Source: Flavobacterium sp. 9 (GTDB lineage: Bacteria; Bacteroidota; Bacteroidia; Flavobacteriales; Flavobacteriaceae). Taken from it: DNA of 64,000 bases. This document shows, piece after piece, positions 1 through 64,000 of the stretch. The position numbers and the translations under genes are program-made. Under the pieces are notes generated by a model. The model did no database searches. It was not told the origin of the DNA and saw only the letters and a list, made by a program, of their open reading frames with translations. Numbering within the stretch: the stretch's first letter is position 1; the number at the start of each line of letters is the position of its first letter. Where the stretch lies: positions 3,348,001-3,412,000 of the forward strand of contig NZ_PEEU01000001.1 of assembly GCF_002754195.1 (NCBI RefSeq), given 5' to 3'.

Positions 1-27
1 AAGCAATATTTAAGCCAATCTTAAGAC

Positions 28-62
28 AAAAAAGCCTGTTCAAGTGAATGAACAGGCTTTTT
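28..62. terminator. Bidirectional rho-independent terminator
   Basis: A 12-bp stem (31-42 pairs with 49-60, loop 43-48) is flanked by A and T runs that extend it to about 14 bp. It can end transcription from either side. On the minus strand it lies just past the sucB stop codon and should terminate the sucA-sucB unit. Confidence 0.85.
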
Positions 63-85
63 GTTATTGTGGAAAATTATTACAA

Positions 86-1330
86 TTATAGCTCTAAAGC
101 ACGTTTAGCATCGCCATTCATTAATAATTCTACTGGATTTTCTAAAGCTTCTTTTACAGCAACTAAGAAACCAACAGACTCACGTCCGTCGATAATTCTG
201 TGGTCATAAGAAAGTGCTACGTACATCATTGGGTGAATTTCAACTTTACCATTTACAGCAATTGGACGCTCAATAATATTGTGCATTCCTAAGATTCCTG
301 ATTGAGGAGGATTGATAATTGGAGTACTTAACATACTTCCAAAAACACCACCATTAGTAATTGTGAAAGTTCCTCCAGTCATATCATCAACAGTGATTTG
401 ACCGTCACGAGCTCTAAGTGCTAATCTTTTGATTTCAGCTTCAATTCCACGGAAAGTTAATAATTCAGCATTACGAACAACAGGAACCATTAAACCTTTT
501 GGTCCTGAAACTGCGATAGAGATATCAGCAAAATCGTAAGCAATTTTATAATCACCATCCATCATTGAGTTAACATCAGGATATAATTGTAAAGCTCTTG
601 TAACTGCTTTTGTAAAGAATGACATGAAACCTAATCCTAAACCACCATGTTTTGCTTTGAAAGCATCTTTGTATTCATTACGAATTTGGTTAATTGGCGT
701 CATGTTAACTTCGTTGAAAGTAGTTAACATTGCAGTTTCGTTTTTAGCAGCAACTAATCTTTCTGCTACTTTACGACGTAACATAGATAATTTTGTACGC
801 TCAGTTCCACGGCTTCCTCCAGTTGGAGTTCCCATAGAAGGTACTGCATTTACAGCATCATCTTTAGTGATTCTTCCGCCTTTACCAGTTCCTGAAACAG
901 TTGCTGGTGCTATGTTTTTTTCGTCTAATATTTTTCTTGCTGCCGGAGATGGAGTTCCTGCTGCATAACTTGTAGCTGCCGGAGCTTGTACTGGTGCTGC
1001 TTTTGGCGCTTCAGCTTTTACTTCTGCCTTTGGTGCTTCTGCTTTTGGAGTCTCAGCCGCTGGTGCAGCCGGAGCATCACCTGCAGGTTTTACACCATCA
1101 GTATCAATTAAACAAACTACAGCTCCTACTGCAACTGCATCACCTTCTTCTGCTTTAAGCGTAATAATTCCGCTCATTTCAGCCGGTAATTCAAGAGTTG
1201 CTTTATCTGAATCAACTTCAGCAATAGCTTGATCTTTTTCTACATAATCTCCGTCTTTTACTAACCAAGTTGCAATTTCAACTTCTTTTATTGATTCCCC
1301 TGGTGATGGGACTTTCATTTCTAAAATCAT
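86..1330 (-). CDS. sucB: 2-oxoglutarate dehydrogenase E2 (dihydrolipoyl succinyltransferase)
   Basis: E2 core of the 2-oxoglutarate dehydrogenase complex. It passes the succinyl group from E1 to CoA in the TCA cycle, in the cytoplasm. Domains in order: an N-terminal lipoyl domain with the lipoylated lysine in [10 protein letters not shown] (K43); an Ala/Pro/Glu-rich linker at about 80-125; a peripheral subunit (E3)-binding domain around [11 protein letters not shown]; and a C-terminal acyltransferase domain with the active-site motif SYDHRIIDG (H377, D381). The 414-residue length is normal, and the single lipoyl domain and succinyl-type catalytic domain fit SucB rather than AceF. It lies 78 bp downstream of sucA on the same strand, the usual E1-E2 order, with an inverted repeat between them. 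The ATG at 1330 is used; an internal ATG four codons later is possible. Confidence 0.97.
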
Positions 1331-1356
1331 CTTATTTTTTGTTTAAGGTTTTTATG

Positions 1357-1401
1357 GTTTCAGGTTTCAAGTTGTTAAACCTGAAACCTGAAACTTGAAA
1401 C
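1357..1401. repeat. Inverted repeat between sucA and sucB
   Basis: An 11-bp perfect inverted repeat (1357-1367 with 1377-1387) is followed by a further direct copy of the AAACCTGAAAC unit. It fills most of the sucA-sucB gap. It has no long T-run in the direction of transcription, so it is more likely an mRNA-stabilising or attenuating hairpin, or a dispersed repeat, than a strong terminator. Confidence 0.6.
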
Positions 1402-1408
1402 ATTCTTT

Positions 1409-4183
1409 TTATCTGAATAAATTTTTATCGAAAACCATTCTAATTGCATCTGCATGACGACGTTTTGCGCGTGTGTAACTTCCTGATGCAGGCGCAGCAT
1501 AAGCTTTTAACGAAGCTAATCTCCATTTTACAAGATCAAAGTTCATTAACATAAAGCTGTAAGCTCCCATGTTTTTAGGTTCTTCCTGAGCCCAAACATA
1601 ATCATCAGCATTTGGATATTGTGCGATAATTGATTTTAATTGCTCAACTGGCAAAGGGAATAATTGCTCGATACGAACAACTGCAACGTCATTTCTTCCG
1701 TTGTTTTCTCTTTCAGCAACAATGTCATAGTAGAATTTACCAGTAACGAAAACTAAAGTTTTTACTGCTTTTTTATCTACTGCATTATCATCAATTGTTT
1801 CCTGGAAACTTCCTGTTGCTAATTCTTCTACTGTAGACACACATCTTGGATCACGCAATAAACTTTTTGGAGAGAAAACTACCAAAGGTTTACGGAAATT
1901 CGTTTTCATTTGTCTTCTCAATAAGTGGAAGAAGTTTGCCGGAGTTGTACAATCTGCAACATACATATTTTGTCTTGCACAAAGTTGTAAATAACGCTCC
2001 ATTCTTGCAGAAGAGTGTTCTGCACCTTGTCCTTCATATCCGTGAGGTAATAATAAAACGATACCATTTTGGTTGTTCCATTTATCTTCACCACATGAAA
2101 TATATTGGTCAATCATAATTTGCGCTCCGTTAGAGAAATCTCCAAATTGTGCTTCCCAAATTGTTAATGCGTTTGGATTTGCCAATGCATATCCGTAATC
2201 AAAACCAAGAACTCCATACTCAGATAAAAGAGAGTTGAAAACTCCAAATTTTCCTTTTTTGTTTTCGATTCCGTTTAATAGAATTACTTCTTCTTCAGAA
2301 TCTTCTACTTTTACAACAGCATGACGGTGAGAGAATGTACCACGCTCTACGTCCTGACCAGAAATACGAACATCAAATCCTTCTGTCAAAAGTGAACCGT
2401 AAGCTAAAGCTTCTGCAGTTCCCCAATCAATAGTGTTGTTTTCGTATCCAGTTTTTCTATCGGTAACAATTTTAGTTATTTTACTGATAAATTTCTTTTC
2501 TGCAGGTAAAGTTGAAATTGTATTGATGATAGAATCCAATCCTTTTTTATCAAAAGAAGTATCTACTTTTTCAAGCATTTGCGTATCAGTTACCTGAACA
2601 AATCCGTCCCATTCGTTTTTCATGAATGGAGTTATAATCGTCAAATCTTTTTTACGAGAAGCTTCTAAATTCACTTCCATAGTAGATTTGTATTCTTTTT
2701 CTAATGCATTTACATAAGAAGCATCGATTACGCCGTCAGACAATAATTTCTCAGCATAAATATCTCTTGGATTTTTATGTTTTGCGATGATTTTATATAA
2801 AACCGGTTGAGTAAAACGAGGTTCATCACCTTCGTTATGACCGTATTTTCTGTATCCTAAAAGATCGATAAATACATCACGTCCAAATTGCATTCTGTAA
2901 TCTAATGCAAAAGATACAGCATGTACAACAGCTTCAGCATCGTCAGCATTTACGTGTAATACTGGCGAAAGTGTAACTTTAGCAACGTCTGTACAATAAG
3001 TAGATGAACGAGCGTCTAAATAGTTAGTTGTAAAACCAACCTGGTTGTTGATTACAATATGGATTGTTCCTCCAGTTTTGTAACCGTCAAGTTGCGCCAT
3101 TTGAATGATTTCGTACAAGATTCCCTGACCTGCGATTGCAGCATCTCCGTGAACGGCAATAGGTAATACTTTAGAGAAATCATCAGCATAATATTTATCT
3201 TGTTTTGCTCTTGTGATTCCTTCAATTACAGCTCCAACAGTTTCTAAGTGAGAAGGGTTTGGTGCTAAATTGATATTGATGCTTTTTCCTGATCTTGTTT
3301 TTTTGTCAGCAGTAAGACCTAAATGGTATTTTACGTCACCATCAAAATATTCCTGATCGTAATCTTTACCGTCAAATTCACCAAAGATATCCTGAGTTGA
3401 TTTTCCGAAGATGTTTGCCAAAACGTTCAAACGACCACGGTGAGCCATTCCCATTACGAATTGTTCAACACCTTTTTCAGCAGCTTGTTCGATCAAAGCG
3501 TCTAAAGCCGGAATAATAGATTCTCCACCTTCAAGTGAGAATCTTTTTTGACCAACATATTTAGTATGTAAGAAGTTCTCGAAAGAAACTGCTTGATTTA
3601 ATTTGTTTAAGATAGTTTTCTTTTCTTCAGAAGAAAAATTAGGCTGATTAACATTAACCGCTAGTTTTTCCTGAATCCATTTTACAACGCCAGGATTTCT
3701 GATATACATATATTCAATACCAATATGCTGGCAGTAAATAGCTTTAAGACGGTTTACGATAGCTTCTAAAGAAGAAGGCGGTATTCCGATAGTTTGAGCA
3801 GCATCAAAAACTGTTGAAAGATCAGCAGTTGTTAATCCGAAATTTTCAATGTCTAAAGTTGGAGATGAAGTTCTACGGTCACGAACAGGATTTGTTTTTG
3901 TAAACAAATGTCCTCTTGTGCGGTATCCATCAATTAATTTTAGAACGTTGAATTCTTTTTGTAATTTTTCTGAAACTTTACTGTAATCTGTGTTGTCGCT
4001 AGTCACATATTCAACAATTTGTTGAACTGGATTTTCGTCATTATAAGTCGTTTGGCCAAAGTCGAAACCTTGAAAAAAACTTCTCCAGCTTGGCTCAACG
4101 CTATCTGGATTTACTAAATACTGATCATATAATTGTGCGAAAAACTCTGTATGCGCTGCATTTAAAAATGAAAACCTATCCAT
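1409..4183 (-). CDS. sucA: 2-oxoglutarate dehydrogenase E1 component
   Basis: Thiamine-diphosphate-dependent E1 of the 2-oxoglutarate dehydrogenase complex. It decarboxylates 2-oxoglutarate and succinylates the lipoyl group of E2. At 924 residues it matches the usual 900-940. Visible hallmarks are the N-terminal E2-docking segment MDRFSFLNAAHTEFF; the MAHRGRLNVL block; the ThDP/Mg motif from HGDAAIAGQG to INNQVGFTT; and the C-terminal transketolase-like pyrimidine-binding domain with GYEGQGAEHSSAR. The open frame extends 13 codons upstream, but the ATG at 4183 is chosen because its product begins exactly as E1 proteins do. A TAnnTTTG promoter lies 37 bp upstream. It is the first gene of the sucA-sucB unit. 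Confidence 0.97.
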   Translation of the reverse strand: MDRFSFLNAAHTEFFAQLYDQYLVNPDSVEPSWRSFFQGFDFGQTTYNDENPVQQIVEYVTSDNTDYSKVSEKLQKEFNVLKLIDGYRTRGHLFTKTNPVRDRRTSSPTLDIENFGLTTADLSTVFDAAQTIGIPPSSLEAIVNRLKAIYCQHIGIEYMYIRNPGVVKWIQEKLAVNVNQPNFSSEEKKTILNKLNQAVSFENFLHTKYVGQKRFSLEGGESIIPALDALIEQAAEKGVEQFVMGMAHRGRLNVLANIFGKSTQDIFGEFDGKDYDQEYFDGDVKYHLGLTADKKTRSGKSININLAPNPSHLETVGAVIEGITRAKQDKYYADDFSKVLPIAVHGDAAIAGQGILYEIIQMAQLDGYKTGGTIHIVINNQVGFTTNYLDARSSTYCTDVAKVTLSPVLHVNADDAEAVVHAVSFALDYRMQFGRDVFIDLLGYRKYGHNEGDEPRFTQPVLYKIIAKHKNPRDIYAEKLLSDGVIDASYVNALEKEYKSTMEVNLEASRKKDLTIITPFMKNEWDGFVQVTDTQMLEKVDTSFDKKGLDSIINTISTLPAEKKFISKITKIVTDRKTGYENNTIDWGTAEALAYGSLLTEGFDVRISGQDVERGTFSHRHAVVKVEDSEEEVILLNGIENKKGKFGVFNSLLSEYGVLGFDYGYALANPNALTIWEAQFGDFSNGAQIMIDQYISCGEDKWNNQNGIVLLLPHGYEGQGAEHSSARMERYLQLCARQNMYVADCTTPANFFHLLRRQMKTNFRKPLVVFSPKSLLRDPRCVSTVEELATGSFQETIDDNAVDKKAVKTLVFVTGKFYYDIVAERENNGRNDVAVVRIEQLFPLPVEQLKSIIAQYPNADDYVWAQEEPKNMGAYSFMLMNFDLVKWRLASLKAYAAPASGSYTRAKRRHADAIRMVFDKNLFR

Positions 4184-4219
4184 AATATGAGTGAATATAC
4201 TTTTTGTTAAATAGAATGG

Positions 4220-4227
4220 CAAAAGTA
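4220..4227 (-). promoter_or_regulatory. Bacteroidota -7 promoter element of sucA
   Basis: On the minus strand the sequence reads TACTTTTG, a perfect match to TAnnTTTG, about 37 bp upstream of the sucA ATG. No clear -33 TTG was found at the expected distance, so the assignment rests on the -7 box and its position. Confidence 0.55.
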
Positions 4228-4299
4228 CAACAATCGCCTTTATTTAGATCTTTTTTTTACGTACTTTTACGTAAAAATTTGTTAAAATAAACGTTAAGT

Positions 4300-4851
4300 A
4301 TGTATATAAATCAAATTTCAATCGTTTTCAAAACATTTTTTGTGATTTTGATAGTCTCTTTTTCAAGTTCAGCAATTGCCCAACAAAAGTATGTTATAGA
4401 CAACAGCAATCATTTTTGGGACAAAGTTCAATTTGGTGGCGGACTTGGTTTAGGAATTGGTTCCGGTTATACAGATATTTCTGTTATGCCAAGTGCAATC
4501 TACAATGTTAATGAAATTGTGGCTTTTGGAGTAGGTTTACAGTTTGGATATTTATCTTCAAAAAACTATTATGATTCGTTTGTTTACGGAGGAAGTTTGG
4601 TTACACTTGTAAACCCAATTCCCGAAATTCAATTATCTGCAGAATTGGAGCAAGTGCGAATAAACACCAGTTATGATTCAACGCCGTACCGACCTTCTTA
4701 CTCTGATAATTATTGGAATACGGCCTTATATCTTGGAGCAGGTTACAGAACCGGAAGTGTAACCGTTGGTGCACGTTATGATGTTTTGTACAATGCACAA
4801 ACGAGTCTTTATGGATCTGGATTTATGCCTTTTGTGAGAGTATATTTTTAA
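4300..4851 (+). CDS. Small outer-membrane beta-barrel protein
   Basis: Function not known. The 183-residue product starts with a Sec signal peptide ending in SSSAIAQQ (cleavage near residue 27). It then has alternating glycine/aromatic amphipathic strands (GGGLGLGIGSGY, AVGVGLQFGY-like segments) and ends in a C-terminal phenylalanine (FVRVYF), the pattern of an outer-membrane beta-barrel recognised by the Bam machinery. The length suits an eight-stranded barrel. It is divergent from sucA (117 bp between starts) and is followed by two lipoprotein genes on the same strand. A porin-like or structural role is possible, but no substrate is suggested by the sequence. Confidence 0.8.
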   Translation: MYINQISIVFKTFFVILIVSFSSSAIAQQKYVIDNSNHFWDKVQFGGGLGLGIGSGYTDISVMPSAIYNVNEIVAFGVGLQFGYLSSKNYYDSFVYGGSLVTLVNPIPEIQLSAELEQVRINTSYDSTPYRPSYSDNYWNTALYLGAGYRTGSVTVGARYDVLYNAQTSLYGSGFMPFVRVYF

Positions 4852-4903
4852 AAGGTTCAGAGGTTCATAGCAACAAAGGTTCAAAGGTTTTAAATATTGA
4901 AAT

Positions 4904-5467
4904 TTGAAGAAATATATTTTTATAATTACAGCAATTATTATTTCGAGTTGTAATAATTCGAAGAAAGCAGAAGTTGTAGACACAAAAGTTGTAAAGAAAG
5001 AACTAAAACCTTTTTTTGATTCAGATAAAATAGATCATTATTATTTGAATTTTTCTGATGATGATTTTATGAAAATTATTAGAAAAGATAAGAATACTGA
5101 TAAAGAAGTCGAATTTATTACTTTATTTGTGCACAGTTTTCCTGATACTATTCCACAAGAAAACTTCGAAAAAATTCTATTGAATCATAAGTACAAAAAA
5201 TCAAATTTATCGCTCAAACAGCAAAAAGAGATTGAAAATGTCTTTAGCGAAAAAGATTCATTGCAAGATACTTTCGCTGCCTGTGCTGCAGAATATCGTG
5301 ACATTTTTATTTTTAAAAAGAAAGAAAAAACAGTTGGAATCGCAAAGATTTGTTTTAAATGTGGTCGTTTCCAGATTACGGGAAGTAAACTAGATACAAA
5401 CGGATTTGGACTTTGGTCTGAATTAGATAAATTGAAAAGTATTATTCGACCAAACGAAAAGCCTTAA
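4904..5467 (+). CDS. Lipoprotein of unknown function (TTG start)
   Basis: Not recognised. The 187-residue product has a lipoprotein signal peptide with lipobox ISSC (Cys at about 16). The mature part is Lys/Asp/Glu-rich and has a paired-cysteine segment, ICFKCGRF, near its end, which could form a disulfide or bind metal. The only start that keeps the signal peptide is TTG at 4904, because an in-frame TGA sits at 4898. It lies 52 bp after the beta-barrel gene and 60 bp before another lipoprotein, so a loose operon of envelope proteins is likely. Confidence 0.7.
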   Translation: MKKYIFIITAIIISSCNNSKKAEVVDTKVVKKELKPFFDSDKIDHYYLNFSDDDFMKIIRKDKNTDKEVEFITLFVHSFPDTIPQENFEKILLNHKYKKSNLSLKQQKEIENVFSEKDSLQDTFAACAAEYRDIFIFKKKEKTVGIAKICFKCGRFQITGSKLDTNGFGLWSELDKLKSIIRPNEKP

Positions 5468-5527
5468 CAACTGAGTTTCGGGACTAAGGTTTTGATTCAT
5501 TAAAATATTAATAATTACACTTCTTAA

Positions 5528-5944
5528 ATGAAAAAATATTTTGCTATTCTTTTTGGAATTTTTCTAGGAAGTTCGTCCTGTCAACAAAAGGAAACAAAAA
5601 ACGTTGATGTTAAAAAACAAGCTCAAATAAATGCAAATCTTGGAGTAATAAATTCTTTGCGTAATGCTGGTGATAAGCTAACTGCTTCAAGAGAAGTTTT
5701 TCACTGGATTTATTTCAAAGAAGAAAAACAAAGAAATAATTATTTGATAGAAGTAAGTAAGAAAGGATTTGAACTAGTGAGTTCAAATAAAATTAATGAT
5801 AAGTTTCCATATCAATTACAAATAAAAAGAATTGATAAAGTTGATGAAAATAGTGTAAATGATTATGTAATCTATTTATGGGAAAAGGCAATTGAATATG
5901 GTGGAGATTATGATGGCTGGGAAACAAGTATAGAAAAAACTTAG
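5528..5944 (+). CDS. Lipoprotein of unknown function
   Basis: Not recognised. The 138-residue product begins with a lipoprotein signal peptide ending in SSSC (Cys about residue 18). Its mature region resembles the regulator-of-RNase-E-B/DUF695-like pattern only loosely: charged, with ASREVFHWIYF near the middle and GGDYDGWET close to the C-terminus. The GGDYDGW ending is typical of small RraB-like (DUF695) domains, so a remote RraB-like fold is conceivable; I could not confirm this. It follows another lipoprotein by 60 bp on the same strand. Confidence 0.65.
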   Translation: MKKYFAILFGIFLGSSSCQQKETKNVDVKKQAQINANLGVINSLRNAGDKLTASREVFHWIYFKEEKQRNNYLIEVSKKGFELVSSNKINDKFPYQLQIKRIDKVDENSVNDYVIYLWEKAIEYGGDYDGWETSIEKT

Positions 5945-5979
5945 AACCTTAGCATCTAAGAATCTTAGAACCTCAAAAC

Positions 5980-7095
5980 TTACTGATAAATATAAACAGT
6001 AACATAAACCCCATCGTCTACTTTTATCAAATAACCATCAGTATCGTAAAAATATTTATAAGTTTGGGTTTTTTGAACCTCTCCATTATCGACTAACTTT
6101 TGTTCGATTACGTGTAAATATGGATTTGGTAAAGTTTGTCCTAGTAATGAGGAAAACGTAGTTGCGATTTTATAATAAGGTTCATTGTTGTAGATTCCTG
6201 CTTTTGTGCCGTCATATTTAGTAATTACTACTCGTCCATTAGCAACTTCTCCCTGAGACGGAATGACTTCATATCTTGTTTCTTTAACTTCAGTATCAGT
6301 ATATTCAAAAGTTGAGGCATTCATTGAACCTGCACGATGAATTACTCTTCCGCTTGAATCGTATGTATATGTAGTCGAATAGCCATCAATTAAAACATTA
6401 GTTATAAGTCCGTTTTCGTATGTATATGGCGTTTTATTGTTGATTACGTTGCCATTGCTGTCATATTCATAAGAAAATTCGATTCCTGAAGATCCAAGTG
6501 AATTAGGACCTTTTAGAATATCAATCCTTATAAGTTGTCCTAAATCATTGTAAGTGTAAGTTCTTACGTCACCTTTTGGTGTATTTGCGTTTAAAGCATC
6601 TTCACTTGCTGCATATAGATTATCAGTTAAAGAAGAGTCAGAAGTTGGATCAATTACGTATTTGTCTTTATCGTATTGGATCGATTGAACCAAATGTTTA
6701 ACAGTTTCACTTCTTTTTCCGCTGGCCGATTTTTTATTAATATTTTTTACTGCCGGTTTAAGCAATCCCGATTGCGGAAGTACAGCTTTAGATTGTGTTA
6801 TTTCGGTAGTTATGCTAAGAGTGAGTCCTTTACTATCTGTAATGATAAAGGTATAATTTCCTGCCTTCAAACCAGTTTGTGATGGTGAAATTGTATAAGG
6901 AGGAGTTCCTCCCGAAGGTATAAAAGTAACTGAGCCGGTATTCCCTCCATAAACAGCTACATCAATTTTTGTAAATGTTGCAGCCAAAGGTTTTATTACA
7001 ACTTCTGGTTCAGTTTTGACAGGTGTTTTTGTCGGTTCATCTGATGAGCAGGAAGCTATTATAATAAAAGATAACAGAAGGATAATTTTTCTCAT
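5980..7095 (-). CDS. YD/RHS-repeat-like lipoprotein
   Basis: A 371-residue lipoprotein with signal peptide and lipobox IASC (Cys 16). After a Thr/Pro-rich linker comes a region of about 75 residues resembling a SprB/PKD-like repeat (GGTPPYTISPSQTGLKAGNYTFIITD), then several YD-type repeats: YTYNDLGQLIRID, YEYDSNGNVI, YTYDSSGRVIH and YFYDTDGYLIKV. RHS/YD repeats form extended beta shells, but this protein is far too short for a toxin cage and has no core domain or toxin tip. It is best seen as a short surface lipoprotein of unknown role. It is convergent with the small lipoprotein gene ending at 5944. Confidence 0.75.
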   Translation of the reverse strand: MRKIILLLSFIIIASCSSDEPTKTPVKTEPEVVIKPLAATFTKIDVAVYGGNTGSVTFIPSGGTPPYTISPSQTGLKAGNYTFIITDSKGLTLSITTEITQSKAVLPQSGLLKPAVKNINKKSASGKRSETVKHLVQSIQYDKDKYVIDPTSDSSLTDNLYAASEDALNANTPKGDVRTYTYNDLGQLIRIDILKGPNSLGSSGIEFSYEYDSNGNVINNKTPYTYENGLITNVLIDGYSTTYTYDSSGRVIHRAGSMNASTFEYTDTEVKETRYEVIPSQGEVANGRVVITKYDGTKAGIYNNEPYYKIATTFSSLLGQTLPNPYLHVIEQKLVDNGEVQKTQTYKYFYDTDGYLIKVDDGVYVTVYIYQ

Positions 7096-7180
7096 GAATT
7101 TCGGAAATTATCCAACAAATATTAAGATTTTTTCTGAATAAATCTAACTGTTTTGTAGAAAAGTGTAGTAAGTCAGAATT

Positions 7181-7534
7181 TTACTTGTAGTGATTTCGAA
7201 ACCACACTTTCTGCCATTCTCTTTTTAAAATCAAAAACGCAACCTGTTCAGCAAGAATTACCAAATCAGAACCGTCTAGTTTTTTGATTTCACTTTCCGA
7301 AACATCGATAATATAAAGCAAGTTTAAATATTCAGCGAATTTGTACTGAATCATTCTGTAGATTTTTTCGTGAAGTTGAATTTTTAATTCATCCGGAGAA
7401 ATGCTTAACGGAAAATCGATGCCTTCATTTGCCAAATTAAAATCCTTATTAATTTGTTCAATCAGGTTTAGATATAGGTTTTCTTTTTCGGCATCAGCCA
7501 ATAAAAAATCGGTATTTTCAGGAATTGGAAACAT
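7181..7534 (-). CDS. Conserved-looking hypothetical protein
   Basis: Not recognised. The 117-residue product is soluble and mostly alpha-helical, with no signal peptide or membrane segment. It begins MFPIPENTDFLLADAEKE and is acidic in the first half, basic at the C-terminus (REWQKVWFRNHYK). A TAnnTTTG match (TAACTTTG on the minus strand, 7557-7564) lies 23 bp upstream of the ATG, which supports it being a real, separately transcribed gene. It lies between the YD-repeat lipoprotein and the LacI regulator on the same strand. Confidence 0.7.
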   Translation of the reverse strand: MFPIPENTDFLLADAEKENLYLNLIEQINKDFNLANEGIDFPLSISPDELKIQLHEKIYRMIQYKFAEYLNLLYIIDVSESEIKKLDGSDLVILAEQVAFLILKREWQKVWFRNHYK

Positions 7535-7575
7535 TGATGCTTTTTAAGAATTGACGCAAAGTTAAAACTAAAAAA

Positions 7576-8601
7576 TCATTTAACGGTTGATTCTCTTTCA
7601 ATGATTCTTGTAGGAAGTTCAATAATTTGATGTGTCACCTGTCGATGCTCTTTTATGTCCATAATTTCATCGATTAAAAGCGAAACCGCCTGATGTCCCA
7701 TTTCGAATCCGGGTTGATCAATTGTTGTTAGTTTTGGCGAAATAACCGTACTCATAAACCAATTACTGAATCCAAAAACCGCAACTTGTTCCGGAGTTTT
7801 TATTCCGGCTTCGTTAAAATATTTTATAATCCCGATGGCGACTAAATCTGTAATCGCAAAAATCGCATCAATATCCGGATTTTCGGTCATTACTTTTTGC
7901 GCATTTTCGTAACCATCTTCAAAATCAGTATTGTTGTCGCAAACGTAAACCAGTTTCGAATCGTACTCAATTCCGTGAGCTTCAAGCGCTCTTTTATAAC
8001 CTAAAAAGCGGTCAATAGAATTCTGCGGAACATAAGAACCTCTAAAATGGGCGATTTTTTTATATCCTTTATTAATAAGATACGTCACAGCATCATAAGC
8101 CGCTTTTGCATCATTAATAACAACTTTAGAACAATCAACTCTTTTTGCAATTTTATCAAAAAGAACAACAGGAGTATTTTTCCGAATCGCTTCATTAATA
8201 TGAGTGAAATCATCGGTTTCATTTGAAAGTGACATTAAAACTCCGTCAACTCGTTTTTGAATTAAAAGAGCAAGTTGTTTTTTCTCGAGTTCATACTTTT
8301 CGTTTGATTGTAATATAATGACCAAATAACCTCTTTTTTCGGCTTCTTCAAGGATTCCATTTAATACACTTGAAAAAAAATGATGAACCGTAGCCGGAAT
8401 AATGACGCCAATTGTTTTGGTTTCATTAGTTCTAAGGTTTACCGCAACAGAATTAGGCATGTAGTTCATCGTTTCGGCCATTTCGATAACTCTGGCTCGC
8501 GTAGACTTACTAATATCTGTATACCCTTTTAAGGCTTTTGAGACTGTGGTAACCGAAATTCCCAAGGCTGAGGCTATATCTATTAATTTTGTGTCATTCA
8601 T
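7576..8601 (-). CDS. LacI-family transcriptional regulator
   Basis: A 341-residue LacI/GalR repressor or activator. The N-terminal helix-turn-helix is clear (IDIASALGISVTTVSKALKG, residues about 7-26), followed by the hinge helix YMPNSVAVNLRTNETKTIG and a periplasmic-binding-protein-like sugar-sensing domain from about residue 62 to the end. It is divergently transcribed from the TonB receptor/MFS/trehalase genes, and two LacI-type palindromes lie between them. The most likely ligand is therefore trehalose or a derivative, and the likely target is the divergent operon and its own gene. Ligand identity is inferred from context only. Confidence 0.93.
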   Translation of the reverse strand: MNDTKLIDIASALGISVTTVSKALKGYTDISKSTRARVIEMAETMNYMPNSVAVNLRTNETKTIGVIIPATVHHFFSSVLNGILEEAEKRGYLVIILQSNEKYELEKKQLALLIQKRVDGVLMSLSNETDDFTHINEAIRKNTPVVLFDKIAKRVDCSKVVINDAKAAYDAVTYLINKGYKKIAHFRGSYVPQNSIDRFLGYKRALEAHGIEYDSKLVYVCDNNTDFEDGYENAQKVMTENPDIDAIFAITDLVAIGIIKYFNEAGIKTPEQVAVFGFSNWFMSTVISPKLTTIDQPGFEMGHQAVSLLIDEIMDIKEHRQVTHQIIELPTRIIERESTVK

Positions 8602-8648
8602 GAAATAAAAGTACTAAAAATAAACTGCATTGATAAAATTTTAAGTTC

Positions 8649-8683
8649 CGAAAACGTTTTAGGTGTTTTCGAAAACGTTTTCG
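8649..8683. promoter_or_regulatory. Twin LacI-family operators in the divergent promoter
   Basis: The second palindrome, CGAAAACGTTTTCG (8670-8683), is perfect. The first copy at 8649-8660 has the same core, CGAAAACGTTTT. Their centres, the central CpG steps at 8655/8656 and 8676/8677, are exactly 21 bp apart, two helical turns. The AAACGTTT core with a central CG is characteristic of LacI/GalR operators. They lie 48-120 bp upstream of the two divergent genes, so the LacI protein at 7576-8601 is the probable binder. Confidence 0.85.
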
Positions 8684-8717
8684 ATTTTTAATTCCTATAT
8701 TCCTTATAATTAGTTAT

Positions 8718-8725
8718 TAAGTTTG
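8718..8725 (+). promoter_or_regulatory. -7 promoter element for the TonB receptor gene
   Basis: TAAGTTTG matches TAnnTTTG exactly and lies 42 bp before the receptor start codon, 35 bp downstream of the second LacI-type palindrome. Operators upstream of the promoter would suit activation or looping more than simple steric block. Confidence 0.6.
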
Positions 8726-8766
8726 ACAGTGATAACCATAATTACTAACTAACCGAACAAAAAAAA

Positions 8767-11406
8767 ATGAAAAAGCTACACCAGTATTTAGGTACATTAC
8801 TTTTAATGTTTTGCCTGTTTTTTTTACCAAATAATCTATTTGCCCAAAATAAAGGCATTATATCAGGAAAAGTATTAGACGACAGGGGAGTAACCGTTCC
8901 GGGTGCAAATGTGACTCTTAAGGAAACAGGAAAAAGCACTATTACAGATGAAAACGGAGGATATTCATTCTCTAATATCGATGCAGGAACTTACACTATT
9001 ATTGCAACAAATGTGGGTTATAAAACTTTCGAAAAACAAATTGCAATAAAAGAAGGCGAATCTCTAGATGTAAATTTACTTCTTGAAGGAGAATCACAAA
9101 GTCTAAAAGAAGTTGTGGTTACAGGATCATCAGCGCCAAGATCTAAATTGGAATCCAGCGTTGCAATTACTACAATGGGCGCAAAAGCAATCGAAGACAG
9201 AGCGCCATCAAGTACAGCGGCTTTGCTTCAAACAATTCCGGGATTTGTAGTTGAAGCATCTGGAGGAGAAATTGGAAACAACCTTTTTGCAAGAGGAATT
9301 CCTTCAGCAGGAGCTTATGAATATGTACAAATTCAGGAAGACGGATTGCCGGTTTTTGAAGATGGAGCTTTGCAATTTGCCAATGCCGATACATTTTACA
9401 GATTAGACGAAACGGTAAGCAAAATGGAAGCTGTTCGTGGAGGTTCAGCATCAATTTTTGCCAATAATGCTCCGGGTGGAATTATCAATTTCATTTCGAA
9501 AACAGGTCAGAATGAATTTATGGGAAGAGCAAAATTCACGACTTCAGACTACGGAATGTTCAGAACAGATCTTAATTTATCAGGTGCTTTGATTAAAGAT
9601 AAATTGTTTTTTAATGTTGGAGGTTTTTACAGAGCCGATAATGGTGTAAGAAATACAGGTTTTACAGCAAATAAAGGAGGACAAATAAAAGGAAACATCA
9701 CGTATAAATTTGATGACAACGATTATTTAAGAGTTAATTTCAAGCATCTTGACGACAGAAATACATTCTATTTGCCAATTCCTTTAAAAAGTAATAACGG
9801 AAAAATTGAAGGGATTCCAGGATTTAATCCAAATTATGGAACTTTGACTTCAGTAAATTTCAGCCACTTAAATGTGCCTCAATATGGTGGCGGAACTTTT
9901 AGTGCAGATTTAGAAGATGGTTCACATCCGGTTATCAACTCAATTGGAGCTGAATTCAAAAAGAAAATATCTGAGAAAGTAACATTCAAAAATGCATTTA
10001 AACAAACAAGTATTGATTTGAATTACAATGCAATTTTTCCAAATGGTGGACCTTGGACACAAAGCGCTTATGCAACAGATGTTCAAAATACAACGGCAAG
10101 CAATCTAACGTATTCTTATGTAGACAACGGGCAAACTCTTGATCCAAACGCTTTAATTATGAGAGCAGATCTTTGGCATATTGACAAAAAGATGAACAAT
10201 TTTGCGAATAATTTCTCTTTCAATTTTGATTTAGATCCTGTGAAATTAACGGCTGGTTATTACTATTCAAACTGGAAATCGAATCAATACTGGAACTGGA
10301 ATTCTTATTTAGTAGGCGTTTCGGATAATCCAAGATTGTTAAACGTAAAAGACAATACAACCGGAGTTGATCACACTTGGAACGGAATAGAAAGAATCAC
10401 TTGGTTAGAAAGAGACGCTCAAACCAAAGGTCTTTTGAACGATATTTATGCTGATGCAGAAATTAAAGCGACAGATAATTTGACATTCAATGCAGGTTTA
10501 AGATACAACAAAGACAAATATTCAGGTTATAGAGACAACGCGAGATTTTTTGCAGAAAACTTAGGAGTTTTAGATAACAATACGGCTGATGATAAGGTTA
10601 CTACCGTAAAAGGAAATCCATATACATATTGGAGATATGATGTAAGCGAATGGTCTTATACAGCGGCAGGAAACTACAAATTCAATGATAATATGGCTTC
10701 GTATGTTCGTTATAGCCACGGATTTAGATCTCCAATTGAAGAGTCGTTTTATGATAATGCAGCAGATTTAAGCAAACTAGAAAATACAGAAGTAAATCAG
10801 TTTGAGTTAGGTTATAAATATTCTAATTCATTCTTTAATGTGAATGCCAATTTATTTCACATGGGTTTAAAAAATGTTGCTTTTACAGACATTTTATCTG
10901 ACGGATCTTCTGAAAACAAATTTGCCGACGTAAACAATATTGGTCTTGAAGTAGAAACTAACGTGAGATATGAAATCGTAAAACTGAATTTCACTTTCAC
11001 AGTTCAAAAACCGGAATACGATAATTTTACAGGAACAAATGCTGACGGTTCGACTTTTGATTTTAACGGAAATACAGCACGAAGAATCCCTAAATTCTTC
11101 TGCAACTTAAGACCAGAAGTAGATATTACAAAAGATCTTACGGCTTATGTTCAGTTTTCTTATTACGACAAAAAATTCACGAATCAGGATAACAAACAAG
11201 TTTTACCGGCTTATAAAGAAGTTGGAGCAGGTTTAAATTATACATATAATAATCTTCGTTTTGCTGTAGATGCTTCGAATTTATTCAACGAAATTGGTTT
11301 AACAGAAGGAGATCCAAGACAAACAACTTCTGCCGCAAGCGATGTGTTTATGGCAAGACCTATTTTAGGACGCGCGTTTAGATTTTCGGTAGCGATTAAT
11401 TTCTAA
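8767..11406 (+). CDS. TonB-dependent outer-membrane receptor, probable trehalose/oligosaccharide uptake
   Basis: An 879-residue TonB-dependent transporter. It has a signal peptide ending NNLFAQ (about residue 27), a carboxypeptidase-regulatory-like beta-sandwich (about 30-110, GKVLDDRGVTVPGANV), a plug domain (about 120-240, with EAVRGGSASIFANNAPGGI) and a 22-strand barrel ending in the required C-terminal Phe (FRFSVAINF). There is no SusD-like partner next to it, so it is not a standard SusCD pair. It is first in an apparent operon with an MFS permease and a trehalase and divergent from a LacI regulator. Uptake of trehalose or a trehalose-containing glycoside is inferred from that context. 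Confidence 0.92.
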   Translation: MKKLHQYLGTLLLMFCLFFLPNNLFAQNKGIISGKVLDDRGVTVPGANVTLKETGKSTITDENGGYSFSNIDAGTYTIIATNVGYKTFEKQIAIKEGESLDVNLLLEGESQSLKEVVVTGSSAPRSKLESSVAITTMGAKAIEDRAPSSTAALLQTIPGFVVEASGGEIGNNLFARGIPSAGAYEYVQIQEDGLPVFEDGALQFANADTFYRLDETVSKMEAVRGGSASIFANNAPGGIINFISKTGQNEFMGRAKFTTSDYGMFRTDLNLSGALIKDKLFFNVGGFYRADNGVRNTGFTANKGGQIKGNITYKFDDNDYLRVNFKHLDDRNTFYLPIPLKSNNGKIEGIPGFNPNYGTLTSVNFSHLNVPQYGGGTFSADLEDGSHPVINSIGAEFKKKISEKVTFKNAFKQTSIDLNYNAIFPNGGPWTQSAYATDVQNTTASNLTYSYVDNGQTLDPNALIMRADLWHIDKKMNNFANNFSFNFDLDPVKLTAGYYYSNWKSNQYWNWNSYLVGVSDNPRLLNVKDNTTGVDHTWNGIERITWLERDAQTKGLLNDIYADAEIKATDNLTFNAGLRYNKDKYSGYRDNARFFAENLGVLDNNTADDKVTTVKGNPYTYWRYDVSEWSYTAAGNYKFNDNMASYVRYSHGFRSPIEESFYDNAADLSKLENTEVNQFELGYKYSNSFFNVNANLFHMGLKNVAFTDILSDGSSENKFADVNNIGLEVETNVRYEIVKLNFTFTVQKPEYDNFTGTNADGSTFDFNGNTARRIPKFFCNLRPEVDITKDLTAYVQFSYYDKKFTNQDNKQVLPAYKEVGAGLNYTYNNLRFAVDASNLFNEIGLTEGDPRQTTSAASDVFMARPILGRAFRFSVAINF

Positions 11407-11450
11407 ATTTATATTTATACAAACGCATTATAACGCGTTTTACACAACAT

Positions 11451-11494
11451 ACGGTATTGTAGAGGCGCACAGCAGTGCGTCTCCGCACCGTAAA
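11451..11494. repeat. Intergenic hairpin between receptor and MFS genes
   Basis: A 9-bp stem with one G-T pair (11462-11470 with 11475-11483, tetraloop AGCA) is enclosed by a short outer pairing of ACGGT and ACCGT. There is no T-run, so it is not a classical terminator. It may reduce downstream expression relative to the receptor, or be a dispersed repeat of the genus. Confidence 0.55.
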
Positions 11495-11529
11495 CGTAAA
11501 ACATCGGCAACAAATCACATCCGAAAAAA

Positions 11530-12750
11530 ATGAAAAACATAGGAATCAAAATCTCTCTTTATCTTAATTATTTTGTCTTCGCCATTTTATTAAACAGCGT
11601 AGGTATTGTGATTCTAAAATCGCAAAGAAATTATGGAGTAGATGAAGTTCAGGCAAGTATTTTAGAAGCTTTTAAAGACATGCCAATTGCTATTGTATCT
11701 TTTTTTATAGCCTCTTTTTTACCAAGAATAGGCTATAGAAAATCGATGTTAATAGGATTAGGTTTGGTTACTTTGGCTTGTATTTCTATGTATTTTGGAA
11801 ACTCATTTGACAATGCTAAAATTCTTTTTGCAACCGTTGGAGTTTCATTTGCTTTGATCAAAGTTTCGGTTTATTCGCTAATTGGAACTGTGACCGAAAC
11901 CAAAAAAGAACACAATGCTTTGATGAGTAGTATTGAAGGCTTTTTTATGGTTGGGATTGCGTTGGCTTATTTTTTATTTCCAGCTTTTAATAATGAAAAC
12001 GATCCAAATTCATGGCTAAATGTATATTGGTTTTTGGCTGCATTATCGTTCCTGTCATTTTTGTTTTTATTTTTTGTAAAATTCAAAGAGCCGGAAGTTT
12101 CGGCAGGAGCAAATCTCAAAGATGACTTTCTGCAGATGTTCAAATTAATGGCAAAATTACTTACTGTTATTTTTGTTATAAGCGTCTTTTTGTTTGTTAT
12201 GATCGAACAGGGAATCCTTTCGTGGTTGCCAACGTTCAATACAAAAGTGCTTCATTTACCGGAGAATATCAGTATAATGATGGCAAGTATTTTAGCTATT
12301 TCATTAGCAATTGGCCGAATGATTGCAGGTATTGTAACTAAAAAAGTAAACTGGATCTGGGTTTTAAGTGTGTGCATTTTTTCGGCAATGCTGATCGTGA
12401 TTTTTGTACTTCCTAAAACTGTTGGACTAGAAGTTAAAAGCATCAACACACTTTCGGATATACCTTTAATTGGTTTTGCATTTCCTTTAATCGGATTGTT
12501 TATTGCGCCAATTTATCCCTTGTTAAATTCGATTGTATTAAGTGCTTTACCAAAGAATTTACAAAGCTCAATGACCGGATTAATTGTAATATTTTCTGCT
12601 CTTGGCGGAACATTAGGTTCCAGAATAACAGGCTGGTTGTTTAAAAATGAAGGACCGGAAAACGCATTTTATTTTACTTTAATTCCAATGTCTTTATTAT
12701 TAATATCCTTTTTTATTCTCAAAAAAATAACTGCAAAAGATGAAATTTAA
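11530..12750 (+). CDS. MFS sugar permease, probable trehalose importer
   Basis: A 406-residue major facilitator protein with about 12 hydrophobic segments and a central cytoplasmic loop. It moves a solute across the inner membrane. Motif A-like sequence follows TM2 (RIGYRKSMLIGLG). The gene sits between a TonB receptor and a trehalase, and its stop codon overlaps the trehalase start by 11 bp, so translation is probably coupled. The inferred role is to carry trehalose from periplasm to cytoplasm, where the trehalase, which has no signal peptide, would act. Substrate is inferred; the fold is clear. Confidence 0.88.
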   Translation: MKNIGIKISLYLNYFVFAILLNSVGIVILKSQRNYGVDEVQASILEAFKDMPIAIVSFFIASFLPRIGYRKSMLIGLGLVTLACISMYFGNSFDNAKILFATVGVSFALIKVSVYSLIGTVTETKKEHNALMSSIEGFFMVGIALAYFLFPAFNNENDPNSWLNVYWFLAALSFLSFLFLFFVKFKEPEVSAGANLKDDFLQMFKLMAKLLTVIFVISVFLFVMIEQGILSWLPTFNTKVLHLPENISIMMASILAISLAIGRMIAGIVTKKVNWIWVLSVCIFSAMLIVIFVLPKTVGLEVKSINTLSDIPLIGFAFPLIGLFIAPIYPLLNSIVLSALPKNLQSSMTGLIVIFSALGGTLGSRITGWLFKNEGPENAFYFTLIPMSLLLISFFILKKITAKDEI

Positions 12751-14605
12751 ATTACATATAACCCAAACCATCGAAAAATTATTGGCTCAGGAAGATACTG
12801 ATGGCGATAAAAAAATAACGATTGATGATCATGGTCCAAAGAAATTTCTGTTGTACGATCAAGATGGGAATCCGGCAGTTATTGAAGGAACTTATCAGCT
12901 TTCGAATTTATTGCAGGAATTGGCTTTGGCTAAAAAAAACAAAACCGAATTTGCCGAAATCAATCTGAATGAAATTACCGAAGATCCTGTAAAAAGGATT
13001 TCGAGAAAGATAAAAAACCTATATTGGAAAGGTCTTACGCGAACAATTGATGCTGATGGCGTAAAGAAAATCCTAGAAGATAATAAGATCGAAAATGAAT
13101 TGGCTTATTTGTATGTGCCTTTTGGTGATGAAATTGTTTTTGATTATTTCAAGAAATTAGAAGCTACAACGCCAAAATTAAAAGTGGTGCAAATGCCTAA
13201 AAACATTTCGCCGGAATATGTGCTTTCGCTGAATAAACAACCCGGAATTTTAGCTTTGGCACTTCAAATAAAAAATAATGAAATTTCGGGAGTTCCGTTT
13301 GTAGTTCCTGGCGGAAGATTTAATGAAATGTACGGTTGGGACAGTTATTTTATTGCCAAAGGACTTTTGATCGACGATAAAATAGATCTTGCTTTAGGCA
13401 TTGCCGAGAATTTTAAATATCAAATCGATCATTATGGAAAAATCCTAAATGCCAACCGAAGCTATTATTTAACCCGTACGCAACCGCCACTTTATACGTC
13501 GCTAATTATAGATGTTTTAGAGAAGTCGAATCCGGATGTTTTCTGGATTGAAAGACATTTAAAAACCGCTATAAAAGAATATCAAACTGTTTGGATGGAA
13601 GAAGGAAAACGTCTTACAGCAAATGGATTAAATCGCTATAAAGCAGAAGGAATAGGACTTCCGTTTGAAGTTGAGGAAGGACATTTTGATGATATTCTAG
13701 AACAATATGCGCCGAAATATAATTTGTCTACAAGAGAATTTGAAAAGAAATATCTCGAAAGAGAAGTTGTAGATGCTGAACTGGATAAGTATTTTATTCA
13801 CGATCGAAGTATGCGCGAAAGCGGACACGATACAACAAATAGATTGGTTGGAGTTTGTGCCAATTTAAATACGGTTGCGATCAATAGTTTGCTTTATAAA
13901 TACGAAACCGACATTGCTTTCTTGATTAAAAAGTACTTCAAAAATGAATTTCAATATTTTGAAGACAAATCTTTTTCAAGTGAATATTGGATTTCGAAAG
14001 CCAACTCGAGGAAAGAGAAAATCAATAAAATGTGCTGGAATGCAGAATTAGGATGTTATCTGGATTATGATTTTGTAAACGAAAAGCAACATTTCTTTGA
14101 AGCAGCGCCAACTTTTTATCCGCTTTGGGCGAAAATAAGCACGCAGGAACAAGCTGAAATTTTGGTTAAAAAGACGCTTCCAAGGTTTAAAATGAAAGGG
14201 GGAATTGCAGGAAGTACCAAAGAATCGATTGCTGGTGTTGATGAAAATGCACCAATAAGACAATGGGATTATCCGTTTGGATGGGCGCCGCATCAAATGC
14301 TTTTATGGGAAGGTCTGCTGAATTATAATTTCAACGAAGAAGCTCAGGAAATGGTTTATCGATGGCTTTGGCTGATTACCAGAAATGCGGTTGATTATAA
14401 CGGAACCATTCCGGAGAAATTTGATTTGTCGATAAGCTCGCACAAAATTTTCGCAGAATACGGAAACGTAGGAACGGAATTCGATTACATAACCGAAGAA
14501 GGTTTTGGCTGGATGAACGCTTCTTATCAATACGGATTAACGATTTTAGAAGACGATTTAAAACAAAAACTATCAGATTTAGTCGATCCTGATGATTTGT
14601 TTTAA
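12740..14605 (+). CDS. GH37 alpha,alpha-trehalase with neutral-trehalase Ca-binding loop
   Basis: Hydrolyses trehalose to two glucose. Both GH37 signatures are present: PGGRFNEMYGWDSYF (190-204) and QWDYPFGWAP (508-517). By alignment with E. coli trehalase from memory, the catalytic acid should be D364 (in RESGHDTTNR) and the base E580 (in GNVGTEFDY, just before EEGFGW). The N-terminus carries EDTDGDKKITIDDHGP (18-33), an EF-hand-like loop that matches the calcium-binding segment known from fungal neutral trehalases. There is no signal peptide, so the enzyme is cytoplasmic. At 621 residues it is longer than bacterial TreF by about the size of the extra N-terminus. It overlaps the MFS gene by 11 bp. 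Confidence 0.95.
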   Translation: MKFKLHITQTIEKLLAQEDTDGDKKITIDDHGPKKFLLYDQDGNPAVIEGTYQLSNLLQELALAKKNKTEFAEINLNEITEDPVKRISRKIKNLYWKGLTRTIDADGVKKILEDNKIENELAYLYVPFGDEIVFDYFKKLEATTPKLKVVQMPKNISPEYVLSLNKQPGILALALQIKNNEISGVPFVVPGGRFNEMYGWDSYFIAKGLLIDDKIDLALGIAENFKYQIDHYGKILNANRSYYLTRTQPPLYTSLIIDVLEKSNPDVFWIERHLKTAIKEYQTVWMEEGKRLTANGLNRYKAEGIGLPFEVEEGHFDDILEQYAPKYNLSTREFEKKYLEREVVDAELDKYFIHDRSMRESGHDTTNRLVGVCANLNTVAINSLLYKYETDIAFLIKKYFKNEFQYFEDKSFSSEYWISKANSRKEKINKMCWNAELGCYLDYDFVNEKQHFFEAAPTFYPLWAKISTQEQAEILVKKTLPRFKMKGGIAGSTKESIAGVDENAPIRQWDYPFGWAPHQMLLWEGLLNYNFNEEAQEMVYRWLWLITRNAVDYNGTIPEKFDLSISSHKIFAEYGNVGTEFDYITEEGFGWMNASYQYGLTILEDDLKQKLSDLVDPDDLF

Positions 14606-14961
14606 TTATGGTCAATTTTTTTAAGATGTTATTCATTCCTTTAGGAATGTATGATTGGTAGATTTTTTTGATTGGATTTAATGGTATACGTTCCGTAGCA
14701 ACGTTTGATTATGTTCATAATCATTCATTGCGCAAAACAGAGGTGTCCCTACAGGACACTATGCAAATGTGTTACTATTTTTTTACCAACCAGATATTCC
14801 TAACGGAATAATTTATTTAAAATGACAAACCCGACAGGTTTTTAAAACTTGTCGGGTTTGTTGTTTACAAATGTGAATTTTTTGTCACGAATTCGACTAA
14901 TTTTTACTAATTTAATTGGGATAAAAATTCGCAGAGATTCGTGAAATTCGTGGCAAAAAAA
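14606..14961. repeat. Gene-free stretch with short hairpins and a dispersed repeat
   Basis: No gene is seen in these 356 bases. They hold several short palindromes (ATTCCTTTAGGAAT at 14635-14648, a GTGTCC/GGACAC hairpin near 14743-14759, ATTCC/GGAAT near 14798-14811), a strong hairpin at 14827-14859, and a CACGAATTCG/CGTGAAATTCGTGG-type imperfect inverted repeat at 14886-14956. The composition resembles the dispersed intergenic elements seen elsewhere in this window. Confidence 0.6.
14827..14859. terminator. Hairpin terminator, dispersed 33-bp family
   Basis: An AAACCCGACAGG stem pairs with its complement across a TTTTTAAAA loop. The same 33 bases, with one difference, recur at 31670-31702 after another gene cluster. 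Here it lies 222 bp after the trehalase stop and could end that operon. Confidence 0.7.
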
Positions 14962-15936
14962 CTAAACTTTTCTTCCCATTAAATTCTCGCCAAAAGTTCT
15001 AAGAATATCTTTCTTTTCGGCGTTGATATCCATTTTTTCTAAAGTATCAAAAGCCTTAAAAGTATACATTTCTATAGCATCTTGCGTTGCTTTTGAAGCG
15101 CCTGATTCATTAAAAATGCTTTTTGCAGTTTCTATTTTATCCGTATTATCGTCTAAATTCAAGCTGAATAATTTCTCTAATTCCGAAGCTTTTTCAGGTG
15201 ATGAAAATTCACGTGCTTTTAGATATAAATAGGTTTTTTTGTTTTCGATAATATCTCCGCCAACTTGTTTTCCGAAGGTTTCAGGATCTCCAAAAGCATC
15301 CAGAAAATCATCCTGAAGTTGGAAAGCCAATCCTAAATTCAATCCGAAATCATAAATTAAATCACCTTCTTTTTCAGATGTTTTAGCTACAATTGCACCC
15401 ATTTTCATGGCAGCAGCAACTAAAACGGCGGTTTTATATTCGATCATTTTTAGATATTCGGGAATTGTAACATCGTTTCTTTTTTCGAAATCAACATCCC
15501 ATTGTTGTCCTTCACAAACTTCAAGAGCAGTTTTGCTGAATAGTTTTGCTAAATCTCTAAAAACGTTTGGATCGTATTGTTCAAAATACTGATAAGCCAG
15601 AATAAGCATTGCATCTCCGGAAAGAATTCCGGTATTCAAATCCCATTTTTCATGTACAGTTTCCTGTCCTCTTCGCAAAGGTGCATCATCCATAATGTCA
15701 TCATGAACCAACGAAAAATTATGAAAAACTTCGACAGCCATTGCAGCCGGAAGCGCCACTTTATAATCGGTGTCAAAAACTTCTGAAGCCATTAAAGTTA
15801 GCACGGGACGCATTCTTTTTCCGCCAAGGCCCAAAATATATTCAATAGGTTCGTAAAGGTTTTTAGGCTCTTTGCTGATGCTTTGATTTTCTAAATATTT
15901 GATAAAAAAATCCTGGTATTGGCTAATATCGTGCAT
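14962..15936 (-). CDS. Trans-polyprenyl diphosphate synthase
   Basis: A 324-residue class I prenyltransferase that condenses IPP with allylic diphosphates in the cytoplasm. Both aspartate-rich motifs are present: the first in VHDDIMDDAPLRRGQ (about 79-93) and the second in FQLQDDFLDAFGD (about 210-222). GGKRMRPVL near residue 33 binds IPP. The first motif is the short bacterial-like or GGPP/FPP-type spacing; chain length cannot be set reliably from sequence alone, and FPP, GGPP or longer products remain possible. A minus-strand TATCTTTG promoter box lies at 15962-15969, 26 bp upstream. Confidence 0.92.
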   Translation of the reverse strand: MHDISQYQDFFIKYLENQSISKEPKNLYEPIEYILGLGGKRMRPVLTLMASEVFDTDYKVALPAAMAVEVFHNFSLVHDDIMDDAPLRRGQETVHEKWDLNTGILSGDAMLILAYQYFEQYDPNVFRDLAKLFSKTALEVCEGQQWDVDFEKRNDVTIPEYLKMIEYKTAVLVAAAMKMGAIVAKTSEKEGDLIYDFGLNLGLAFQLQDDFLDAFGDPETFGKQVGGDIIENKKTYLYLKAREFSSPEKASELEKLFSLNLDDNTDKIETAKSIFNESGASKATQDAIEMYTFKAFDTLEKMDINAEKKDILRTFGENLMGRKV

Positions 15937-16080
15937 AAAATATAATCTGAATTGCGAGCCTCAAAGATACAATTCATTATTAATTATTCCTTTTTTAAAA
16001 ATTTAAAAGATGAGTTTCCATTAAAAAGAGCTGTGAATCCCTTCATTTTAAAGGAATTAAAATAATTTATAAAAAAACTT

Positions 16081-16108
16081 GGAAACTTTTTTGGTGTTTA
16101 GAGTTTCC
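16081..16108. promoter_or_regulatory. Inverted-repeat operator 1 upstream of yceI-like gene
   Basis: GGAAACT (16081-16087), 14 bases, then AGTTTCC (16102-16108). The same 7-bp arms and the same 14-base gap occur twice more nearby. This copy overlaps the promoter spacer between TTG (16091-16093) and TATATTTG (16113-16120), so binding would block RNA polymerase. The TetR protein encoded at 16834 is the likely ligand. Confidence 0.85.
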
Positions 16109-16120
16109 TGTTTATATTTG
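16091..16120 (+). promoter_or_regulatory. Promoter of the YceI-family gene
   Basis: A -33 TTG (16091-16093) and a -7 TATATTTG (16113-16120) are separated by 19 bases, fitting the Bacteroidota TTG-N17-23-TAnnTTTG consensus. Operator 1 overlaps it and operator 2 lies just downstream of the expected start site. Confidence 0.75.
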
Positions 16121-16131
16121 CACCGTTAATT

Positions 16132-16159
16132 GGAAACTTCGAACACTGTAAAAGTTTCC
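16132..16159. promoter_or_regulatory. Inverted-repeat operator 2 upstream of yceI-like gene
   Basis: GGAAACT (16132-16138), 14 bases, AGTTTCC (16153-16159). It sits just downstream of the predicted transcription start, in the 5' untranslated region of the YceI-family gene, 45 bp before its start codon. It has the same geometry as operators 1 and 3. Confidence 0.85.
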
Positions 16160-16204
16160 GTGACGAGTTTTAATAATTTATAAACTCAATAAAATCAAAT
16201 ATTT

Positions 16205-16726
16205 ATGAAAACAACATGGACCTTAGATTCTAGCCAATCAGATGTTTTAATCAAAATGAGACATTCTATAATTGCTTATATGGGAGGAACGACTAATAAA
16301 TTTGGTGGCTACGTGAATATTGAAGACAATGAAATTGAGGATGCTTCGGTTGAGTTTTCATTAGATATCAATAACAAAAAAGATAGTTTTCAACAAATCG
16401 ATACTTATTTACAGCTTCAGGATTTTTTTGATGTAGATGAGCATCCGATTATTAGTTTCAAATCGACTTCATTTCAAAAAATAAACAATAACATCAACTT
16501 TTTTAAAGGTGATCTTACTATAAAAGATGTCACTAAAGTGGTTGAGCTTGATGCTGAGTTTATTGGAATCAATACTTACAACGGTGAAAGAAAAGTTGCT
16601 TTTGAAATTAAAGGAGACATCAAACGTCAGGATTTTGGCTTGGATTATAACTCATTTAATCATAATGGAGGTTTGGCTTTAGGAAAAGATATTAAGCTTA
16701 TAGCTAATCTTGAATTTAGTATATAA
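16205..16726 (+). CDS. YceI-family lipid-binding-like protein
   Basis: A 173-residue YceI-like protein: WTLDSSQSDVLIKMRHS at the N-terminus, GGYVNIEDNEIEDASVEFSLD and DFFDVDEHPIISFKST in the middle. YceI proteins are lipocalin-like barrels that bind polyprenyl or amphiphilic molecules. There is no signal peptide here, so it should be cytoplasmic, unlike E. coli YceI. It is transcribed from a promoter carrying two of the GGAAACT-N14-AGTTTCC operators and lies just upstream of tetR and the efflux pump. It is likely part of the same response, perhaps to a hydrophobic compound. Confidence 0.88.
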   Translation: MKTTWTLDSSQSDVLIKMRHSIIAYMGGTTNKFGGYVNIEDNEIEDASVEFSLDINNKKDSFQQIDTYLQLQDFFDVDEHPIISFKSTSFQKINNNINFFKGDLTIKDVTKVVELDAEFIGINTYNGERKVAFEIKGDIKRQDFGLDYNSFNHNGGLALGKDIKLIANLEFSI

Positions 16727-16772
16727 ATCTTACATGAAGAATAAATTAATGTAAAATTATTACAAATAGCAT

Positions 16773-16800
16773 GGAAACTATTTTTTTGATTTTAGTTTCC
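16773..16800. promoter_or_regulatory. Inverted-repeat operator 3 upstream of tetR
   Basis: GGAAACT (16773-16779), 14 bases, AGTTTCC (16794-16800). It ends four bases before the TATATTTG promoter box of tetR, so it covers the promoter spacer. Same arms and spacing as operators 1 and 2; consistent with autoregulation by the TetR protein. Confidence 0.85.
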
Positions 16801-16812
16801 TAAGTATATTTG
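16786..16812 (+). promoter_or_regulatory. Promoter of the tetR-tolC-adaptor-RND operon
   Basis: TTG at 16786-16788 and TATATTTG at 16805-16812, 16 bases apart, slightly below the usual spacing. The expected start site is near 16818, leaving a 16-base leader before the ATG at 16834. Confidence 0.65.
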
Positions 16813-16833
16813 TAATGCAATTTGAAAGTTAAA

Positions 16834-17433
16834 ATGAAAGAGAAAATCATATCAAAAGCAAGTGAATTATTTTTAAAGCTTGGTTTTAAAAGCGTTACAA
16901 TGGATGATATCGCGGGCGAAATGTGTATTTCTAAAAAAACGATTTATAAATATTTCTGTAACAAAGAAGTTTTAATCGAAGAGAGTACATCTACAGTTCA
17001 TAAACAAGTACACGAAGTTATTGATACGATTGTAGCCAAAGATTATAATGCGATTCACGAGAATTTTGAAATTAGAGAAATGTTCCGTGATATGTTTAAA
17101 AACGCAACAGATACCTCTCCGTTATATCAGTTAAAAAAGCATTATCCTGAGATTTATCAAAATATAATGACTCACGAAATCGATCAGTGTAATCATTATT
17201 TCAGAGATAATATTTTGAAAGGAATTCGCGAAGATCTATACAGAGCAGATTTGAATATAGATTTATATGTAAAGTTTTATTACACTTTGATTTTTCATAT
17301 AAACGAGACTACGGTTTCAGAACGAGAAGCACAAAAAATAGAATTAGAAGCGCTGGAGTATCACACCAGAGCAATGGCAACCGAAAAGGGAATACTGGAA
17401 TTAGAAAAACAACTTAAAAAAATTACTATTTAA
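16834..17433 (+). CDS. TetR/AcrR-family repressor
   Basis: A 199-residue TetR regulator. The N-terminal helix-turn-helix is clear (IISKASELFLKLGFKSVTMDDIA then MCISKKTIYKYFCNKEVLIEE, residues about 4-50). The rest is a helical ligand-binding domain of no recognisable subclass. The open frame begins at a TTG at 16822, but the ATG at 16834 is chosen because it fits the family and the promoter position. It is followed at 10 bp by tolC and should control the efflux operon, itself and the YceI gene through the three inverted repeats. Inducer unknown. Confidence 0.93.
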   Translation: MKEKIISKASELFLKLGFKSVTMDDIAGEMCISKKTIYKYFCNKEVLIEESTSTVHKQVHEVIDTIVAKDYNAIHENFEIREMFRDMFKNATDTSPLYQLKKHYPEIYQNIMTHEIDQCNHYFRDNILKGIREDLYRADLNIDLYVKFYYTLIFHINETTVSEREAQKIELEALEYHTRAMATEKGILELEKQLKKITI

Positions 17434-17443
17434 TCATCAATCT

Positions 17444-18778
17444 ATGAAACGAATAATTCTTATATTTTTGTGTTCAATTGGCTTGTCTGCCAACGCACAA
17501 GTCAAAACACTAACCCTGAAAGATGCTGTTATTTATGCGCTTGAAAATAAAGCAGACGCAAAAAAAGCAAAATTACAGGTTGAAAATAGTGAGTACAAGA
17601 TTCAGGAAGTACGTTCAAGAGCATTACCACAAATCTCTGCAAACGGAAACTTAACTTACAATCCAGTAATTCAGACAACAGTTATTGATGGAGCTGGTTT
17701 TGGTCAGCCAGGAACTACAATTCAGGCGGCATTTGGTCAAAAATGGACTTCAAATGCTGGGCTTTCATTAACTCAGACAATATTTGATCAATCTGTTTTT
17801 ACCGGTTTAAGAGCTGCAAGATCTACTCGTGAATTTTATCAAATAAACGATCAGTTAACTGAAGAACAAGTAATTGAAAGAGTTGCTAATAACTACTATT
17901 CAGTTTATGTACAAAAAGAAAGATTGATTTTATTAGACAGTAATTACGTAAACACAACAAAAGTTCGTGACATCGTAAAAGGACAATTTGATAACGGTTT
18001 GGCTAAAAAAATTGATTTAGATCGTATCGTTGTTAAAATGTCTAATATTGATACAGAACGTCAGCAAATTAAGAATCAAATTACTTTACAGGAAAATGCT
18101 TTAAAGTTTTATATGGGAATGCCTATTGAAGCTCAAATTGATATGCCAAAAGAAGAATTTGAAGTTGTTCCTGCTGCATTAACAGAAGTGCCAAATGTTG
18201 AAAACAGAACGGAATATTTGCTTTTGAAAAAACAAGAAGAGCTTTTAGTTTACAATAAAAAAGCTGTTGAAGCTGGATATTATCCAACACTTTCTTTGAC
18301 TGCAGGTTACAATTATATTGGTCAGGGTCCACAAATGCCTTGGTTTGCAAAACCATCAGATGGTGTTTATTGGTCAGATTACTCAGCAATTGGATTAAAC
18401 TTACACGTACCAATTTTTACAGGATTTGGAACTCGTGCCAAAGTAAGACAAGCCGATGTAGAAATCAGATCACTTCAGGAAGATATCAAAGACACAAAAC
18501 TTTCGCTTGATTTAGATTACAGAAATGCAATGGCACAAATTGATAATAACCTTGTGACTATCAATAATCAAAAAGAAAATATGCGCTTAGCGACTGAAAT
18601 CTTAAGCAATACAAAAAACAATTATCTTCAAGGATTGGCATCATTAACAGATTTGTTAGATGCTGAAAATGCACAACTTGAAGCTCAAAATAATTTTACG
18701 AGAGCAGTTTTGAATTACAAAATTGCCGAAATAGCACTAATCAAATCAAAAGGCGAACTTAAAACTCTTATTAAATAA
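17444..18778 (+). CDS. TolC-family outer-membrane efflux channel
   Basis: A 444-residue outer-membrane factor with a signal peptide ending LSANAQ (about residue 19) and the two long coiled-coil halves of TolC proteins (LKDAVIYALENKADAKKAKLQVENS early; SLTDLLDAENAQLEAQN and LNYKIAEIALIKSKGEL late). It forms the outer-membrane exit duct of the pump encoded next to it. Gaps of 10 bp to tetR and 9 bp to the adaptor gene indicate a single operon. Confidence 0.94.
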   Translation: MKRIILIFLCSIGLSANAQVKTLTLKDAVIYALENKADAKKAKLQVENSEYKIQEVRSRALPQISANGNLTYNPVIQTTVIDGAGFGQPGTTIQAAFGQKWTSNAGLSLTQTIFDQSVFTGLRAARSTREFYQINDQLTEEQVIERVANNYYSVYVQKERLILLDSNYVNTTKVRDIVKGQFDNGLAKKIDLDRIVVKMSNIDTERQQIKNQITLQENALKFYMGMPIEAQIDMPKEEFEVVPAALTEVPNVENRTEYLLLKKQEELLVYNKKAVEAGYYPTLSLTAGYNYIGQGPQMPWFAKPSDGVYWSDYSAIGLNLHVPIFTGFGTRAKVRQADVEIRSLQEDIKDTKLSLDLDYRNAMAQIDNNLVTINNQKENMRLATEILSNTKNNYLQGLASLTDLLDAENAQLEAQNNFTRAVLNYKIAEIALIKSKGELKTLIK

Positions 18779-18787
18779 CTAATTACA

Positions 18788-19855
18788 ATGAAGAAAACTA
18801 TTATAACAATCGTAATCATAATCGCAGCACTGGGTGTGATGGGATATGTCTTAAATAATAATAAGAAGGAGAATAAAGCAAAAACAGATATCGTAGCAGA
18901 GAAAAATGCTGCAGTTTCAGTAAAAGTAACTCCTGTAAAAACAGAAGAAATTTCACTGGATTTCGTTGCAAACGGAAACTTTCAACCAATTCAACAATTA
19001 ACATTTTCTGCTGAGAAATCTGGAAAAGTAATTAGTGTTTTGGCTAAAGAAGGAGATTACGTAAAAGTAGGCCAGACTTTATTAACAATGAGAGGTGACG
19101 TTATTAATGTAAGTGCTCAACAAGCGCAAGCAGTTTACCAAAATGCAAAATCTGATTATAGCAGATACGAAAATGCTTTTAAAACAGGTGGAGTTACAAA
19201 ACAACAATTAGATCAGGCAAAATTAGCGTTAACAAATGCTGAATCTAATTTGAAACAAGCAAACATTAATGTTGGAGATACTAAAGTAAAAGCACCAATC
19301 AACGGTTTTATCAATAAAAAATACATCGAGCCAGGATCTATCTTAACAGGAATGCCTGCAACTGCTTTGTTTGATATTGTAAATGTTTCTAAATTAAAAT
19401 TAGTAGTTACAGTAAACGAAAATCAAGTTGCAAGTTTGAGAGTAGGAAACCAAATCAATGTAACAGCGAGTGTTTATCCTGATAAAACTTTTACTGGAAA
19501 AATCACTTTTATTGCTGCAAAAGCGGATGAATCTTTAAACTTCCCAGTTGAAATTGAAATTGCAAATAATATCAATAACGACCTGAAAGCAGGTATGTAC
19601 GGAACTGCAAATTTTGCATCAAACCAACAAAAACAACATCTTATGGTTGTGCCTAGAAATGCTTTCGTAGGAAGTGTTAGTAGTAACGAAATCTTCGTGG
19701 TTCAAAATGGTGTTGCAAAATTGAAAAAAGTAACTGCTGGAAGAATTTTAGGAGATCAGGTAGAAATCATCAACGGATTAACTGACGGAGAAATTGTAGT
19801 TATTACAGGTCAAATTAACTTACAAGACGGTAATACAGTAGAAATTATTAAATAA
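18788..19855 (+). CDS. RND efflux periplasmic adaptor (membrane fusion protein)
   Basis: A 355-residue adaptor of the MdtA/AcrA type. It has an N-terminal hydrophobic anchor without a lipobox Cys (about 3-22), a biotinyl-lipoyl-like half (SGKVISVLAKEGDYVKVGQTLL), an alpha-hairpin (about 115-160), the returning lipoyl half (TKVKAPINGFINKKYIEPGS), and beta-barrel and membrane-proximal domains. It links the RND pump in the inner membrane to TolC. It lies 9 bp after tolC. Confidence 0.94.
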   Translation: MKKTIITIVIIIAALGVMGYVLNNNKKENKAKTDIVAEKNAAVSVKVTPVKTEEISLDFVANGNFQPIQQLTFSAEKSGKVISVLAKEGDYVKVGQTLLTMRGDVINVSAQQAQAVYQNAKSDYSRYENAFKTGGVTKQQLDQAKLALTNAESNLKQANINVGDTKVKAPINGFINKKYIEPGSILTGMPATALFDIVNVSKLKLVVTVNENQVASLRVGNQINVTASVYPDKTFTGKITFIAAKADESLNFPVEIEIANNINNDLKAGMYGTANFASNQQKQHLMVVPRNAFVGSVSSNEIFVVQNGVAKLKKVTAGRILGDQVEIINGLTDGEIVVITGQINLQDGNTVEIIK

Positions 19856-19861
19856 TTTAAA

Positions 19862-19920
19862 GCATTAAGCTATACGCCATAAGCATTAAGCTTATTGCCT
19901 AAAGCCTACCGCCTAAAGCA
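19862..19920. repeat. Direct-repeat-rich spacer in the efflux operon
   Basis: Short degenerate direct repeats of the CATTAAGC / GCCTAAAGC type fill the 71-bp gap between adaptor and pump genes. No promoter or terminator is evident, so the operon probably continues through it. Confidence 0.5.
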
Positions 19921-19926
19921 ACAAAT

Positions 19927-22900
19927 ATGAAATTAGCCGAAATATCCATAAAACGTCCGTCGTTAGTAATTGTATTGTTTACAATTCTAACACTTGGTGG
20001 ATTGTTCAGCTACAGCCAGTTAGGTTATGAGCTGATCCCAAAATTTGAACAAAACGTTATTACAATTTCTACAGTTTATCCGGGAGCTTCTCCAAGTGAG
20101 GTAGAAAATACAGTAACCAAGAAAATTGAAGATGCGATTGCATCCTTAGAGAATGTTAAGAAAATTGACTCAAAATCATACGAGAGTTTATCTATCGTTT
20201 CGATTACATTAACATCAAATGCAAAAGTCGATTTCTCTCTGAATGATGCACAGCGTAAAATAAACGCGATAATTAGTGATTTGCCAGATGATGTTAAAAC
20301 ACCGGCATTGACCAAATTCTCGCTGAGTGATTTACCAATTATGACGCTTGGTGCCAACGGAAAAATGGATGAAGCAGCGTTTTATGACTTAATTGACAAA
20401 AAAATTGCTCCTATTTTATCTCGTGTACAAGGTGTTGCTCAGGTAAACATTATTGGTGGATCTGAACGTGAAATCCAGGTAAATCTTGATGCATTAAAAA
20501 TGCAAGGTTACGGACTTTCTATTCCTCAGGTACAACAAAATATTTTGACTTCGAATTTAGATTTCCCAACAGGAAACATCCAGACTCGTAACCAAAAAAT
20601 ATTAATTCGTTTAGCGGGTAAATATAAAAGTGTTGAAGAATTAAGAAACCTTGTTGTTTCTTCTCAAAACGGAATTCAGGTTCGTTTAAGTGATATTGCA
20701 GATGTTCAGGATACTCAAAAAATTGCTGAAAAAATATCACGTGTAGATCAAAAAAGTGCGATCGTTTTGCAAATCGTAAAACAATCTGATGCAAATGCGG
20801 TTGCGGTAAGTGAGCAATTATTAAAAACAATTGCTACTCTTGAGAAAGATTATAAAGTAAATCAGCTAAAACTAGAAGTTGCAAAAGACAGTACAGTTTT
20901 TACTCTTGAAGCTGCAGATTCTGTAGTTCACGATTTATTAATTGCAGTAGTTCTGGTAGCTTTTGTAATGTTGTTCTTCTTACATAGTATTAGAAACTCG
21001 TTGATCGTAATGGTGTCTATTCCGGCATCTTTGATCGCTACCTTTATTGGCATTTATTTAATGGGATACACGTTAAACTTAATGAGTTTACTTGGATTAT
21101 CTCTTGTTGTTGGTATTCTGGTCGATGATGCGATTGTGGTCCTCGAGAATATTTATCGACACATGGAAATGGGTAAAAGCCGAATTCGTGCTTCTTATGA
21201 TGGAACAGCAGAAATTGGTGGAACTGTAACTTCGATTACATTAGTAATTGTGGTGGTATTCTTGCCTATTGCGATGAGTTCTGGATTGGTATCTAATATC
21301 ATTACACAATTTTGTGTTACGGTAATTATTTCAACGATGTTATCGCTTTTAGCTTCATTTACAATTATCCCTTGGTTATCATCTCGTTATGGTAAATTAG
21401 AGCATATTGAAGGAAAGAATTTATTTGGAAGAATTATTCTTGGTTTCGAAAGTTATTTAACACGTTTTACAAACTGGGTTTCTGAATTATTGACTTGGTG
21501 TTTAGATCATTATGTTAAAACTATTTTAGTAGTTCTTGTATTGTTCTTTGGATCAACAATTGGATTAATGGGCGGTGGATTTATCGGAGGAGAGTTTTTC
21601 GCATCATCTGATAGTGGAGAGTTCTTAGTTCAAATCGAAATGCCAAAAGATGCTTCGTTAGAACAAACGAACTTCATGACTCAAAAAGCCGAAGCTTATT
21701 TAAAAGCTCAGGAATATGTTCACAGTCAAATTACAACGGTAGGACAAACCTCAGAAGGTTTTGGAGCATCGCAAGCAACAGCTTACAAAGCTGAGATTGA
21801 CGTAAAAATGATTGAACAAAAAGATCGTACTGATGATGCTAACGTTTACGCAGCAAAAATCAAACGTAAATTAGAAAAAGTATTAGTTGGCGCAAAAGTA
21901 AAAACCGTTCCTGTAGGTATCTTAGGAACTGCTGAAGATGCAACTTTAGGATTAATTGTAACAGGTCCTTCAACAGAAAGTGCTATGGCATTTGCAAAAT
22001 TAGCTGAAGCTGAATTACGCACAATTCCTGGAACAACAGAGATTAAATTAACAGTTGAAGACGGAAACCCTGAGATCAACGTTAAAGTAGATCGTGATAA
22101 AATGGCTGCTTTAGGATTAACGCTTCAAACAGTTGGTTTAACGATGCAAACTGCTTTTAGTGGAAACACAGATGGTAAATACAGAGCTGGAGAATACGAA
22201 TATGATATCAACATTAGATACAATGCATTCGACAGAAAAAGTATTACAGACGTTAGTAACTTAATATTTGTGAACGCAGCAGGTCAACAAATTAAATTGT
22301 CTCAATTTGCTACAATTACAGAAGGTTCAGGACCTAGCCAATTAGAGCGTAGAGATAAATCTGCTTCGGTAACTGTAAAAGGACAAAACGTTGGGGTTCC
22401 TTCTGGAACAATCGTTCAACAATGGCAGGTTAAATTAGACAAGTTGAAAAAACCAGCTGGAGTAAACTACATTTGGGGTGGTGACCAAGAGAATCAATCT
22501 GAAGGATTTGGTACTTTAGGAATCGCTTTATTAGCCGCTATTATTTTGGTTTACCTTGTAATGGTTGGACTTTATGATAGTTTCGTTCACCCGTTTGTCG
22601 TATTGTTTGCTATTCCGCTTTCGTTTATTGGTGCGATGTTAGCATTAGCTTTGACTAATAACTCATTGAACATCTTTACTATCTTGGGTATCATCATGTT
22701 GATTGGTCTGGTGTGTAAGAATGCGATCATGCTTGTCGATTATACCAACCAAAGAAGAGCTGCCGGAGAATCAATCAGAACAGCATTAATTCAGGCAAAT
22801 CACGCACGTTTACGTCCGATCTTGATGACAACAATTGCGATGGTATTTGGTATGTTCCCAATTGCATTAGCATCTGGAGCAGGAGCTGAATGGAAAAACG

Positions 22901-23103
22901 GATTGGCTTGGGTAATTATCGGAGGATTAATTTCTTCGTTATTCTTAACCTTGATTGTAGTTCCTGTAATTTATAATATCATGGAGAAAATAATTCATAA
23001 ATTCTCTAAAGGAGAGAAAATCGATTACGAAGCTGAAATGGTTGCAGATTATGTGCACACCGAATTAAGTGAAGACGGTTTTAATCCTAAACATACCCAT
23101 TAA
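19927..23103 (+). CDS. RND-family multidrug efflux transporter (AcrB/HAE1 type)
   Basis: A 1058-residue resistance-nodulation-division pump. It uses the proton gradient to expel amphiphilic compounds from the periplasm or membrane. It starts MKLAEISIKRPSLVIVLFTI, typical of the first transmembrane helix; the proton-relay aspartates are in GILVDDAIVVLENI (TM4), and the matching lysine is in VCKNAIMLVDYTNQRR (TM10). Two large periplasmic loops are present. Length is normal. It ends the tetR-tolC-adaptor-pump operon and is followed by a terminator. Confidence 0.96.
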   Translation: MKLAEISIKRPSLVIVLFTILTLGGLFSYSQLGYELIPKFEQNVITISTVYPGASPSEVENTVTKKIEDAIASLENVKKIDSKSYESLSIVSITLTSNAKVDFSLNDAQRKINAIISDLPDDVKTPALTKFSLSDLPIMTLGANGKMDEAAFYDLIDKKIAPILSRVQGVAQVNIIGGSEREIQVNLDALKMQGYGLSIPQVQQNILTSNLDFPTGNIQTRNQKILIRLAGKYKSVEELRNLVVSSQNGIQVRLSDIADVQDTQKIAEKISRVDQKSAIVLQIVKQSDANAVAVSEQLLKTIATLEKDYKVNQLKLEVAKDSTVFTLEAADSVVHDLLIAVVLVAFVMLFFLHSIRNSLIVMVSIPASLIATFIGIYLMGYTLNLMSLLGLSLVVGILVDDAIVVLENIYRHMEMGKSRIRASYDGTAEIGGTVTSITLVIVVVFLPIAMSSGLVSNIITQFCVTVIISTMLSLLASFTIIPWLSSRYGKLEHIEGKNLFGRIILGFESYLTRFTNWVSELLTWCLDHYVKTILVVLVLFFGSTIGLMGGGFIGGEFFASSDSGEFLVQIEMPKDASLEQTNFMTQKAEAYLKAQEYVHSQITTVGQTSEGFGASQATAYKAEIDVKMIEQKDRTDDANVYAAKIKRKLEKVLVGAKVKTVPVGILGTAEDATLGLIVTGPSTESAMAFAKLAEAELRTIPGTTEIKLTVEDGNPEINVKVDRDKMAALGLTLQTVGLTMQTAFSGNTDGKYRAGEYEYDINIRYNAFDRKSITDVSNLIFVNAAGQQIKLSQFATITEGSGPSQLERRDKSASVTVKGQNVGVPSGTIVQQWQVKLDKLKKPAGVNYIWGGDQENQSEGFGTLGIALLAAIILVYLVMVGLYDSFVHPFVVLFAIPLSFIGAMLALALTNNSLNIFTILGIIMLIGLVCKNAIMLVDYTNQRRAAGESIRTALIQANHARLRPILMTTIAMVFGMFPIALASGAGAEWKNGLAWVIIGGLISSLFLTLIVVPVIYNIMEKIIHKFSKGEKIDYEAEMVADYVHTELSEDGFNPKHTH

Positions 23104-23127
23104 TTGATTTAATTTTAGATTGAAAAG

Positions 23128-23160
23128 TCCCAAATTCCGAAAGGAGTTTGGGATTTTTTT
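23128..23160 (+). terminator. Rho-independent terminator of the efflux operon
   Basis: An 11-bp stem (23128-23138 with 23143-23153, one G-T pair), GAAA tetraloop, then a run of T. It lies 25 bp after the pump stop codon. Confidence 0.9.
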
Positions 23161-23221
23161 TGTGAATTATATTATAACGTCAGATTGGAATTTGGAATTT
23201 CTTTATTGGAATTTATAAGTA

Positions 23222-23659
23222 TTACTTCAAATACAAACAATGATTATAATAATCGATGATTCCTTTGCCTTCAAGCAAAACATCAGCGCCAATGATACCG
23301 TGAACAGGTTTTGCCTTAAAAGATTCTAAAGCTTCATTTACGTGCGAAAGATCAAAAATCACGATCCCAAAATCCGTGTTTTTCCAACTTCCGAGTTGTA
23401 ATTTATTATGTGCCGAAGTCTGCGTTTTCATGCCCGTTCCTCCAGCTCCGGAAGCTTTGGTTTTTGATTTTTTTGCTGTTAATTCAAAACGTTCAATACT
23501 TTCAAAACCAACGCAGGAATTTGATGCTCCCGTATCTAAGATGAAATTTCCTGAAATACCATTAATTTTAGCTTTTACTAAAAGGTGTTGTGTTTTGGTA
23601 ACTTTGAATTTTATTTTTTTGTAATTCTCTTTTTTGAGAACCTCGTGAAGATTTTCCAT
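23222..23659 (-). CDS. Retropepsin-like aspartic protease
   Basis: A 145-residue single-domain pepsin-fold protein with the active-site motif FILDTGASNSC (catalytic D42), a Gly-rich flap (ASGAGGTGMKT) and a second hydrophobic-hydrophobic-Gly block, VHGIIGADVLLEGKG. Retropepsin-like enzymes work as homodimers. No signal peptide is visible, so it is predicted cytoplasmic. Its first 49 bases overlap the 3' end of the CHAT gene, which implies coupled translation and a shared function. It is the last gene of the minus-strand cluster downstream of the ECF promoters. Substrate unknown. Confidence 0.85.
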   Translation of the reverse strand: MENLHEVLKKENYKKIKFKVTKTQHLLVKAKINGISGNFILDTGASNSCVGFESIERFELTAKKSKTKASGAGGTGMKTQTSAHNKLQLGSWKNTDFGIVIFDLSHVNEALESFKAKPVHGIIGADVLLEGKGIIDYYNHCLYLK

Positions 23660-26274
23660 TTTCGATAATGATTGAAAATCAAAAATAAACCAATTACAGT
23701 CAATAAACTAATGATGTAAAAGATATAATTTTCTGACTTTTCTTCTGTCGAAATAGAACCATAATACACAAACGAACTCCAGTAATAAGGAGATTTCTTA
23801 ACATTTGGAATTGATTTGTCGTTCAGGAAATCAATTTTAGCATTTGAATTAGCTTCAAAATACGGAACATCATTTTTAATGTTTTTATAAAAATCAGCCA
23901 TAAAAACCGATGTCGTATAATCGTTTACCTTCCATAAAGAAAACATTAAATTCTGAGCTCCGGCAAACTGAAAACCTCTTGCAACGCTCATTGCGCCCTC
24001 GGCTTTGTAGAGTTTTCCTATTCCGGTTTCACAGGCACTTAAAACCACTAAATCAGGATTAATATTCAGATTATATAATTCTGAATATAAGATTTCCTGA
24101 TCATAAAATTTAATACTTGCCGGAGTTTCAATATCGCCGGACGAAGCATGTGTACTTAAATGTAAAATGGAATATTTACTTGCATTATTTTTAAAATTTG
24201 CAAAACTCGCCTCAGAATTTTCTAAATATTTTCCTTTGAAATTACTTCGAATCGATTCTAATTCTTTCTTCGAATAACTTAATTCAAAAGGTGTTTTTTC
24301 GAAAATAGGAAAAACTCCTAAAACTGTTTTTTTAGAATTTGAAATCGGTTTTGAATTCAGATAATTACTAGCAGAATTATTATAAGCAATTCTAAAATCA
24401 TTCAATAAATAATGCATTTTAGCAAAATTAGTTGTGTTTAATTCATGTGTAATTAAAGCTTCAAAAGGCAGAAAATTCAAAATTCCGTCAGGAACAATGA
24501 TGAGGTTATTATAAATTGCGTTTTGAGGTAATTTTAATAAATCGTAGACATTTTTTCCATAATGATTATAGCCTGAAATATCATTTGTAATGGCATCGGC
24601 ATTATTAAAATAATCTATGAAATGTACAATACTATAAATTTTTCCATCTCCAATAGGAACACGATCTAATAAAATTCGGTTATTCTGTAAAATGAAATAA
24701 TAAAGATTTTCAGAACCCATAAAATAGTAGAGCAATATTGCTTTATCTTTTTCCAGTTTTGATAAAAGTGCTTTTATGTCACAATTTTCAGGAATATAAT
24801 TGGAACTTTCAGTTTGGATTTTCTTTAGCGAAAGCATCAATTCGTTTTGTTTTTTTATCGTCGAATTAATATTAGAAATATTAGCCAAATCTCCTTTTTG
24901 CTGTTCTTTAAGAATGTTATTATTTAAAGTTTGAAGTTCCTGCAAAAGTTGTTTTTCTTCGGAAGAAGCATTTTTAATATTCGAACGATAACCTTTTAAA
25001 ATACCTGATTTTGTTCTTTCAGATAATTGAAAGGCTTTTTCGAGATATTCAGTTTTATTTTCTTTTCTATATAATTCATCATAAATAGAAATGCATTTTT
25101 CGGTACGATTTCGCGCTCTGATTTGTGTAATTATTTTTGAGTTTTCGTAAACCAAAACATTCATCAACAAATCTTCAATGTCAAAAGAAAGCCTAAAAGC
25201 TTCAAGCGATTTTTTGAATTGATTTTGTTTTGCGAAAATTTCTGCCTGTAAATCGAGAACATCAATTAAAACCGTTTCGGCATACAATTGATTTTGATTT
25301 GGAAGAATGTTTTTCGAATTGTAATTCGGAATCAGAATCTTAAAAATAGCCTGAATTTGTTTTTGACTTTCATCGTATTTTTCTTCATCAAAAAGCAAAA
25401 GCGCTTTTTCATAATATAGTTTTGCGAGTTTTCTAGGTTGACGATTTTTTGTTTCTAAAAATAACTTTTCAGCTTTTTCTAAATAAGAAGATGCAATTTC
25501 GAAGTTTTGTCTTTGACGATTTAGAAGCGAAAGATTTCGATAAGAATTAGATAAAGTTTCGGATTGTTGCTTTTCATTTTTCAAATATTCAACAGCCAAT
25601 TCAAATGATTTTTGGGTTTTTTGATGCGTTTCAGGTCTCATTAAATTCCCAGCTGAACTTAATAAGTAACTATTCCCCAAATTATTCAATAAAATTCCTT
25701 TCTGAGAATTCGATAATTTCTCTGTTTTTAAAGTGCTTTCCAGTAATTCAATTGCCAAAGAAATTTTGCCGGAACTCTGATAAGCATTCGATAAATTAAG
25801 AATCGCAGCAAACTTTTGTTTTGCAGCGTCAGGATAATTTTTAGAAGTATTTACAATGAAAAAGTATTGTTTTATAGTGTTTTCGGCGCTGTCATAATCT
25901 CCCAAAACCGTATATAAATTGCCCAAGGGTTTTAGGCAATATTCGATTATATCATAATTACTGAGTTTGTTTTTCTGATAGATTTGCCAGGCTTTCTCAT
26001 AACTCGAAATCGCTTTTTCGGTTTGCCCGAATTGGTTTTCATAATATGCTTTATTGCAATTTAAAACTACAATTGCCAATAATTCATCTTTAGTTTTTGG
26101 TCTTGAACTCTTCCAAAAATCTGTTTCAATAGTATTCAGATTTTCTATGGCTTTCGCCGAAGGATTCGCCACAAAAGTATCAACTGCATTATATATTTTA
26201 TCTTCCTGATTCTGCGCTGACAGATTCAGACTAAAAAAAAGAAAAATTAAACCATATAAGTTATATAAGTTCAT
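23611..26274 (-). CDS. TPR-CHAT protease, periplasmic, C-terminally anchored
   Basis: An 887-residue caspase-like CHAT-domain protein. It has an N-terminal signal peptide ending LNLSAQ (about 21), a long TPR solenoid (about 40-420), a coiled region, then the CHAT domain with catalytic His in HLSTHASSGD (H709) and catalytic Cys in VVLSACETGIG (C748). A single hydrophobic segment near the C-terminus (FYIISLLTVIGLFLIF) is followed by basic residues, so the TPR and CHAT parts should face the periplasm with the tail in the cytoplasm. The first codons lie inside a dispersed repeat. Its 3' end overlaps the retropepsin gene. Substrates are not predictable; TPRs suggest protein partners. Confidence 0.92.
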   Translation of the reverse strand: MNLYNLYGLIFLFFSLNLSAQNQEDKIYNAVDTFVANPSAKAIENLNTIETDFWKSSRPKTKDELLAIVVLNCNKAYYENQFGQTEKAISSYEKAWQIYQKNKLSNYDIIEYCLKPLGNLYTVLGDYDSAENTIKQYFFIVNTSKNYPDAAKQKFAAILNLSNAYQSSGKISLAIELLESTLKTEKLSNSQKGILLNNLGNSYLLSSAGNLMRPETHQKTQKSFELAVEYLKNEKQQSETLSNSYRNLSLLNRQRQNFEIASSYLEKAEKLFLETKNRQPRKLAKLYYEKALLLFDEEKYDESQKQIQAIFKILIPNYNSKNILPNQNQLYAETVLIDVLDLQAEIFAKQNQFKKSLEAFRLSFDIEDLLMNVLVYENSKIITQIRARNRTEKCISIYDELYRKENKTEYLEKAFQLSERTKSGILKGYRSNIKNASSEEKQLLQELQTLNNNILKEQQKGDLANISNINSTIKKQNELMLSLKKIQTESSNYIPENCDIKALLSKLEKDKAILLYYFMGSENLYYFILQNNRILLDRVPIGDGKIYSIVHFIDYFNNADAITNDISGYNHYGKNVYDLLKLPQNAIYNNLIIVPDGILNFLPFEALITHELNTTNFAKMHYLLNDFRIAYNNSASNYLNSKPISNSKKTVLGVFPIFEKTPFELSYSKKELESIRSNFKGKYLENSEASFANFKNNASKYSILHLSTHASSGDIETPASIKFYDQEILYSELYNLNINPDLVVLSACETGIGKLYKAEGAMSVARGFQFAGAQNLMFSLWKVNDYTTSVFMADFYKNIKNDVPYFEANSNAKIDFLNDKSIPNVKKSPYYWSSFVYYGSISTEEKSENYIFYIISLLTVIGLFLIFNHYRKWKIFTRFSKKRITKK

Positions 26275-26280
26275 ATTATG
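26251..26280. repeat. Dispersed repeat covering the CHAT start codon
   Basis: This 30-base stretch spans the CHAT initiation codon and first eight codons. Its reverse complement, with two or three changes, occurs at 26388-26418, and a shorter copy is found at 38754-38777. The element therefore supplies the n-region of the CHAT signal peptide. Confidence 0.7.
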
Positions 26281-26387
26281 TTGGTACTCATAATTTTAAA
26301 GTTAAGGCATAAAGTACATATTATATTGATATGAATTTGTCCGTCTGAGCGAAGTCGAAGACCTTTTTGTTATAATAAGACAAAGTA

Positions 26388-26418
26388 GATAATATGAACT
26401 TACATAACTTATATGGTG
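26388..26418. repeat. Inverted copy of the dispersed repeat upstream of CHAT
   Basis: Near-perfect reverse complement of 26251-26280, containing the same ATGAACTTA core. The two copies could pair in DNA or RNA to form a long-looped stem in the 164-bp gap between the PKD gene and the CHAT gene. No promoter was recognised in the gap. Confidence 0.65.
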
Positions 26419-26438
26419 AAAAAAATATGGTAAAAAAA

Positions 26439-28391
26439 CTAAAACTTCCAGATTCCATAAAACTGAAAATAGTTAAAATTCTGTTCGAAGTTAATTACAT
26501 ATCGCGCGCCTAAACTTGGACCAATTCGGGCAAAACCAGCTGTTAAATCAAATAAAAGCCCAGTTTTTAAATTATCAAATCCACTTTTTACGGAGTTTGA
26601 TTCCGTTTTTGTGTCAATTACAATTTTATCGGTTCCACCTTCGAAACTTTCAATCTTCTTATTCATAATTTGTTCCGATGAAATATTAAAATTCGCCTGA
26701 ATTCCTGCGCCAATTCCAATATAAGTATTAATGTTATATCGCAATAAAACCGGAACTTCCCAATTTACATTTTTGTTTTCTGTTGTCGTTGTCGTGCGCT
26801 GAAATTGCTTTACACCATTTGGATTTACCACCGTTTGATCGACTACGGTTGTACCACTTTCATATTTATTTAAAGCATTTATCCATTCGGCTTGCCAATA
26901 AAAACGATACGATTTAAATGGCGAAATCGTTGCACCAACAAAATAACTCGTCGATTTTTCAAGATCTGGATAAACATTATAACCCGCTTTTGCACCAATC
27001 GAAATTCCGGGTAAGAATCGGGTAGTGGCATAATTGGTAATTATAGGTTCGTTTTTGTCAAAAATAATAGCGGTGCGGCTTCGGGTTTTTACTTTATGAA
27101 AATCTTCATTGAACTTCATCGAGTATTTGACAAAACCTTTTGTACTGTCTTTTTCGTGTACGTTTTTTTGCTCGCTTCCGGGTAAATAAATATTTTTAAA
27201 GGTAAAGAAAATCTGTTTTTGTTTGATAATTGTATCAAGACAACTTACGGTTGGTTCTTCGCCTTTTGGACAAATAGGACATTTGGGATACATATCTTCG
27301 ACCTGAAATGTTTTCTTGTCAAACATATCCGGAATATCAGTTTCAAGTCTGATCATTCTTGCGGGACCTTCTCCATTGTTTTGAAAACGGGTTTTGAAAT
27401 TTACACGTTTAAAACGTACTAATCTGTAATTGATAAAACTTCCGTTTGAGCCCATTTTATTAGGATCGTGAGAAGTTACGATTTCCATTTCGAGATTTTT
27501 TATTTTATGGTTTTTATAACTTCTGTTTGGAACAAAAATTCCGCGCATTGTAACCGTGGCGCTTGTATCTTTGATCATTTCCGGAGTAGTTTTAAAAGTA
27601 TAAAATACATTACGGGTTTCGCCCGGATTTGCATCGTCAAATTCTAAAACCGAAACATTATGATAGGTTTTATTGGCGTCTAATAACGATGCGTTAAGAT
27701 CTTCTTCGGTAGTTGTGTTTCTATATTTTTTGGCTTTGAAAGTGTTTTCGGCTGAAGCCAAATATCGATTAGAATCCTCCAAATCATTAACCGAAGCAAC
27801 GGTATTTTCTTTTACTTCGCGTTCGTTTGCATACGTTCTGAAATCGACTAATTCGAAATTATTGCTTTTGAATTGTTTCTCATTATAGAATAAATATAGT
27901 TTTCCGCTTGCGACATAATTCTCCATATTTTGATAACCTACTACGACTACCATTTCCTGATCCGGAATGGGATCGCAGTTTTTTAAGATCGCAAATCCGT
28001 TTTGGTCTGCGATTGAAGCAATGTCTTTATAATTAGTATCGGTAATGTCGTTTATGGCTACTTTTTTTGGTCGTGTTGCAGGAGGTTTTCCGTTGTCGTA
28101 ATTGTTGGTTACGGCAAGTCTTGTGGTATAAGTTCCTTTGTTTTTGTAGACATGTTTCGGTTCAGCTTCCTTGCTGTAATGTCCATCGCCAAGTTCCCAT
28201 AAATAAGAATAACTTGGTTTTGGAGCGCCCGCAATTGGTATTAATGGCGGAGTTTCCGGTTTGTAAGTAACGGTGTTTCCGTTTTGGATTAAACCAATAT
28301 TGGCTCTTCGGGTTATGGTGTCTTTTACTTTGGTTTGTCCTATGGAGAGAATAGAAAATAGAAGAAAGAAGATAGATGATAGTGGTTTCAT
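26439..28391 (-). CDS. PKD-domain outer-membrane beta-barrel protein
   Basis: A 650-residue envelope protein. From the ATG at 28391 it has a signal peptide (SSIFFLLFSILSIGQ), a PKD domain (about 45-115, YLWELGDGHYSKEAEPKHVY and NKGTYTTRLAV), a long central region with a CPICPKGEEPTVSC segment, and a C-terminal part with amphipathic strands ending FYGIWKF, typical of an outer-membrane barrel. The open frame extends 58 codons upstream, but those codons run through a dispersed repeat and lack a signal peptide, so the internal ATG is chosen. It lies between the lipoprotein and CHAT genes on the same strand. It could display or anchor ligands at the cell surface; function unknown. Confidence 0.85.
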   Translation of the reverse strand: MKPLSSIFFLLFSILSIGQTKVKDTITRRANIGLIQNGNTVTYKPETPPLIPIAGAPKPSYSYLWELGDGHYSKEAEPKHVYKNKGTYTTRLAVTNNYDNGKPPATRPKKVAINDITDTNYKDIASIADQNGFAILKNCDPIPDQEMVVVVGYQNMENYVASGKLYLFYNEKQFKSNNFELVDFRTYANEREVKENTVASVNDLEDSNRYLASAENTFKAKKYRNTTTEEDLNASLLDANKTYHNVSVLEFDDANPGETRNVFYTFKTTPEMIKDTSATVTMRGIFVPNRSYKNHKIKNLEMEIVTSHDPNKMGSNGSFINYRLVRFKRVNFKTRFQNNGEGPARMIRLETDIPDMFDKKTFQVEDMYPKCPICPKGEEPTVSCLDTIIKQKQIFFTFKNIYLPGSEQKNVHEKDSTKGFVKYSMKFNEDFHKVKTRSRTAIIFDKNEPIITNYATTRFLPGISIGAKAGYNVYPDLEKSTSYFVGATISPFKSYRFYWQAEWINALNKYESGTTVVDQTVVNPNGVKQFQRTTTTTENKNVNWEVPVLLRYNINTYIGIGAGIQANFNISSEQIMNKKIESFEGGTDKIVIDTKTESNSVKSGFDNLKTGLLFDLTAGFARIGPSLGARYVINFEQNFNYFQFYGIWKF

Positions 28392-28405
28392 AACTAGTGG
28401 TTTTT

Positions 28406-28498
28406 TAGCCCTGATAGTAGTGGAAATCCTTTTGTGTCCGCCGCGGCAGACATAAAAGATTGCAACGTCCCGAAGCTTCGGGAGCAGGATTAGCTTCT
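28406..28498. repeat. Dispersed palindromic element, copy A
   Basis: About 93 bp beginning TAGCCCTGATAG and ending GGATTAGCT, with internal blocks GTGGAAATCCTTTT and ATAAAAGATTG shared with the oppositely oriented copy at 38853-38940. Between the shared blocks each copy has its own GC-rich hairpin. It lies upstream of the PKD gene start. Confidence 0.75.
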
Positions 28499-28539
28499 TA
28501 AAATCATCAGAATTAAATTTTAAAACTGGATTAAATGTA

Positions 28540-28572
28540 AAAAAAAGTGATGAGCAAATCACCACTTTTTCT
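28540..28572 (-). terminator. Terminator after the lipoprotein gene
   Basis: On the minus strand a GTGGTGAT/ATCAC stem with a small bulge is followed by eight T. It lies 18 bp past the stop of the lipoprotein gene at 28590-29582. It would separate that gene from the PKD-CHAT-retropepsin genes at least partly. Confidence 0.75.
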
Positions 28573-28589
28573 TAAAAGTATTTTGTAAG

Positions 28590-29582
28590 TTACTGAATAG
28601 CATTGATTGCAGCTACCAGTTGAGCTTCTGTGCCGACTGTTGTTTCGGCTAAAGTAAAGGTGTAAACATCGTTGGCAGCAACGGTTACAGCTTTGATCGC
28701 ATAGCGCCATTGTCCATTATCTTCGGTAACGAAAATCACGTGACAAGCTAAACCAATTGGGATTTGACCGTAGTGTTCGCTGAATAATCCAGCAGGCGTG
28801 TAAGTGTCCAGTTTAGCAAGTGCATTTGTTCCTTCGCCATCGTATGATAAGTAAATCGCGCTATTGTTGTTGTCGTAACCATCAGGAGCATCAGCAAGAA
28901 TGGTTGTTTTAGGTCTTGGATCGCTATAAAAACGGTCTACGTTTGTCCATCCAAAGTTTCCAAAAGTCACATAATAATTCGTTCCTTCACCTTGAACTCC
29001 GCCTTTTCCGCCATCAGTTCCGTCAGCATTTGGCTTATTGGCATCTCTCCAGGCTAATTCTCCTTTGTCATCAATTACGCCTTTCCATAAAGTCATTGTA
29101 TTGTCGACACCATCTGTTAAAGCTGCCGGAACGACCATTGTCATGTAGCAAGAAGTTTTAAGTTCAACGCCGCCTTGTGTAGCTTTGATGAAGAATTCTC
29201 CGCCAGAAATCAATAAGTTTTTCTTTCCGTCAGGCATGATTCCCATTGTTGGTTTGTTGGTAATTAACATGTTTCCTTTGTCAAAAAGTTCGATGTATTC
29301 GATATCAACTGCTCCGGTTACAGCAACTCCGTTTTTGGTCAAACAATCTCCGGGAATGTTTAGTTTAACTCCTTTTGCAGATGTTATGGTTACAACACCA
29401 GTTCCTGCTGTAATGGTAAAGTTTTGCGTGTTTTTCTTAATTCCTTTTTCGTTAATGCTTTTAAAAGCAGCTCCGGTTGGAGGCAAAATAAGATTGTTGT
29501 TATCGCCATCGCTATTGTCACAACTCGCAAATGTGATTACTAATAAAAATAAAACTCCTAATTTTTTGAAATTTGTGTTCAT
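28590..29582 (-). CDS. Lipoprotein with ZU5-like beta domain
   Basis: A 330-residue lipoprotein with lipobox FASC (Cys about 21) and an Asp/Asn-rich linker. Residues about 55-150 have the look of a ZU5-like beta domain (VTITSAKGVKLNIPGDCLTK followed by VTGAVDIEYIELFDKG). The C-terminal half is a second all-beta region rich in aromatic residues (NYYVTFGNFGWTNVDRFY). It is likely surface or periplasmic. Two copies of a candidate ECF-sigma promoter lie 80-180 bp upstream, reading toward it. Molecular role unknown. Confidence 0.8.
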   Translation of the reverse strand: MNTNFKKLGVLFLLVITFASCDNSDGDNNNLILPPTGAAFKSINEKGIKKNTQNFTITAGTGVVTITSAKGVKLNIPGDCLTKNGVAVTGAVDIEYIELFDKGNMLITNKPTMGIMPDGKKNLLISGGEFFIKATQGGVELKTSCYMTMVVPAALTDGVDNTMTLWKGVIDDKGELAWRDANKPNADGTDGGKGGVQGEGTNYYVTFGNFGWTNVDRFYSDPRPKTTILADAPDGYDNNNSAIYLSYDGEGTNALAKLDTYTPAGLFSEHYGQIPIGLACHVIFVTEDNGQWRYAIKAVTVAANDVYTFTLAETTVGTEAQLVAAINAIQ

Positions 29583-29663
29583 GATTTCTAGTTTTTATAA
29601 ATCTGTCCTGATTAGTATCAGGCGGTTTTTCAGATTTGGTTGTTAATTATCATTTTATATTCT

Positions 29664-29693
29664 TATATCAATTTGGGTTTGATATTGTTACCC
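29664..29693 (-). promoter_or_regulatory. Candidate ECF-sigma promoter, copy 1
   Basis: Read on the minus strand: GGGTAACAA, 13 bases, TTGATATA. The GTAAC core resembles ECF -35 boxes. The -10-like end is about 82 bp upstream of the lipoprotein start at 29582. The same two blocks with identical spacing occur at 29732-29761 and 30233-30262. Confidence 0.7.
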
Positions 29694-29731
29694 TTGTTTT
29701 GAAAATATTTTTTAATGTTCTTTTATACAGC

Positions 29732-29761
29732 TATATCAACACGCTTATAAAATTGTTACCC
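29732..29761 (-). promoter_or_regulatory. Candidate ECF-sigma promoter, copy 2
   Basis: Minus-strand GGGTAACAA, 13 bases, TTGATATA; identical blocks to copies 1 and 3. It also points toward the lipoprotein gene, about 150 bp upstream of its start and just downstream of the small membrane-protein gene. Confidence 0.7.
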
Positions 29762-29782
29762 CTGTTTTTTATTTTTTTTAAT

Positions 29783-30082
29783 TTATTGGGAAAGGCATTT
29801 GTCTTCAAACAAGTTTCCGTCTTCGTCTACGGCAACGAGAATGTTTTTCTTCTGCGAAAGCGTAACAATCAAATACAACCAAACAATTGCCCAAAGTCCA
29901 AAAGAGATACAGGTAAGAAAGAGATGAAGCGAATGGTTAATGTTCTTTTTTTCTTTGGATAAAACCACATACGGTAATTTTTCGTTGTGTTCGATAATTA
30001 CAAAACCATTTCGTTTTTTGGCAGCAATCATTTCGTTAAACTGATCTAAAGTCTTTTCGTTTGTAAATTGATACGTTTCCAT
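29783..30082 (-). CDS. Small inner-membrane protein
   Basis: A 99-residue protein of unknown function. An N-terminal soluble domain of about 45 residues (METYQFTNEKTLDQFNEMI) is followed by a hydrophobic stretch (LHLFLTCISFGLWAIVWLYLIV) that may form one long or two short membrane segments, and a short acidic tail (VAVDEDGNLFEDKC). The open frame reaches further upstream, but the ATG at 30082 gives the sensible start. It is divergent from the sigma factor and has a candidate ECF promoter 150 bp upstream. Confidence 0.7.
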   Translation of the reverse strand: METYQFTNEKTLDQFNEMIAAKKRNGFVIIEHNEKLPYVVLSKEKKNINHSLHLFLTCISFGLWAIVWLYLIVTLSQKKNILVAVDEDGNLFEDKCLSQ

Positions 30083-30232
30083 TTTTCTTAATTTTTGAAT
30101 TGATTTTTTGCCACAAATTGCACGAATGAGCAAGAATTTTAAATTAGATAATCTGTAAAAATCCGTTTGATCGGTCTGATCAGTGTGCTGTTTTCTTCCA
30201 ACAAATAATCTGGCAAAAGCATATTGTTACGT

Positions 30233-30262
30233 TATATCAACTTGACTTTATAATTGTTACCC
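30233..30262 (-). promoter_or_regulatory. Candidate ECF-sigma promoter, copy 3
   Basis: Minus-strand GGGTAACAA, 13 bases, TTGATATA, in the 239-bp gap between the divergent small membrane protein and sigma factor genes. It points toward the small membrane protein (start 30082). If the motif is instead bound by another regulator it could also act on the sigma gene, which starts 60 bp away. Confidence 0.7.
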
Positions 30263-30321
30263 TTTTGAATGAAATTTATTTCAGATTCTTTTTCTTAAAT
30301 TAGCTAACAAAAAGTTTTTTT

Positions 30322-30906
30322 ATGAGTCAAAATAAAATTCATCCTGATCAAATGTATATTGAAGGACTTGCTGCAAATGACTCGGCAATCATTCAGACGA
30401 TTTACAAAAAGTTCGTTCCTAAGGTCGTTATGTTCATTATGAATAATTCCGGCGATAAAGAACATGCGCAGGATGTGGTTCAGGAAGTCATGATTTTACT
30501 TTTTAATCAGGCCAAAGCCAATACACTTCAATTGACTTGTCCGTTTGATGCTTACTTTTTTTTATTGTGTAAAAGAAAATGGCTTAACGAACTCAAAAAA
30601 ACTTCGAATAAAGGGGTAACAATTAATGAAGATGCAGTATCTATGAATGAATCTGCACTGGAATTAATTGGGCAAACGGAAGAATTTGACGAAAAACAAC
30701 AGCTTTTTGACACCATGTTCCAGAAACTGGGTGATAAGTGTCAGGAATTGTTGAAGTTAAGTTTTACCATAAAATCAATGGAAGAAGTTGCCGAGAAACT
30801 AAACGTAACTTATGGATATGTCCGCAAGAAAAAATCGTTGTGCGTTGGTCAATTAACTCAGTGGATTCAGGAAGCCAAAAAATTTAAATCTCTAAAAAAT
30901 AATTAG
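30322..30906 (+). CDS. ECF-type RNA polymerase sigma factor
   Basis: A 194-residue sigma70-family protein of the extracytoplasmic-function group. Region 2 is visible at about 25-90 (FVPKVVMFIMNN, EHAQDVVQEVMILLFNQ), region 4 at about 130-185 (LSFTIKSMEEVAEKLNVTYGYVRKKKSLCVGQL). It directs RNA polymerase to alternative promoters. The gene is followed after 2 bp by a membrane protein with a short cytoplasmic N-terminus, the usual place for an anti-sigma factor, and lies divergent from genes preceded by three identical candidate promoters. Confidence 0.92.
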   Translation: MSQNKIHPDQMYIEGLAANDSAIIQTIYKKFVPKVVMFIMNNSGDKEHAQDVVQEVMILLFNQAKANTLQLTCPFDAYFFLLCKRKWLNELKKTSNKGVTINEDAVSMNESALELIGQTEEFDEKQQLFDTMFQKLGDKCQELLKLSFTIKSMEEVAEKLNVTYGYVRKKKSLCVGQLTQWIQEAKKFKSLKNN

Positions 30907-30908
30907 TC

Positions 30909-31634
30909 ATGAACGAAGAGCGCTACATATTATTCGATCAATATCTTCAAGGCGAACTGACGATTGATGAAAGAAATAAGTTTGAAAATCAATTGTCTCA
31001 AGATCCCGGAATGGCTTCGGAATTTGAGATTTTTAAAAATCTTCATACTCAATTAGAAAATAAATTCGAACATGAAGAAGAAAGAGAAGCGTTTAAAGCA
31101 AATTTAAAAACGATTTCAGACAAACATTTCAATACCAGTAAACCAAAAGTTATAGGATTAAATGCCTGGTATTTTGCGGCCGCAGCTTCTGTGGTGATTC
31201 TATTTGGATTGTTCTTTTTTAATTACAACCAGAATCCGGCTTTTGAAGATTATAATCATCCTGAACAAGCTTCATTTACAGAAAGAGGAGAAGCAAAAGA
31301 AACTTTGAAACAAGCCGAAACAGCTTTTAACGAAAGAAAATATTCAGAAGCAATTCCGCTTTTTGAAACTATTTTAAAAGAAAACAAAACACCTGAAATT
31401 CAATATTTTTATGGCGTTTCTTTATTAGAAGAAAGTCATTATAAACAAGCTGAATTAGTTTTTAACGAATTAATAGCCGGAACTTCTGTCTATAAAGAAA
31501 AAGCAAAATGGAATCTGGCTTTATCCAAATTAAAACAAAAAGACTACAAAGGCTGCAAAGAAATCTTGCAGACAATCTCTGAGGATTATGAAAATTACGA
31601 CGACGTTCAGAATCTTCTGGAAGACTTAGATTAA
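30909..31634 (+). CDS. Membrane TPR protein, candidate anti-sigma factor
   Basis: A 241-residue protein: a cytoplasmic N-terminal domain of about 90 residues with the layout of zinc-less anti-sigma domains (YILFDQYLQGELTIDERNKF), one transmembrane helix (WYFAAAASVVILFGLFFF, about 88-106), then a periplasmic part with three TPR-like helix pairs (about 130-240). It starts 2 bp after the sigma gene, so translation is probably coupled. Bacteroidota sigma genes are often followed by such proteins; whether it inhibits the sigma factor is inferred. The periplasmic TPRs could sense or bind envelope proteins, including the TPR-CHAT protease. Confidence 0.85.
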   Translation: MNEERYILFDQYLQGELTIDERNKFENQLSQDPGMASEFEIFKNLHTQLENKFEHEEEREAFKANLKTISDKHFNTSKPKVIGLNAWYFAAAASVVILFGLFFFNYNQNPAFEDYNHPEQASFTERGEAKETLKQAETAFNERKYSEAIPLFETILKENKTPEIQYFYGVSLLEESHYKQAELVFNELIAGTSVYKEKAKWNLALSKLKQKDYKGCKEILQTISEDYENYDDVQNLLEDLD

Positions 31635-31669
31635 GATTTTATAAGAAACAAAGACTTTTATACATATTC

Positions 31670-31702
31670 AAACCCGACAGGTTTTTAAAACCTGTCGGGT
31701 TT
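31670..31702. terminator. Hairpin terminator, dispersed 33-bp family
   Basis: The perfect inverted repeat AAACCCGACAGG..CCTGTCGGGTTT with a TTTTTAAAA centre. It is the same element as 14827-14859 apart from one base that here restores perfect pairing. It lies 36 bp after the sigma/TPR operon and likely ends it. Confidence 0.8.
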
Positions 31703-31724
31703 ATCGTTTGATAACAAACAGGAA

Positions 31725-31795
31725 CACAAAATAAAAAATCAGTTTAAATCCGCGTTTTCACGAAGTGAATCCGCGTCATCCGCGTGCCATTAACC
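31725..31795. repeat. Dispersed intergenic repeat (CGCGTTTTCACGAAGTG type)
   Basis: About 70 bp containing CGCGTTTTCACGAAGTGAAT and CCGCGTCATCCGCGT blocks. A close copy in the same orientation is at 35578-35655, and a degraded inverted copy at about 35373-35440. Together they flank the tandem S41 peptidase genes. No open frame is seen in this part of the 275-bp gap. Confidence 0.65.
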
Positions 31796-31909
31796 GCAAC
31801 AAATTGCTTTTACGTAAAACCGTAATCAAATTTAGATTTTTAGTTCTAAATTCGATTTTAATTTTATAAAAACTAATCAAAATCAACCTACAATTCTAAC
31901 TTTTATTGA

Positions 31910-33571
31910 ATGAAAAAAATAACCCTCTTTTTTCTTTTAGTTCTTACTCAAATTACTTTTGGTCAAGCCAAAATTACAGAAACCGAAAAACTTGTGGCAA
32001 CTTGCAAAGTTTGGGGATTCTTAAAATATTACCATCCAAAAGTAGCAAAAGGCGATTTGAATTGGGATAAACAGCTTCTTGATGTTTTGCCTAAAATTGA
32101 AAAAGTACAAACCCAAAAAGAATTTTCATTAATTCTCGAAAAATGGATTGATGATCTTGGACCAATAAAAGAAATAGCACCAATTGTGGTACCAAAAGAT
32201 GTTGAATATTTTGATAAAAATTTCGATTTAAGTTGGTTTAATGATAAGTTGTTTTCTAAGAAACTTTCTAAGAAATTGAAATTTATAGAAAAGAATAGAT
32301 TTCAAGGCGAGCAATTTTATGTTTATGCCGCAGAAGGTGCTGGGAATATTGGCTTGCAAAATGAAAGTTTTGCGCATCCTGACTTTAAGAATAAGGATTC
32401 AAAACTTCGAATGATATTTATGTATTGGAATCTGGTAGAATATTTTTTTCCGGATAAATATTTAATGGATCAGAAATGGGATATCACTTTAGAAAAAATC
32501 TTACCGCTTGTAATTAAAGCAGATAATCAAGATGATTTTTATCTGGCAATGAGAAAACTGGTGTCAAGAATTGATGACAGTCATACAGAGTTTTATACCT
32601 ATTCGTCTGCGACAACTCCAAAAATAAGAAATTATTTTCCCGCAAAGGGAAAGATAATTGATGAGAAACTGGTAATTACAGAAATTCTAGCCGATAGTCT
32701 TGCTCAGGCTGATAATATAAAAGCGGGGACTATAATTACTAAAATAAATGATAAAACAATAAGAGAGATTATCGCAGAGAACAGAGATTTGATTTGTGCC
32801 TCAAACGAACCTAAATATTTAGATAAACTGGTGGAGAAAATTTTAAGAAGCTATACTGCAGATTTAGTAAAAGTAGAGTTTTTTGAAAATGACAAGTATG
32901 TTACAAAAGCAATGACTTGGTATGATTATCATGATTCTCACAGAAACGAATTTAAAAAAGGAGCCAGAAAAAAGAAGGAAAAATTTAAGATCTTGGATAA
33001 TAATGTTGGTTATGTTGATATGGGAATTATTGCCATTAAAAACATTCCTGATATGATTGAAGCATTAAAAAATACGAAAGCGATTGTTTTTGATATGAGA
33101 AATTATCCGAAAGGGACTTTTGAGCCAATAGGGAATTTTTTAAACTCGCAAGAAAAGAAATTTGCCATTTATACACTTCCTGATTTAAGCTATCCGGGAA
33201 GATGTACATGGAGTAGCGGAGCTTCAATTGGTTTTGATAATAAGGATTATTATAAAGGAAAAGTGATTCTTTTGCTGAATGAAAAAACTCAAAGTCAGGC
33301 AGAATGGACTGCGATGTGTTTTCAAACTTCCGGACACGCTACAATTATTGGAAGCCAAACTTCTGGCGCAGATGGAAATGTTTCAATATTCGATTTTGAG
33401 GGATTTAATACACAGTTTTCAGGAATTGGAGTTTTTTATCCGGATAAACGCGAAACACAAAGAATAGGAATCGTTCTGGATATCGAAGTAAAACCAACCA
33501 TAAAAGGAATTCAGGAAGGAAAAGATGAAGTTCTGGATCGCGCTTTAATGTTTATTGAAACTGGAGTTTAA
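31910..33571 (+). CDS. S41-family peptidase, copy 1
   Basis: A 553-residue secreted serine peptidase with a signal peptide ending ITFGQ (about 19). A PDZ-like region (ADNIKAGTIITKINDKTI) precedes the S41 catalytic domain. RIDDSHTEFY offers a tricorn-type His, and LNEKTQSQAEW the nucleophilic Ser. The position where C-terminal processing peptidases have the Ser-Lys lysine reads GSQTSGADG, so the Lys is absent and a tricorn-like triad is more likely. The gene and about 110 bp of its upstream region are duplicated in the next gene. Likely periplasmic or cell-surface; substrate unknown. Confidence 0.88.
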   Translation: MKKITLFFLLVLTQITFGQAKITETEKLVATCKVWGFLKYYHPKVAKGDLNWDKQLLDVLPKIEKVQTQKEFSLILEKWIDDLGPIKEIAPIVVPKDVEYFDKNFDLSWFNDKLFSKKLSKKLKFIEKNRFQGEQFYVYAAEGAGNIGLQNESFAHPDFKNKDSKLRMIFMYWNLVEYFFPDKYLMDQKWDITLEKILPLVIKADNQDDFYLAMRKLVSRIDDSHTEFYTYSSATTPKIRNYFPAKGKIIDEKLVITEILADSLAQADNIKAGTIITKINDKTIREIIAENRDLICASNEPKYLDKLVEKILRSYTADLVKVEFFENDKYVTKAMTWYDYHDSHRNEFKKGARKKKEKFKILDNNVGYVDMGIIAIKNIPDMIEALKNTKAIVFDMRNYPKGTFEPIGNFLNSQEKKFAIYTLPDLSYPGRCTWSSGASIGFDNKDYYKGKVILLLNEKTQSQAEWTAMCFQTSGHATIIGSQTSGADGNVSIFDFEGFNTQFSGIGVFYPDKRETQRIGIVLDIEVKPTIKGIQEGKDEVLDRALMFIETGV

Positions 33572-33713
33572 AGATTTAATCCGTGTGCTATTTACCACAA
33601 TAAATTGCTTTTACGTAAAGCCGTAATCTAATTTCAATTTTTAGTTTTAATTTCGATTTTTATATTATACCAAGAACAAACCAAAACCATTAATAATTTT
33701 ATCCTTTTGTTGA

Positions 33714-35360
33714 ATGCAAAAAATTATTTTATTTCTTTTAATTATCTTTTCACAAATCATCTTTGGCCAAGCTAAAATTACAGAAAATGAAAAATTTGCT
33801 GCTACTTGTAAAGTTTGGGGTTTTCTGAAGTATTACCATCCAAAAGTTGCCAATGGAGAAGTAAATTGGGATAAGCAGCTTTTAGAAAAATTACCTAAAA
33901 TAGAAAAAGCGCAAACCAAAGAAGAGTTTTCATTAGTTCTGGAAAACTGGATCGATGATCTTGGACCCATAAAAGAAATCGCGCCAATTGCAACGCCAAA
34001 AAATGTTGAGTTTTTTGATAAAAACTTCGATTTAAGCTGGTTTAATAATAAGTTGTTTTCTAAGAAACTTTCTAAAAAATTGAAATTTATAGAAAACAAT
34101 AGATTTCAAACTACTGAAGAATTCGGACCTGGTTTTGATGCAATGAAAAATGTAAAAAACTATTTTGATCTTGATTATACTAATAAAGATTCCAGATTGC
34201 TAATGCTTTATGCATATTGGAATTTAATAGAATATTATTTTCCGTATAAATATGTAATGGATCAAAAATGGGATTTGAGTTTAGAGCAGGCCTTGCCAAG
34301 TATTGTTGATGCTAAAAGTGAAATTGATTTTTATATTGCAATAAAAAAGTTAGCGGTTAAAATTAATGACAGCCATACCGAAACTCAAATATATAGTATT
34401 TCATCTTTGAGCCGCCGATTCAATTATTTTCCGGCCACAGGTAAAATTATTGATGAGAAATTGGTTGTTACAGAAATTTTAGGCGATAGTTTAGCTGAGG
34501 CAAGTAACATAAAAATTGGAGATGTAATTACCAAAATAAATGGTAAAACAATAAAAGAACTAATTCAGGAAAATCGAGATTTAATCTGCGCTTCAAATGA
34601 ACCTAAGTTTTTAGATAAAGTGGTCAGTCCAATTTTAAAAAGCAATTCTGAAAATGTTACAGTTGAGTTTTTAAAAGACGGAAAATACGAAACAAAATCA
34701 ATGTTCTGGGCTGATTATCATGATTCTCATAGAAATGAATTTAAAAAAGGAGCCATCAAAAAGAAGGAAAAGTTTAAACTTCTGGATAATAATATTGGCT
34801 ATGTTAACATGGGTGAAATAAAACCCAGACATATTCCTGATATGATTCAAGCTTTGAAATCTACAAAGGCGATTGTTTTTGATATGCGAAATTATCCAAA
34901 TGGAACGTATGAAGATATTGCTAAATTTTTAAACTCCCAGGAAAAAACATTTGCAATTTATACCTATCCTTATCCAAATTATCCGGGAAGATATATTTGG
35001 ACAGAAGGATCAACTTGTGGTACTGAAAATAAAGACAATTATAAAGGAAAAGTAATCGTTTTGCTTAACGAAGATTCTTTAAGCCAGTCAGAATGGACCG
35101 CTATGTGTTTTCAAACGGCAGGAAATACCACAATAATAGGAAGTCAAACGGCTGGAGCAGATGGAAATGCAATGGATCTTGATTTTAAAGGATTTCATAC
35201 CAGATATACAGGAATTGGAGTTTATTATCCTGATAAACGTGAAACCCAAAGAATAGGAATTGTTCCTGATATCGAAGTTAAACCAACAATAAAAGGAATT
35301 CAAGAAGGAAAAGACGAGGTTTTAGATCGTGCTATGCAATTTATTCAAGAAGGAGTTTAG
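33714..35360 (+). CDS. S41-family peptidase, copy 2
   Basis: A 548-residue paralogue of the preceding gene with the same layout: signal peptide ending IIFGQ, an N-terminal domain, a PDZ-like segment (ASNIKIGDVITKINGKTI), KINDSHTE for the candidate His and LNEDSLSQSEW for the Ser. The Lys position again reads GSQTAGADG. N- and C-terminal regions are nearly identical to copy 1; the stretch after KFIEKNRF/KFIENNRF is the least alike. A tandem duplication that included the upstream region is the simplest explanation. Confidence 0.88.
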   Translation: MQKIILFLLIIFSQIIFGQAKITENEKFAATCKVWGFLKYYHPKVANGEVNWDKQLLEKLPKIEKAQTKEEFSLVLENWIDDLGPIKEIAPIATPKNVEFFDKNFDLSWFNNKLFSKKLSKKLKFIENNRFQTTEEFGPGFDAMKNVKNYFDLDYTNKDSRLLMLYAYWNLIEYYFPYKYVMDQKWDLSLEQALPSIVDAKSEIDFYIAIKKLAVKINDSHTETQIYSISSLSRRFNYFPATGKIIDEKLVVTEILGDSLAEASNIKIGDVITKINGKTIKELIQENRDLICASNEPKFLDKVVSPILKSNSENVTVEFLKDGKYETKSMFWADYHDSHRNEFKKGAIKKKEKFKLLDNNIGYVNMGEIKPRHIPDMIQALKSTKAIVFDMRNYPNGTYEDIAKFLNSQEKTFAIYTYPYPNYPGRYIWTEGSTCGTENKDNYKGKVIVLLNEDSLSQSEWTAMCFQTAGNTTIIGSQTAGADGNAMDLDFKGFHTRYTGIGVYYPDKRETQRIGIVPDIEVKPTIKGIQEGKDEVLDRAMQFIQEGV

Positions 35361-35669
35361 TATTAGCATTTAGTTAAATGGCACACGGATGATGTGTATT
35401 CACTTTGTGAAAGCGCAGATTTGTACGGATTTTTTTTGGGGGATAAAACCCGTGCGCAAACATGTGCCCAAACCTTTGTCAAAGTTTTAAACTTTGACAA
35501 AGGTTTTTTAGTATTAGAGAATCACGTTACGGGACTTCGCATATGTTCAATTTGACAAAAACACAACACAATCAAAAACACAACGCAAAATAAAAAATCA
35601 GTTTAAATCTGCGTTTTCACAAAGTGAATCCGTTAAATCTGTGTCCCATTTACCGCCATAACATTCAAA
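35361..35669. repeat. Gene-free stretch with terminator and dispersed repeats
   Basis: No gene is seen. The stretch holds a degraded inverted copy (about 35373-35440) of the repeat at 31725-31795, a strong hairpin terminator (35470-35507), and a direct copy of the repeat (35578-35655). Confidence 0.6.
35470..35507. terminator. Terminator after the S41 pair
   Basis: AAACCTTTGTCAAAGTT pairs with its complement around a TTAA centre and is followed by T-rich sequence. It lies 110 bp past the second S41 gene. Confidence 0.8.
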
Positions 35670-35701
35670 TTGGGAAAGTTTTTAATATTATCGTAATTTT
35701 G
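35670..35701 (+). promoter_or_regulatory. Promoter of the TatD gene
   Basis: TTG at 35670-35672 and TAATTTTG at 35694-35701, 21 bases apart, match the Bacteroidota consensus. The expected start site is about 15 bp before the TTG start codon at 35723. Confidence 0.7.
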
Positions 35702-35722
35702 AGCCTTTAAAAATTACAACAA

Positions 35723-36502
35723 TTGAATTCAACACCTATAATTACCGACACGCACACACATTTATATTCAGAAGAATTTGATCAGGATCGTGACGAAATG
35801 ATGCAAAGAGCTATAAATGCCGGAGTAACACGTTTTTTTATTCCTGCAATCGATGCTGCTGCAACGCAATCTATGTATGATTTAGAGCAAAATTATCCTG
35901 ATTATGTGTTCTTAATGATGGGTTTGCATCCCACTTACGTGAAAGATAATTACGAAGAGGAACTGAAACATGTAGAAACCGAACTGGCAAAAAGAAAGTT
36001 TTATGCCGTTGGCGAGATCGGAATTGATTTGTACTGGGATAAAACCCACTTAAAAGAACAACAAATTGCTTTTAAGAGACAAATTCAGTTAGCAAAACAA
36101 TACAAATTGCCAATTGTAATTCATTGTCGTGAAGCTTTTGATGAGATTTTTGAAGTTCTGGAAGAAGAGAAATCAGATGATTTATTTGGAATTTTTCATT
36201 GTTTTTCCGGAACATATGAACAAGCACTTCAGGCGATTTCTTACAATATGAAGTTGGGAATTGGTGGAGTTGTGACTTTTAAAAACGGAAAAATCGATCA
36301 GTTTTTAAATCAAATCGATTTGAAACATATCGTTTTAGAGACAGATTCACCTTATTTAGCACCAATTCCATATCGTGGTAAACGCAACGAAAGCAGCTAC
36401 TTGGTAAATGTTATTAGCAAATTAGCAGATATATATGACGTTTCTGAAGAAGAAATAGCAGGAAAAACAACACAAAATTCTAAGGACGTTTTTGGGATTT
36501 AA
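35723..36502 (+). CDS. TatD-family metal-dependent hydrolase
   Basis: A 259-residue TIM-barrel hydrolase of the TatD (deoxyribonuclease) family. Metal-ligand motifs are all present: ITDTHTHLYSEEFD (the HxH pair), GEIGIDLYWD (Glu), VIHCREAF and IFHCFSGT (His) and LETDSPYLAP (Asp). These enzymes act as 3'-5' nucleases or D-amino-acyl-tRNA deacylase-like enzymes in the cytoplasm. The start is TTG at 35723, supported by the promoter spacing and by the absence of any ATG before the first metal motif. Confidence 0.94.
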   Translation: MNSTPIITDTHTHLYSEEFDQDRDEMMQRAINAGVTRFFIPAIDAAATQSMYDLEQNYPDYVFLMMGLHPTYVKDNYEEELKHVETELAKRKFYAVGEIGIDLYWDKTHLKEQQIAFKRQIQLAKQYKLPIVIHCREAFDEIFEVLEEEKSDDLFGIFHCFSGTYEQALQAISYNMKLGIGGVVTFKNGKIDQFLNQIDLKHIVLETDSPYLAPIPYRGKRNESSYLVNVISKLADIYDVSEEEIAGKTTQNSKDVFGI

Positions 36503-36566
36503 TATGTACCTTACAATAGTTTAATTTTTTTTTTGTTCTTTTGCCCACTTAAAACCAATATAAATA

Positions 36567-37703
36567 ATGCAGAAATTTGATGCCATTCGACCGTTTTATG
36601 ATTCTGAAATAAATGAAGCACTTCATGATGTTGTTAATCATCCGATGATGAAAACCATGATGAACTTTACTTTTCCGGAAGTAGAAGATGAGGTTTGGAA
36701 AGAGCAACTTAAGAAAACACATTCGATTCGTGATTTTCAGTGCAACTTTATTTATAATACAATACAAAAGGTTTTAGAGAAAAGTTCTGAAGGACTTACA
36801 ACTTCAGGATTTGAAAAACTTGAACCCAATACATCGTACTTATTTATCTCTAATCACAGAGATATTTTACTAGATACAACCTTATTGAATGTTTGCCTTT
36901 TTGAGCATGGTTTAGTCATGACAGCATCTGCAATTGGCGACAATTTGGTTAAAAAAGCATTCCTGAGCACTTTGGCAAAACTAAACAGAAACTTTTTGGT
37001 TTTAAGAGGTTTAACGCCAAGAGAAATGTTGCAAAGCTCTAAATTATTGGCCGAATATATGGGACAATTATTGCTTCGCGAAAATCGTTCGGTTTGGATT
37101 GCACAAAGAGAAGGACGTACAAAAGACGGAAATGACGAAACCAATCCAGGAGTTTTAAAAATGATTGGAATGGGTTCTGATGAAGCCAATTTGATGGATT
37201 ATTTCAAGAAATTAAAGATCGTTCCAGTTTCGATTTCATACGAATATGATCCTACAGATGTTTTGAAAATGCCACAATTAATGGCCGAAGCAAAAAACGA
37301 AGTTTACATTAAAGATAAAAACGAAGATTTCATGACCATTATAAGTGGTATCATGGGAACTAAGAAAAGAATACACATTTCTGTTGGAGATGTTCTGGAT
37401 ACTGAAATTGATCAGATTGTTGCTGAAAATGACAATTCTAACAAACAAATTCAGGCTCTGGCACAAGTTATTGACGATTCGATTTTGAAGAATTATCAAT
37501 TATGGCCAACTAATTTTATCGCTTACGACATTTTGAACGAAACAGATAGATTTGCTCATTTATACAAAGAAAATGAGAAATCATTGTTTGAGCGTCGTCT
37601 GGAAATGCGTATTGGCTGTGATAATCCGGTTACAAGACAAGGATTTCTGGCAATGTATGCAAATCCTGTTGTGAACAAATTAAAATACCAAGATGTCATC
37701 TAA
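36567..37703 (+). CDS. PlsC-like glycerol(-phosphate) acyltransferase
   Basis: A 378-residue acyltransferase of the PlsC/GPAT superfamily. It should transfer acyl groups to a glycerophosphate-type acceptor at the inner membrane face. The catalytic block reads SNHRDILLDTTLL; the His-to-Asp spacing is one longer than the usual HX4D unless the Asp two residues after the His is used. REGRTKDGNDETNPG resembles the second block (motif III, EGTR-like). The last 11 bases overlap the asparaginase start, so the two are co-translated. The acceptor lipid cannot be named from sequence. Confidence 0.85.
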   Translation: MQKFDAIRPFYDSEINEALHDVVNHPMMKTMMNFTFPEVEDEVWKEQLKKTHSIRDFQCNFIYNTIQKVLEKSSEGLTTSGFEKLEPNTSYLFISNHRDILLDTTLLNVCLFEHGLVMTASAIGDNLVKKAFLSTLAKLNRNFLVLRGLTPREMLQSSKLLAEYMGQLLLRENRSVWIAQREGRTKDGNDETNPGVLKMIGMGSDEANLMDYFKKLKIVPVSISYEYDPTDVLKMPQLMAEAKNEVYIKDKNEDFMTIISGIMGTKKRIHISVGDVLDTEIDQIVAENDNSNKQIQALAQVIDDSILKNYQLWPTNFIAYDILNETDRFAHLYKENEKSLFERRLEMRIGCDNPVTRQGFLAMYANPVVNKLKYQDVI

Positions 37704-38724
37704 AGCTAAAATATTGCTGATCTATACCGGTGGAACCATTGGTATGAGTAAAGATTTTGAAACTGGCGCACTCAAAGCGTTCAATTTTGGTAAATTATTG
37801 CAAAAAATTCCTGAAATCAAACAATTAGATTGTGAGATTGAATCAGTTTCTTTCGAAAACCCAATAGATTCATCCAACATGAATCCTGCAATGTGGACGA
37901 AAATTGCTGAAATTATAGAAGAGAATTACGTCGCTTATGATGGATTCGTGGTTCTTCATGGTTCTGATACAATGTCATATTCAGCATCGGCATTGAGTTT
38001 TATGCTGGAGAATTTGTCAAAACCAGTTGTATTTACAGGTTCTCAATTGCCAATTGGTGATTTGCGTACCGATGCAAAAGAAAATCTGATTACGGCAATT
38101 CAGATCGCTTCATTACAAGAAAACGGAAAGCCGGTAATCAACGAAGTTTGTTTGTATTTTGAATATAAATTGTATCGTGGAAACCGAACTTCAAAAGTAA
38201 ATGCTGAACATTTTAAAGCTTTTACGGCACCAAATTATCCTGAATTAGTAGAATCTGGAGTTCATCTTAAACTAAACAGACATTTATTTCTTCCGATAAA
38301 AGAAAACGCCAATTTGATCGTTCATAAAAACTTGGACAATCATGTTGCTATTATAAAAATGTTTCCGGGAATGAGCGAAATTGTTTTATCGTCAATTTTA
38401 GCTATTAAAGATTTAAAAGGAATTGTATTAGAAACTTACGGTTCCGGAAATGCGCCAACCGAAGATTGGTTCTTGAATTTAATTCAAAAAGCAATTCAGT
38501 CCGGTTTACATATCGTCAATGTTACACAATGTTCCGGCGGAAGTGTAAATATGGGACAATACGAAACCAGTACAGCCTTAAAATCTCTTGGAGTTATCTC
38601 AGGAAAAGATATTACTACAGAAGCCGCAATTACAAAATTAATGTACTTGTTAGGACATAATATTCCTCAAAAAGAATTTAAAGACGTTTTTGAAACTGCT
38701 TTACGCGGAGAGATTTCGTTGTAG
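37693..38724 (+). CDS. ansA: L-asparaginase, type I (cytoplasmic)
   Basis: A 343-residue asparaginase that hydrolyses L-asparagine to aspartate and ammonia. The two catalytic threonine motifs are clear: LIYTGGTIGMS (about 8-18) and VVLHGSDTMSYSASAL (about 86-101). No signal peptide, so the protein is cytoplasmic and of the EcAI/AnsA type. The start ATG lies inside the end of the acyltransferase gene (11-bp overlap). Confidence 0.95.
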   Translation: MSSKAKILLIYTGGTIGMSKDFETGALKAFNFGKLLQKIPEIKQLDCEIESVSFENPIDSSNMNPAMWTKIAEIIEENYVAYDGFVVLHGSDTMSYSASALSFMLENLSKPVVFTGSQLPIGDLRTDAKENLITAIQIASLQENGKPVINEVCLYFEYKLYRGNRTSKVNAEHFKAFTAPNYPELVESGVHLKLNRHLFLPIKENANLIVHKNLDNHVAIIKMFPGMSEIVLSSILAIKDLKGIVLETYGSGNAPTEDWFLNLIQKAIQSGLHIVNVTQCSGGSVNMGQYETSTALKSLGVISGKDITTEAAITKLMYLLGHNIPQKEFKDVFETALRGEISL

Positions 38725-38730
38725 AAATTT

Positions 38731-38777
38731 CACCATATAAGTGTTTTTTCTTTACCATATAAGTGATGTAAGTTCAT
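38731..38777. repeat. Partial copies of the ACCATATAAG repeat
   Basis: Two ACCATATAAGTG units (38732-38743 and 38754-38765); the second continues ATGTAAGTTCAT to 38777 and matches the repeat that overlaps the CHAT start codon at 26251-26280. Confidence 0.6.
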
Positions 38778-38852
38778 TTTACTTTGAGTTGAAAAATGAA
38801 TTTTAAGTAGTTTGTCATTTCGATTTCTATTATAAAACCAATTTTTTTTTCA

Positions 38853-38940
38853 GGAGCTAATCCCGCTATTCGTTTCAATCTTTTATGCCTCCCAAAGCCT
38901 CGGGATCGGCATAAAAGGATTTCCACTTCTATCGGGGCTA
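38853..38940. repeat. Dispersed palindromic element, copy B
   Basis: Inverted relative to copy A (28406-28498). Shared blocks are GGAGCTAATCC, CAATCTTTTAT, AAAGGATTTCCACTTCTAT and GGGGCTA; the centre is a different GC-rich hairpin (TGCCTCCC..GGGATCGGCA). Lies between convergent genes. Confidence 0.75.
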
Positions 38941-38977
38941 GGGCAATCATTTTTAGAATAATATTATAGTCTATTTT

Positions 38978-39078
38978 GTCATTTCGAGGAACGAGAAATC
39001 CTCGCGAGAAGCTCCGTTCCTAATGTTTCAATCTTTGTCGAGTTTCTTACGAGGATTTCTCGTTCCTCGAAATGACAA
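38978..39078. repeat. 28-bp perfect inverted repeat between convergent genes
   Basis: Arms 38978-39005 and 39051-39078 are exact reverse complements over 28 bases, with a 45-base loop. It would form a very stable hairpin in RNA from either strand and lies between the stops of ansA (plus) and the MFS gene (minus), so it may act as a bidirectional transcription barrier as well as being a dispersed element. Confidence 0.85.
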
Positions 39079-39125
39079 GATCATAGATAGATAATTGGAA
39101 TTAAAAAAAATGGAATTTATTTTTC

Positions 39126-40358
39126 TTAATCTTTATAACGAACGGGACAAGTTCCCATTTCTTCTTCAGAACTACGGTTTTTATAATACACATAAACAAT
39201 TACAGAAATAATACAGATAATTCCCTGAATTGCTACAGTTTCTCGTGTTCCTATAATGTGTGAAACATACCCAATTATTAAACTTCCCACAGGAATCATT
39301 CCCTGATACGCCATTAAATAATAGCTAATACTTCTGGAACGCATATTTACCGTACTTTGCGTTTGAACGTAAATGTTTATAGATGAGGTTTGTGCCATCA
39401 TTCCCACGCCACTCAAAGCCATACAAATAAGCGCGACAGTCAAACTATTTGAGTAAGCAAGTATAATGATGCTAAAACCTAATAATAAACTCGCAGAGAT
39501 CATTATTTTACCCATATTATCAGCTTTTTTAAGATTTGCCAGATAAATAGCCGATACAATTGAACCAATTCCGGCAGCACTTTCGAACCAGCTAAAAGTC
39601 TGAGCGTTTCCGCTGAAAATATCTTTGGCAAAAACAGGCATTAAAGTATTGAAAGAGATTACAAATAAACTGCTACACATAAGCATTAAAAGCATTTTCG
39701 CCATTTCGGTTTCTTTTTTCACATAATCCAAACCTTCAAGGAAATCGTCTAACATTTTCATTTTATCAGTCGCTTTGATATGCGGAGTGATTTTCATCAT
39801 CAATAAAGAAATCAAAACTGGAATATAACTTAAGAAGTTTCCAATAAAACAAATGTCTTCACCATAATTGTGCAGAATAATTCCGGCTAGAGCTGGACCT
39901 GCAATTCGGGCAAAATTGTTCAAAGTAGAGTTTAAGGCAACCGCGTTTGGCAAATCTTCTTTATTGTCGACAATATCAATCATCATAGTTTGACGACAAG
40001 TCATATCGAAGGAGTTTATGATTCCCTGAAAAAGGCTTAAAGCTAAAATAAAATTGATATTGTAAATTTTTAAGTAAATCAATAAAGCCAAAGCTCCAGC
40101 TTGAAACATCGCCAAAGATTGCAATAAAATCATGGCTTTGTGTCTGTCATAACGTCCAATAATACTTCCGGCTAGCGGTGCAAGAAATAAAGACGGAATC
40201 ATGCTTAAAAAGGTCGCAAGACCAAGTAAGAAAACAGAACCCGTCACGCTATAAACCATCCAACTTACAGCCGTTTTTTGAAGCCATGTTCCAATTACAG
40301 AAACTGATTGTCCATAAAAGAATAACTTGAAGTTTTTTGATTTTAGCGCTTTAAACAT
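39126..40358 (-). CDS. MFS transporter, drug/siderophore-exporter type
   Basis: A 410-residue 12-TM major facilitator. The N-terminus (FKLFFYGQSVSVIGTWLQKTAVSW) and loop motif GRYDRHKAMILL place it near the EntS/MFS_3 exporters. It would extrude a small molecule across the inner membrane. It is divergent from a LysR regulator 90 bp away, which is the probable controller. Substrate unknown. Confidence 0.88.
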   Translation of the reverse strand: MFKALKSKNFKLFFYGQSVSVIGTWLQKTAVSWMVYSVTGSVFLLGLATFLSMIPSLFLAPLAGSIIGRYDRHKAMILLQSLAMFQAGALALLIYLKIYNINFILALSLFQGIINSFDMTCRQTMMIDIVDNKEDLPNAVALNSTLNNFARIAGPALAGIILHNYGEDICFIGNFLSYIPVLISLLMMKITPHIKATDKMKMLDDFLEGLDYVKKETEMAKMLLMLMCSSLFVISFNTLMPVFAKDIFSGNAQTFSWFESAAGIGSIVSAIYLANLKKADNMGKIMISASLLLGFSIIILAYSNSLTVALICMALSGVGMMAQTSSINIYVQTQSTVNMRSRSISYYLMAYQGMIPVGSLIIGYVSHIIGTRETVAIQGIICIISVIVYVYYKNRSSEEEMGTCPVRYKD

Positions 40359-40448
40359 GATGCCTGATATTTTTTACAAAGTTCGGGATTATGATTTCAT
40401 TAGAAAAATTAATAATTTTACTGATAATAAGTATTAAAACTTATCGAT

Positions 40449-41321
40449 ATGGAGATTTATCAATTAGAATATTTTATTAAAACAGCTGAAGTTCTTCATT
40501 TTACAAAAGCTGCCGAATTGTGTTTTGTCACACAATCCGGATTATCACAACAAATAAAAAAACTCGAAGAAGAACTCGGAATGCCTTTATTCATCAGGAT
40601 TGGCAAGAAAGTTAAACTTACCGAAGCAGGTTCTGTTTTTTTAATTCACGCTAAAAAGGTGATTGAAAATGTACAAAACGGGAAACAGGCCATTGACGAT
40701 TTGAATGAAATGATTGGCGGAGAATTGCGAATAGGCGTGACTTATATTTTTGGATTACTGATTTTACCCGTGATTAATGCATTTGCAAAAAGATATCAAA
40801 AGCTAAAAATTGTCGTGGAATATGGTACAACCGAGGCATTAGAACAGAAATTAATTCACAATGAACTGGATTTGGTTTTGGTTATTTCATCGCATGAAAT
40901 TGGGCTTCCGCTTCAAAAAGTACCTTTGTTTACTTCAAATATGGTTATGGTAGTTTCAAAAACACATTCTTTGGCAGTTTTAGACAAAATTGCTTTTAAG
41001 AAAATAGAAGGAATACCGCTGGTTCTTCCGGGTAAAGGTTCGAATTCGAGAGAATTTGTAGAAGAGTTGTTCACAAAAAACAAAATGAAACCTAAAATTT
41101 CGATTGAATTAAACTCGATTCATGCTTTATTGCAAATGGTACAAGACAGCGATTGGGCAACAATTGTAGCAGAAAAAGCCCTGAAAGACTGGGATAATCT
41201 AAAAGCAATTGCCATTACAGGAGTTCCTACACAAAGAGATTCATTCATGTTAACCATAGAAGGAGCGTATCAAAAAAAGGCAGTAAAACTATTTATGGAA
41301 GAATTTAAGAAAAGTATGTAA
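40449..41321 (+). CDS. LysR-family regulator
   Basis: A 290-residue LysR regulator: winged helix-turn-helix at the N-terminus (FTKAAELCFVTQSGLSQQIKKLEEELGMPLF, about 19-49 read as two parts), then a two-lobe effector domain (CynR/OxyR-like in outline, but without an obvious pair of redox cysteines in the effector domain). It is divergent from the MFS exporter and most likely controls it. Confidence 0.92.
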   Translation: MEIYQLEYFIKTAEVLHFTKAAELCFVTQSGLSQQIKKLEEELGMPLFIRIGKKVKLTEAGSVFLIHAKKVIENVQNGKQAIDDLNEMIGGELRIGVTYIFGLLILPVINAFAKRYQKLKIVVEYGTTEALEQKLIHNELDLVLVISSHEIGLPLQKVPLFTSNMVMVVSKTHSLAVLDKIAFKKIEGIPLVLPGKGSNSREFVEELFTKNKMKPKISIELNSIHALLQMVQDSDWATIVAEKALKDWDNLKAIAITGVPTQRDSFMLTIEGAYQKKAVKLFMEEFKKSM

Positions 41322-41381
41322 AGTAATGTCTGATTTTGTTTTTCTAACTCAATTTTTTTTTTGTTATTTGCAAACCAATTT

Positions 41382-41468
41382 AGAGAGGTGTCCGAGTGGT
41401 TTAAGGAGCTAGCCTGGAAAGCTAGTATATGGGTAACTGTATCGAGGGTTCGAATCCCTTCCTCTCTG
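41382..41468 (+). tRNA. tRNA-Ser (anticodon GGA)
   Basis: Acceptor stem AGAGAGG (41382-41388) pairs with CCTCTCT (41461-41467), discriminator G at 41468. The anticodon stem CTAGC/GCTAG encloses the loop CTGGAAA with anticodon GGA at 41416-41418. A long variable arm follows, then GGGTTCGAATCCC for the T arm. CCA is not encoded. The 87-base length fits class II serine tRNA. Confidence 0.97.
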
Positions 41469-41470
41469 CT

Positions 41471-41510
41471 AAAACCGCAATTTCATAATTTATGAGATTG
41501 CGGTTTTTTA
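41471..41510 (+). terminator. Terminator of tRNA-Ser
   Basis: AAAACCGCAA.. pairs with ..ATTGCGGTTTT with an AT-rich loop and is followed by T. Begins two bases after the tRNA. Confidence 0.9.
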
Positions 41511-41564
41511 TTTACATTTTTATAGGATGTGAAAGAATATAAAATGTGATTTAAAAACTAGTAA

Positions 41565-41606
41565 ATACTTCGAGATTTATGAAGAATCTCGAAGTATCTT
41601 TTTTTT
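41565..41606 (+). terminator. Second terminator downstream of tRNA-Ser
   Basis: A 13-bp perfect stem (41565-41577 with 41585-41597), 7-base loop, then eight T. No gene is visible between this and the first terminator, so it is a back-up terminator or the end of a lost or unrecognised transcript. Confidence 0.85.
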
Positions 41607-41685
41607 AAAATCTATTTTTATAAGTTTTTTCTTTGCTTATAGTTAATAATTTTTACTTTAGCTATAAGAAAATAGCTAACTAACT

Positions 41686-43092
41686 ATGAGAAGGATTACA
41701 AAAATGTTTAAAAGCTTACTGTTGTTAAGTTTTGTGTTATTAATAACAAATTGTGCGACTGAAGAAATCGGACAAAAAAATGTTGCTCAGTCTTCTTCTG
41801 AGGCTAAAATTTGGTTTGATAATCATCAAAAAGATTATAATACAACGGTTTTAAATTATATAGAAAGTTTGCAATGGCAAAATGCAATTATTTCGGAAGG
41901 TGAAGATGGACAAATAATAGAAGTACCATTTAATCTTAGTAGCAATTTAAGTGCTACAACTAAAGAAGCTGACCAATATAATGACCATCATCGTTTAATG
42001 TTTATAAAAGATGAACAAAATGGTTTTAAACTTTTTTATATTCAGATTTTAACGAATGATGAAAATTATAAAATTCAGGATAAAAATTACAATTATTACA
42101 ATATTAAAGATACTTTTTACGGTAAGATTTTTGTACAAGAATTAGCTACTAATGCTGGAACTAAAATTGAGTTTAAAAAAGGAAAAAAGTTAGAACCTTC
42201 GTTGACTGCAAGATATTCTGAAAATGAAATACAATGTGTTTATTATGGCTATTGGTATGAAGATGGACATTTTGAACCACTTTACGAAGTAGGTTGTTAT
42301 GCTAGCGGTGGAAGTGAACCTCAGTATTTACCAGCGCCTGGTTATGGAGGTGGAACTGGCTCATCTAGCTCAGAAAATACAGATCAGACAATAGCTCAGA
42401 AAATTGAAAAAAATATTAATTCTGATAATTTGGCGGGGTGTTCAAAAGAAGTTCTAGAGGCACTAAAAAATGCAACTAATTGTGATATCGCCAATATTTT
42501 AAGTAAATTAGGAGCTACTAATACAATTATTGTTACAGTAAAAACAGAATTACCAACCGATGGTAAACCTGCACAAACAGTGAGGACAAATCCTCAGATT
42601 AAATATAATTATACAGTACGTATAAGCTCAAATTATACATCTGCGACTACTTTATTTAGAGCATCAAATATTCTGCATGAGTTTACTCATGCTTATTTTA
42701 TGAGTTTAATAGATGATTATAATTCGACAAGTAATCCAGTTGTTTTTGCAGATACTCCAACACTTTTTCAAGCTTATTGTGATCGAAAATATCCTCCAAA
42801 ACCAAATGAATTACCAAATTTGCATCATAAAGAAATGGCAGAAACTTACGTGAAAGCTATAGGAGCAGCATTACAAGAGTTTCAGACTGGAATTCCTGTT
42901 ATTGCTGGAAAAACCCCAAGTCAAATCTATACAGATTTAGCGTGGGGAGGTTTACGAGGAACTCCAATCTATAATGAAACTTTTGCTGTTGGCAGTGAAG
43001 ATTATAAAAGAATAGAAGCTCGATATGCTGCTGAATCGAATGGTGGAACGTCTGGAAATCAAACTGCAATTGGAAAACCTTGTAAAATTTAG
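41686..43092 (+). CDS. Lipoprotein with HEFTH metallopeptidase-like motif
   Basis: A 468-residue lipoprotein with lipobox ITNC (Cys about 23). Family not recognised. The notable feature is ILHEFTHAYFMSL at about 329-341: H331-E-F-T-H335 fits the HExxH zinc-protease signature and is flanked by hydrophobic residues as in real zincins. A Gly/Ser linker (about 220-235) separates an N-terminal domain from this catalytic-looking domain. A third zinc ligand could come from HHKEMAETY (about 385-393). The composition is more AT-rich than the housekeeping genes. It precedes another small secreted-protein gene by 4 bp. Confidence 0.78.
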   Translation: MRRITKMFKSLLLLSFVLLITNCATEEIGQKNVAQSSSEAKIWFDNHQKDYNTTVLNYIESLQWQNAIISEGEDGQIIEVPFNLSSNLSATTKEADQYNDHHRLMFIKDEQNGFKLFYIQILTNDENYKIQDKNYNYYNIKDTFYGKIFVQELATNAGTKIEFKKGKKLEPSLTARYSENEIQCVYYGYWYEDGHFEPLYEVGCYASGGSEPQYLPAPGYGGGTGSSSSENTDQTIAQKIEKNINSDNLAGCSKEVLEALKNATNCDIANILSKLGATNTIIVTVKTELPTDGKPAQTVRTNPQIKYNYTVRISSNYTSATTLFRASNILHEFTHAYFMSLIDDYNSTSNPVVFADTPTLFQAYCDRKYPPKPNELPNLHHKEMAETYVKAIGAALQEFQTGIPVIAGKTPSQIYTDLAWGGLRGTPIYNETFAVGSEDYKRIEARYAAESNGGTSGNQTAIGKPCKI

Positions 43093-43096
43093 AAGT

Positions 43097-44026
43097 ATGA
43101 AAAAAAGTATTGTTTTATATTTATTTATAATTTGTTTTGTTAGTTGCGTTTCTGCTAAGAATACAAATAAAATAGATAATTTGAAGACAACTGAAGATGT
43201 CGTTAAATTTGTAAAATCCATAAATCCTGATTTTGCAAAAGAAAATTTTGGAGAATTACAAATAAAGCCCACGGAGTCAATTATTAAGGCATTAAATAAT
43301 TGTGATCTCTATAAAAGTTGGAATATTCAAAATTGGCAGAAAATAGACCTTAATAACGATGGAAAAACTGATTTACTTTTTACAGGTTATTGGTATAGTA
43401 CTTATTCTCAATATGCTATAGTAGAGGTTGAATCTGGTAAGTATAATTTGTTTAATCTCGCCGAGAACTTAGAATACGCTTGTAAAATTGTAAAACCTAT
43501 TGTTGTAAACCATAAAAATGAGTTATTAGTAAACAATTATAAAACAGATGATGAAAGTATTTCTAAAAGAGAAACAATTCATTATTTAGATACGCTTACT
43601 TATAAATTTAATGCTTTTATAGAAATAAATAAGAAAGTTGTTAATTATGATATTGAAAGCATAAAATTTATTTTGGATAACAATTTTGAAATTGAGGTTT
43701 ATAACAACCAAAATGCGTATTATAATTGTTTGAATACTTTTAATGCATCAAATTTAAAAGGGAATTTTTACAAAGGAGAATCAAGAAAAAAAATTGACGT
43801 AGCTTATTTTAATGAGTTAGAAAAAATGCTTGAATATATTAATGTCAAAGATTTACCAAACGAATATACATTAGATGGTTATGATTTTCCTACGGTTTGG
43901 CTTGAGATAAAATTTAAAGATGGAAGCATTAAAAAAATAAAAGATTACGGTTATCAAGGAACTTATGGACTGAATGCTATATATGATAAAATGAAAAAAA
44001 TAGCATTAGAAATTGACTGGAAATAA
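43097..44026 (+). CDS. Secreted lipoprotein-like protein, unknown function
   Basis: A 309-residue product with signal peptide and a lipobox-like FVSC (Cys about 15). It carries DLNNDGKTDLLFTGYW (about 91-106), an EF-hand-like calcium loop of the FG-GAP/dockerin sort, and a C-terminal segment (WLEIKFKDGSIKKIKDYG) like the end of DUF6438-type domains. The ATG at 43097 is chosen over upstream in-frame starts because it gives the signal peptide. It follows the HEFTH lipoprotein after 4 bp, so the two are likely expressed together. Function unknown. Confidence 0.75.
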   Translation: MKKSIVLYLFIICFVSCVSAKNTNKIDNLKTTEDVVKFVKSINPDFAKENFGELQIKPTESIIKALNNCDLYKSWNIQNWQKIDLNNDGKTDLLFTGYWYSTYSQYAIVEVESGKYNLFNLAENLEYACKIVKPIVVNHKNELLVNNYKTDDESISKRETIHYLDTLTYKFNAFIEINKKVVNYDIESIKFILDNNFEIEVYNNQNAYYNCLNTFNASNLKGNFYKGESRKKIDVAYFNELEKMLEYINVKDLPNEYTLDGYDFPTVWLEIKFKDGSIKKIKDYGYQGTYGLNAIYDKMKKIALEIDWK

Positions 44027-44255
44027 TAATTGAAAGCTATATTGAAGCTCATACAAACCTCTAAAATTCATGATAAAAATAGAAGACATTTCTACAAAAT
44101 AAAGAATACTATTTTTTTTTTGTTAAATTATTCATAATTAGAAATTTGCAATATTGTTGTCAATTAGGTAAAATAGAAATTTTGAATATATTACAATTAA
44201 TACTCAAAAGTAAGTTGCTTAATTTATAGAACGGATCTTCAAACTTTAACTAATT

Positions 44256-44722
44256 ATGAAAAAACATATTTGTCTGTTAGTATTTTTAACAATTAATTCT
44301 ATAGGTGCACAAACAAAAACAAGTGATTATTTTACTTTTTATAAAGGAGGAGATAAGTATTTGAAACCAATAAAATATGTAATGTTTGATTCTAATTTGA
44401 GCGAAAATATAAAAACGGAAGACAAGGATTTGATTTATTTTAAGATAAAAGGGGAACGTTTTAAATTTGATAAAAAAAAGAATAAAAAAGATAGTTGCTC
44501 TCTTGATATTTTAAAAAAAATAAAGCTGGAGAACCCAACACAGCTTAATAATGAAGGGTATAAGTCTTTTAAAAAGAAGAAAGAAGAAATAGAAAAGGAA
44601 AAAATGTTAAGCTTGTTTATCCGCCAGCAGGTTTTCAATCTTATCTTAAAGTTTATATTCTGGAAAAAATAAGCAATAAAATTATTAAGTATGAGGTTGA
44701 TTGGGAATATTCAGATTTTTAG
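44256..44722 (+). pseudogene. Frameshifted gene for a small secreted protein
   Basis: The open frame from 44256 has a signal peptide (INSIGAQ) and reads normally for about 116 codons, then ends at 44672 with an unlikely tail. Shifting frame at the A-run 44599-44604 gives KLVYPPAGFQSYLKVYILEK and then EVDWEYSDF ending at a stop at 44720-44722, a much more protein-like C-terminus that ends just before the next gene. Loss of one A from the run explains it. It is either a real frameshift mutation, a phase-variable tract, or a sequencing error. The restored product would be about 155 residues. Function unknown. Confidence 0.75.
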
Positions 44723-44737
44723 AAAAAAACTTTTATA

Positions 44738-45220
44738 ATGAAAACACCAATTAGAAACTATTTTATTTTTGTAACAATCTGCATTTTGTTGTTTACCTAT
44801 TTTTATTTTAATCAACATTTTTATACAATTAGCTTGCATGATACTTACTACCTCATAAGTTATTTCTATTTTGTTTTGCCTATATTTATTATCGGTACGA
44901 TCTTTTATTTGGTAAAAGTTTTAATAGAAAAATTAAAAATCAGAGTAGAGCAATCTAATGAGAGATATTCAAGGTATTTATTGTTTTTTTTACAACCGAA
45001 TTTATATTTTAAATTTAAAAAAAGAACTAGAAATTATTTAGTTTTTGTAACAATCTGTCTTATATCGTTTAGTTATCTTTACCTTACTGAAGCTTTTTAT
45101 TTAGTTATTGATAATGGTAATTATCATTTTGTAAAATATCATTATTTTGTTTTACCAATTCTGATAATTGGTACTATTTTTTATTTGGTAAAAAATCTAC
45201 AGAGTAGAACTAATTTATAA
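44738..45220 (+). CDS. Four-helix membrane protein with internal duplication
   Basis: Function unknown. The 160-residue product consists of two similar halves of about 58 residues, each with two transmembrane helices: RNYFIFVTICILLFTYFYF...FVLPIFIIGTIFYLVK (about 5-60) and RNYLVFVTICLISFSYLYL...FVLPILIIGTIFYLVK (about 100-157). A basic cytoplasmic loop joins them. It begins 15 bp after the restored end of the frameshifted gene, so the two probably form an operon. Confidence 0.75.
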   Translation: MKTPIRNYFIFVTICILLFTYFYFNQHFYTISLHDTYYLISYFYFVLPIFIIGTIFYLVKVLIEKLKIRVEQSNERYSRYLLFFLQPNLYFKFKKRTRNYLVFVTICLISFSYLYLTEAFYLVIDNGNYHFVKYHYFVLPILIIGTIFYLVKNLQSRTNL

Positions 45221-45279
45221 AGTTTACTTTAAATAAGGAAAACTAATCGATAGATACTTTATTTGAAATCTGTTCATAT

Positions 45280-45314
45280 AAAAAAAGAGGTCTTTTATCA
45301 AGATCTCTTTTTTT
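45280..45314. terminator. Bidirectional terminator between convergent genes
   Basis: AAAAAAAGAGGTCTT pairs (with G-T pairs) with AAGATCTCTTTTTTT around a TTATC loop. It serves the membrane-protein gene (plus) and the XRE gene (minus). Confidence 0.85.
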
Positions 45315-45341
45315 GCGATAATTTATATCTTATAAAAGGTT

Positions 45342-45725
45342 TTATTTCCCTTTCAACAATTTCTCCAAATATTCATTTTTATCCTTTTCAACCTGTACTA
45401 AACGTTCGTAAAGTTCAATAACTTTGTCTAAAGGATTAAAATTGCAATAATTACCGGTATTAAAAACCCCATTATCATAAATATTATTAAAATAATTAAT
45501 GATGCTTTCTTCTGAAAAGTTTTTAATTGCTTCAACAGAAACTCCAAGCGCTTTTGCTACTTCTTTAAGTTTTTCTTCGTCGATGTTTTCGCTGTTTTCC
45601 ATAGCCGAAATTGCTTGCTGATTTGTTCCCAAAGCTTGTGCAAGTGCTTCTTGTTTCATGTCTTTAAGTTCACGAATACGGCTTATTTTTCGCCCTATAT
45701 GATATGGTTTTGCTGTTGTGCTCAT
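45342..45725 (-). CDS. XRE-family helix-turn-helix regulator
   Basis: A 127-residue DNA-binding protein with a Cro/C1-type HTH (ISRIRELKDMKQEALAQALG then NQQAISAMENSENI, about 12-47) and a helical C-terminal tail (KVIELYERLVQVEKDKNEYLEKLLKG) likely to dimerise. Standalone regulator of unknown target, perhaps its own gene. A TAnnTTTG element ends only five bases before the ATG, which implies a leaderless or nearly leaderless mRNA. Confidence 0.88.
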   Translation of the reverse strand: MSTTAKPYHIGRKISRIRELKDMKQEALAQALGTNQQAISAMENSENIDEEKLKEVAKALGVSVEAIKNFSEESIINYFNNIYDNGVFNTGNYCNFNPLDKVIELYERLVQVEKDKNEYLEKLLKGK

Positions 45726-45729
45726 ACAT

Positions 45730-45737
45730 CAAAGGTA
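45730..45737 (-). promoter_or_regulatory. -7 promoter element of the XRE gene
   Basis: Minus-strand TACCTTTG, a perfect TAnnTTTG. It ends about five bases from the ATG at 45725, so transcription should begin at or next to the start codon. Confidence 0.6.
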
Positions 45738-45805
45738 TTTAAAATTTTTAGAGAAAAATAGATTTTAGTAAAAAACAGACTTGTTTTTGTAAGATACGGT
45801 TTTCA

Positions 45806-47416
45806 TTATAATACCACCGGAATATAAATATCAAATTTAGCTCCGTGATTTAGTTTGCCTGCTGCGGTAATGATTCCGTTATGATTTTCTACAATTTTTT
45901 TGGCGATAGCAAGGCCAATTCCTGTTCCTTTATAATCCGTTTTACTATTAAGTTGTTGGAACATTTCGAAAACCCGGCTTTCAAACTGAGGATCAAATCC
46001 AATACCATTATCGCTTATAATAATGTGGCAATAATCTGGCAATGATTTATTTTTCTTTGTTTTTGGTTTTGTATAAAGGATTTTTATAGTAATATGTGGT
46101 ACTTTTTCTATTATTGAAAATTTCAGAGAATTACTTACCAAATTGCATATCAATTGATGAAACTGCGACGGAATTATAAAGGCGTTTCCGTTTCCGGATA
46201 CTTCTATAATTGCCTTTTTTAATAATATCTCTTCTTTTAAATCTTCCAGAACTTTATTGATGACATCATTAATACTAGTTTTTTCAAACTTTTTTTCGGT
46301 TACACTTGTACGGGAATAAGTCAATAAATCATTTATAAGCGCTTGCATATGAGAAGCAGCAACTTCGATTCGTTCGAAATAATACTTTCCTTTCTCAGTC
46401 AAATTTTGATTTTCATCTGTGGAAATTCGGTTCGAAAAAACCTGTATTTTCCGCAAAGGTTCCTGAAGATGATGACTGGATATATAGGTGAAAGCTTCCA
46501 ATTCATTATTCGCAAGAATTAATTCAGCAGAACGTTTTTCTTTCTCTTTATTTTGAAAAAGAAGCTCAGAATTGGCAACACTTAATTCATCTGCCCGTTT
46601 TTGTTTCTCTTTGTTTTGATAAGCAAGTTCAGTATTAGCAATAACAAGTTCGGCAGCACGATCTTCTTTTTCATTGTTCTGAAAAGTAAGTTCTGTATTT
46701 GCTATCAGAAGTTCAGCGGCGCGTTTTTCTTTTTCTTTATTCTGATAAGCAAGTTCTGTATTAGCTATAACAAGTTCGGCAGCACGGTCCCCTTTTTCTT
46801 GATTTTGATAGGCAAGTTCTGTGTTTGCAATAACTAATTCAGCGGCACGTTTTTCTTTTTCTTTATTTTGAAAGGTAAGTTCTGTATTAGCTATCAGAAG
46901 TTCAGCCGCACGTTTTTCTTTCTCTTTATTTTGATAAGCAAGTTCAGTATTTGCAATAACAAGTTCGGCAGCACGATCCTCTTTTTCCTGATTTTGAAAT
47001 GCAAGTTCTGTGTTTGCAATAACTAATTCAGCAGCACGTTTTTCTTTTTCTTTATTTTGAAAAAGAAGTTCAGAATTGGCAATGCTTAGTTCATCTGCTC
47101 GTTTTTGTTTTTCATTGTTTTGATAAGCCAGTTCCGTATTTGCTATTACAAGTTCGGCGGCACGATCTTCTTTTTCCTGATTTTGATAAGCCAGTTCTGT
47201 ATTGGCAATAACAAGTTCGGCAGCACGTTTTTCTTTTTCTTCGTTTTGATAAGCCAGTTCGGCATTGGCAATAACGAGCTCTGAAGCACGCTTTTTTCGT
47301 TCCTCTATTTGTCGCGCAAGTCTTTTATTAACGAGCAATAATTCATCATTATGATTTACTTTAGTCCGTTCTGGAAAGATTGTACTTTCAGGCAGAATAA
47401 TCTTTTTTTTGCTCAT
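45806..47416 (-). CDS. Sensor histidine kinase with repetitive coiled coil
   Basis: A 536-residue kinase without a signal peptide or membrane segment, so it is cytoplasmic. Residues 43-294 are twelve tandem 21-residue repeats with consensus RAAELVIANTELAYQNKEKEK, predicted to form a long coiled coil, with a partial 13th repeat running into the HisKA domain. The phosphoacceptor is H315 in YISSHHLQEPLRK. The HATPase domain has the N box (ICNLVSNSLKFS), G1 (ISDNGIGFD) and G2 (GTGIGLAIAKKIVENHNG). No response regulator lies next to it. The input is unknown; the repeats probably set kinase geometry or length, or mediate assembly. Confidence 0.93.
   Translation of the reverse strand: MSKKKIILPESTIFPERTKVNHNDELLLVNKRLARQIEERKKRASELVIANAELAYQNEEKEKRAAELVIANTELAYQNQEKEDRAAELVIANTELAYQNNEKQKRADELSIANSELLFQNKEKEKRAAELVIANTELAFQNQEKEDRAAELVIANTELAYQNKEKEKRAAELLIANTELTFQNKEKEKRAAELVIANTELAYQNQEKGDRAAELVIANTELAYQNKEKEKRAAELLIANTELTFQNNEKEDRAAELVIANTELAYQNKEKQKRADELSVANSELLFQNKEKEKRSAELILANNELEAFTYISSHHLQEPLRKIQVFSNRISTDENQNLTEKGKYYFERIEVAASHMQALINDLLTYSRTSVTEKKFEKTSINDVINKVLEDLKEEILLKKAIIEVSGNGNAFIIPSQFHQLICNLVSNSLKFSIIEKVPHITIKILYTKPKTKKNKSLPDYCHIIISDNGIGFDPQFESRVFEMFQQLNSKTDYKGTGIGLAIAKKIVENHNGIITAAGKLNHGAKFDIYIPVVL
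46535..47290 (-). repeat. Tandem 63-bp repeat inside the kinase gene
   Basis: Twelve in-frame 63-bp units encode the 21-residue heptad-type repeat. Units 4 and 12 share the RADELS.ANSELLFQN variant and units 7 and 10 share RAAELLIANTELTFQN, which suggests block duplication by unequal recombination. Copy number is likely to vary between strains. Confidence 0.9.
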
Positions 47417-47863
47417 GATTCCTAGGGCATTTACCCAAATATAACCTAACTGAATTTAATCGCTTGCTTTTAAACTTAATAAGTCAATTTATAATTTATT
47501 AAAGAGCGTTAATGCTCAAAATTTAAATTTATGAAATTTAAGTTTTTTCTTATTTTTTAAAAGTAATGTAGTGATTTTATTAAAAATTATATGGAATAAA
47601 AACAGGTTATTAGAAGGTGTTTTTATTGATATTATATGATTTTCTTTGATTTAGTGTCTGAAATTATTTTCAAAACAATGTATCATTTTTAGTTTGCTAT
47701 CGTCTTGATTTAAAACGCTTGAATTGTCTAATTTACAAAATGGCCAAAAAGTAAAAAGATTCAGCAAACAATCATCAATCAAAAAACGTCAATCAAAATC
47801 ATGAGAAATTTTATTTCTAAATCTCTAAAAATAACGCTTCAATTTTTATAAGAAAATATTTAC
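47417..47863. other. Gene-free stretch
   Basis: About 450 AT-rich bases with no convincing open frame on either strand. Apart from a small GAGC/GCTC hairpin near 47503-47517 I see no structure. It may hold the divergent promoters of the kinase and the small winged-helix gene. Confidence 0.5.
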
Positions 47864-47871
47864 TATTTTTG
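47864..47871 (+). promoter_or_regulatory. -7 promoter element of the small wHTH gene
   Basis: TATTTTTG, a perfect TAnnTTTG, 24 bp before the ATG at 47896. No clear -33 TTG was found at 17-23 bases upstream. Confidence 0.55.
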
Positions 47872-47895
47872 TGTTTTATCAAAACATAAAAAATT

Positions 47896-48072
47896 ATGGA
47901 AATCAAAAATCAAGTATTAGATGCTATAAAAAAAGCTGAACAGCCTGTAAATGCTGGTAAAGTAGTTGAGTTAACTAAATTAGAGCGCAAAGAAGTAGAT
48001 AAAGCAATGAAAAAGTTGAAGGACGAAGGTTTAATAGTTTCTCCTAAACGCTGTTTTTGGGAAGCAAAATAA
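47896..48072 (+). CDS. 58-residue winged-helix DNA-binding protein
   Basis: A very short gene: the product runs from MEIKNQVLDAIKKAEQPV to RCFWEAK. It is a complete small winged helix: helix 1 (QVLDAIKKAEQP), helix 2 (NAGKVVELT), recognition helix (ERKEVDKAMKKLKDEG) and a wing (LIVSPKRCFWEA). The pattern is that of MarR/ArsR-like or replication-initiator-type wHTH folds without any other domain. It has its own promoter box and its own strong terminator, so it should be a monocistronic and possibly well expressed regulator. Target unknown. Confidence 0.85.
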   Translation: MEIKNQVLDAIKKAEQPVNAGKVVELTKLERKEVDKAMKKLKDEGLIVSPKRCFWEAK

Positions 48073-48099
48073 GTTTGAAAGAGTCAATTTTTGATTCAA

Positions 48100-48145
48100 A
48101 CAAAACTCCTTGTAAAATTTATTCACAAGGGGTTTTGTTTTTTAG
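48100..48145 (+). terminator. Terminator of the small wHTH gene
   Basis: ACAAAACTCCTTGT pairs with ACAAGGGGTTTTG(T) and is followed by six T. It lies 28 bp past the stop codon and also sits next to the GNAT gene stop on the other strand. Confidence 0.85.
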
Positions 48146-48152
48146 AGTTTTC

Positions 48153-48659
48153 TTAAAGTTTAATCTCAAACAAACTAAAAGAACCTTCTTTGTAATGTTC
48201 CGGTAATTCGCTTGTCCATTCGATCGTGCTGATTCCTTTGTATTCGAAACCGCAACTTGTGTAGTATTTATTTATTCTCTCGTTTCCGCTATGCGTGTCA
48301 AGTCGAATGTATTCTTTGTTATTTTCTTTGGCGTATGTTTTAACCCATTCAATGATTTTTTTTACATACGATTGTCCTCTGAATTTTGGATTTGTCGCAA
48401 TACGATGAAGATAAACCGCAGGATCCTGAGCAGCTTCTTTCCAGATAATTAAATCATTAAAAGTTAGTACAAATGTACAAGCAACTTCATCTCTTTCTTT
48501 GATTACAAAATGGCGATTTTCGGCAATTTCGTTTTCGATTAGAGATCTTTCAAAACCTCTCCAGCTTTTATTATTGACAGTTTTTTGGTATGATGTCGCT
48601 TCATTATAGATATCAAAAACAGCATCGATATCTTCATTTGTAGTTTTAAAAAATTCCAT
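48153..48659 (-). CDS. GNAT-family N-acetyltransferase
   Basis: A 168-residue GCN5-type acetyltransferase. The acetyl-CoA pyrophosphate-binding turn lies in HRIATNPKFRGQSYVKKIIEW (about 98-118), preceded by the beta-4 strand (DPAVYLHRIA), and the C-terminal part has IRLDTHSGNERINKYYTSCGF (read as two parts), typical of the family's beta-6/alpha-4. It acetylates a small molecule or protein amine using acetyl-CoA. Substrate unknown. Confidence 0.9.
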   Translation of the reverse strand: MEFFKTTNEDIDAVFDIYNEATSYQKTVNNKSWRGFERSLIENEIAENRHFVIKERDEVACTFVLTFNDLIIWKEAAQDPAVYLHRIATNPKFRGQSYVKKIIEWVKTYAKENNKEYIRLDTHSGNERINKYYTSCGFEYKGISTIEWTSELPEHYKEGSFSLFEIKL

Positions 48660-48740
48660 TATTGGGTTGTATTCTGTAGATTAATCAATCCTGTAAAGAT
48701 AAATTTTCAGATTCTCAAAGTTGGATGAATTATATTAGTT

Positions 48741-49700
48741 TTAACTTTTTTTATCAGAATTTAACCAAACTACATTTTGTTCTGATTCGTGATTTTGTCC
48801 AATAATATCACGATATAAATCTGGCCTTCTAGCTTTTATGTAGCGATTTCCTCCGGCCTGAATACATTTTTCAGGAGTAATTATTGCTGTTGCAAAAGAG
48901 TCATCAAAAGTTCTACATTCTGCCAAAATATCTCCAAAAGGATCAACAATCATCGAACAACCATTTTTCAGTTGATCGTCATCCATACCAATTGGGTTTG
49001 AGAAAACGGCATAAATAGCATTGTCATAAGCTCTTGCAGGCAACCATTTCATCAACCAATCGCGACCTTTCATGCCGTCAAATTCCAGTCTTAAGGAAGT
49101 TGGATCGGCTTCACGATTTTCCCAAAGCTGAGGTGCAACAAAACCAGCGCCAGGTCGGGTCGAAGGCGTGCACATTGTTACGTGTGGCATGAAAATAATG
49201 TCCGCTCCCAAAAGTTTTGTTGCGCGAACATTTTCGATAATATTATTGTCGTAACAAATTAGAATTCCGCATTTCCAACCTTTAATTTCAAAGATGCAAT
49301 AACGATCTCCAGGCGTTAAATATGGATTTATAAATGGATGAAGTTTTCTGTATTTTGCGACCAAACCATTTTTGTCAACACAAACGTAGGCTTTAAAAAG
49401 ATTGTCATTTTCATCCTTTTCAAAAAGTCCGGCAAGAATTACAATGTCATTTTTTTTGGCAATTTCGGTTAGTTTTAAGATGCTTTCTCCACTCGGAATA
49501 ACTTCTGCCAAGTCCAGCATTTGTTCTTTCGATAAATGCCTTGCAAATGTATATCCCGTAATCGAACATTCATGAAATGAGATCACATCGCAACCTTCAT
49601 TGGCTGCTTTTTGCGAAAGCTTTTCGATTACAGATAAATTATAGTTTTTGTCGCCGCTTTTGTTTTCAAACTGTGCGGTAGCTATTTTTAGATTTTCCAT
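48741..49700 (-). CDS. Carbon-nitrogen hydrolase (nitrilase superfamily)
   Basis: A 319-residue nitrilase-superfamily amidase with all three catalytic residues: E44 in SFHECSITGY, K119 in KYRKLHPFI and C149 in GILICYDNN. It cleaves a C-N bond other than a peptide bond. The C-terminal extension and AFV-type residues resemble aliphatic amidase/N-carbamoyl hydrolase groups, but the substrate is not assignable. It is the downstream neighbour of an AraC regulator on the same strand, yet has its own promoter box inside a 9-bp inverted repeat just before the start codon. Confidence 0.9.
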   Translation of the reverse strand: MENLKIATAQFENKSGDKNYNLSVIEKLSQKAANEGCDVISFHECSITGYTFARHLSKEQMLDLAEVIPSGESILKLTEIAKKNDIVILAGLFEKDENDNLFKAYVCVDKNGLVAKYRKLHPFINPYLTPGDRYCIFEIKGWKCGILICYDNNIIENVRATKLLGADIIFMPHVTMCTPSTRPGAGFVAPQLWENREADPTSLRLEFDGMKGRDWLMKWLPARAYDNAIYAVFSNPIGMDDDQLKNGCSMIVDPFGDILAECRTFDDSFATAIITPEKCIQAGGNRYIKARRPDLYRDIIGQNHESEQNVVWLNSDKKS

Positions 49701-49702
49701 TT

Positions 49703-49737
49703 TTGATACTATTATTTTGAGTCAAAAGTAGTATCAA
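49703..49737. promoter_or_regulatory. Inverted repeat overlapping the nitrilase-family promoter
   Basis: TTGATACTA (49703-49711), 17 bases, TAGTATCAA (49729-49737), a perfect 9-bp inverted repeat. A minus-strand TACTTTTG promoter box lies at 49723-49730, so the repeat encloses and overlaps it. Arm-centre spacing is 26 bp. It is likely an operator controlling the C-N hydrolase gene that starts at 49700. Confidence 0.75.
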
Positions 49738-49769
49738 TGAAATGCTATAAATTGTACAAAACCGACATT

Positions 49770-50597
49770 TTAAAGAGAACCAATCGGGAAGGTTCGAATA
49801 AGATTATTGGTTAATTTCCCGCTGCAATGCAAGTATTCTTTTGGAGATATTCCGGTATGTTTTCTGAAATCTTTTATCAAATGCGATTGATCCGAAAATC
49901 CTGCATCATAACAAATAGTAGTAAGATTTGTATCTGCAGGTTTGTCTTTTAGTAGTTTTAAAAAATGATGTAGCCTTACAACGTTACCAAATTTCTTCGG
50001 GTTTAACCCGATTGATTCTTTAAATTTTCGTTCAAGATGCCTTTCGGTATAACCGGTATATTTAACCAATTGCGCTACGGAAAAATGCCCTTTGTTTGAA
50101 ATTATAAAATCGAGAGAACTGTTTACAATCAGTTGGTTTGATTCTAATTTTTTAGAGATAAGATTGCTGAAAAAATGATTTAAAAGTTCAATTCTTGTTT
50201 GATTCTTGTTTTGTTCCGATAGTTTTTCTTGAAGAATCAGTCCGTTTTCTCCAAAAACATCATCAATAGAAATAATAGAATCCAGAAATTCATTGGCAGG
50301 AATTCCTAACAATTGATGAATTCCGCTAGGCTGAAAAACAACAATTATTAAAGTGATTTCATCGTGAGAATAAATGTCTTTGAAGCCATTAAGTTGTCCG
50401 TATAAAAAAGAATCTGGCAGATAATTTTTTACTTGATTATTAGTGATATCAGCGATAAGTTTACTTTTAAAAGAAAATACAACGCCACTATTACCATCAG
50501 AAAACAATCGAAGTTTTTGAATAGCAGTTTCCTGATTATCCAAAAAAAGATAATGTTTAATATAAGGCGATAGTTCTTTTGAAGGTAAAACTTGCAT
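49770..50597 (-). CDS. AraC-family regulator 1
   Basis: A 275-residue AraC/XylS regulator. The N-terminal domain (about 1-150) is the short cupin-like DUF6597 type (LPSKELSPYIKHYLFLDN). The C-terminal double HTH is clear: FSVAQLVKYTGYTERHLERKFKES (read as two helices) and LTTICYDAGFSDQSHLIKDF then GISPKEY. The nitrilase-family gene lies 69 bp downstream and an isochorismatase-like gene 17 bp upstream, all on the minus strand. A role in controlling these neighbours is inferred. Confidence 0.9.
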   Translation of the reverse strand: MQVLPSKELSPYIKHYLFLDNQETAIQKLRLFSDGNSGVVFSFKSKLIADITNNQVKNYLPDSFLYGQLNGFKDIYSHDEITLIIVVFQPSGIHQLLGIPANEFLDSIISIDDVFGENGLILQEKLSEQNKNQTRIELLNHFFSNLISKKLESNQLIVNSSLDFIISNKGHFSVAQLVKYTGYTERHLERKFKESIGLNPKKFGNVVRLHHFLKLLKDKPADTNLTTICYDAGFSDQSHLIKDFRKHTGISPKEYLHCSGKLTNNLIRTFPIGSL

Positions 50598-50614
50598 TGT
50601 TTAGTTGTTGATTA

Positions 50615-51151
50615 TTAAAAACCGAACTTGTCTGTAATAATTGTGGCGCCTTTCTTTTCCAAATCAGATAACATTTCTTGTTTTCTAAATTGAACGTCAT
50701 CTCCGGTAGCGATGTATTCTTGCAAAAGTGCCACTTGATAACCGTTTTCTAGCGCATCAATTGCGGTTTGTTTTATGCAATATTCTGCCAGAAAGCCACA
50801 TAATATAACTTTACGAATTTGATTGTTTTTCAGGTAAATTTTAAATTCTTCTGATGAAAAACTACTGTGTTTTGTTTTCGAAATTAATTTGAACGAATCA
50901 TCAAAATCAATTTCATGGCCTTTTGTGCCTTCGATACACATCGAAATTCCTTCTCCGAATTGATTTTCCTGATAATTTGAAAAAATAATTACAAATCTAT
51001 CTTTAGCAAATTGCTTCGTTAATTGATTTAGTTTTGCCTTGACTTCTTTGATTTGATGAATTGGATGGTTTTTTGCATAATTTCCATCAATATCTGTAAA
51101 GTCTTTTTGGGGATCAATAATTACTATTAATTCTTCAGATGTTAATGTCAT
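50615..51151 (-). CDS. Isochorismatase-family cysteine hydrolase
   Basis: A 178-residue isochorismatase/nicotinamidase-like hydrolase. The catalytic triad is visible: D13 in VIIDPQKDFTD, K92 in ISKTKHSSF and C125 in GFLAEYCIKQTA. Family members cleave isochorismate, nicotinamide or carbamoyl/amide bonds. The nearby nitrilase-superfamily amidase suggests a small nitrogen-salvage or amide-breakdown module. Substrate cannot be assigned. It is 17 bp upstream of the AraC gene. Confidence 0.9.
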   Translation of the reverse strand: MTLTSEELIVIIDPQKDFTDIDGNYAKNHPIHQIKEVKAKLNQLTKQFAKDRFVIIFSNYQENQFGEGISMCIEGTKGHEIDFDDSFKLISKTKHSSFSSEEFKIYLKNNQIRKVILCGFLAEYCIKQTAIDALENGYQVALLQEYIATGDDVQFRKQEMLSDLEKKGATIITDKFGF

Positions 51152-51221
51152 CGTTTTTAATCTTTTTGAAGTTTGAATCGTGAAGAATCAGCTTTTGACA
51201 AATTTAAGTATATTTTTCCGA

Positions 51222-51650
51222 TTATGGTTTTTCTGATTCTTTATAGATGTTTCTGTCCATCGTGATTTTTAATCTGGCAAACATTTCGGCAATATCAAAT
51301 CCTTCTTTTTTATATTCGGCTTGAACAGCTTCTTTTGCTTTTTTCAAAACGGCCTCATTTTCCCAAACGGCAATAGTCATAAAAATAAAATTTCCTTTTT
51401 CGTCAATGCGTTCGTAAGCTTCGTCTTTTATGAATCCGTTTAAGTTCCTGATAAAGTTTCTGTTTCTGTTTACTCTTTCTAGAAATTCTTGTTTTGATTG
51501 TGCCGGAACGATAAATTTATCGATAAAGATTTGTTTCATGTTTTCTGATTTTTTGGTTTCAATTTTTGAATTAATTGTTGTTGATTGAGCATTTGCGGTA
51601 TAGTTAAGCAATGCCAAAAAGACAATTCCGATTAAAAGATGTGTTTTCAT
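51222..51650 (-). CDS. Exported antibiotic-biosynthesis-monooxygenase-like protein
   Basis: A 142-residue protein with an N-terminal signal peptide (LLNYTANAQ, cleavage about 22) followed by a ferredoxin-like ABM domain (about 38-130: IFIDKFIVPAQSKQEFLERV and MTIAVWENEAVLKKAKEAV). ABM proteins are small cofactor-free monooxygenases or haem-handling dimers, normally cytoplasmic; export is unusual. An internal ATG (KSENMKQIFI) could give a cytoplasmic form, but the full frame has a proper signal peptide. It lies between the isochorismatase gene and a second AraC gene on the same strand. Confidence 0.8.
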   Translation of the reverse strand: MKTHLLIGIVFLALLNYTANAQSTTINSKIETKKSENMKQIFIDKFIVPAQSKQEFLERVNRNRNFIRNLNGFIKDEAYERIDEKGNFIFMTIAVWENEAVLKKAKEAVQAEYKKEGFDIAEMFARLKITMDRNIYKESEKP

Positions 51651-51719
51651 AATTCTTGATTTTTTGTTGTTGTAAAATTCAAGATTACAGAAACCAATTA
51701 ATTGTAAAAAATCATTGAT

Positions 51720-52493
51720 TTACCAGAAAGAAGGAAATTTAAAAAATTCAGACGGAGTTTGTCCCGTAAACAATTTGAAGTCTTTATTGAAGTGAGATTG
51801 ATCAAAATATCCGGCATCAAATGCAAGTTCGATAAGGTTTTGATTGTTTTGTTTTTGATCGATAATTGCTTTTATTCTAACGACATAAGAAAACTGTTTG
51901 GGCGATGAACCTATTGTTTTTCGGAATCTTTTTTCGAAAGCATCCTGGCTGATATAAAGCATATCTGCAAGTTCTTTTATTTTAATAATGCCTTTTTTAG
52001 ATTGGATTATCGCGATTGCATTCGAGATTAATTCATCTGGTTTGTAATCGTGTAATCTTGACAAAAGAAATTGTTCGATTACAGCAATTCTTTGATTGTT
52101 GGTTTTAGCTTCGGCCAAAAGTTCTTCTATAATTGCTGTTTTTTGCTGTGGAAAGAAATTGTCTAATGAAACGCTTTCTTCAAATAATTCATGAAGAGGT
52201 TCTTTAAAAAAGGCTTTAGCCCCAACTTCTTTAAAGTGAACAATAACTGTAGCGGTATCTTTTGAATAATTGATTAAACGCGCCGATTTTCGCATACCCG
52301 AAATAGCTGTAAGAGGTAAATTGTCCCGACTATTTCCTTTAACATAATTGACCTCGCCTTTACATCGAAAAGCAATTGTAAGCGAAGTTCCCGGCAAAAC
52401 CCGATTGATTAATTCATCCTGGCTTTCGATAATTCGATAAGTCTTTATGAATGGTTTTAATTGTTCTGTTGGGATAAAATCTACAATTTTCAT
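51720..52493 (-). CDS. AraC-family regulator 2
   Basis: A 257-residue AraC/XylS regulator of the same build as the one at 49770: N-terminal DUF6597-like sensor (FIPTEQLKPFIKTYRIIES) and C-terminal double HTH (IIKIKELADMLYISQDAFEKRF then LIELAFDAGYFDQSHFNKDFK). It lies 69 bp upstream of the ABM gene on the same strand and probably controls it and neighbours. Confidence 0.9.
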   Translation of the reverse strand: MKIVDFIPTEQLKPFIKTYRIIESQDELINRVLPGTSLTIAFRCKGEVNYVKGNSRDNLPLTAISGMRKSARLINYSKDTATVIVHFKEVGAKAFFKEPLHELFEESVSLDNFFPQQKTAIIEELLAEAKTNNQRIAVIEQFLLSRLHDYKPDELISNAIAIIQSKKGIIKIKELADMLYISQDAFEKRFRKTIGSSPKQFSYVVRIKAIIDQKQNNQNLIELAFDAGYFDQSHFNKDFKLFTGQTPSEFFKFPSFW

Positions 52494-52585
52494 TTCCTAT
52501 GTAGTTTACTGCTAGTAAAGATAAGGAAAAGTGTTTTTAAAGTAAAAGTTCTGTTTTGTATGATTGGCTTTGAAATTAAAATAGC

Positions 52586-53338
52586 TTAATCCTGAAGAAT
52601 CATTTTTACTTTAGGTAAAATGCGACCAACAAACTGTTTGTAAGCCAACTCCGACGGATGTAAACCATCTGAAGCAACAAGGTTGCCATTGCTCAGACCA
52701 TGTTGAGTAATGTCTGTAATAGAGATAAAACTAACACCTCTGCTACTGCAGTAAATCTCGGCAGTATTATTGTATTTCGTTATTTCGCCTGAAATCTTTG
52801 CTTGGTTTTCGGCAGTGTAATTGGCGGCAAATGGCGTGTAAGTATAATCAGGAATCGAAAGTACAAGTACATTTTTCTTATCACCTTTTGCCAGTGCAAT
52901 AGCTTTGTCCAGTAATTGTGGAAATTCCTTTTCGTAGACACTAAAATTCAGATGTTGATATTGATTGTTAACACCAATTAAAAGTGTAACCAAATCATAA
53001 TTAGAATCTGGATTTTGTGTGTTTATTGCCGAAATTAAATTAGAAGTTGTCCAGCCGGTTTGTGCAATTACTTTTAATGAGAAACTGGTTTGAGGGTAAA
53101 TTGTTTTTAGATTTGCTTTTAACTGTTCAGGATATCGACAGGTTTCGCAAACACTTTGACCTATTGTATAACTATCGCCTAAGGCCAGATAATTTATTGT
53201 AGAAGGAATAGCTGTAGTGGGAACTTCTGTTGCAGGAGGAGTTGTGCTTGTAGTTTGTGAAGGACTTTCTTCAGAACTACAACTTAGGAGAAATATAGAG
53301 AGTATGATAGTAACTATTTGTTTGAAATGTGGTTTCAT
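52586..53338 (-). CDS. SGNH/GDSL-family lipoprotein esterase
   Basis: A 250-residue lipoprotein (lipobox LLSC, Cys about 20) with a Ser/Thr/Pro-rich linker and an SGNH hydrolase domain. Block I is LALGDSYTIGQSV with the catalytic Ser; block III is VTLLIGVNNQYQ (Asn); block V is SDGLHPSELAY with catalytic Asp and His. It should hydrolyse esters of lipids or acylated glycans in the periplasm or at the surface. Substrate unknown. Confidence 0.92.
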   Translation of the reverse strand: MKPHFKQIVTIILSIFLLSCSSEESPSQTTSTTPPATEVPTTAIPSTINYLALGDSYTIGQSVCETCRYPEQLKANLKTIYPQTSFSLKVIAQTGWTTSNLISAINTQNPDSNYDLVTLLIGVNNQYQHLNFSVYEKEFPQLLDKAIALAKGDKKNVLVLSIPDYTYTPFAANYTAENQAKISGEITKYNNTAEIYCSSRGVSFISITDITQHGLSNGNLVASDGLHPSELAYKQFVGRILPKVKMILQD

Positions 53339-53405
53339 AATTTGGGTAAATTAAGTTTCGTGTCATTTTAAACAAATAGTTACGTTAAATAACTTGCTTT
53401 GGTTT

Positions 53406-54188
53406 TTATACCATTTCTGCTTTCATCAGAATTTCTTCTTCAATGGCATTCCAAAGTCCGATTCGTTTTTCTAATGCAAGGATTGAGATTTCTTCAACTT
53501 CTTTCCATTTTTGAGCATCATCCTCACATAAATCAGTGATCATTTGCATCGCCATTGGTCCGTGTTCATCGGCATCTAGTTCTATATGTCTTTCAAAATA
53601 ATACAGAAGTTTGCTTAAGTCAGTTTCCGGAAGATTTTTTTGGAAGTTCTTCAAGATTGCAGTAAACATACTCGGAATCAAATCTTCTCTTCCAAAAGTA
53701 AATGCTGCTGCTATTTCGTGTGGTTTTCCTTCTTCGATTACTCTAAAAGTAAAATCTAAAAATGCCTTTGTATTTGGATGTAATGAACTTTGTTTTATGG
53801 CAACAAAAATATTGTGCAATGAATTTACTTGAGACAAAAAGTTGGTAATTCCGGTTGTATCAGCGCCACAATCCTGCATTGCTTCAAGATACATTTCATA
53901 ATGACTTTGTCTTCTTCCGTCAATACTTAAATCTGTTTCTTCGGCAAGAACAATTTCGTTGATTAAATATCTTGTTTCAGGATTTTTTGTAGCAAACCAA
54001 GGTGTTGTTGTACAAGTAAGTTTGGCTTGTAAAGCTTTTAATAATGACATAAAATCCCAAACGGCAAAAACGTGTGTTTCAAGGAAACTATGTAAATCGT
54101 CAATACTTTGAATTTTATTGTATAAAGAATGTTGTAAAAGTTGATCTTTTTGAGGTTGAATGCTATTGTTGATAGTCTCAATATTCAT
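53406..54188 (-). CDS. DUF3050-like, heme-oxygenase-fold protein
   Basis: A 260-residue all-helical protein matching my recollection of DUF3050 (THVFAVWDFMSLLKALQ, SHYEMYLEAMQDCGA). It has the His/Glu/Asp spacing of heme-oxygenase-like diiron proteins: EIVLAEETD, the HYEMY His, EEGKPHEIAAAF and RHIELDADEHGP with two His and acidic residues in one helix. That set could bind two metal ions, but no substrate is evident. The ATG at 54188 is chosen; six further in-frame codons upstream have no support. It lies between an SGNH lipoprotein and glutaryl-CoA dehydrogenase on the same strand, and follows a terminator. Confidence 0.75.
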   Translation of the reverse strand: MNIETINNSIQPQKDQLLQHSLYNKIQSIDDLHSFLETHVFAVWDFMSLLKALQAKLTCTTTPWFATKNPETRYLINEIVLAEETDLSIDGRRQSHYEMYLEAMQDCGADTTGITNFLSQVNSLHNIFVAIKQSSLHPNTKAFLDFTFRVIEEGKPHEIAAAFTFGREDLIPSMFTAILKNFQKNLPETDLSKLLYYFERHIELDADEHGPMAMQMITDLCEDDAQKWKEVEEISILALEKRIGLWNAIEEEILMKAEMV

Positions 54189-54210
54189 TTTCGTAATTTT
54201 TTGCAAAGAT

Positions 54211-54240
54211 AAAAAGCTTCTCGGTTAGAAGAAGCTTTTT
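54211..54240 (-). terminator. Terminator after the acyl-CoA dehydrogenase gene
   Basis: AAAAAGCTTCT pairs with AGAAGCTTTTT around a short loop. On the minus strand it lies 35 bp after the acyl-CoA dehydrogenase stop and 23 bp before the DUF3050-like start, separating the two genes. Confidence 0.85.
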
Positions 54241-54274
54241 GTATAGTTTTTATATATATTTTAATAGTTGTTTA

Positions 54275-55453
54275 TTATTTAAATGCTGGAATTCCAGTTA
54301 CATCCATTCCCGTAATTAGCAAATGAATGTCGTGAGTTCCTTCATAAGTGATTACACTTTCAAGATTCATCATATGGCGCATAATTGAGTATTCGCCTGT
54401 GATTCCCATTCCACCCAGCATTTGTCTGGCTTCACGTGCGATATGAATTGCCATATCGACATTGTTTCGTTTTGCCATTGAGATTTGAGCTGTTGTTGCT
54501 TTTCCTTCATTTCTCAAAACACCCAAACGCCAGGTAAGTAATTGTGCTTTTGTGATTTCGGTAATCATTTCTGCCAGTTTTTTCTGTTGTAATTGAGTTC
54601 CGCCAATTGGTTTTCCAAACTGGATTCTCTCTTTTGCATAACGCAAAGCAGTATCATAACAATCCGTTGCTGCTCCAATTGCGCCCCAAGCGATTCCGTA
54701 TCTTGCCGAATCTAAACAACCAAGCGGTGCGCCTAATCCGGATTTATTTGGTAATAGATTTTCTTTAGGAACTTTTACATTGTCAAAGATTAATTCTCCT
54801 GTAGATGATGCACGAAGCGACCATTTATTATGTGTTTCAGGAGTTGTAAAACCTTTCATTCCGCGTTCTACAATTAATCCGTGAATTCTGCCTGTTTCAT
54901 CTTTTGCCCAAACTACAGCAATATCTGCAAAAGGAGCATTCGAAATCCACATTTTGGCACCATTTAAAAGATAATGATCTCCCATATCTTTAAAATTGGT
55001 AATCATACTTCCGGGATCAGAACCATGATCAGGTTCGGTCAAACCAAAACAACCCATGAATTCTCCCGTTGCCAGTTTTGGTAAATATTTCATTCGTTGT
55101 TCTTCGTTTCCGTATTTCCAAATAGGATACATTACTAATGAAGACTGAACAGATGAGGTAGATCTTACGCCAGAATCACCGCGTTCAATTTCCTGCATTA
55201 TTAAACCATAAGAGATTTGATCCAGGCCGGCACCGCCATATTCAACAGGAATATAAGGGCCGAAACCGCCAATTTCTCCAAGTCCTTTTATAATTTGTTT
55301 TGGAAATTCTGCTTTCTGAGCATACTCTTCAATAATAGGAGAAACTTCTCTCTTGACCCATGCACGAGCAGATTCGCGAACCAATTTGTGTTCGTCCGTC
55401 AATAAATCGTCAAGGTTGTAATAATCCGGGGCTTGAAATAAATCTGGCTTCAT
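54275..55453 (-). CDS. gcdH: Glutaryl-CoA dehydrogenase
   Basis: A 392-residue FAD-dependent acyl-CoA dehydrogenase that oxidises and decarboxylates glutaryl-CoA to crotonyl-CoA in lysine/tryptophan breakdown. FAD and substrate motifs are GCFGLTEPDHGSDPG and WISNAPFADI; the catalytic Glu is in VITYEGTHDIHLLI near the C-terminus, where TYEGTHDIH is characteristic of this subfamily. The ATG at 55453 gives a normal N-terminus (MKPDLFQAPDYYNLDDLL); the upstream 16 in-frame codons look spurious. Confidence 0.9.
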   Translation of the reverse strand: MKPDLFQAPDYYNLDDLLTDEHKLVRESARAWVKREVSPIIEEYAQKAEFPKQIIKGLGEIGGFGPYIPVEYGGAGLDQISYGLIMQEIERGDSGVRSTSSVQSSLVMYPIWKYGNEEQRMKYLPKLATGEFMGCFGLTEPDHGSDPGSMITNFKDMGDHYLLNGAKMWISNAPFADIAVVWAKDETGRIHGLIVERGMKGFTTPETHNKWSLRASSTGELIFDNVKVPKENLLPNKSGLGAPLGCLDSARYGIAWGAIGAATDCYDTALRYAKERIQFGKPIGGTQLQQKKLAEMITEITKAQLLTWRLGVLRNEGKATTAQISMAKRNNVDMAIHIAREARQMLGGMGITGEYSIMRHMMNLESVITYEGTHDIHLLITGMDVTGIPAFK

Positions 55454-55591
55454 TTTTTGATAGTTTAGCAAAAACAAATTTACGCAATATAAATATAACA
55501 AAACACGGTTAAATTGTTATATTTTTTAAAACAAAAAGAAGAAAATTAGTAATAAGACAAATTAATTATAGTTTATTGATAATTTATGAGC

Positions 55592-55599
55592 TATTTTTG
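55592..55599 (+). promoter_or_regulatory. -7 promoter element of TPR-AraC regulator 1
   Basis: TATTTTTG, 21 bp before the ATG at 55620. The sequence from here to the start codon (TTTTTGAGTTTCCAAAAACAAA) is almost repeated before the second regulator. Confidence 0.65.
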
Positions 55600-55619
55600 A
55601 GTTTCCAAAAACAAAATAA

Positions 55620-57383
55620 ATGAGGCTGATCATCTCTTTTTTACTCTTTTTTGTTCTGAATACATCATTTTCTCAAAAAAATGTGTTGACAGAACAAGAG
55701 TACACAGCATTGCAAAGTAAAATCCGACTTAATTTTAACGCAAATGTCGATAGCGCTGTTGTATATGCTAATCAAATGGCTAAATCAAATGATCTTAGGC
55801 ATAAGGCTTTTGCAAATGGATCGTTGGTTTATTCTTTGCAAGCAAAAGGGAAAACAAAAGAATCTAAAGAAAAGTATAAGCTGGCGATTGGTTATTTAAG
55901 TGAAATACCGGCATCAAGAGATAAAACACAATTAGAATCTTATATTCTAAATTTTGCCGGGATGGCAGAATGGAAAAGAGGTAATTTTAGTCAGGCCATT
56001 GAAAGATATCAGAAAGGGATGAAACTTTCTGTAGAGATAAGAGATGTTTTGCAAATTGTTAAATTCAAGATTAATATTTCGATAATTAATGAGGCAGTTG
56101 GTAATTACCAATTAGCTATTAAAAATATACGGCAACTCGACGCTTTTATTGATAAAAATGAAGATTTGTTTACGAAGGAAGATTTTTTAAATAGAAAAAG
56201 TAATATAAACAGCAATTTAGCGAGTTCGTATGAAAGCTATTTTATGAAAAATCAAAGTAAAAAGTATCTGCTAGACTCGGCAGAATATTTTTACAAAAAA
56301 TCAATTACATATTCGAAAAATAACCCATATACTAAAATTAGTTCAAAATTAAGTTTAGGTAATGTTTACAATTGGAAACAGGATTACGTAAATGCTGAAA
56401 AAACCTATTATGATGTTGTGTTTTTATCGCAACAGAATGATCAGAAAGATTTATTGTGTGTGGCAAATTATAATTTGGCAGATATATATTACACCACTAA
56501 AAAATACGATAAAGCACTTGTGTTTTTTAAAAAATGCGATTCAATAGCCGCTTTAACAAACTTAAATCAGCTTGATTTTTTAAAGTCGAATTATTATCAG
56601 GCCAAAATCTATAATATATTGAAGAGGCCAGAATTAGCGTATAAACATTCTAAAATTTATTTGGATAATTATGAGAAATTCGAAACAAAATTAAATGAAC
56701 AAACGTTAGAAGTAAACTATAAACAAGGAGTTGGTAATCTTACGGATGAAATGGTTACTATTGAGAAAAAATATAAAAATGAAGTTTTCTTAAATAGAGG
56801 GTTAAGAGTTTTTTATGTACTTCTTTTTGTTGTAATTGTATTTTTATTGATAAAAAACATTAGAGATAAAAATAAAGCTCACAAAAAAATGAATGCTTTA
56901 ATCGAAGAATTTAAAGCCAATATAGAGAAGAGAAATAATCCTGAGTTTGAGCAAAAAGAAGTAGAAGTAATAGAAGAACTCGTGCTTGAGCCTGAAGAAG
57001 TCCATCTTAGGAAAGAGAATGTCAATTTAAGTATTGATGAGGCCAAAGAAAATAAAATAGTCGAGAAATTGCTGGCTCTGGAAAGCAAGTTAGAATACTT
57101 AAATGCGGATTTTACATTGCCTTATGTAGCAAAAAAAATCAAAACAAATACAACCTATCTGTCTTATGTTGTCAATAAGCGATTTGGTAAATCATTTGGG
57201 GAATACTCAAATGAACTTAAAATTAATTATGTAATCAACGAGATGATTACTAATCACATGTATCGTAAATACTCTACTCAAGCTATTGCGGAGAGTGTAG
57301 GTTTTAAAAATGCGGTTTCTTTTGCAAAATCATTCCGTAAAAGAACCGGAGTATCTCCAGCTCAGTTTGCAAGTAATATTTAG
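55620..57383 (+). CDS. Membrane-spanning TPR-AraC regulator 1
   Basis: A 587-residue one-piece sensor-regulator: signal/anchor segment ending NTSFSQ (about 19), a periplasmic TPR region (about 30-370), one transmembrane helix (VFYVLLFVVIVFLLI, about 396-411), a cytoplasmic coiled segment, and a C-terminal AraC-type HTH (YVAKKIKTNTTYLSYVVNKRFG then STQAIAESVGFKNAVSFAKSF, about 500-580). Such proteins couple a periplasmic signal directly to DNA binding. It is followed after 47 bp by a close paralogue, and both lie next to the GG-leader peptide genes, which they may control. Ligand unknown. Confidence 0.88.
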   Translation: MRLIISFLLFFVLNTSFSQKNVLTEQEYTALQSKIRLNFNANVDSAVVYANQMAKSNDLRHKAFANGSLVYSLQAKGKTKESKEKYKLAIGYLSEIPASRDKTQLESYILNFAGMAEWKRGNFSQAIERYQKGMKLSVEIRDVLQIVKFKINISIINEAVGNYQLAIKNIRQLDAFIDKNEDLFTKEDFLNRKSNINSNLASSYESYFMKNQSKKYLLDSAEYFYKKSITYSKNNPYTKISSKLSLGNVYNWKQDYVNAEKTYYDVVFLSQQNDQKDLLCVANYNLADIYYTTKKYDKALVFFKKCDSIAALTNLNQLDFLKSNYYQAKIYNILKRPELAYKHSKIYLDNYEKFETKLNEQTLEVNYKQGVGNLTDEMVTIEKKYKNEVFLNRGLRVFYVLLFVVIVFLLIKNIRDKNKAHKKMNALIEEFKANIEKRNNPEFEQKEVEVIEELVLEPEEVHLRKENVNLSIDEAKENKIVEKLLALESKLEYLNADFTLPYVAKKIKTNTTYLSYVVNKRFGKSFGEYSNELKINYVINEMITNHMYRKYSTQAIAESVGFKNAVSFAKSFRKRTGVSPAQFASNI

Positions 57384-57403
57384 TTTAGAAATAAGGAATA
57401 AGT

Positions 57404-57411
57404 TATTTTTG
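57404..57411 (+). promoter_or_regulatory. -7 promoter element of TPR-AraC regulator 2
   Basis: TATTTTTG, 20 bp before the ATG at 57431. The following TTCCAAAAACAAA block matches the one upstream of regulator 1, so the promoter was duplicated with the gene. Confidence 0.65.
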
Positions 57412-57430
57412 AAATTCCAAAAACAAACTC

Positions 57431-59161
57431 ATGAGGCTGATTGTTAGTTTTTTATTCTTTTTTATTCTCAATGCTACTTGCGCTCAGCATACAAATTCGA
57501 TGTCCGAAGAGGAATATGCAATTTTGAGACATAAAATCAGAACAAATTTTAATGCAAATACAGATAGTTCTCTTGTATATGCGAATCAAATGGCAAAATC
57601 AAATAGCAACAAACATTTGGCTTTTGCAAATGCGGCATTATCAGTTTTATGGCAAAATAAAGGAAAAACAGAATTATCAAAAGAAAAATATAAAACAGCA
57701 CTTTATTATCTGGACAAAGTACCTGATTCTAAAGATAAGATACAATTGCGATCCTATATATATAATTACGGCGGGCTGGCAGAGTTTGACAGAAGAAATT
57801 TTAGTGCCGCAATTGAAAAATTTCAGCAGGGAATCAAACTTTCGCAAAAAATAGGAGATATTAATCAACTGGTTAACTTTAAGGCGAATATTGTCTTGGC
57901 TAACGAAGTAGTAGGAAACTATAAATTAGCGATTAAAAATGGAAAAGAACTTGATAATTTTCTTCATGAGAATAAAGATTTATTCGATAAAGAAAGTTTT
58001 CTGAATAAAAAAAGTAACATTAACCTTAGTTTAGGAGGTTCTTATGAAGATTACTTTAAGGCAAATAAAAGCAAAAGATACTTGTTAGATTCAGCCGAGT
58101 ACTATTATAAGAAGACAGTTGATTATTCGGATAATTATCTTTTTAATAAAATCACGGCAAAATTAAACTTAGGAAATGTCTATAATTGGAAAGGTAATCT
58201 AAAAGATGCTGAAAAAGCCTATTATCAGGTTGTACTTCTTTGCGAGGAGAATGATCAAAAAGAGTTATTATGTAGTGCCAATTTTAATTTAGGAGATGTT
58301 TGTTATACCCAGAAAAAGTACGATAAAGCATTGTTTTTTTATAAGAATACAGATTCTCTTGCGATTTTAAGTAATTCGAATGAGTTAGATTACCTAAAAT
58401 CTAATTATTATCAATCAAAAATTTATACAATTCTTAAAAAGCCGGAACTGGCTTATGAGCATTCTAAAATTTACTTAGATAGTAAAAAAAAATATGAGGA
58501 AAAATTAAAGAAAGAAAGATCAGATGTAAATGAATTACAAGGAGTTGATTCTCAGACAGAGGAAATGATTGCTGTCGAGCAAAATTATAAGAAAGATCTT
58601 TTTTTAGATAAAAGCCTGAAAGGTTTTTATATATTTTTAATTATTGGAACTGTTACGCTCTTGGTAAAAAGCAATAGAGATAAAAATAAGGCCAATAAAA
58701 AGATGAGTGCCATAATACAGGAACTTAAAGCAGATATAGAAAAGGAAAATGGTAGTTTTGCCAAAGTGAAATTGCTTGAATCTATAAAAACTGAAAATGC
58801 AAGTTTATGCATTGATCTGGCTAAAGAAAATGAAATCGTCGAAAAGCTTTTAGAGCTTGAAAATAACTTAGAATACTTGAATACCGGCTTCACATTAGCT
58901 TATGTGGCAAAAAAAATCAAAACAAATACTACTTACTTATCTTATGTCGTCAATAAGCGATTTGGAAAATCATTTGGAGAATATACCAATGAGCTAAAAA
59001 TTAATTACGCAATTAATAAGATGATTACCAGTGAAACCTATCGAAAAAAATCTACACAAGCTACGGCAGAAAGCGTAGGATTTAAAAACGCTGGTTCTTT
59101 TGCAAAATCATTTCGCAAAAGAACCGGAGTATCTCCGGCTCAGTTTGCGAATAATATTTAG
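57431..59161 (+). CDS. Membrane-spanning TPR-AraC regulator 2
   Basis: A 576-residue paralogue of the preceding gene with the same order: signal segment ending NATCAQ, periplasmic TPRs, transmembrane helix (GFYIFLIIGTVTLLVKS, about 396-412) and C-terminal AraC HTH (TNTTYLSYVVNKRFGKSFGE, then ESVGFKNAGSFAKSFRKRTG). The DNA-binding domains of the two are nearly identical while the TPR parts have diverged, which suggests similar DNA targets but different periplasmic inputs. It is convergent with the minus-strand peptide gene at 59182. Confidence 0.88.
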   Translation: MRLIVSFLFFFILNATCAQHTNSMSEEEYAILRHKIRTNFNANTDSSLVYANQMAKSNSNKHLAFANAALSVLWQNKGKTELSKEKYKTALYYLDKVPDSKDKIQLRSYIYNYGGLAEFDRRNFSAAIEKFQQGIKLSQKIGDINQLVNFKANIVLANEVVGNYKLAIKNGKELDNFLHENKDLFDKESFLNKKSNINLSLGGSYEDYFKANKSKRYLLDSAEYYYKKTVDYSDNYLFNKITAKLNLGNVYNWKGNLKDAEKAYYQVVLLCEENDQKELLCSANFNLGDVCYTQKKYDKALFFYKNTDSLAILSNSNELDYLKSNYYQSKIYTILKKPELAYEHSKIYLDSKKKYEEKLKKERSDVNELQGVDSQTEEMIAVEQNYKKDLFLDKSLKGFYIFLIIGTVTLLVKSNRDKNKANKKMSAIIQELKADIEKENGSFAKVKLLESIKTENASLCIDLAKENEIVEKLLELENNLEYLNTGFTLAYVAKKIKTNTTYLSYVVNKRFGKSFGEYTNELKINYAINKMITSETYRKKSTQATAESVGFKNAGSFAKSFRKRTGVSPAQFANNI

Positions 59162-59181
59162 CTTACAATAAAGTGATTTAT

Positions 59182-59343
59182 TTATCCTGCAGGAGTGTTA
59201 CCACCTTTTCCGGGATCATTTTCTTGTGGTGTTGGTATCGGTGCAGGTATAATAGGAGTGTCTCCTCCGCGAACGATTTTTTGTTGATTTTTAGATAACT
59301 TTTGTGCTCCAAAATCTTCTAGTTTTAATGTTGTATTTGTCAT
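59182..59343 (-). CDS. GG-leader peptide precursor, cysteine-free core
   Basis: A 53-residue precursor. Leader: MTNTTLKLEDFGAQKLSKNQ then QKIVRGG, matching the double-glycine leader pattern of the neighbouring peptides (L-S-K/x-x-E/Q-Q-K ... GG). The core after GG is DTPIIPAPIPTPQENDPGKG plus NTPAG: Pro/Gly-rich and without Cys, unlike the four plus-strand precursors. The ATG at 59343 is chosen because it gives a standard leader; the frame extends 14 codons upstream. A minus-strand TAGTTTTG promoter box lies 30 bp upstream. It is presumably cleaved and exported by the C39 transporter at 62796. Confidence 0.8.
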   Translation of the reverse strand: MTNTTLKLEDFGAQKLSKNQQKIVRGGDTPIIPAPIPTPQENDPGKGGNTPAG

Positions 59344-59372
59344 GTTTTTATGTGTTAAGGTTATTACATTGT

Positions 59373-59380
59373 CAAAACTA
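59373..59380 (-). promoter_or_regulatory. -7 promoter element of the minus-strand peptide gene
   Basis: Minus-strand TAGTTTTG, a perfect TAnnTTTG, 30 bp upstream of the ATG at 59343. An AAAACCCT/AGGGTTTT inverted repeat (59391-59398 and about 59418-59425) lies just upstream of it. Confidence 0.55.
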
Positions 59381-59604
59381 GACAAAAAGCAAAACCCTTA
59401 ATCGAGAATGGCGTTTTGAGGGTTTTAGTAAAATTTTAATCATTGTAATTATTTGATTTTCAATTCGTTAAATCTACTACTATGACTTATATAATTTATA
59501 AATTGTATGTAGTATAATTGATAAAATGTCTGCTTTTGTGATTATTTTTCGAATAAAAACAGCAATATTTGTATTGTAATTATGATTTTAAACAGCCGAA
59601 AAAG

Positions 59605-61161
59605 ATGTTAAAACTTGTCCAAAAATTTCTCCAAATAAATAGATACTCGGAAATTAAAAATGAGTTTAAAGATCTGTTTCTTTCTCATCCTAATTATCCA
59701 AGTCTATTTGCTATAACAGATTCTTTTGATTTACTATCTATAGAGAATGCTGCGGTAAGAGTTTCGAAAGAACAGATTGTCGATTTGCCTTCAAATTTTT
59801 TAGCTTATTTTAAAGAAGAACTTATATTGGTAGAAAAGGCTAAAAATTTCGTTCTTATTAATAGTCAGAAAAAAAGAAATTATAAAATGGCCTATGAAAA
59901 ATTCCTTTTAGACTGGAATGGAGTAATTGTAGCTATAGAACCTAATAATATTGTAGAAAGAGAAAATTTGAAAATAGAATACAATTGGGTGAAATATTTT
60001 TTTCCTCTTTTACTTCTAACAGGATTATCATTTTTTTATAATACTTATAATTGGTTTAGTCTTATTTTTTTAGGAACATCAATTTTAGGATTGGTTGTAA
60101 GTGTTTTAATAGTTCAGGAAAAGTTTGGTTTTAAAAACAGTATAATTTCAAAAATTTGCAATTTAAGTTCTAATTCATCTTGTGATTCAGTTATAAACGC
60201 TAATCTGGGAATTCAAAATAAATGGATTAATTTTTCAGATTTGCCATTGCTTTTTTTTAGTGCAAGTTATATATCAATTTTAATTCAGCCTCTAAATTCA
60301 GCAATTTTTATTGGATTTTTAAGTTTACTGGCAATTCCTGTAATAGTTTCGTCTATTTGGATTCAAAAGTTTGAAATTCAAAAATGGTGCGTTATGTGTC
60401 TGCTAGTTTCATTTTTGATTTTTACGCAAAGTGTTGTTTGGTTTTCATCAGATTTATTTACGTTGAGTTTTAGTTTTGAAAATGTTTTTCCATTCTTTTT
60501 TTCATTGATATTTCTTGTGCCAATTTGGTATGTTATCAAATCAATGATAAAAAATATTTTGAAGAATGAAAACTCGTTAAAAGAATTAAAAAAATTTAAA
60601 AGAAATTATTCTTTATTGAACTTTTTATCTAAGAAAGTTCCTAATACTAAAGGATTTGAAGACTTGAGAGGGTTGAATTTTGGGAACAGAAATGCTGCTG
60701 TAAAACTTTCAATAATAATAAGTCCAAGTTGTGGACATTGTCATAAAACGTTTCAGGAAGGATTCGATTTAGTTTTAAAATATCCGGACAAAATATTTTT
60801 GAATGTTCTATTCAATATTAATCCGGAAAATAATGATAATCAATACAAGGTTATTGTTGAAAGACTTTTATCAATAAACAGATCAACACCGGGAAAAACG
60901 GTTGAAGCTATTTCAGACTGGCATATCAAAAAGATGAGCTTGAAGAAATGGTTGAAAAAATGGAATGTTGATTCGATTAGTATGATGATAACACAGGAAA
61001 TAAACAAACAATACGAATGGTGTTCTAAGAATAATTTTAATTATACACCAGTTAAAATTGTAAACGACAAATTGTTTCCAAGCGAATATGAATTAAGTGA
61101 ATTGAAATACTTTTTGAACGATTTTGTTGAAGAAGTTGAAATTTTTGAAAAAACGGCATAA
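59605..61161 (+). CDS. C39-like / VKOR / thioredoxin-fold membrane oxidase
   Basis: A 518-residue three-part protein. Residues about 1-120 resemble a C39 peptidase-like domain but lack the catalytic Cys motif. Next is a vitamin-K-epoxide-reductase-type four-helix domain with its loop cysteines C185 and C193 and the quinone-side WCVMC pair (C262, C265). The C-terminal thioredoxin-like domain has SPSCGHCH (C376, C379). VKOR-thioredoxin fusions make disulfides in exported proteins using quinone. Here the likely clients are the cysteine-containing peptides encoded just downstream. The ATG at 59605 is chosen over a TTG 36 bases upstream. The C39-like part may bind GG leaders. Confidence 0.9.
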   Translation: MLKLVQKFLQINRYSEIKNEFKDLFLSHPNYPSLFAITDSFDLLSIENAAVRVSKEQIVDLPSNFLAYFKEELILVEKAKNFVLINSQKKRNYKMAYEKFLLDWNGVIVAIEPNNIVERENLKIEYNWVKYFFPLLLLTGLSFFYNTYNWFSLIFLGTSILGLVVSVLIVQEKFGFKNSIISKICNLSSNSSCDSVINANLGIQNKWINFSDLPLLFFSASYISILIQPLNSAIFIGFLSLLAIPVIVSSIWIQKFEIQKWCVMCLLVSFLIFTQSVVWFSSDLFTLSFSFENVFPFFFSLIFLVPIWYVIKSMIKNILKNENSLKELKKFKRNYSLLNFLSKKVPNTKGFEDLRGLNFGNRNAAVKLSIIISPSCGHCHKTFQEGFDLVLKYPDKIFLNVLFNINPENNDNQYKVIVERLLSINRSTPGKTVEAISDWHIKKMSLKKWLKKWNVDSISMMITQEINKQYEWCSKNNFNYTPVKIVNDKLFPSEYELSELKYFLNDFVEEVEIFEKTA

Positions 61162-61167
61162 AAAATA

Positions 61168-61203
61168 CAGACATAAGCTTCAAGTGTCTTAAAATAATTG
61201 AAG
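61168..61203 (+). promoter_or_regulatory. Duplicated upstream element, copy 1
   Basis: A 36-base block that is 31/36 identical to 62230-62265. It lies 31 bp upstream of the peptide gene at 61235. It contains a GCTTCAAGTGTCTT core. It has no TAnnTTTG box, so it may be a binding site for one of the TPR-AraC regulators, or part of a conserved leader RNA. Confidence 0.7.
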
Positions 61204-61234
61204 GTCTATTAACAAGAAACAAAAAACACAAATC

Positions 61235-61369
61235 ATGTTAGAAAAATTTTTAAAAACAGAGGGTACTAAAAAATTATCAAAAGAAGAACAAAAAAATACT
61301 GCAGGCGGAACCTTCCCTGAAGTTGGAATGTGTTGGGATGTTAATAGAGGATATTATAAATGCTTGTAA
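61235..61369 (+). CDS. GG-leader peptide precursor A (2 Cys)
   Basis: A 44-residue precursor too short for usual gene callers. Leader MLEKFLKTEGTKKLSKEEQK then NTAGG, followed by the core TFPEVGMCWDVNRGYYKCL with two cysteines that could form one disulfide. It starts 74 bp after the VKOR-thioredoxin gene and is preceded by copy 1 of the duplicated element. The leader pattern (LSKEEQK..AGG) matches natural-product precursors exported by C39 ABC transporters. Confidence 0.85.
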   Translation: MLEKFLKTEGTKKLSKEEQKNTAGGTFPEVGMCWDVNRGYYKCL

Positions 61370-61384
61370 AAAGAAAACAGTGTG

Positions 61385-61404
61385 GAGAAGTTTAAAAGCT
61401 TCTC
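61385..61404. repeat. Short hairpin between precursor genes A and B
   Basis: GAGAAG (61385-61390) and CTTCTC (61399-61404) form a 6-bp stem with an 8-base loop. No T-run follows; it may stabilise the upstream peptide mRNA. Confidence 0.45.
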
Positions 61405-61488
61405 TGCATTTCACAAGAATGAAAGAATAAAAATAAGTTGTTGTTTTGAATAAATGAAGGATAACCCAAACTATTAAATCTACTAATT

Positions 61489-61698
61489 ATGTTAAAAAAC
61501 ATTTTAAACTTAGAAGGAGCTCAGGAATTAAGCATTTTCGAGAAAAAGAGTATTAATGGCGGTGCTTATCCGGTCGAGCCAATTTGTGGATACGTTACGT
61601 GGAGCGCAAGCGAAACGGTTTGTTTGAATTATAATCCTTATTACAGACCTGTTTATTTAGGGAATAATAAGTGCTCAATTGTGGGAGATGCTTGTTAA
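61489..61698 (+). CDS. GG-leader peptide precursor B (4 Cys)
   Basis: A 69-residue precursor. Leader MLKNILNLEGAQELSIFEKK then SINGG, very similar to precursors C and D. The core starts AYPVEPICGYVTWSASETVC and ends NNKCSIVGDAC, with four cysteines and many aromatic residues. It lies in the same direction as the VKOR and transporter genes. Likely a secreted disulfide-bonded peptide; activity (antibacterial, signal or other) is unknown. Confidence 0.88.
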   Translation: MLKNILNLEGAQELSIFEKKSINGGAYPVEPICGYVTWSASETVCLNYNPYYRPVYLGNNKCSIVGDAC

Positions 61699-61727
61699 AT
61701 TGAGTTAGAAATATAAATAAATATAGA

Positions 61728-61919
61728 ATGTTAAAGAAAATTTTAAATCTTGAAAATGCTCAGAGAATCACCAAAAATGAGCAGAAAACAATGCAGGGAG
61801 GAATTCCTGAATGTTGGATTTATGCGATTGAAGCGGGTTGTGTTTTAATACCTGTTGGAGGAACTTGTCCTATGGATACGTTGCCGGGTATTTGCGACTC
61901 GATTCGTCTTTGTTGTTAA
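61728..61919 (+). CDS. GG-leader peptide precursor C (6 Cys)
   Basis: A 63-residue precursor. Leader MLKKILNLENAQRITKNEQK then TMQGG. The core begins IPECWIYAIEAGCVLIPVGG and ends ICDSIRLCC, with six cysteines, enough for three disulfides. It follows precursor B after 29 bp, so the two are probably co-transcribed. The region downstream (61920-62152) has no supported gene. Confidence 0.88.
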   Translation: MLKKILNLENAQRITKNEQKTMQGGIPECWIYAIEAGCVLIPVGGTCPMDTLPGICDSIRLCC

Positions 61920-62152
61920 TTTTTAACTTTTTTAGAAGTAATTACAATATAGCCTTTTTTAGAATTTAGTCATGTTTTTTTTAATTTGTAGGCGCTCGAT
62001 CGTGGAACATTGAGCAAATTCCCCACATTGATGATTGGTGTTGGGATTCTTTAGGAAAATTGGTCACTGAGTTGATTTTATTTGGTTAGGGTTAACCAGT
62101 GCCATGTCCTACAGAAATTGGATTACTGATAATAGCGTTTTTAAATACTTAA
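61920..62152. other. Gene-free stretch after precursor C
   Basis: No supported gene. A 34-codon open stretch without a start (about 61988-62092) reads ...IDDWCWDSLGKLVTELIL and could be a decayed peptide core, but it has no leader. Confidence 0.4.
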
Positions 62153-62187
62153 CAGAAAGGAGAATTATTTCCTTTCTGTTTTTTTTA
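62153..62187 (+). terminator. Terminator before precursor D
   Basis: CAGAAAGG (62153-62160) pairs with CCTTTCTG (62171-62178), followed by eight T. It separates precursors A-C from precursor D, which therefore needs its own promoter. Confidence 0.9.
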
Positions 62188-62229
62188 TTTATAGAATAAC
62201 CAGTAATAATTACAATGCTAGCTTTTTAG

Positions 62230-62265
62230 CAGACAGATGCTTCAACTGTCTTGAAATGATTGAAG
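62230..62265 (+). promoter_or_regulatory. Duplicated upstream element, copy 2
   Basis: 31 of 36 bases match 61168-61203. It begins 43 bp downstream of a terminator and ends 24 bp before the precursor D start, so it likely includes or borders that gene's promoter or regulator site. Confidence 0.7.
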
Positions 62266-62289
62266 TAATAACAAATCAAAAAACAAATT

Positions 62290-62481
62290 ATGAAAAAATT
62301 GAAAGATTTAATCGGAGTTGAAATTTTAAGTGTTAGTGAAAAGAAAAGTATTAACGGCGGAGGTGTCGGAATGGAGGCTTGTTATTGCCCTGGAACTGGT
62401 ATTTTTGCTGGAGTTATACATCCGGGTGAAGGTGAAACTTGTGCAGCAGTTATTGAAGAAAACTGTTGGTTAGATAACTAA
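62290..62481 (+). CDS. GG-leader peptide precursor D (4 Cys)
   Basis: A 63-residue precursor. Leader MKKLKDLIGVEILSVSEKKS then INGG, with an additional G after the pair. The core GVGMEACYCPGTGIFAGVIH is followed by PGEGETCAAVIEENCWLDN, with four cysteines. It stands between two terminators and is preceded by copy 2 of the duplicated element, so it is an independent transcription unit just before the exporter gene. Confidence 0.88.
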   Translation: MKKLKDLIGVEILSVSEKKSINGGGVGMEACYCPGTGIFAGVIHPGEGETCAAVIEENCWLDN

Positions 62482-62500
62482 TTTTCATATTTAGAACCAA

Positions 62501-62538
62501 AAAAACCGCCTTATATTTTTATTTTGGCGGTTCTTTTG
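62501..62538 (+). terminator. Terminator after precursor D
   Basis: AACCGCC (62504-62510) pairs with GGCGGTT (62526-62532), followed by CTTTT. It lies about 20 bp past the precursor D stop. Confidence 0.85.
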
Positions 62539-62795
62539 TATAAATATTTGAATTTATTTCTTTAACCGTTTCTTCAATAAAGTATTTCTCTTTACATTTT
62601 TATAATAATTCTTTTGTTCCAATAAGCCTTTTAATTTACAAGCAGAAATTGAAAGTTTTACACATTTAATAACGCAACATTTATTTTGGCTAAAGAAGAA
62701 TTATAAAGGAAATAAAAATAGTTAGAAAAGTTCTTGATAAATATTACATTAGCAAAACTAAAATTTACCATAAAAGGTAGGAAATTAATTAAGAA
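62539..62795. other. Gene-free stretch upstream of the exporter gene
   Basis: About 257 AT-rich bases with no gene found. It should contain the promoter of the exporter gene; no perfect TAnnTTTG box was recognised. Confidence 0.4.
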
Positions 62796-64000
62796 TTGAA
62801 AAAATTTACCAATTATATACAAGCTGATCATAAGGATTGCGGCCCAACATGTTTAAAAATAATAGCAAAACATTACGGTAAGACAATCAACATTCAGGAG
62901 TTGAGGGACATTAGCGAAACAACTCGGGAGGGAAGTAATTTGCTTTTTTTAAGTGATGCTGCAGAGAAAATTGGTTTTAGAACCCTTGGTGTAAAAATAA
63001 GTGCCGAAAGATTAGACGAAGCCCCACTTCCATGTATTTTGCATTGGAACCAGAATCACTATGTAGTACTTTATAAAATAAAGAAAGGTACTTATTATAT
63101 TTCAGATCCGGCTTTTGGTCTGATTCAGTATAATAAACAGGATTTTTTTAAATTCTGGATTGGAAATAATGCCGATGAAACTACAGAAGAAGGAATCGCA
63201 TTATTGATCGAAGCAACGCCTAAATTTTTCCAATCTGATTTTGATAAGGAAGACCACAAAGGATTAGGATTCAAATTACTGTCACAATATGTTTTAAGAT
63301 ATAAATCGTTTTTGATTCAATTAAGCATAGGGTTATTGGCTAGTAGTTTGATACAGCTAATTTTCCCGTTTTTAACCCAAAGTATTGTAGATATTGGGAT
63401 TCAGAATCAAAATATTCATTTTATTTATTTAATACTCTTCGCGCAATTGTTTCTTTTTGCAGGAAGAACAGGTTTGGAACTTATCAGAAGTTGGATATTA
63501 CTGCATCTTTCTACCCGAATAAACATCTCGCTGATTTCAGATTTCTTTATAAAACTAATGAATCTGCCTATTTCATTTTTTGATGTACGTATGACAGGAG
63601 ATATCATGCAAAGGATTAACGATCATCGAAGGATCGAAAAAATTCTGACGACTTCATCAATAAATGTTTTATTTTCTGTGATCAACATGTTTGTCATGGG
63701 AGGCGTTTTGGCATACTTTAACCTTCAGATTTTCTTTGTTTTCTTTGTCGGAAGTTTTTTTTATTTCGGATGGATTACCCTGTTTTTAAAACGACGAGAA
63801 GTTCTGGATTACAAACGATTTGCTGAAGTTTCGCAAGAACAGAGTAAAGTGATGGAGCTTATCAACGGAATGCAGGAAATCAAACTCCACAATGCCGAAA
63901 AACAAAAACGCTGGGGCTGGGAATATGTTCAGGCAAGACTTTTTAGAGTTTCGATAAAAGGATTGGTTTTAGAACAAACTCAAACCATTGGGTCCTCTGT
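62796..64000 (+). CDS. C39 peptidase-ABC transporter (partial, runs off the window)
   Basis: The first 401 codons of a bacteriocin-type exporter; the gene continues beyond base 64000. Residues about 1-130 are a C39 leader peptidase with the catalytic motif QADHKDCGPTCL (C15), the His in LHWNQNHYVVLY and the Asp in YYISDPAFG. The transmembrane domain follows from about residue 165 (SFLIQLSIGLLASSLIQLIF onward); the ATPase domain lies outside the window. It cuts after GG and exports the peptide. The start must be TTG at 62796, because an in-frame TAA lies at 62790-62792 and there is no ATG before the catalytic motif. Confidence 0.93.
   Translation, partial: MKKFTNYIQADHKDCGPTCLKIIAKHYGKTINIQELRDISETTREGSNLLFLSDAAEKIGFRTLGVKISAERLDEAPLPCILHWNQNHYVVLYKIKKGTYYISDPAFGLIQYNKQDFFKFWIGNNADETTEEGIALLIEATPKFFQSDFDKEDHKGLGFKLLSQYVLRYKSFLIQLSIGLLASSLIQLIFPFLTQSIVDIGIQNQNIHFIYLILFAQLFLFAGRTGLELIRSWILLHLSTRINISLISDFFIKLMNLPISFFDVRMTGDIMQRINDHRRIEKILTTSSINVLFSVINMFVMGGVLAYFNLQIFFVFFVGSFFYFGWITLFLKRREVLDYKRFAEVSQEQSKVMELINGMQEIKLHNAEKQKRWGWEYVQARLFRVSIKGLVLEQTQTIGSS

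Follow-up and report, generated by a model that had tools for sequence, protein, structure and literature searches.

The window analysed here is a stretch of 64,000 nt from Flavobacterium sp. 9, whose right end holds four precursor genes for peptides with a leader ending in a double glycine (GG). These precursors, A (61235..61369), B (61489..61698), C (61728..61919) and D (62290..62481), lie on the plus strand, belong to the families F07, F05, F01 and F03, respectively, and have 2, 4, 6 and 4 cysteines in their cores. On the same strand they are preceded by a fusion of a degenerate C39-like domain, VKOR and a thioredoxin-like part (59605..61161, 518 aa from the ATG at 59605) and followed by a 730 aa C39 peptidase ABC exporter. 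The latter begins at 62796 and continues beyond position 64000 to window coordinate 64988, with the C39 and transmembrane (TM) domains inside the window and the ATPase just beyond its edge. Upstream of the fusion are two plus-strand regulators of the TPR-TM-AraC type (55620..57383, with Pfam TPR_12 and HTH_18, and 57431..59161, 63% identical to the first) and a minus-strand gene for a cysteine-free GG-leader peptide (59182..59343, 27 + 26 aa). A scan of the whole 64 kb with a regular expression for the leader, which measures 24–25 aa in A to D, returned these four precursors and the minus-strand peptide, and the same expression gave no match in any of 20 first-order Markov shuffles. An intrinsic-terminator-like hairpin of 13 pairs followed by a T tract lies between C and D (62151..62180, plus strand) and suggests that D is a separate transcription unit, with four terminator-like sites found in 5 kb against 1.7 expected.

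The initial annotation had described the four precursors with these cysteine counts, the VKOR-thioredoxin protein 5' of them and the C39 exporter on their 3' side, all of which we confirm. It had also pointed to the region right of 64000 as the place to look for an adaptor and for modifying enzymes. An HlyD-type adaptor is indeed located there (64992-66281), and so are a sixth precursor with 4 cysteines (66569-66748), an S41 peptidase-like protein and a CarbopepD_reg protein. We recognised no modifying enzyme in that region. The C39-like N-terminal domain of the VKOR protein, the two TPR-AraC regulators, the pseudoknot elements described below and the turnover of the peptide cassettes had not been part of that annotation.

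In the fusion protein, the VKOR domain scores 38.3 bits and passes the Pfam cut-off of 27.5, whereas the thioredoxin part of the window copy stays below its own (18.8 vs. 23.2 bits), which it exceeds in the P0095 and L006 copies. The CxxC sites are WCVMC and CGHC, and a loop cysteine pair is present as ICN..SC. The VKOR cysteines are invariant in the three copies of this genome and in 73 aligned sequences, and the CGHC cysteines of the thioredoxin part are kept in homologues. The C39-like match of the N-terminal domain is weak: a precomputed C39 label exists for only 3 of the 120 homologues listed, and in eight relatives, deliberately chosen to include these three labelled homologues, the domain was above the Pfam cut-off in four and gave no C39 match in three. 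A one-against-one hhalign comparison with the C39 domains of the exporters yielded a probability of 95.9 (E 5e-9), and the Cys, His and Asp positions of the exporters, which we take to be the catalytic residues, are not conserved. A relationship to C39 at profile level, without the catalytic positions, is thus supported.

The initial annotation had proposed disulfide-bonded exported peptides, and comparison with relatives supports this proposal well. Taking the window locus together with 56 named relatives, 109 out of 110 distinct cores have an even number of cysteines (2, 4 or 6) and 16 out of 17 peptide families have even numbers only. Among 40 distant VKOR loci, at least one GG-type peptide with at least two cysteines occurs within 5 kb in 37, compared to 4 positives in 200 shuffled stretches of 11.5 kb, and a C39 ABC gene within 8 kb in 31. 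Odd counts do occur at some of these distant loci. A link of odd counts to loci with DUF6625/DUF6734 (S-glycosylation) was considered and rejected, as there was no clean split among them. Neither Pfam nor NCBIfam contains an above-cut-off family for precursors A to D, and PADLOC, scanned with B and D, has none for these two. The homologues of peptide C, whose family F01 is the most widespread (44 loci), are mostly called "hypothetical" in their sources, where they are named at all.

The initial annotation had suggested looking for the gene order in other Flavobacteriia; the frame is indeed found beside the same flanking genes in 56 named relatives, 54 of which are labelled Flavobacterium. Both flanking genes and a TPR-AraC gene are present in 54 loci, the other two records beginning just before VKOR, and the exporter in 52. 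Turnover is seen in the peptide genes that lie between VKOR and the exporter: they fall into 17 families, and 23 distinct cassette sets exist among 44 loci. On the tree of the frame, F01 and F08 are the only families with fewer changes than any shuffle; F02, F05, F06 and F07 tie with the lowest shuffle, and F03, F04, F09 and F10 are unremarkable. In a few species the same slot holds a modification cassette, namely a grasp-with-spasm pair (1 locus), LanM (1) or DUF6625 proteins (2); this genome's two sister VKOR loci also carry DUF6625, one of them DUF6734 too. At the window locus, reading the genes around it revealed no recognisable modifying enzyme, so that the absence of such enzymes claimed for the window holds for these genes. 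Maturation by oxidation rather than by side-chain modification therefore fits this genome, whereas the graspetide, lanthipeptide and DUF6625 cassettes elsewhere argue against it as a rule for the locus. Immunity genes were likewise not recognised among the genes read at the window locus, and no integrase was noticed there.

Upstream of A, D and the sixth precursor we found an element of about 35 nt with two interleaved stems, i.e., an H-type pseudoknot, about 28 nt 5' of the ATG. Pseudoknot 1 (61169..61203, plus strand; stem 1 61169-61173/61185-61189, stem 2 61178-61183/61198-61203) starts 7 nt past the VKOR stop codon, pseudoknot 2 (62231..62265, plus strand; stem 1 62231-62235/62247-62251, stem 2 62240-62245/62260-62265) precedes D, and pseudoknot 3 (66508-66542) lies right of the window. 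Over 107 distinct copies, 95.5% of the cells are paired, as opposed to 86.3% when shuffled and 27–46% when slid, and double-changed cells number 129 versus 36.6 in shuffles. Covariation is seen in 10 out of 11 pairs and in both stems, and on each of five measures the observed value exceeded all 500 shuffles. As the copies are related sequences, these shuffle counts overstate the significance; the double changes persist after thinning.

We collected 164 distinct sites, with L117 counted once as a duplicate of L064. On reading, 157 of them lie 5' of genes for short peptides that have this type of leader (144 by a strict test), the Gly pair being missing in four of these 157 peptides; four sites precede long proteins, and for three there is no ORF within range. 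The ATG follows 62–69 nt after the start of the 50-mer in the central 90% of the strict sites. Such conserved placement 5' of a single gene class, together with helices supported by covariation, is what one would expect of a structured cis-regulatory RNA. The element was seen in one family only, and one exact consensus pattern of it occurs in no viral contig. Copies are also found far from any exporter seen, travelling with peptide genes elsewhere in the genome. VKOR is present in all 41 RNA-bearing genomes among 249, and in a sample of the family 3 out of 18 RNA-bearing genomes lack a VKOR match. The element is absent from the family of peptide C (0/44) and from the minus-strand cysteine-free genes (0/128) and is thus not required for every peptide here; two cysteine-free GG peptides elsewhere (L111 and L173) do carry it. 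A consensus box TAnnTTTG at a fixed distance was rejected, with 7 exact boxes scattered over 147 upstream regions; allowing one mismatch, it was found at 15 of 45 mostly stand-alone sites, compared to about 13 in shuffles.

Regulator 1 has a signal-like N-terminus, TPRs, one TM-like stretch and a C-terminal HTH_18, the signal and TM assignments being judged by eye. There are eight matches in the genome at E<=1e-5, with only regulators 1 and 2 at full length. Cysteine-free GG peptides occur in 51 out of 57 loci in one to six copies. Their cores correlate with the TPR part (partial Mantel r 0.17, p 0.006), less so when HTH and linker are also controlled (r 0.09, p 0.10). Since the leader correlates more strongly with the TPR part (0.33) than the core does, simple linkage may explain the signal, and coevolution of cores and TPR part is only weakly indicated.

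The gene set, its conserved place, the cassette turnover, the even cysteine numbers, the covariation of two stems and their near-fixed position 5' of peptide genes are in our view probably best explained by a platform at a fixed place in the chromosome for secreted peptides with disulfide bonds, with pseudoknot leaders, exporter, oxidase and regulators. Such a locus would probably make, disulfide-bond and export a changeable set of small peptides. We infer each biochemical step, the role of the RNA and the link to signalling from sequence. Precursors with a GG leader would be translated from exchangeable cassettes, and in many of these the 35-nt mRNA pseudoknot may set or regulate translation or mRNA stability, so that the genes bearing it, including copies elsewhere in the genome, could form one post-transcriptional group. 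The C39 ABC exporter together with the HlyD adaptor would cut the leader after GG and export the core, and the VKOR-thioredoxin fusion would form the disulfides, its presumably dead C39-like domain perhaps recognising GG leaders or docking the exporter. The adjacent TPR-AraC proteins may act as regulators of the locus and might do so by detecting the cysteine-free GG peptides. A more far-reaching version is possible, though doubtful: a new ligand- or protein-sensing class of H-type pseudoknots might tie scattered peptide genes of the Flavobacteriaceae into one post-transcriptional regulon with a shared exporter and oxidase, and the island might in addition carry a peptide-pheromone system of the Bacteroidota, in which the periplasmic TPR part of the adjacent AraC regulators senses the cysteine-free GG peptides.

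The conserved element could instead be a DNA operator, for instance of the TPR-AraC regulators. The DNA-binding part of these proteins is very conserved (mean p-distance 0.040, vs. 0.356 for the TPR part), which would lead one to expect a DNA site in common, and a short palindrome just upstream in 66 out of 154 sites means that part of the element could be such a site. However, the interleaved stems covary, several different stem-2 sequences exist within one genome, unlike the site of one factor, and G.U outnumbers A.C on the sense strand by 64 to 12 over both stems, which is strand-specific. Moreover, in 95 sites the stretch from element to ATG contains no TAnnTTTG box, and a TPR-AraC match over 300 aa exists in only one of the 40 distant VKOR loci, of which 20 come from outside the genus, though many have the element. 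We regard an operator as unlikely. Even less likely is a recombination site, folded as single-stranded DNA in the manner of attC, that moves the cassettes. The many cassette sets and the element's company with peptide genes at other places would suit it; against this stand the sense orientation and near-fixed distance to the ATG, the lack of a noticed integrase and the peptide genes without the element.

The peptides themselves might be signals or bind metal rather than be disulfide toxins, with VKOR serving the exporter or other proteins. This idea draws on the lack of a recognised immunity gene and on the receptor-like regulators adjoining the cysteine-free peptides, yet the even cysteine numbers and the joint occurrence of VKOR and cysteine-rich GG peptides make it improbable. 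It is also rather unlikely that the locus is nothing more than an ordinary class II bacteriocin cluster like those of the bacteroidetocins. GG leader, cysteines, thiol oxidoreductase and C39 ABC exporter are described for those as well (PMC6671954), whereas the locus here has longer leaders, many unlike peptides, HlyD, the C39-like domain on VKOR and pseudoknot leaders, and in a few other species modifying enzymes in the slot.

The pseudoknot is a sequence-defined handle on the secreted disulfide peptides of this bacterial family, a large set in which few members are named, and it detects peptide genes, among them copies far from every exporter that was seen. Should the RNA be regulatory, antibacterial or signalling peptides would be under structured-RNA control in a phylum that departs from the textbook case in its translation start signals. 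With the conserved frame, the changing cassettes and an oxidase whose C39-like domain seems dead, both oxidation guided by the leader and exchange of cassettes become amenable to direct tests. Among the matches listed in literature searches on pseudoknots with Flavobacterium and bacteriocin or with double-glycine leaders, on VKOR together with bacteriocin or C39, on VKOR fusions of Bacteroidetes and on Flavobacterium GG-leader disulfide bacteriocins, no title dealt with this locus or this RNA.

Among known systems, the bacteroidetocins, likewise from Bacteroidota, come close. These peptides, a proposed class IIf, have leaders of 15–16 aa and, in the two regions described, occur as one per region (PMC6671954), in contrast to the several unlike peptides, the adaptor and the VKOR fusion here. 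Their 5-TM gene was not recognised on reading the neighbouring genes. Judged only from this precedent, the activity of the peptides is most likely antibacterial. Class II bacteriocins of Gram-positive bacteria such as pediocin also combine a C39-cleaved GG leader with disulfides; the locus here differs by its fixed multi-cassette island, a VKOR with an apparently dead C39-like domain and no recognised immunity gene. VKOR is joined to a thioredoxin-like domain with CxxC in cyanobacteria as well, and the extra degenerate C39-like domain and the linkage to GG peptides set the present fusion apart. The element resembles the preQ1-I and SAM-II riboswitches, which are small H-type pseudoknots of about 35 nt 5' of an ORF, in size, interleaved stems, A-rich third loop and position. 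In contrast to these, the putative RNA has no known ligand and precedes genes for secreted peptides, and a search of window positions 59000-64000 and five loci against Rfam 15 gave no match to the elements at E<=1. Finally, TPR and HTH regulators adjoin small, predicted exported peptides here as in the RRNPP receptors of Firmicutes, in which a TPR sensor with an HTH stands beside small exported peptides; in the putative receptors of this locus the TPR part looks periplasmic and is joined by a TM stretch to an HTH of the AraC type.

The four precursor genes A, B, C and D start on the plus strand at 61235, 61489, 61728 and 62290, as the initial annotation had placed them, with leaders of 24–25 aa ending in GG and cores of 2, 4, 6 and 4 cysteines. 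A leader-motif scan of the whole 64 kb found these four and one cysteine-free GG peptide (59182–59343, minus strand), with 0 matches in each of 20 Markov shuffles. The window belongs to a genome of 6.33 Mb on one contig, and the C39 ABC exporter, which starts at 62796 on the plus strand, continues past its right end. Also to the right of the window are an HlyD-type protein (HlyD_3, 53.5 bits), which is the adaptor that had been sought there, a sixth GG precursor with 4 cysteines and genes for an S41 peptidase-like and a CarbopepD_reg protein. A sub-threshold Rfam match to CRISPR-DR6 at 62616–62655 (26.2 versus 39 bits) is probably due to chance.

The same gene order, which the initial annotation suggested looking for in relatives, is seen in the named loci long enough to show it, out of 56 found in a search for close relatives (54 labelled Flavobacterium). 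Read only from loci reaching far enough, this frame comprises a conserved gene (query hyp266) and an acyl-CoA dehydrogenase, one or more TPR-AraC regulators (55620..57383 and 57431..59161 in the window), in most loci minus-strand cysteine-free peptides, then the VKOR gene, peptide genes, C39 ABC, HlyD and, in some loci only, the S41 gene. Mean pairwise identity is 0.96 for the acyl-CoA dehydrogenase (22 sequences), 0.90 for ABC, 0.87 for HlyD, 0.80 for VKOR and 0.72 for TPR-AraC. The peptides between VKOR and ABC differ between loci: a scan requiring the leader but not cysteines gave 118 plus-strand precursors, a few of them beyond HlyD, with 110 distinct cores in 17 families. Six cysteines are present in 54 of these cores, four in 37 and two in 18; the single odd core, with three, is encoded beyond the S41 gene. 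Counting the empty one, 23 distinct cassette sets occur among the 44 loci whose frame genes are complete.

Among the genes read around the window locus no RiPP-modifying enzyme was recognised, in line with the initial annotation, and its proposal of a purely oxidative maturation fits to that extent; a few relatives, however, carry modifying enzymes in this slot. Between orthologous VKOR and C39 exporter genes, locus L026 has a grasp-with-spasm (graspetide) pair (10677–14656; TIGR04192, 268.9 versus 230; TIGR04193, 184 versus 175) and L048 a LanM (11061–15090; TIGR03897, 504 versus 304). Furthermore, the slot contains DUF6625 and a redoxin in L033 (near-identical genes occur in L039, the scan covering L033 only), TlpA-like proteins in L017 and L051, and a second VKOR in L039 and L051.

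The 518-aa VKOR protein (59605..61161, plus strand) scores 38.3 bits for VKOR against a cut-off of 27.5; its thioredoxin match is weak, with the CGHC conserved. An N-terminal stretch resembles Peptidase_C39 over the last two thirds of that domain, with a score of 21.7 that narrowly misses the cut-off of 22. A precomputed C39 label is attached to only 3 of the 120 homologues listed. When these three, three others and two paralogues from the window genome were scanned, four of the eight exceeded the cut-off (the labelled homologues and the paralogue of L006), one fell below it and three had no C39 match. Alignment of 19 VKOR N-domains with 10 exporter C39 domains by hhalign gave a probability of 95.9 (E 5e-9, identity 14%), and the Cys, His and Asp positions of the exporter, which we take to be the catalytic residues, are not retained. 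We infer a dead C39-like domain that would serve in leader binding or docking.

Beyond the close relatives, VKOR of the window type occurs in 79 of 249 sampled genus genomes. TPR-AraC is found in 59, all of which have VKOR as well, and 68 of 73 TPR-AraC copies are less than 8 kb from a VKOR. Forty distant VKOR loci were fetched from those listed (20 genus, 20 family; 24–33% identity to the window copy). At least one GG-type peptide with at least two cysteines lies less than 5 kb away in 37 of them, and a C39 ABC less than 8 kb away in 31; run on stretches of 11.5 kb, the same peptide scan matched 4 of 200 that were shuffled, and four blocks taken from the left part of the window gave no match. 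Cysteine counts were mainly 6 and 4, with 5, 7, 8 and 9 also seen. Two sister VKOR loci of the window genome (L005, 6739–15019; L006, 8635–12000) have cysteine-rich GG/AG peptides and DUF6625, in L005 also DUF6734, and are possibly glycocin-like.

Nearly alike DNA was seen 50–60 nt upstream of peptide genes that are otherwise unlike one another. A weight matrix derived from it gave 39 matches in 1.01 Mb, one of which was counted twice; every match is on the sense strand, and shuffles gave 0–1. An enlarged set of 1.89 Mb gave 112 matches (two being repeats of the same site) versus 0 in shuffles. A 26-mer with up to three mismatches matched 43 times in 20 of the 249 genus genomes, its reversed control 4 times. 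The element, copies of which precede A and D, consists of two interleaved inverted repeats, AGACA/TGTCT (stem 1) and CTTCAA/TTGAAG (stem 2). Classical H-type pseudoknots are compatible with 5 bp, a 4-nt loop, 6 bp, 1 nt and an 8-nt loop, and these dimensions, with an A-rich 8-nt loop, fit the element. In 107 distinct copies, chosen on sequence alone, 95.5% of the cells were paired versus 86.3% when shuffled and 27–46% when slid, double changes occurred at 10 of 11 stem pairs, and 129 cells were changed on both sides versus 36.6 in shuffles (0 of 500 shuffles). G.U exceeded A.C on the sense strand by 64:12, and by 30:8 in a thinned set of 38 copies, where 58 of 417 cells were doubly changed. 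Single genomes hold several different stem-2 sequences. No Rfam 15 match was found at the elements in window 59000–64000 and the five loci searched.

Of 164 distinct sites, 144 satisfy a strict test, preceding a gene of at most 130 aa with a GG-type leader (loose pattern) and at least two cysteines. Thirteen more were judged by eye to precede short peptides with the same leader type (two cysteine-free, four without the glycine pair); three lack an ORF in range and four precede long proteins (L136, 814 aa; L141, 175 aa; L158, 379 aa; L114, 916 aa), which are possible other regulon members. The ATG follows 62–69 nt past the 50-mer start, about 28 nt past stem 2 (central 90%, strict sites of the first site set). 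Since many of the 164 sites are located in VKOR loci, not all were detected independently of peptides. An independent subset comprises 18 genus sites that the RNA model recovered and that lack a VKOR within 12 kb on the same contig: all 18 precede peptides of this leader type (two cysteine-free), though a few may be broken loci, because some lie at contig ends and one, in genome G333, adjoins a TPR-AraC gene. In the window genome a VKOR-distant element 0.89 Mb away is upstream of a 6-cysteine peptide, and reading the 6 kb fetched there by eye showed no exporter. A stem-2 covariance model found the element in 41 of 249 genus genomes, all 41 with VKOR. It is present in 18 of 149 genomes of a family sample (15 with VKOR) and in 7 of 296 of a phylum sample, every one of the same family; these large scans applied stricter filters, at the cost of weak matches. 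A pseudoknot also precedes the first peptide gene of the LanM locus L048, and in L147 (2372, coordinate after reversal) one is followed by a 6-cysteine GG peptide and, by eye, a LanC-looking protein.

With a structural descriptor (shuffle rate 5/590) the element was absent from the family of peptide C (0/44) and from minus-strand cysteine-free genes (0/128). Directly upstream, 66 of 154 sites have a perfect palindrome of at least 8 bp versus about 10% in shuffles, mostly centred 4–5 bases before the 50-mer, which could be a DNA site or an additional hairpin. Examples abutting the pseudoknot are CTTGCGCAAG or TTCGCGAA; their sequence varies and their place is nearly fixed (L130, L170, L171, L004 4505). 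The A-rich region between element and ATG had no TAnnTTTG box in any of 95 sites, and of 83 sites that have an ORF of 35 aa or more upstream, 46 have its stop codon no more than 50 nt away, which favours transcription running through the element. The C–D interval contains a terminator-like hairpin, suggesting that D has a transcript start of its own.

Over 41 loci, divergence was 0.356 for the TPR part, 0.040 for the HTH, 0.197 for VKOR and 0.090 for a flanking gene. Cysteine-free peptides occur in 51 of 57 loci in 1–6 copies and are closer within loci than between (0.34 versus 0.76). Those on the minus strand at window 59182–59343 and in L014–L069 have GG leaders and cores rich in D/P/G/K beside the TPR-AraC genes; tandem copies are similar within a species. 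The arrangement is pheromone-like, and the divergent TPR part with these peptides resembles a receptor with changing ligands. Because a coevolution test between the two was weak and in part due to linkage, we put the receptor–ligand reading forward as a hypothesis. In L028, L029 and L040 (about 4700–7430) extra partial TPR-AraC matches (418–443 of 587 residues) next to a full copy may be sensor-only or decaying copies.

Among known systems, the bacteroidetocins (PMC6671954) have a GG leader, four cysteines, a thiol oxidoreductase and a C39 ABC, all of which recur at this locus; leader length and peptide number differ. By analogy, and with no claim to bacteroidetocin membership, the locus would work like bacteroidetocin-type systems.
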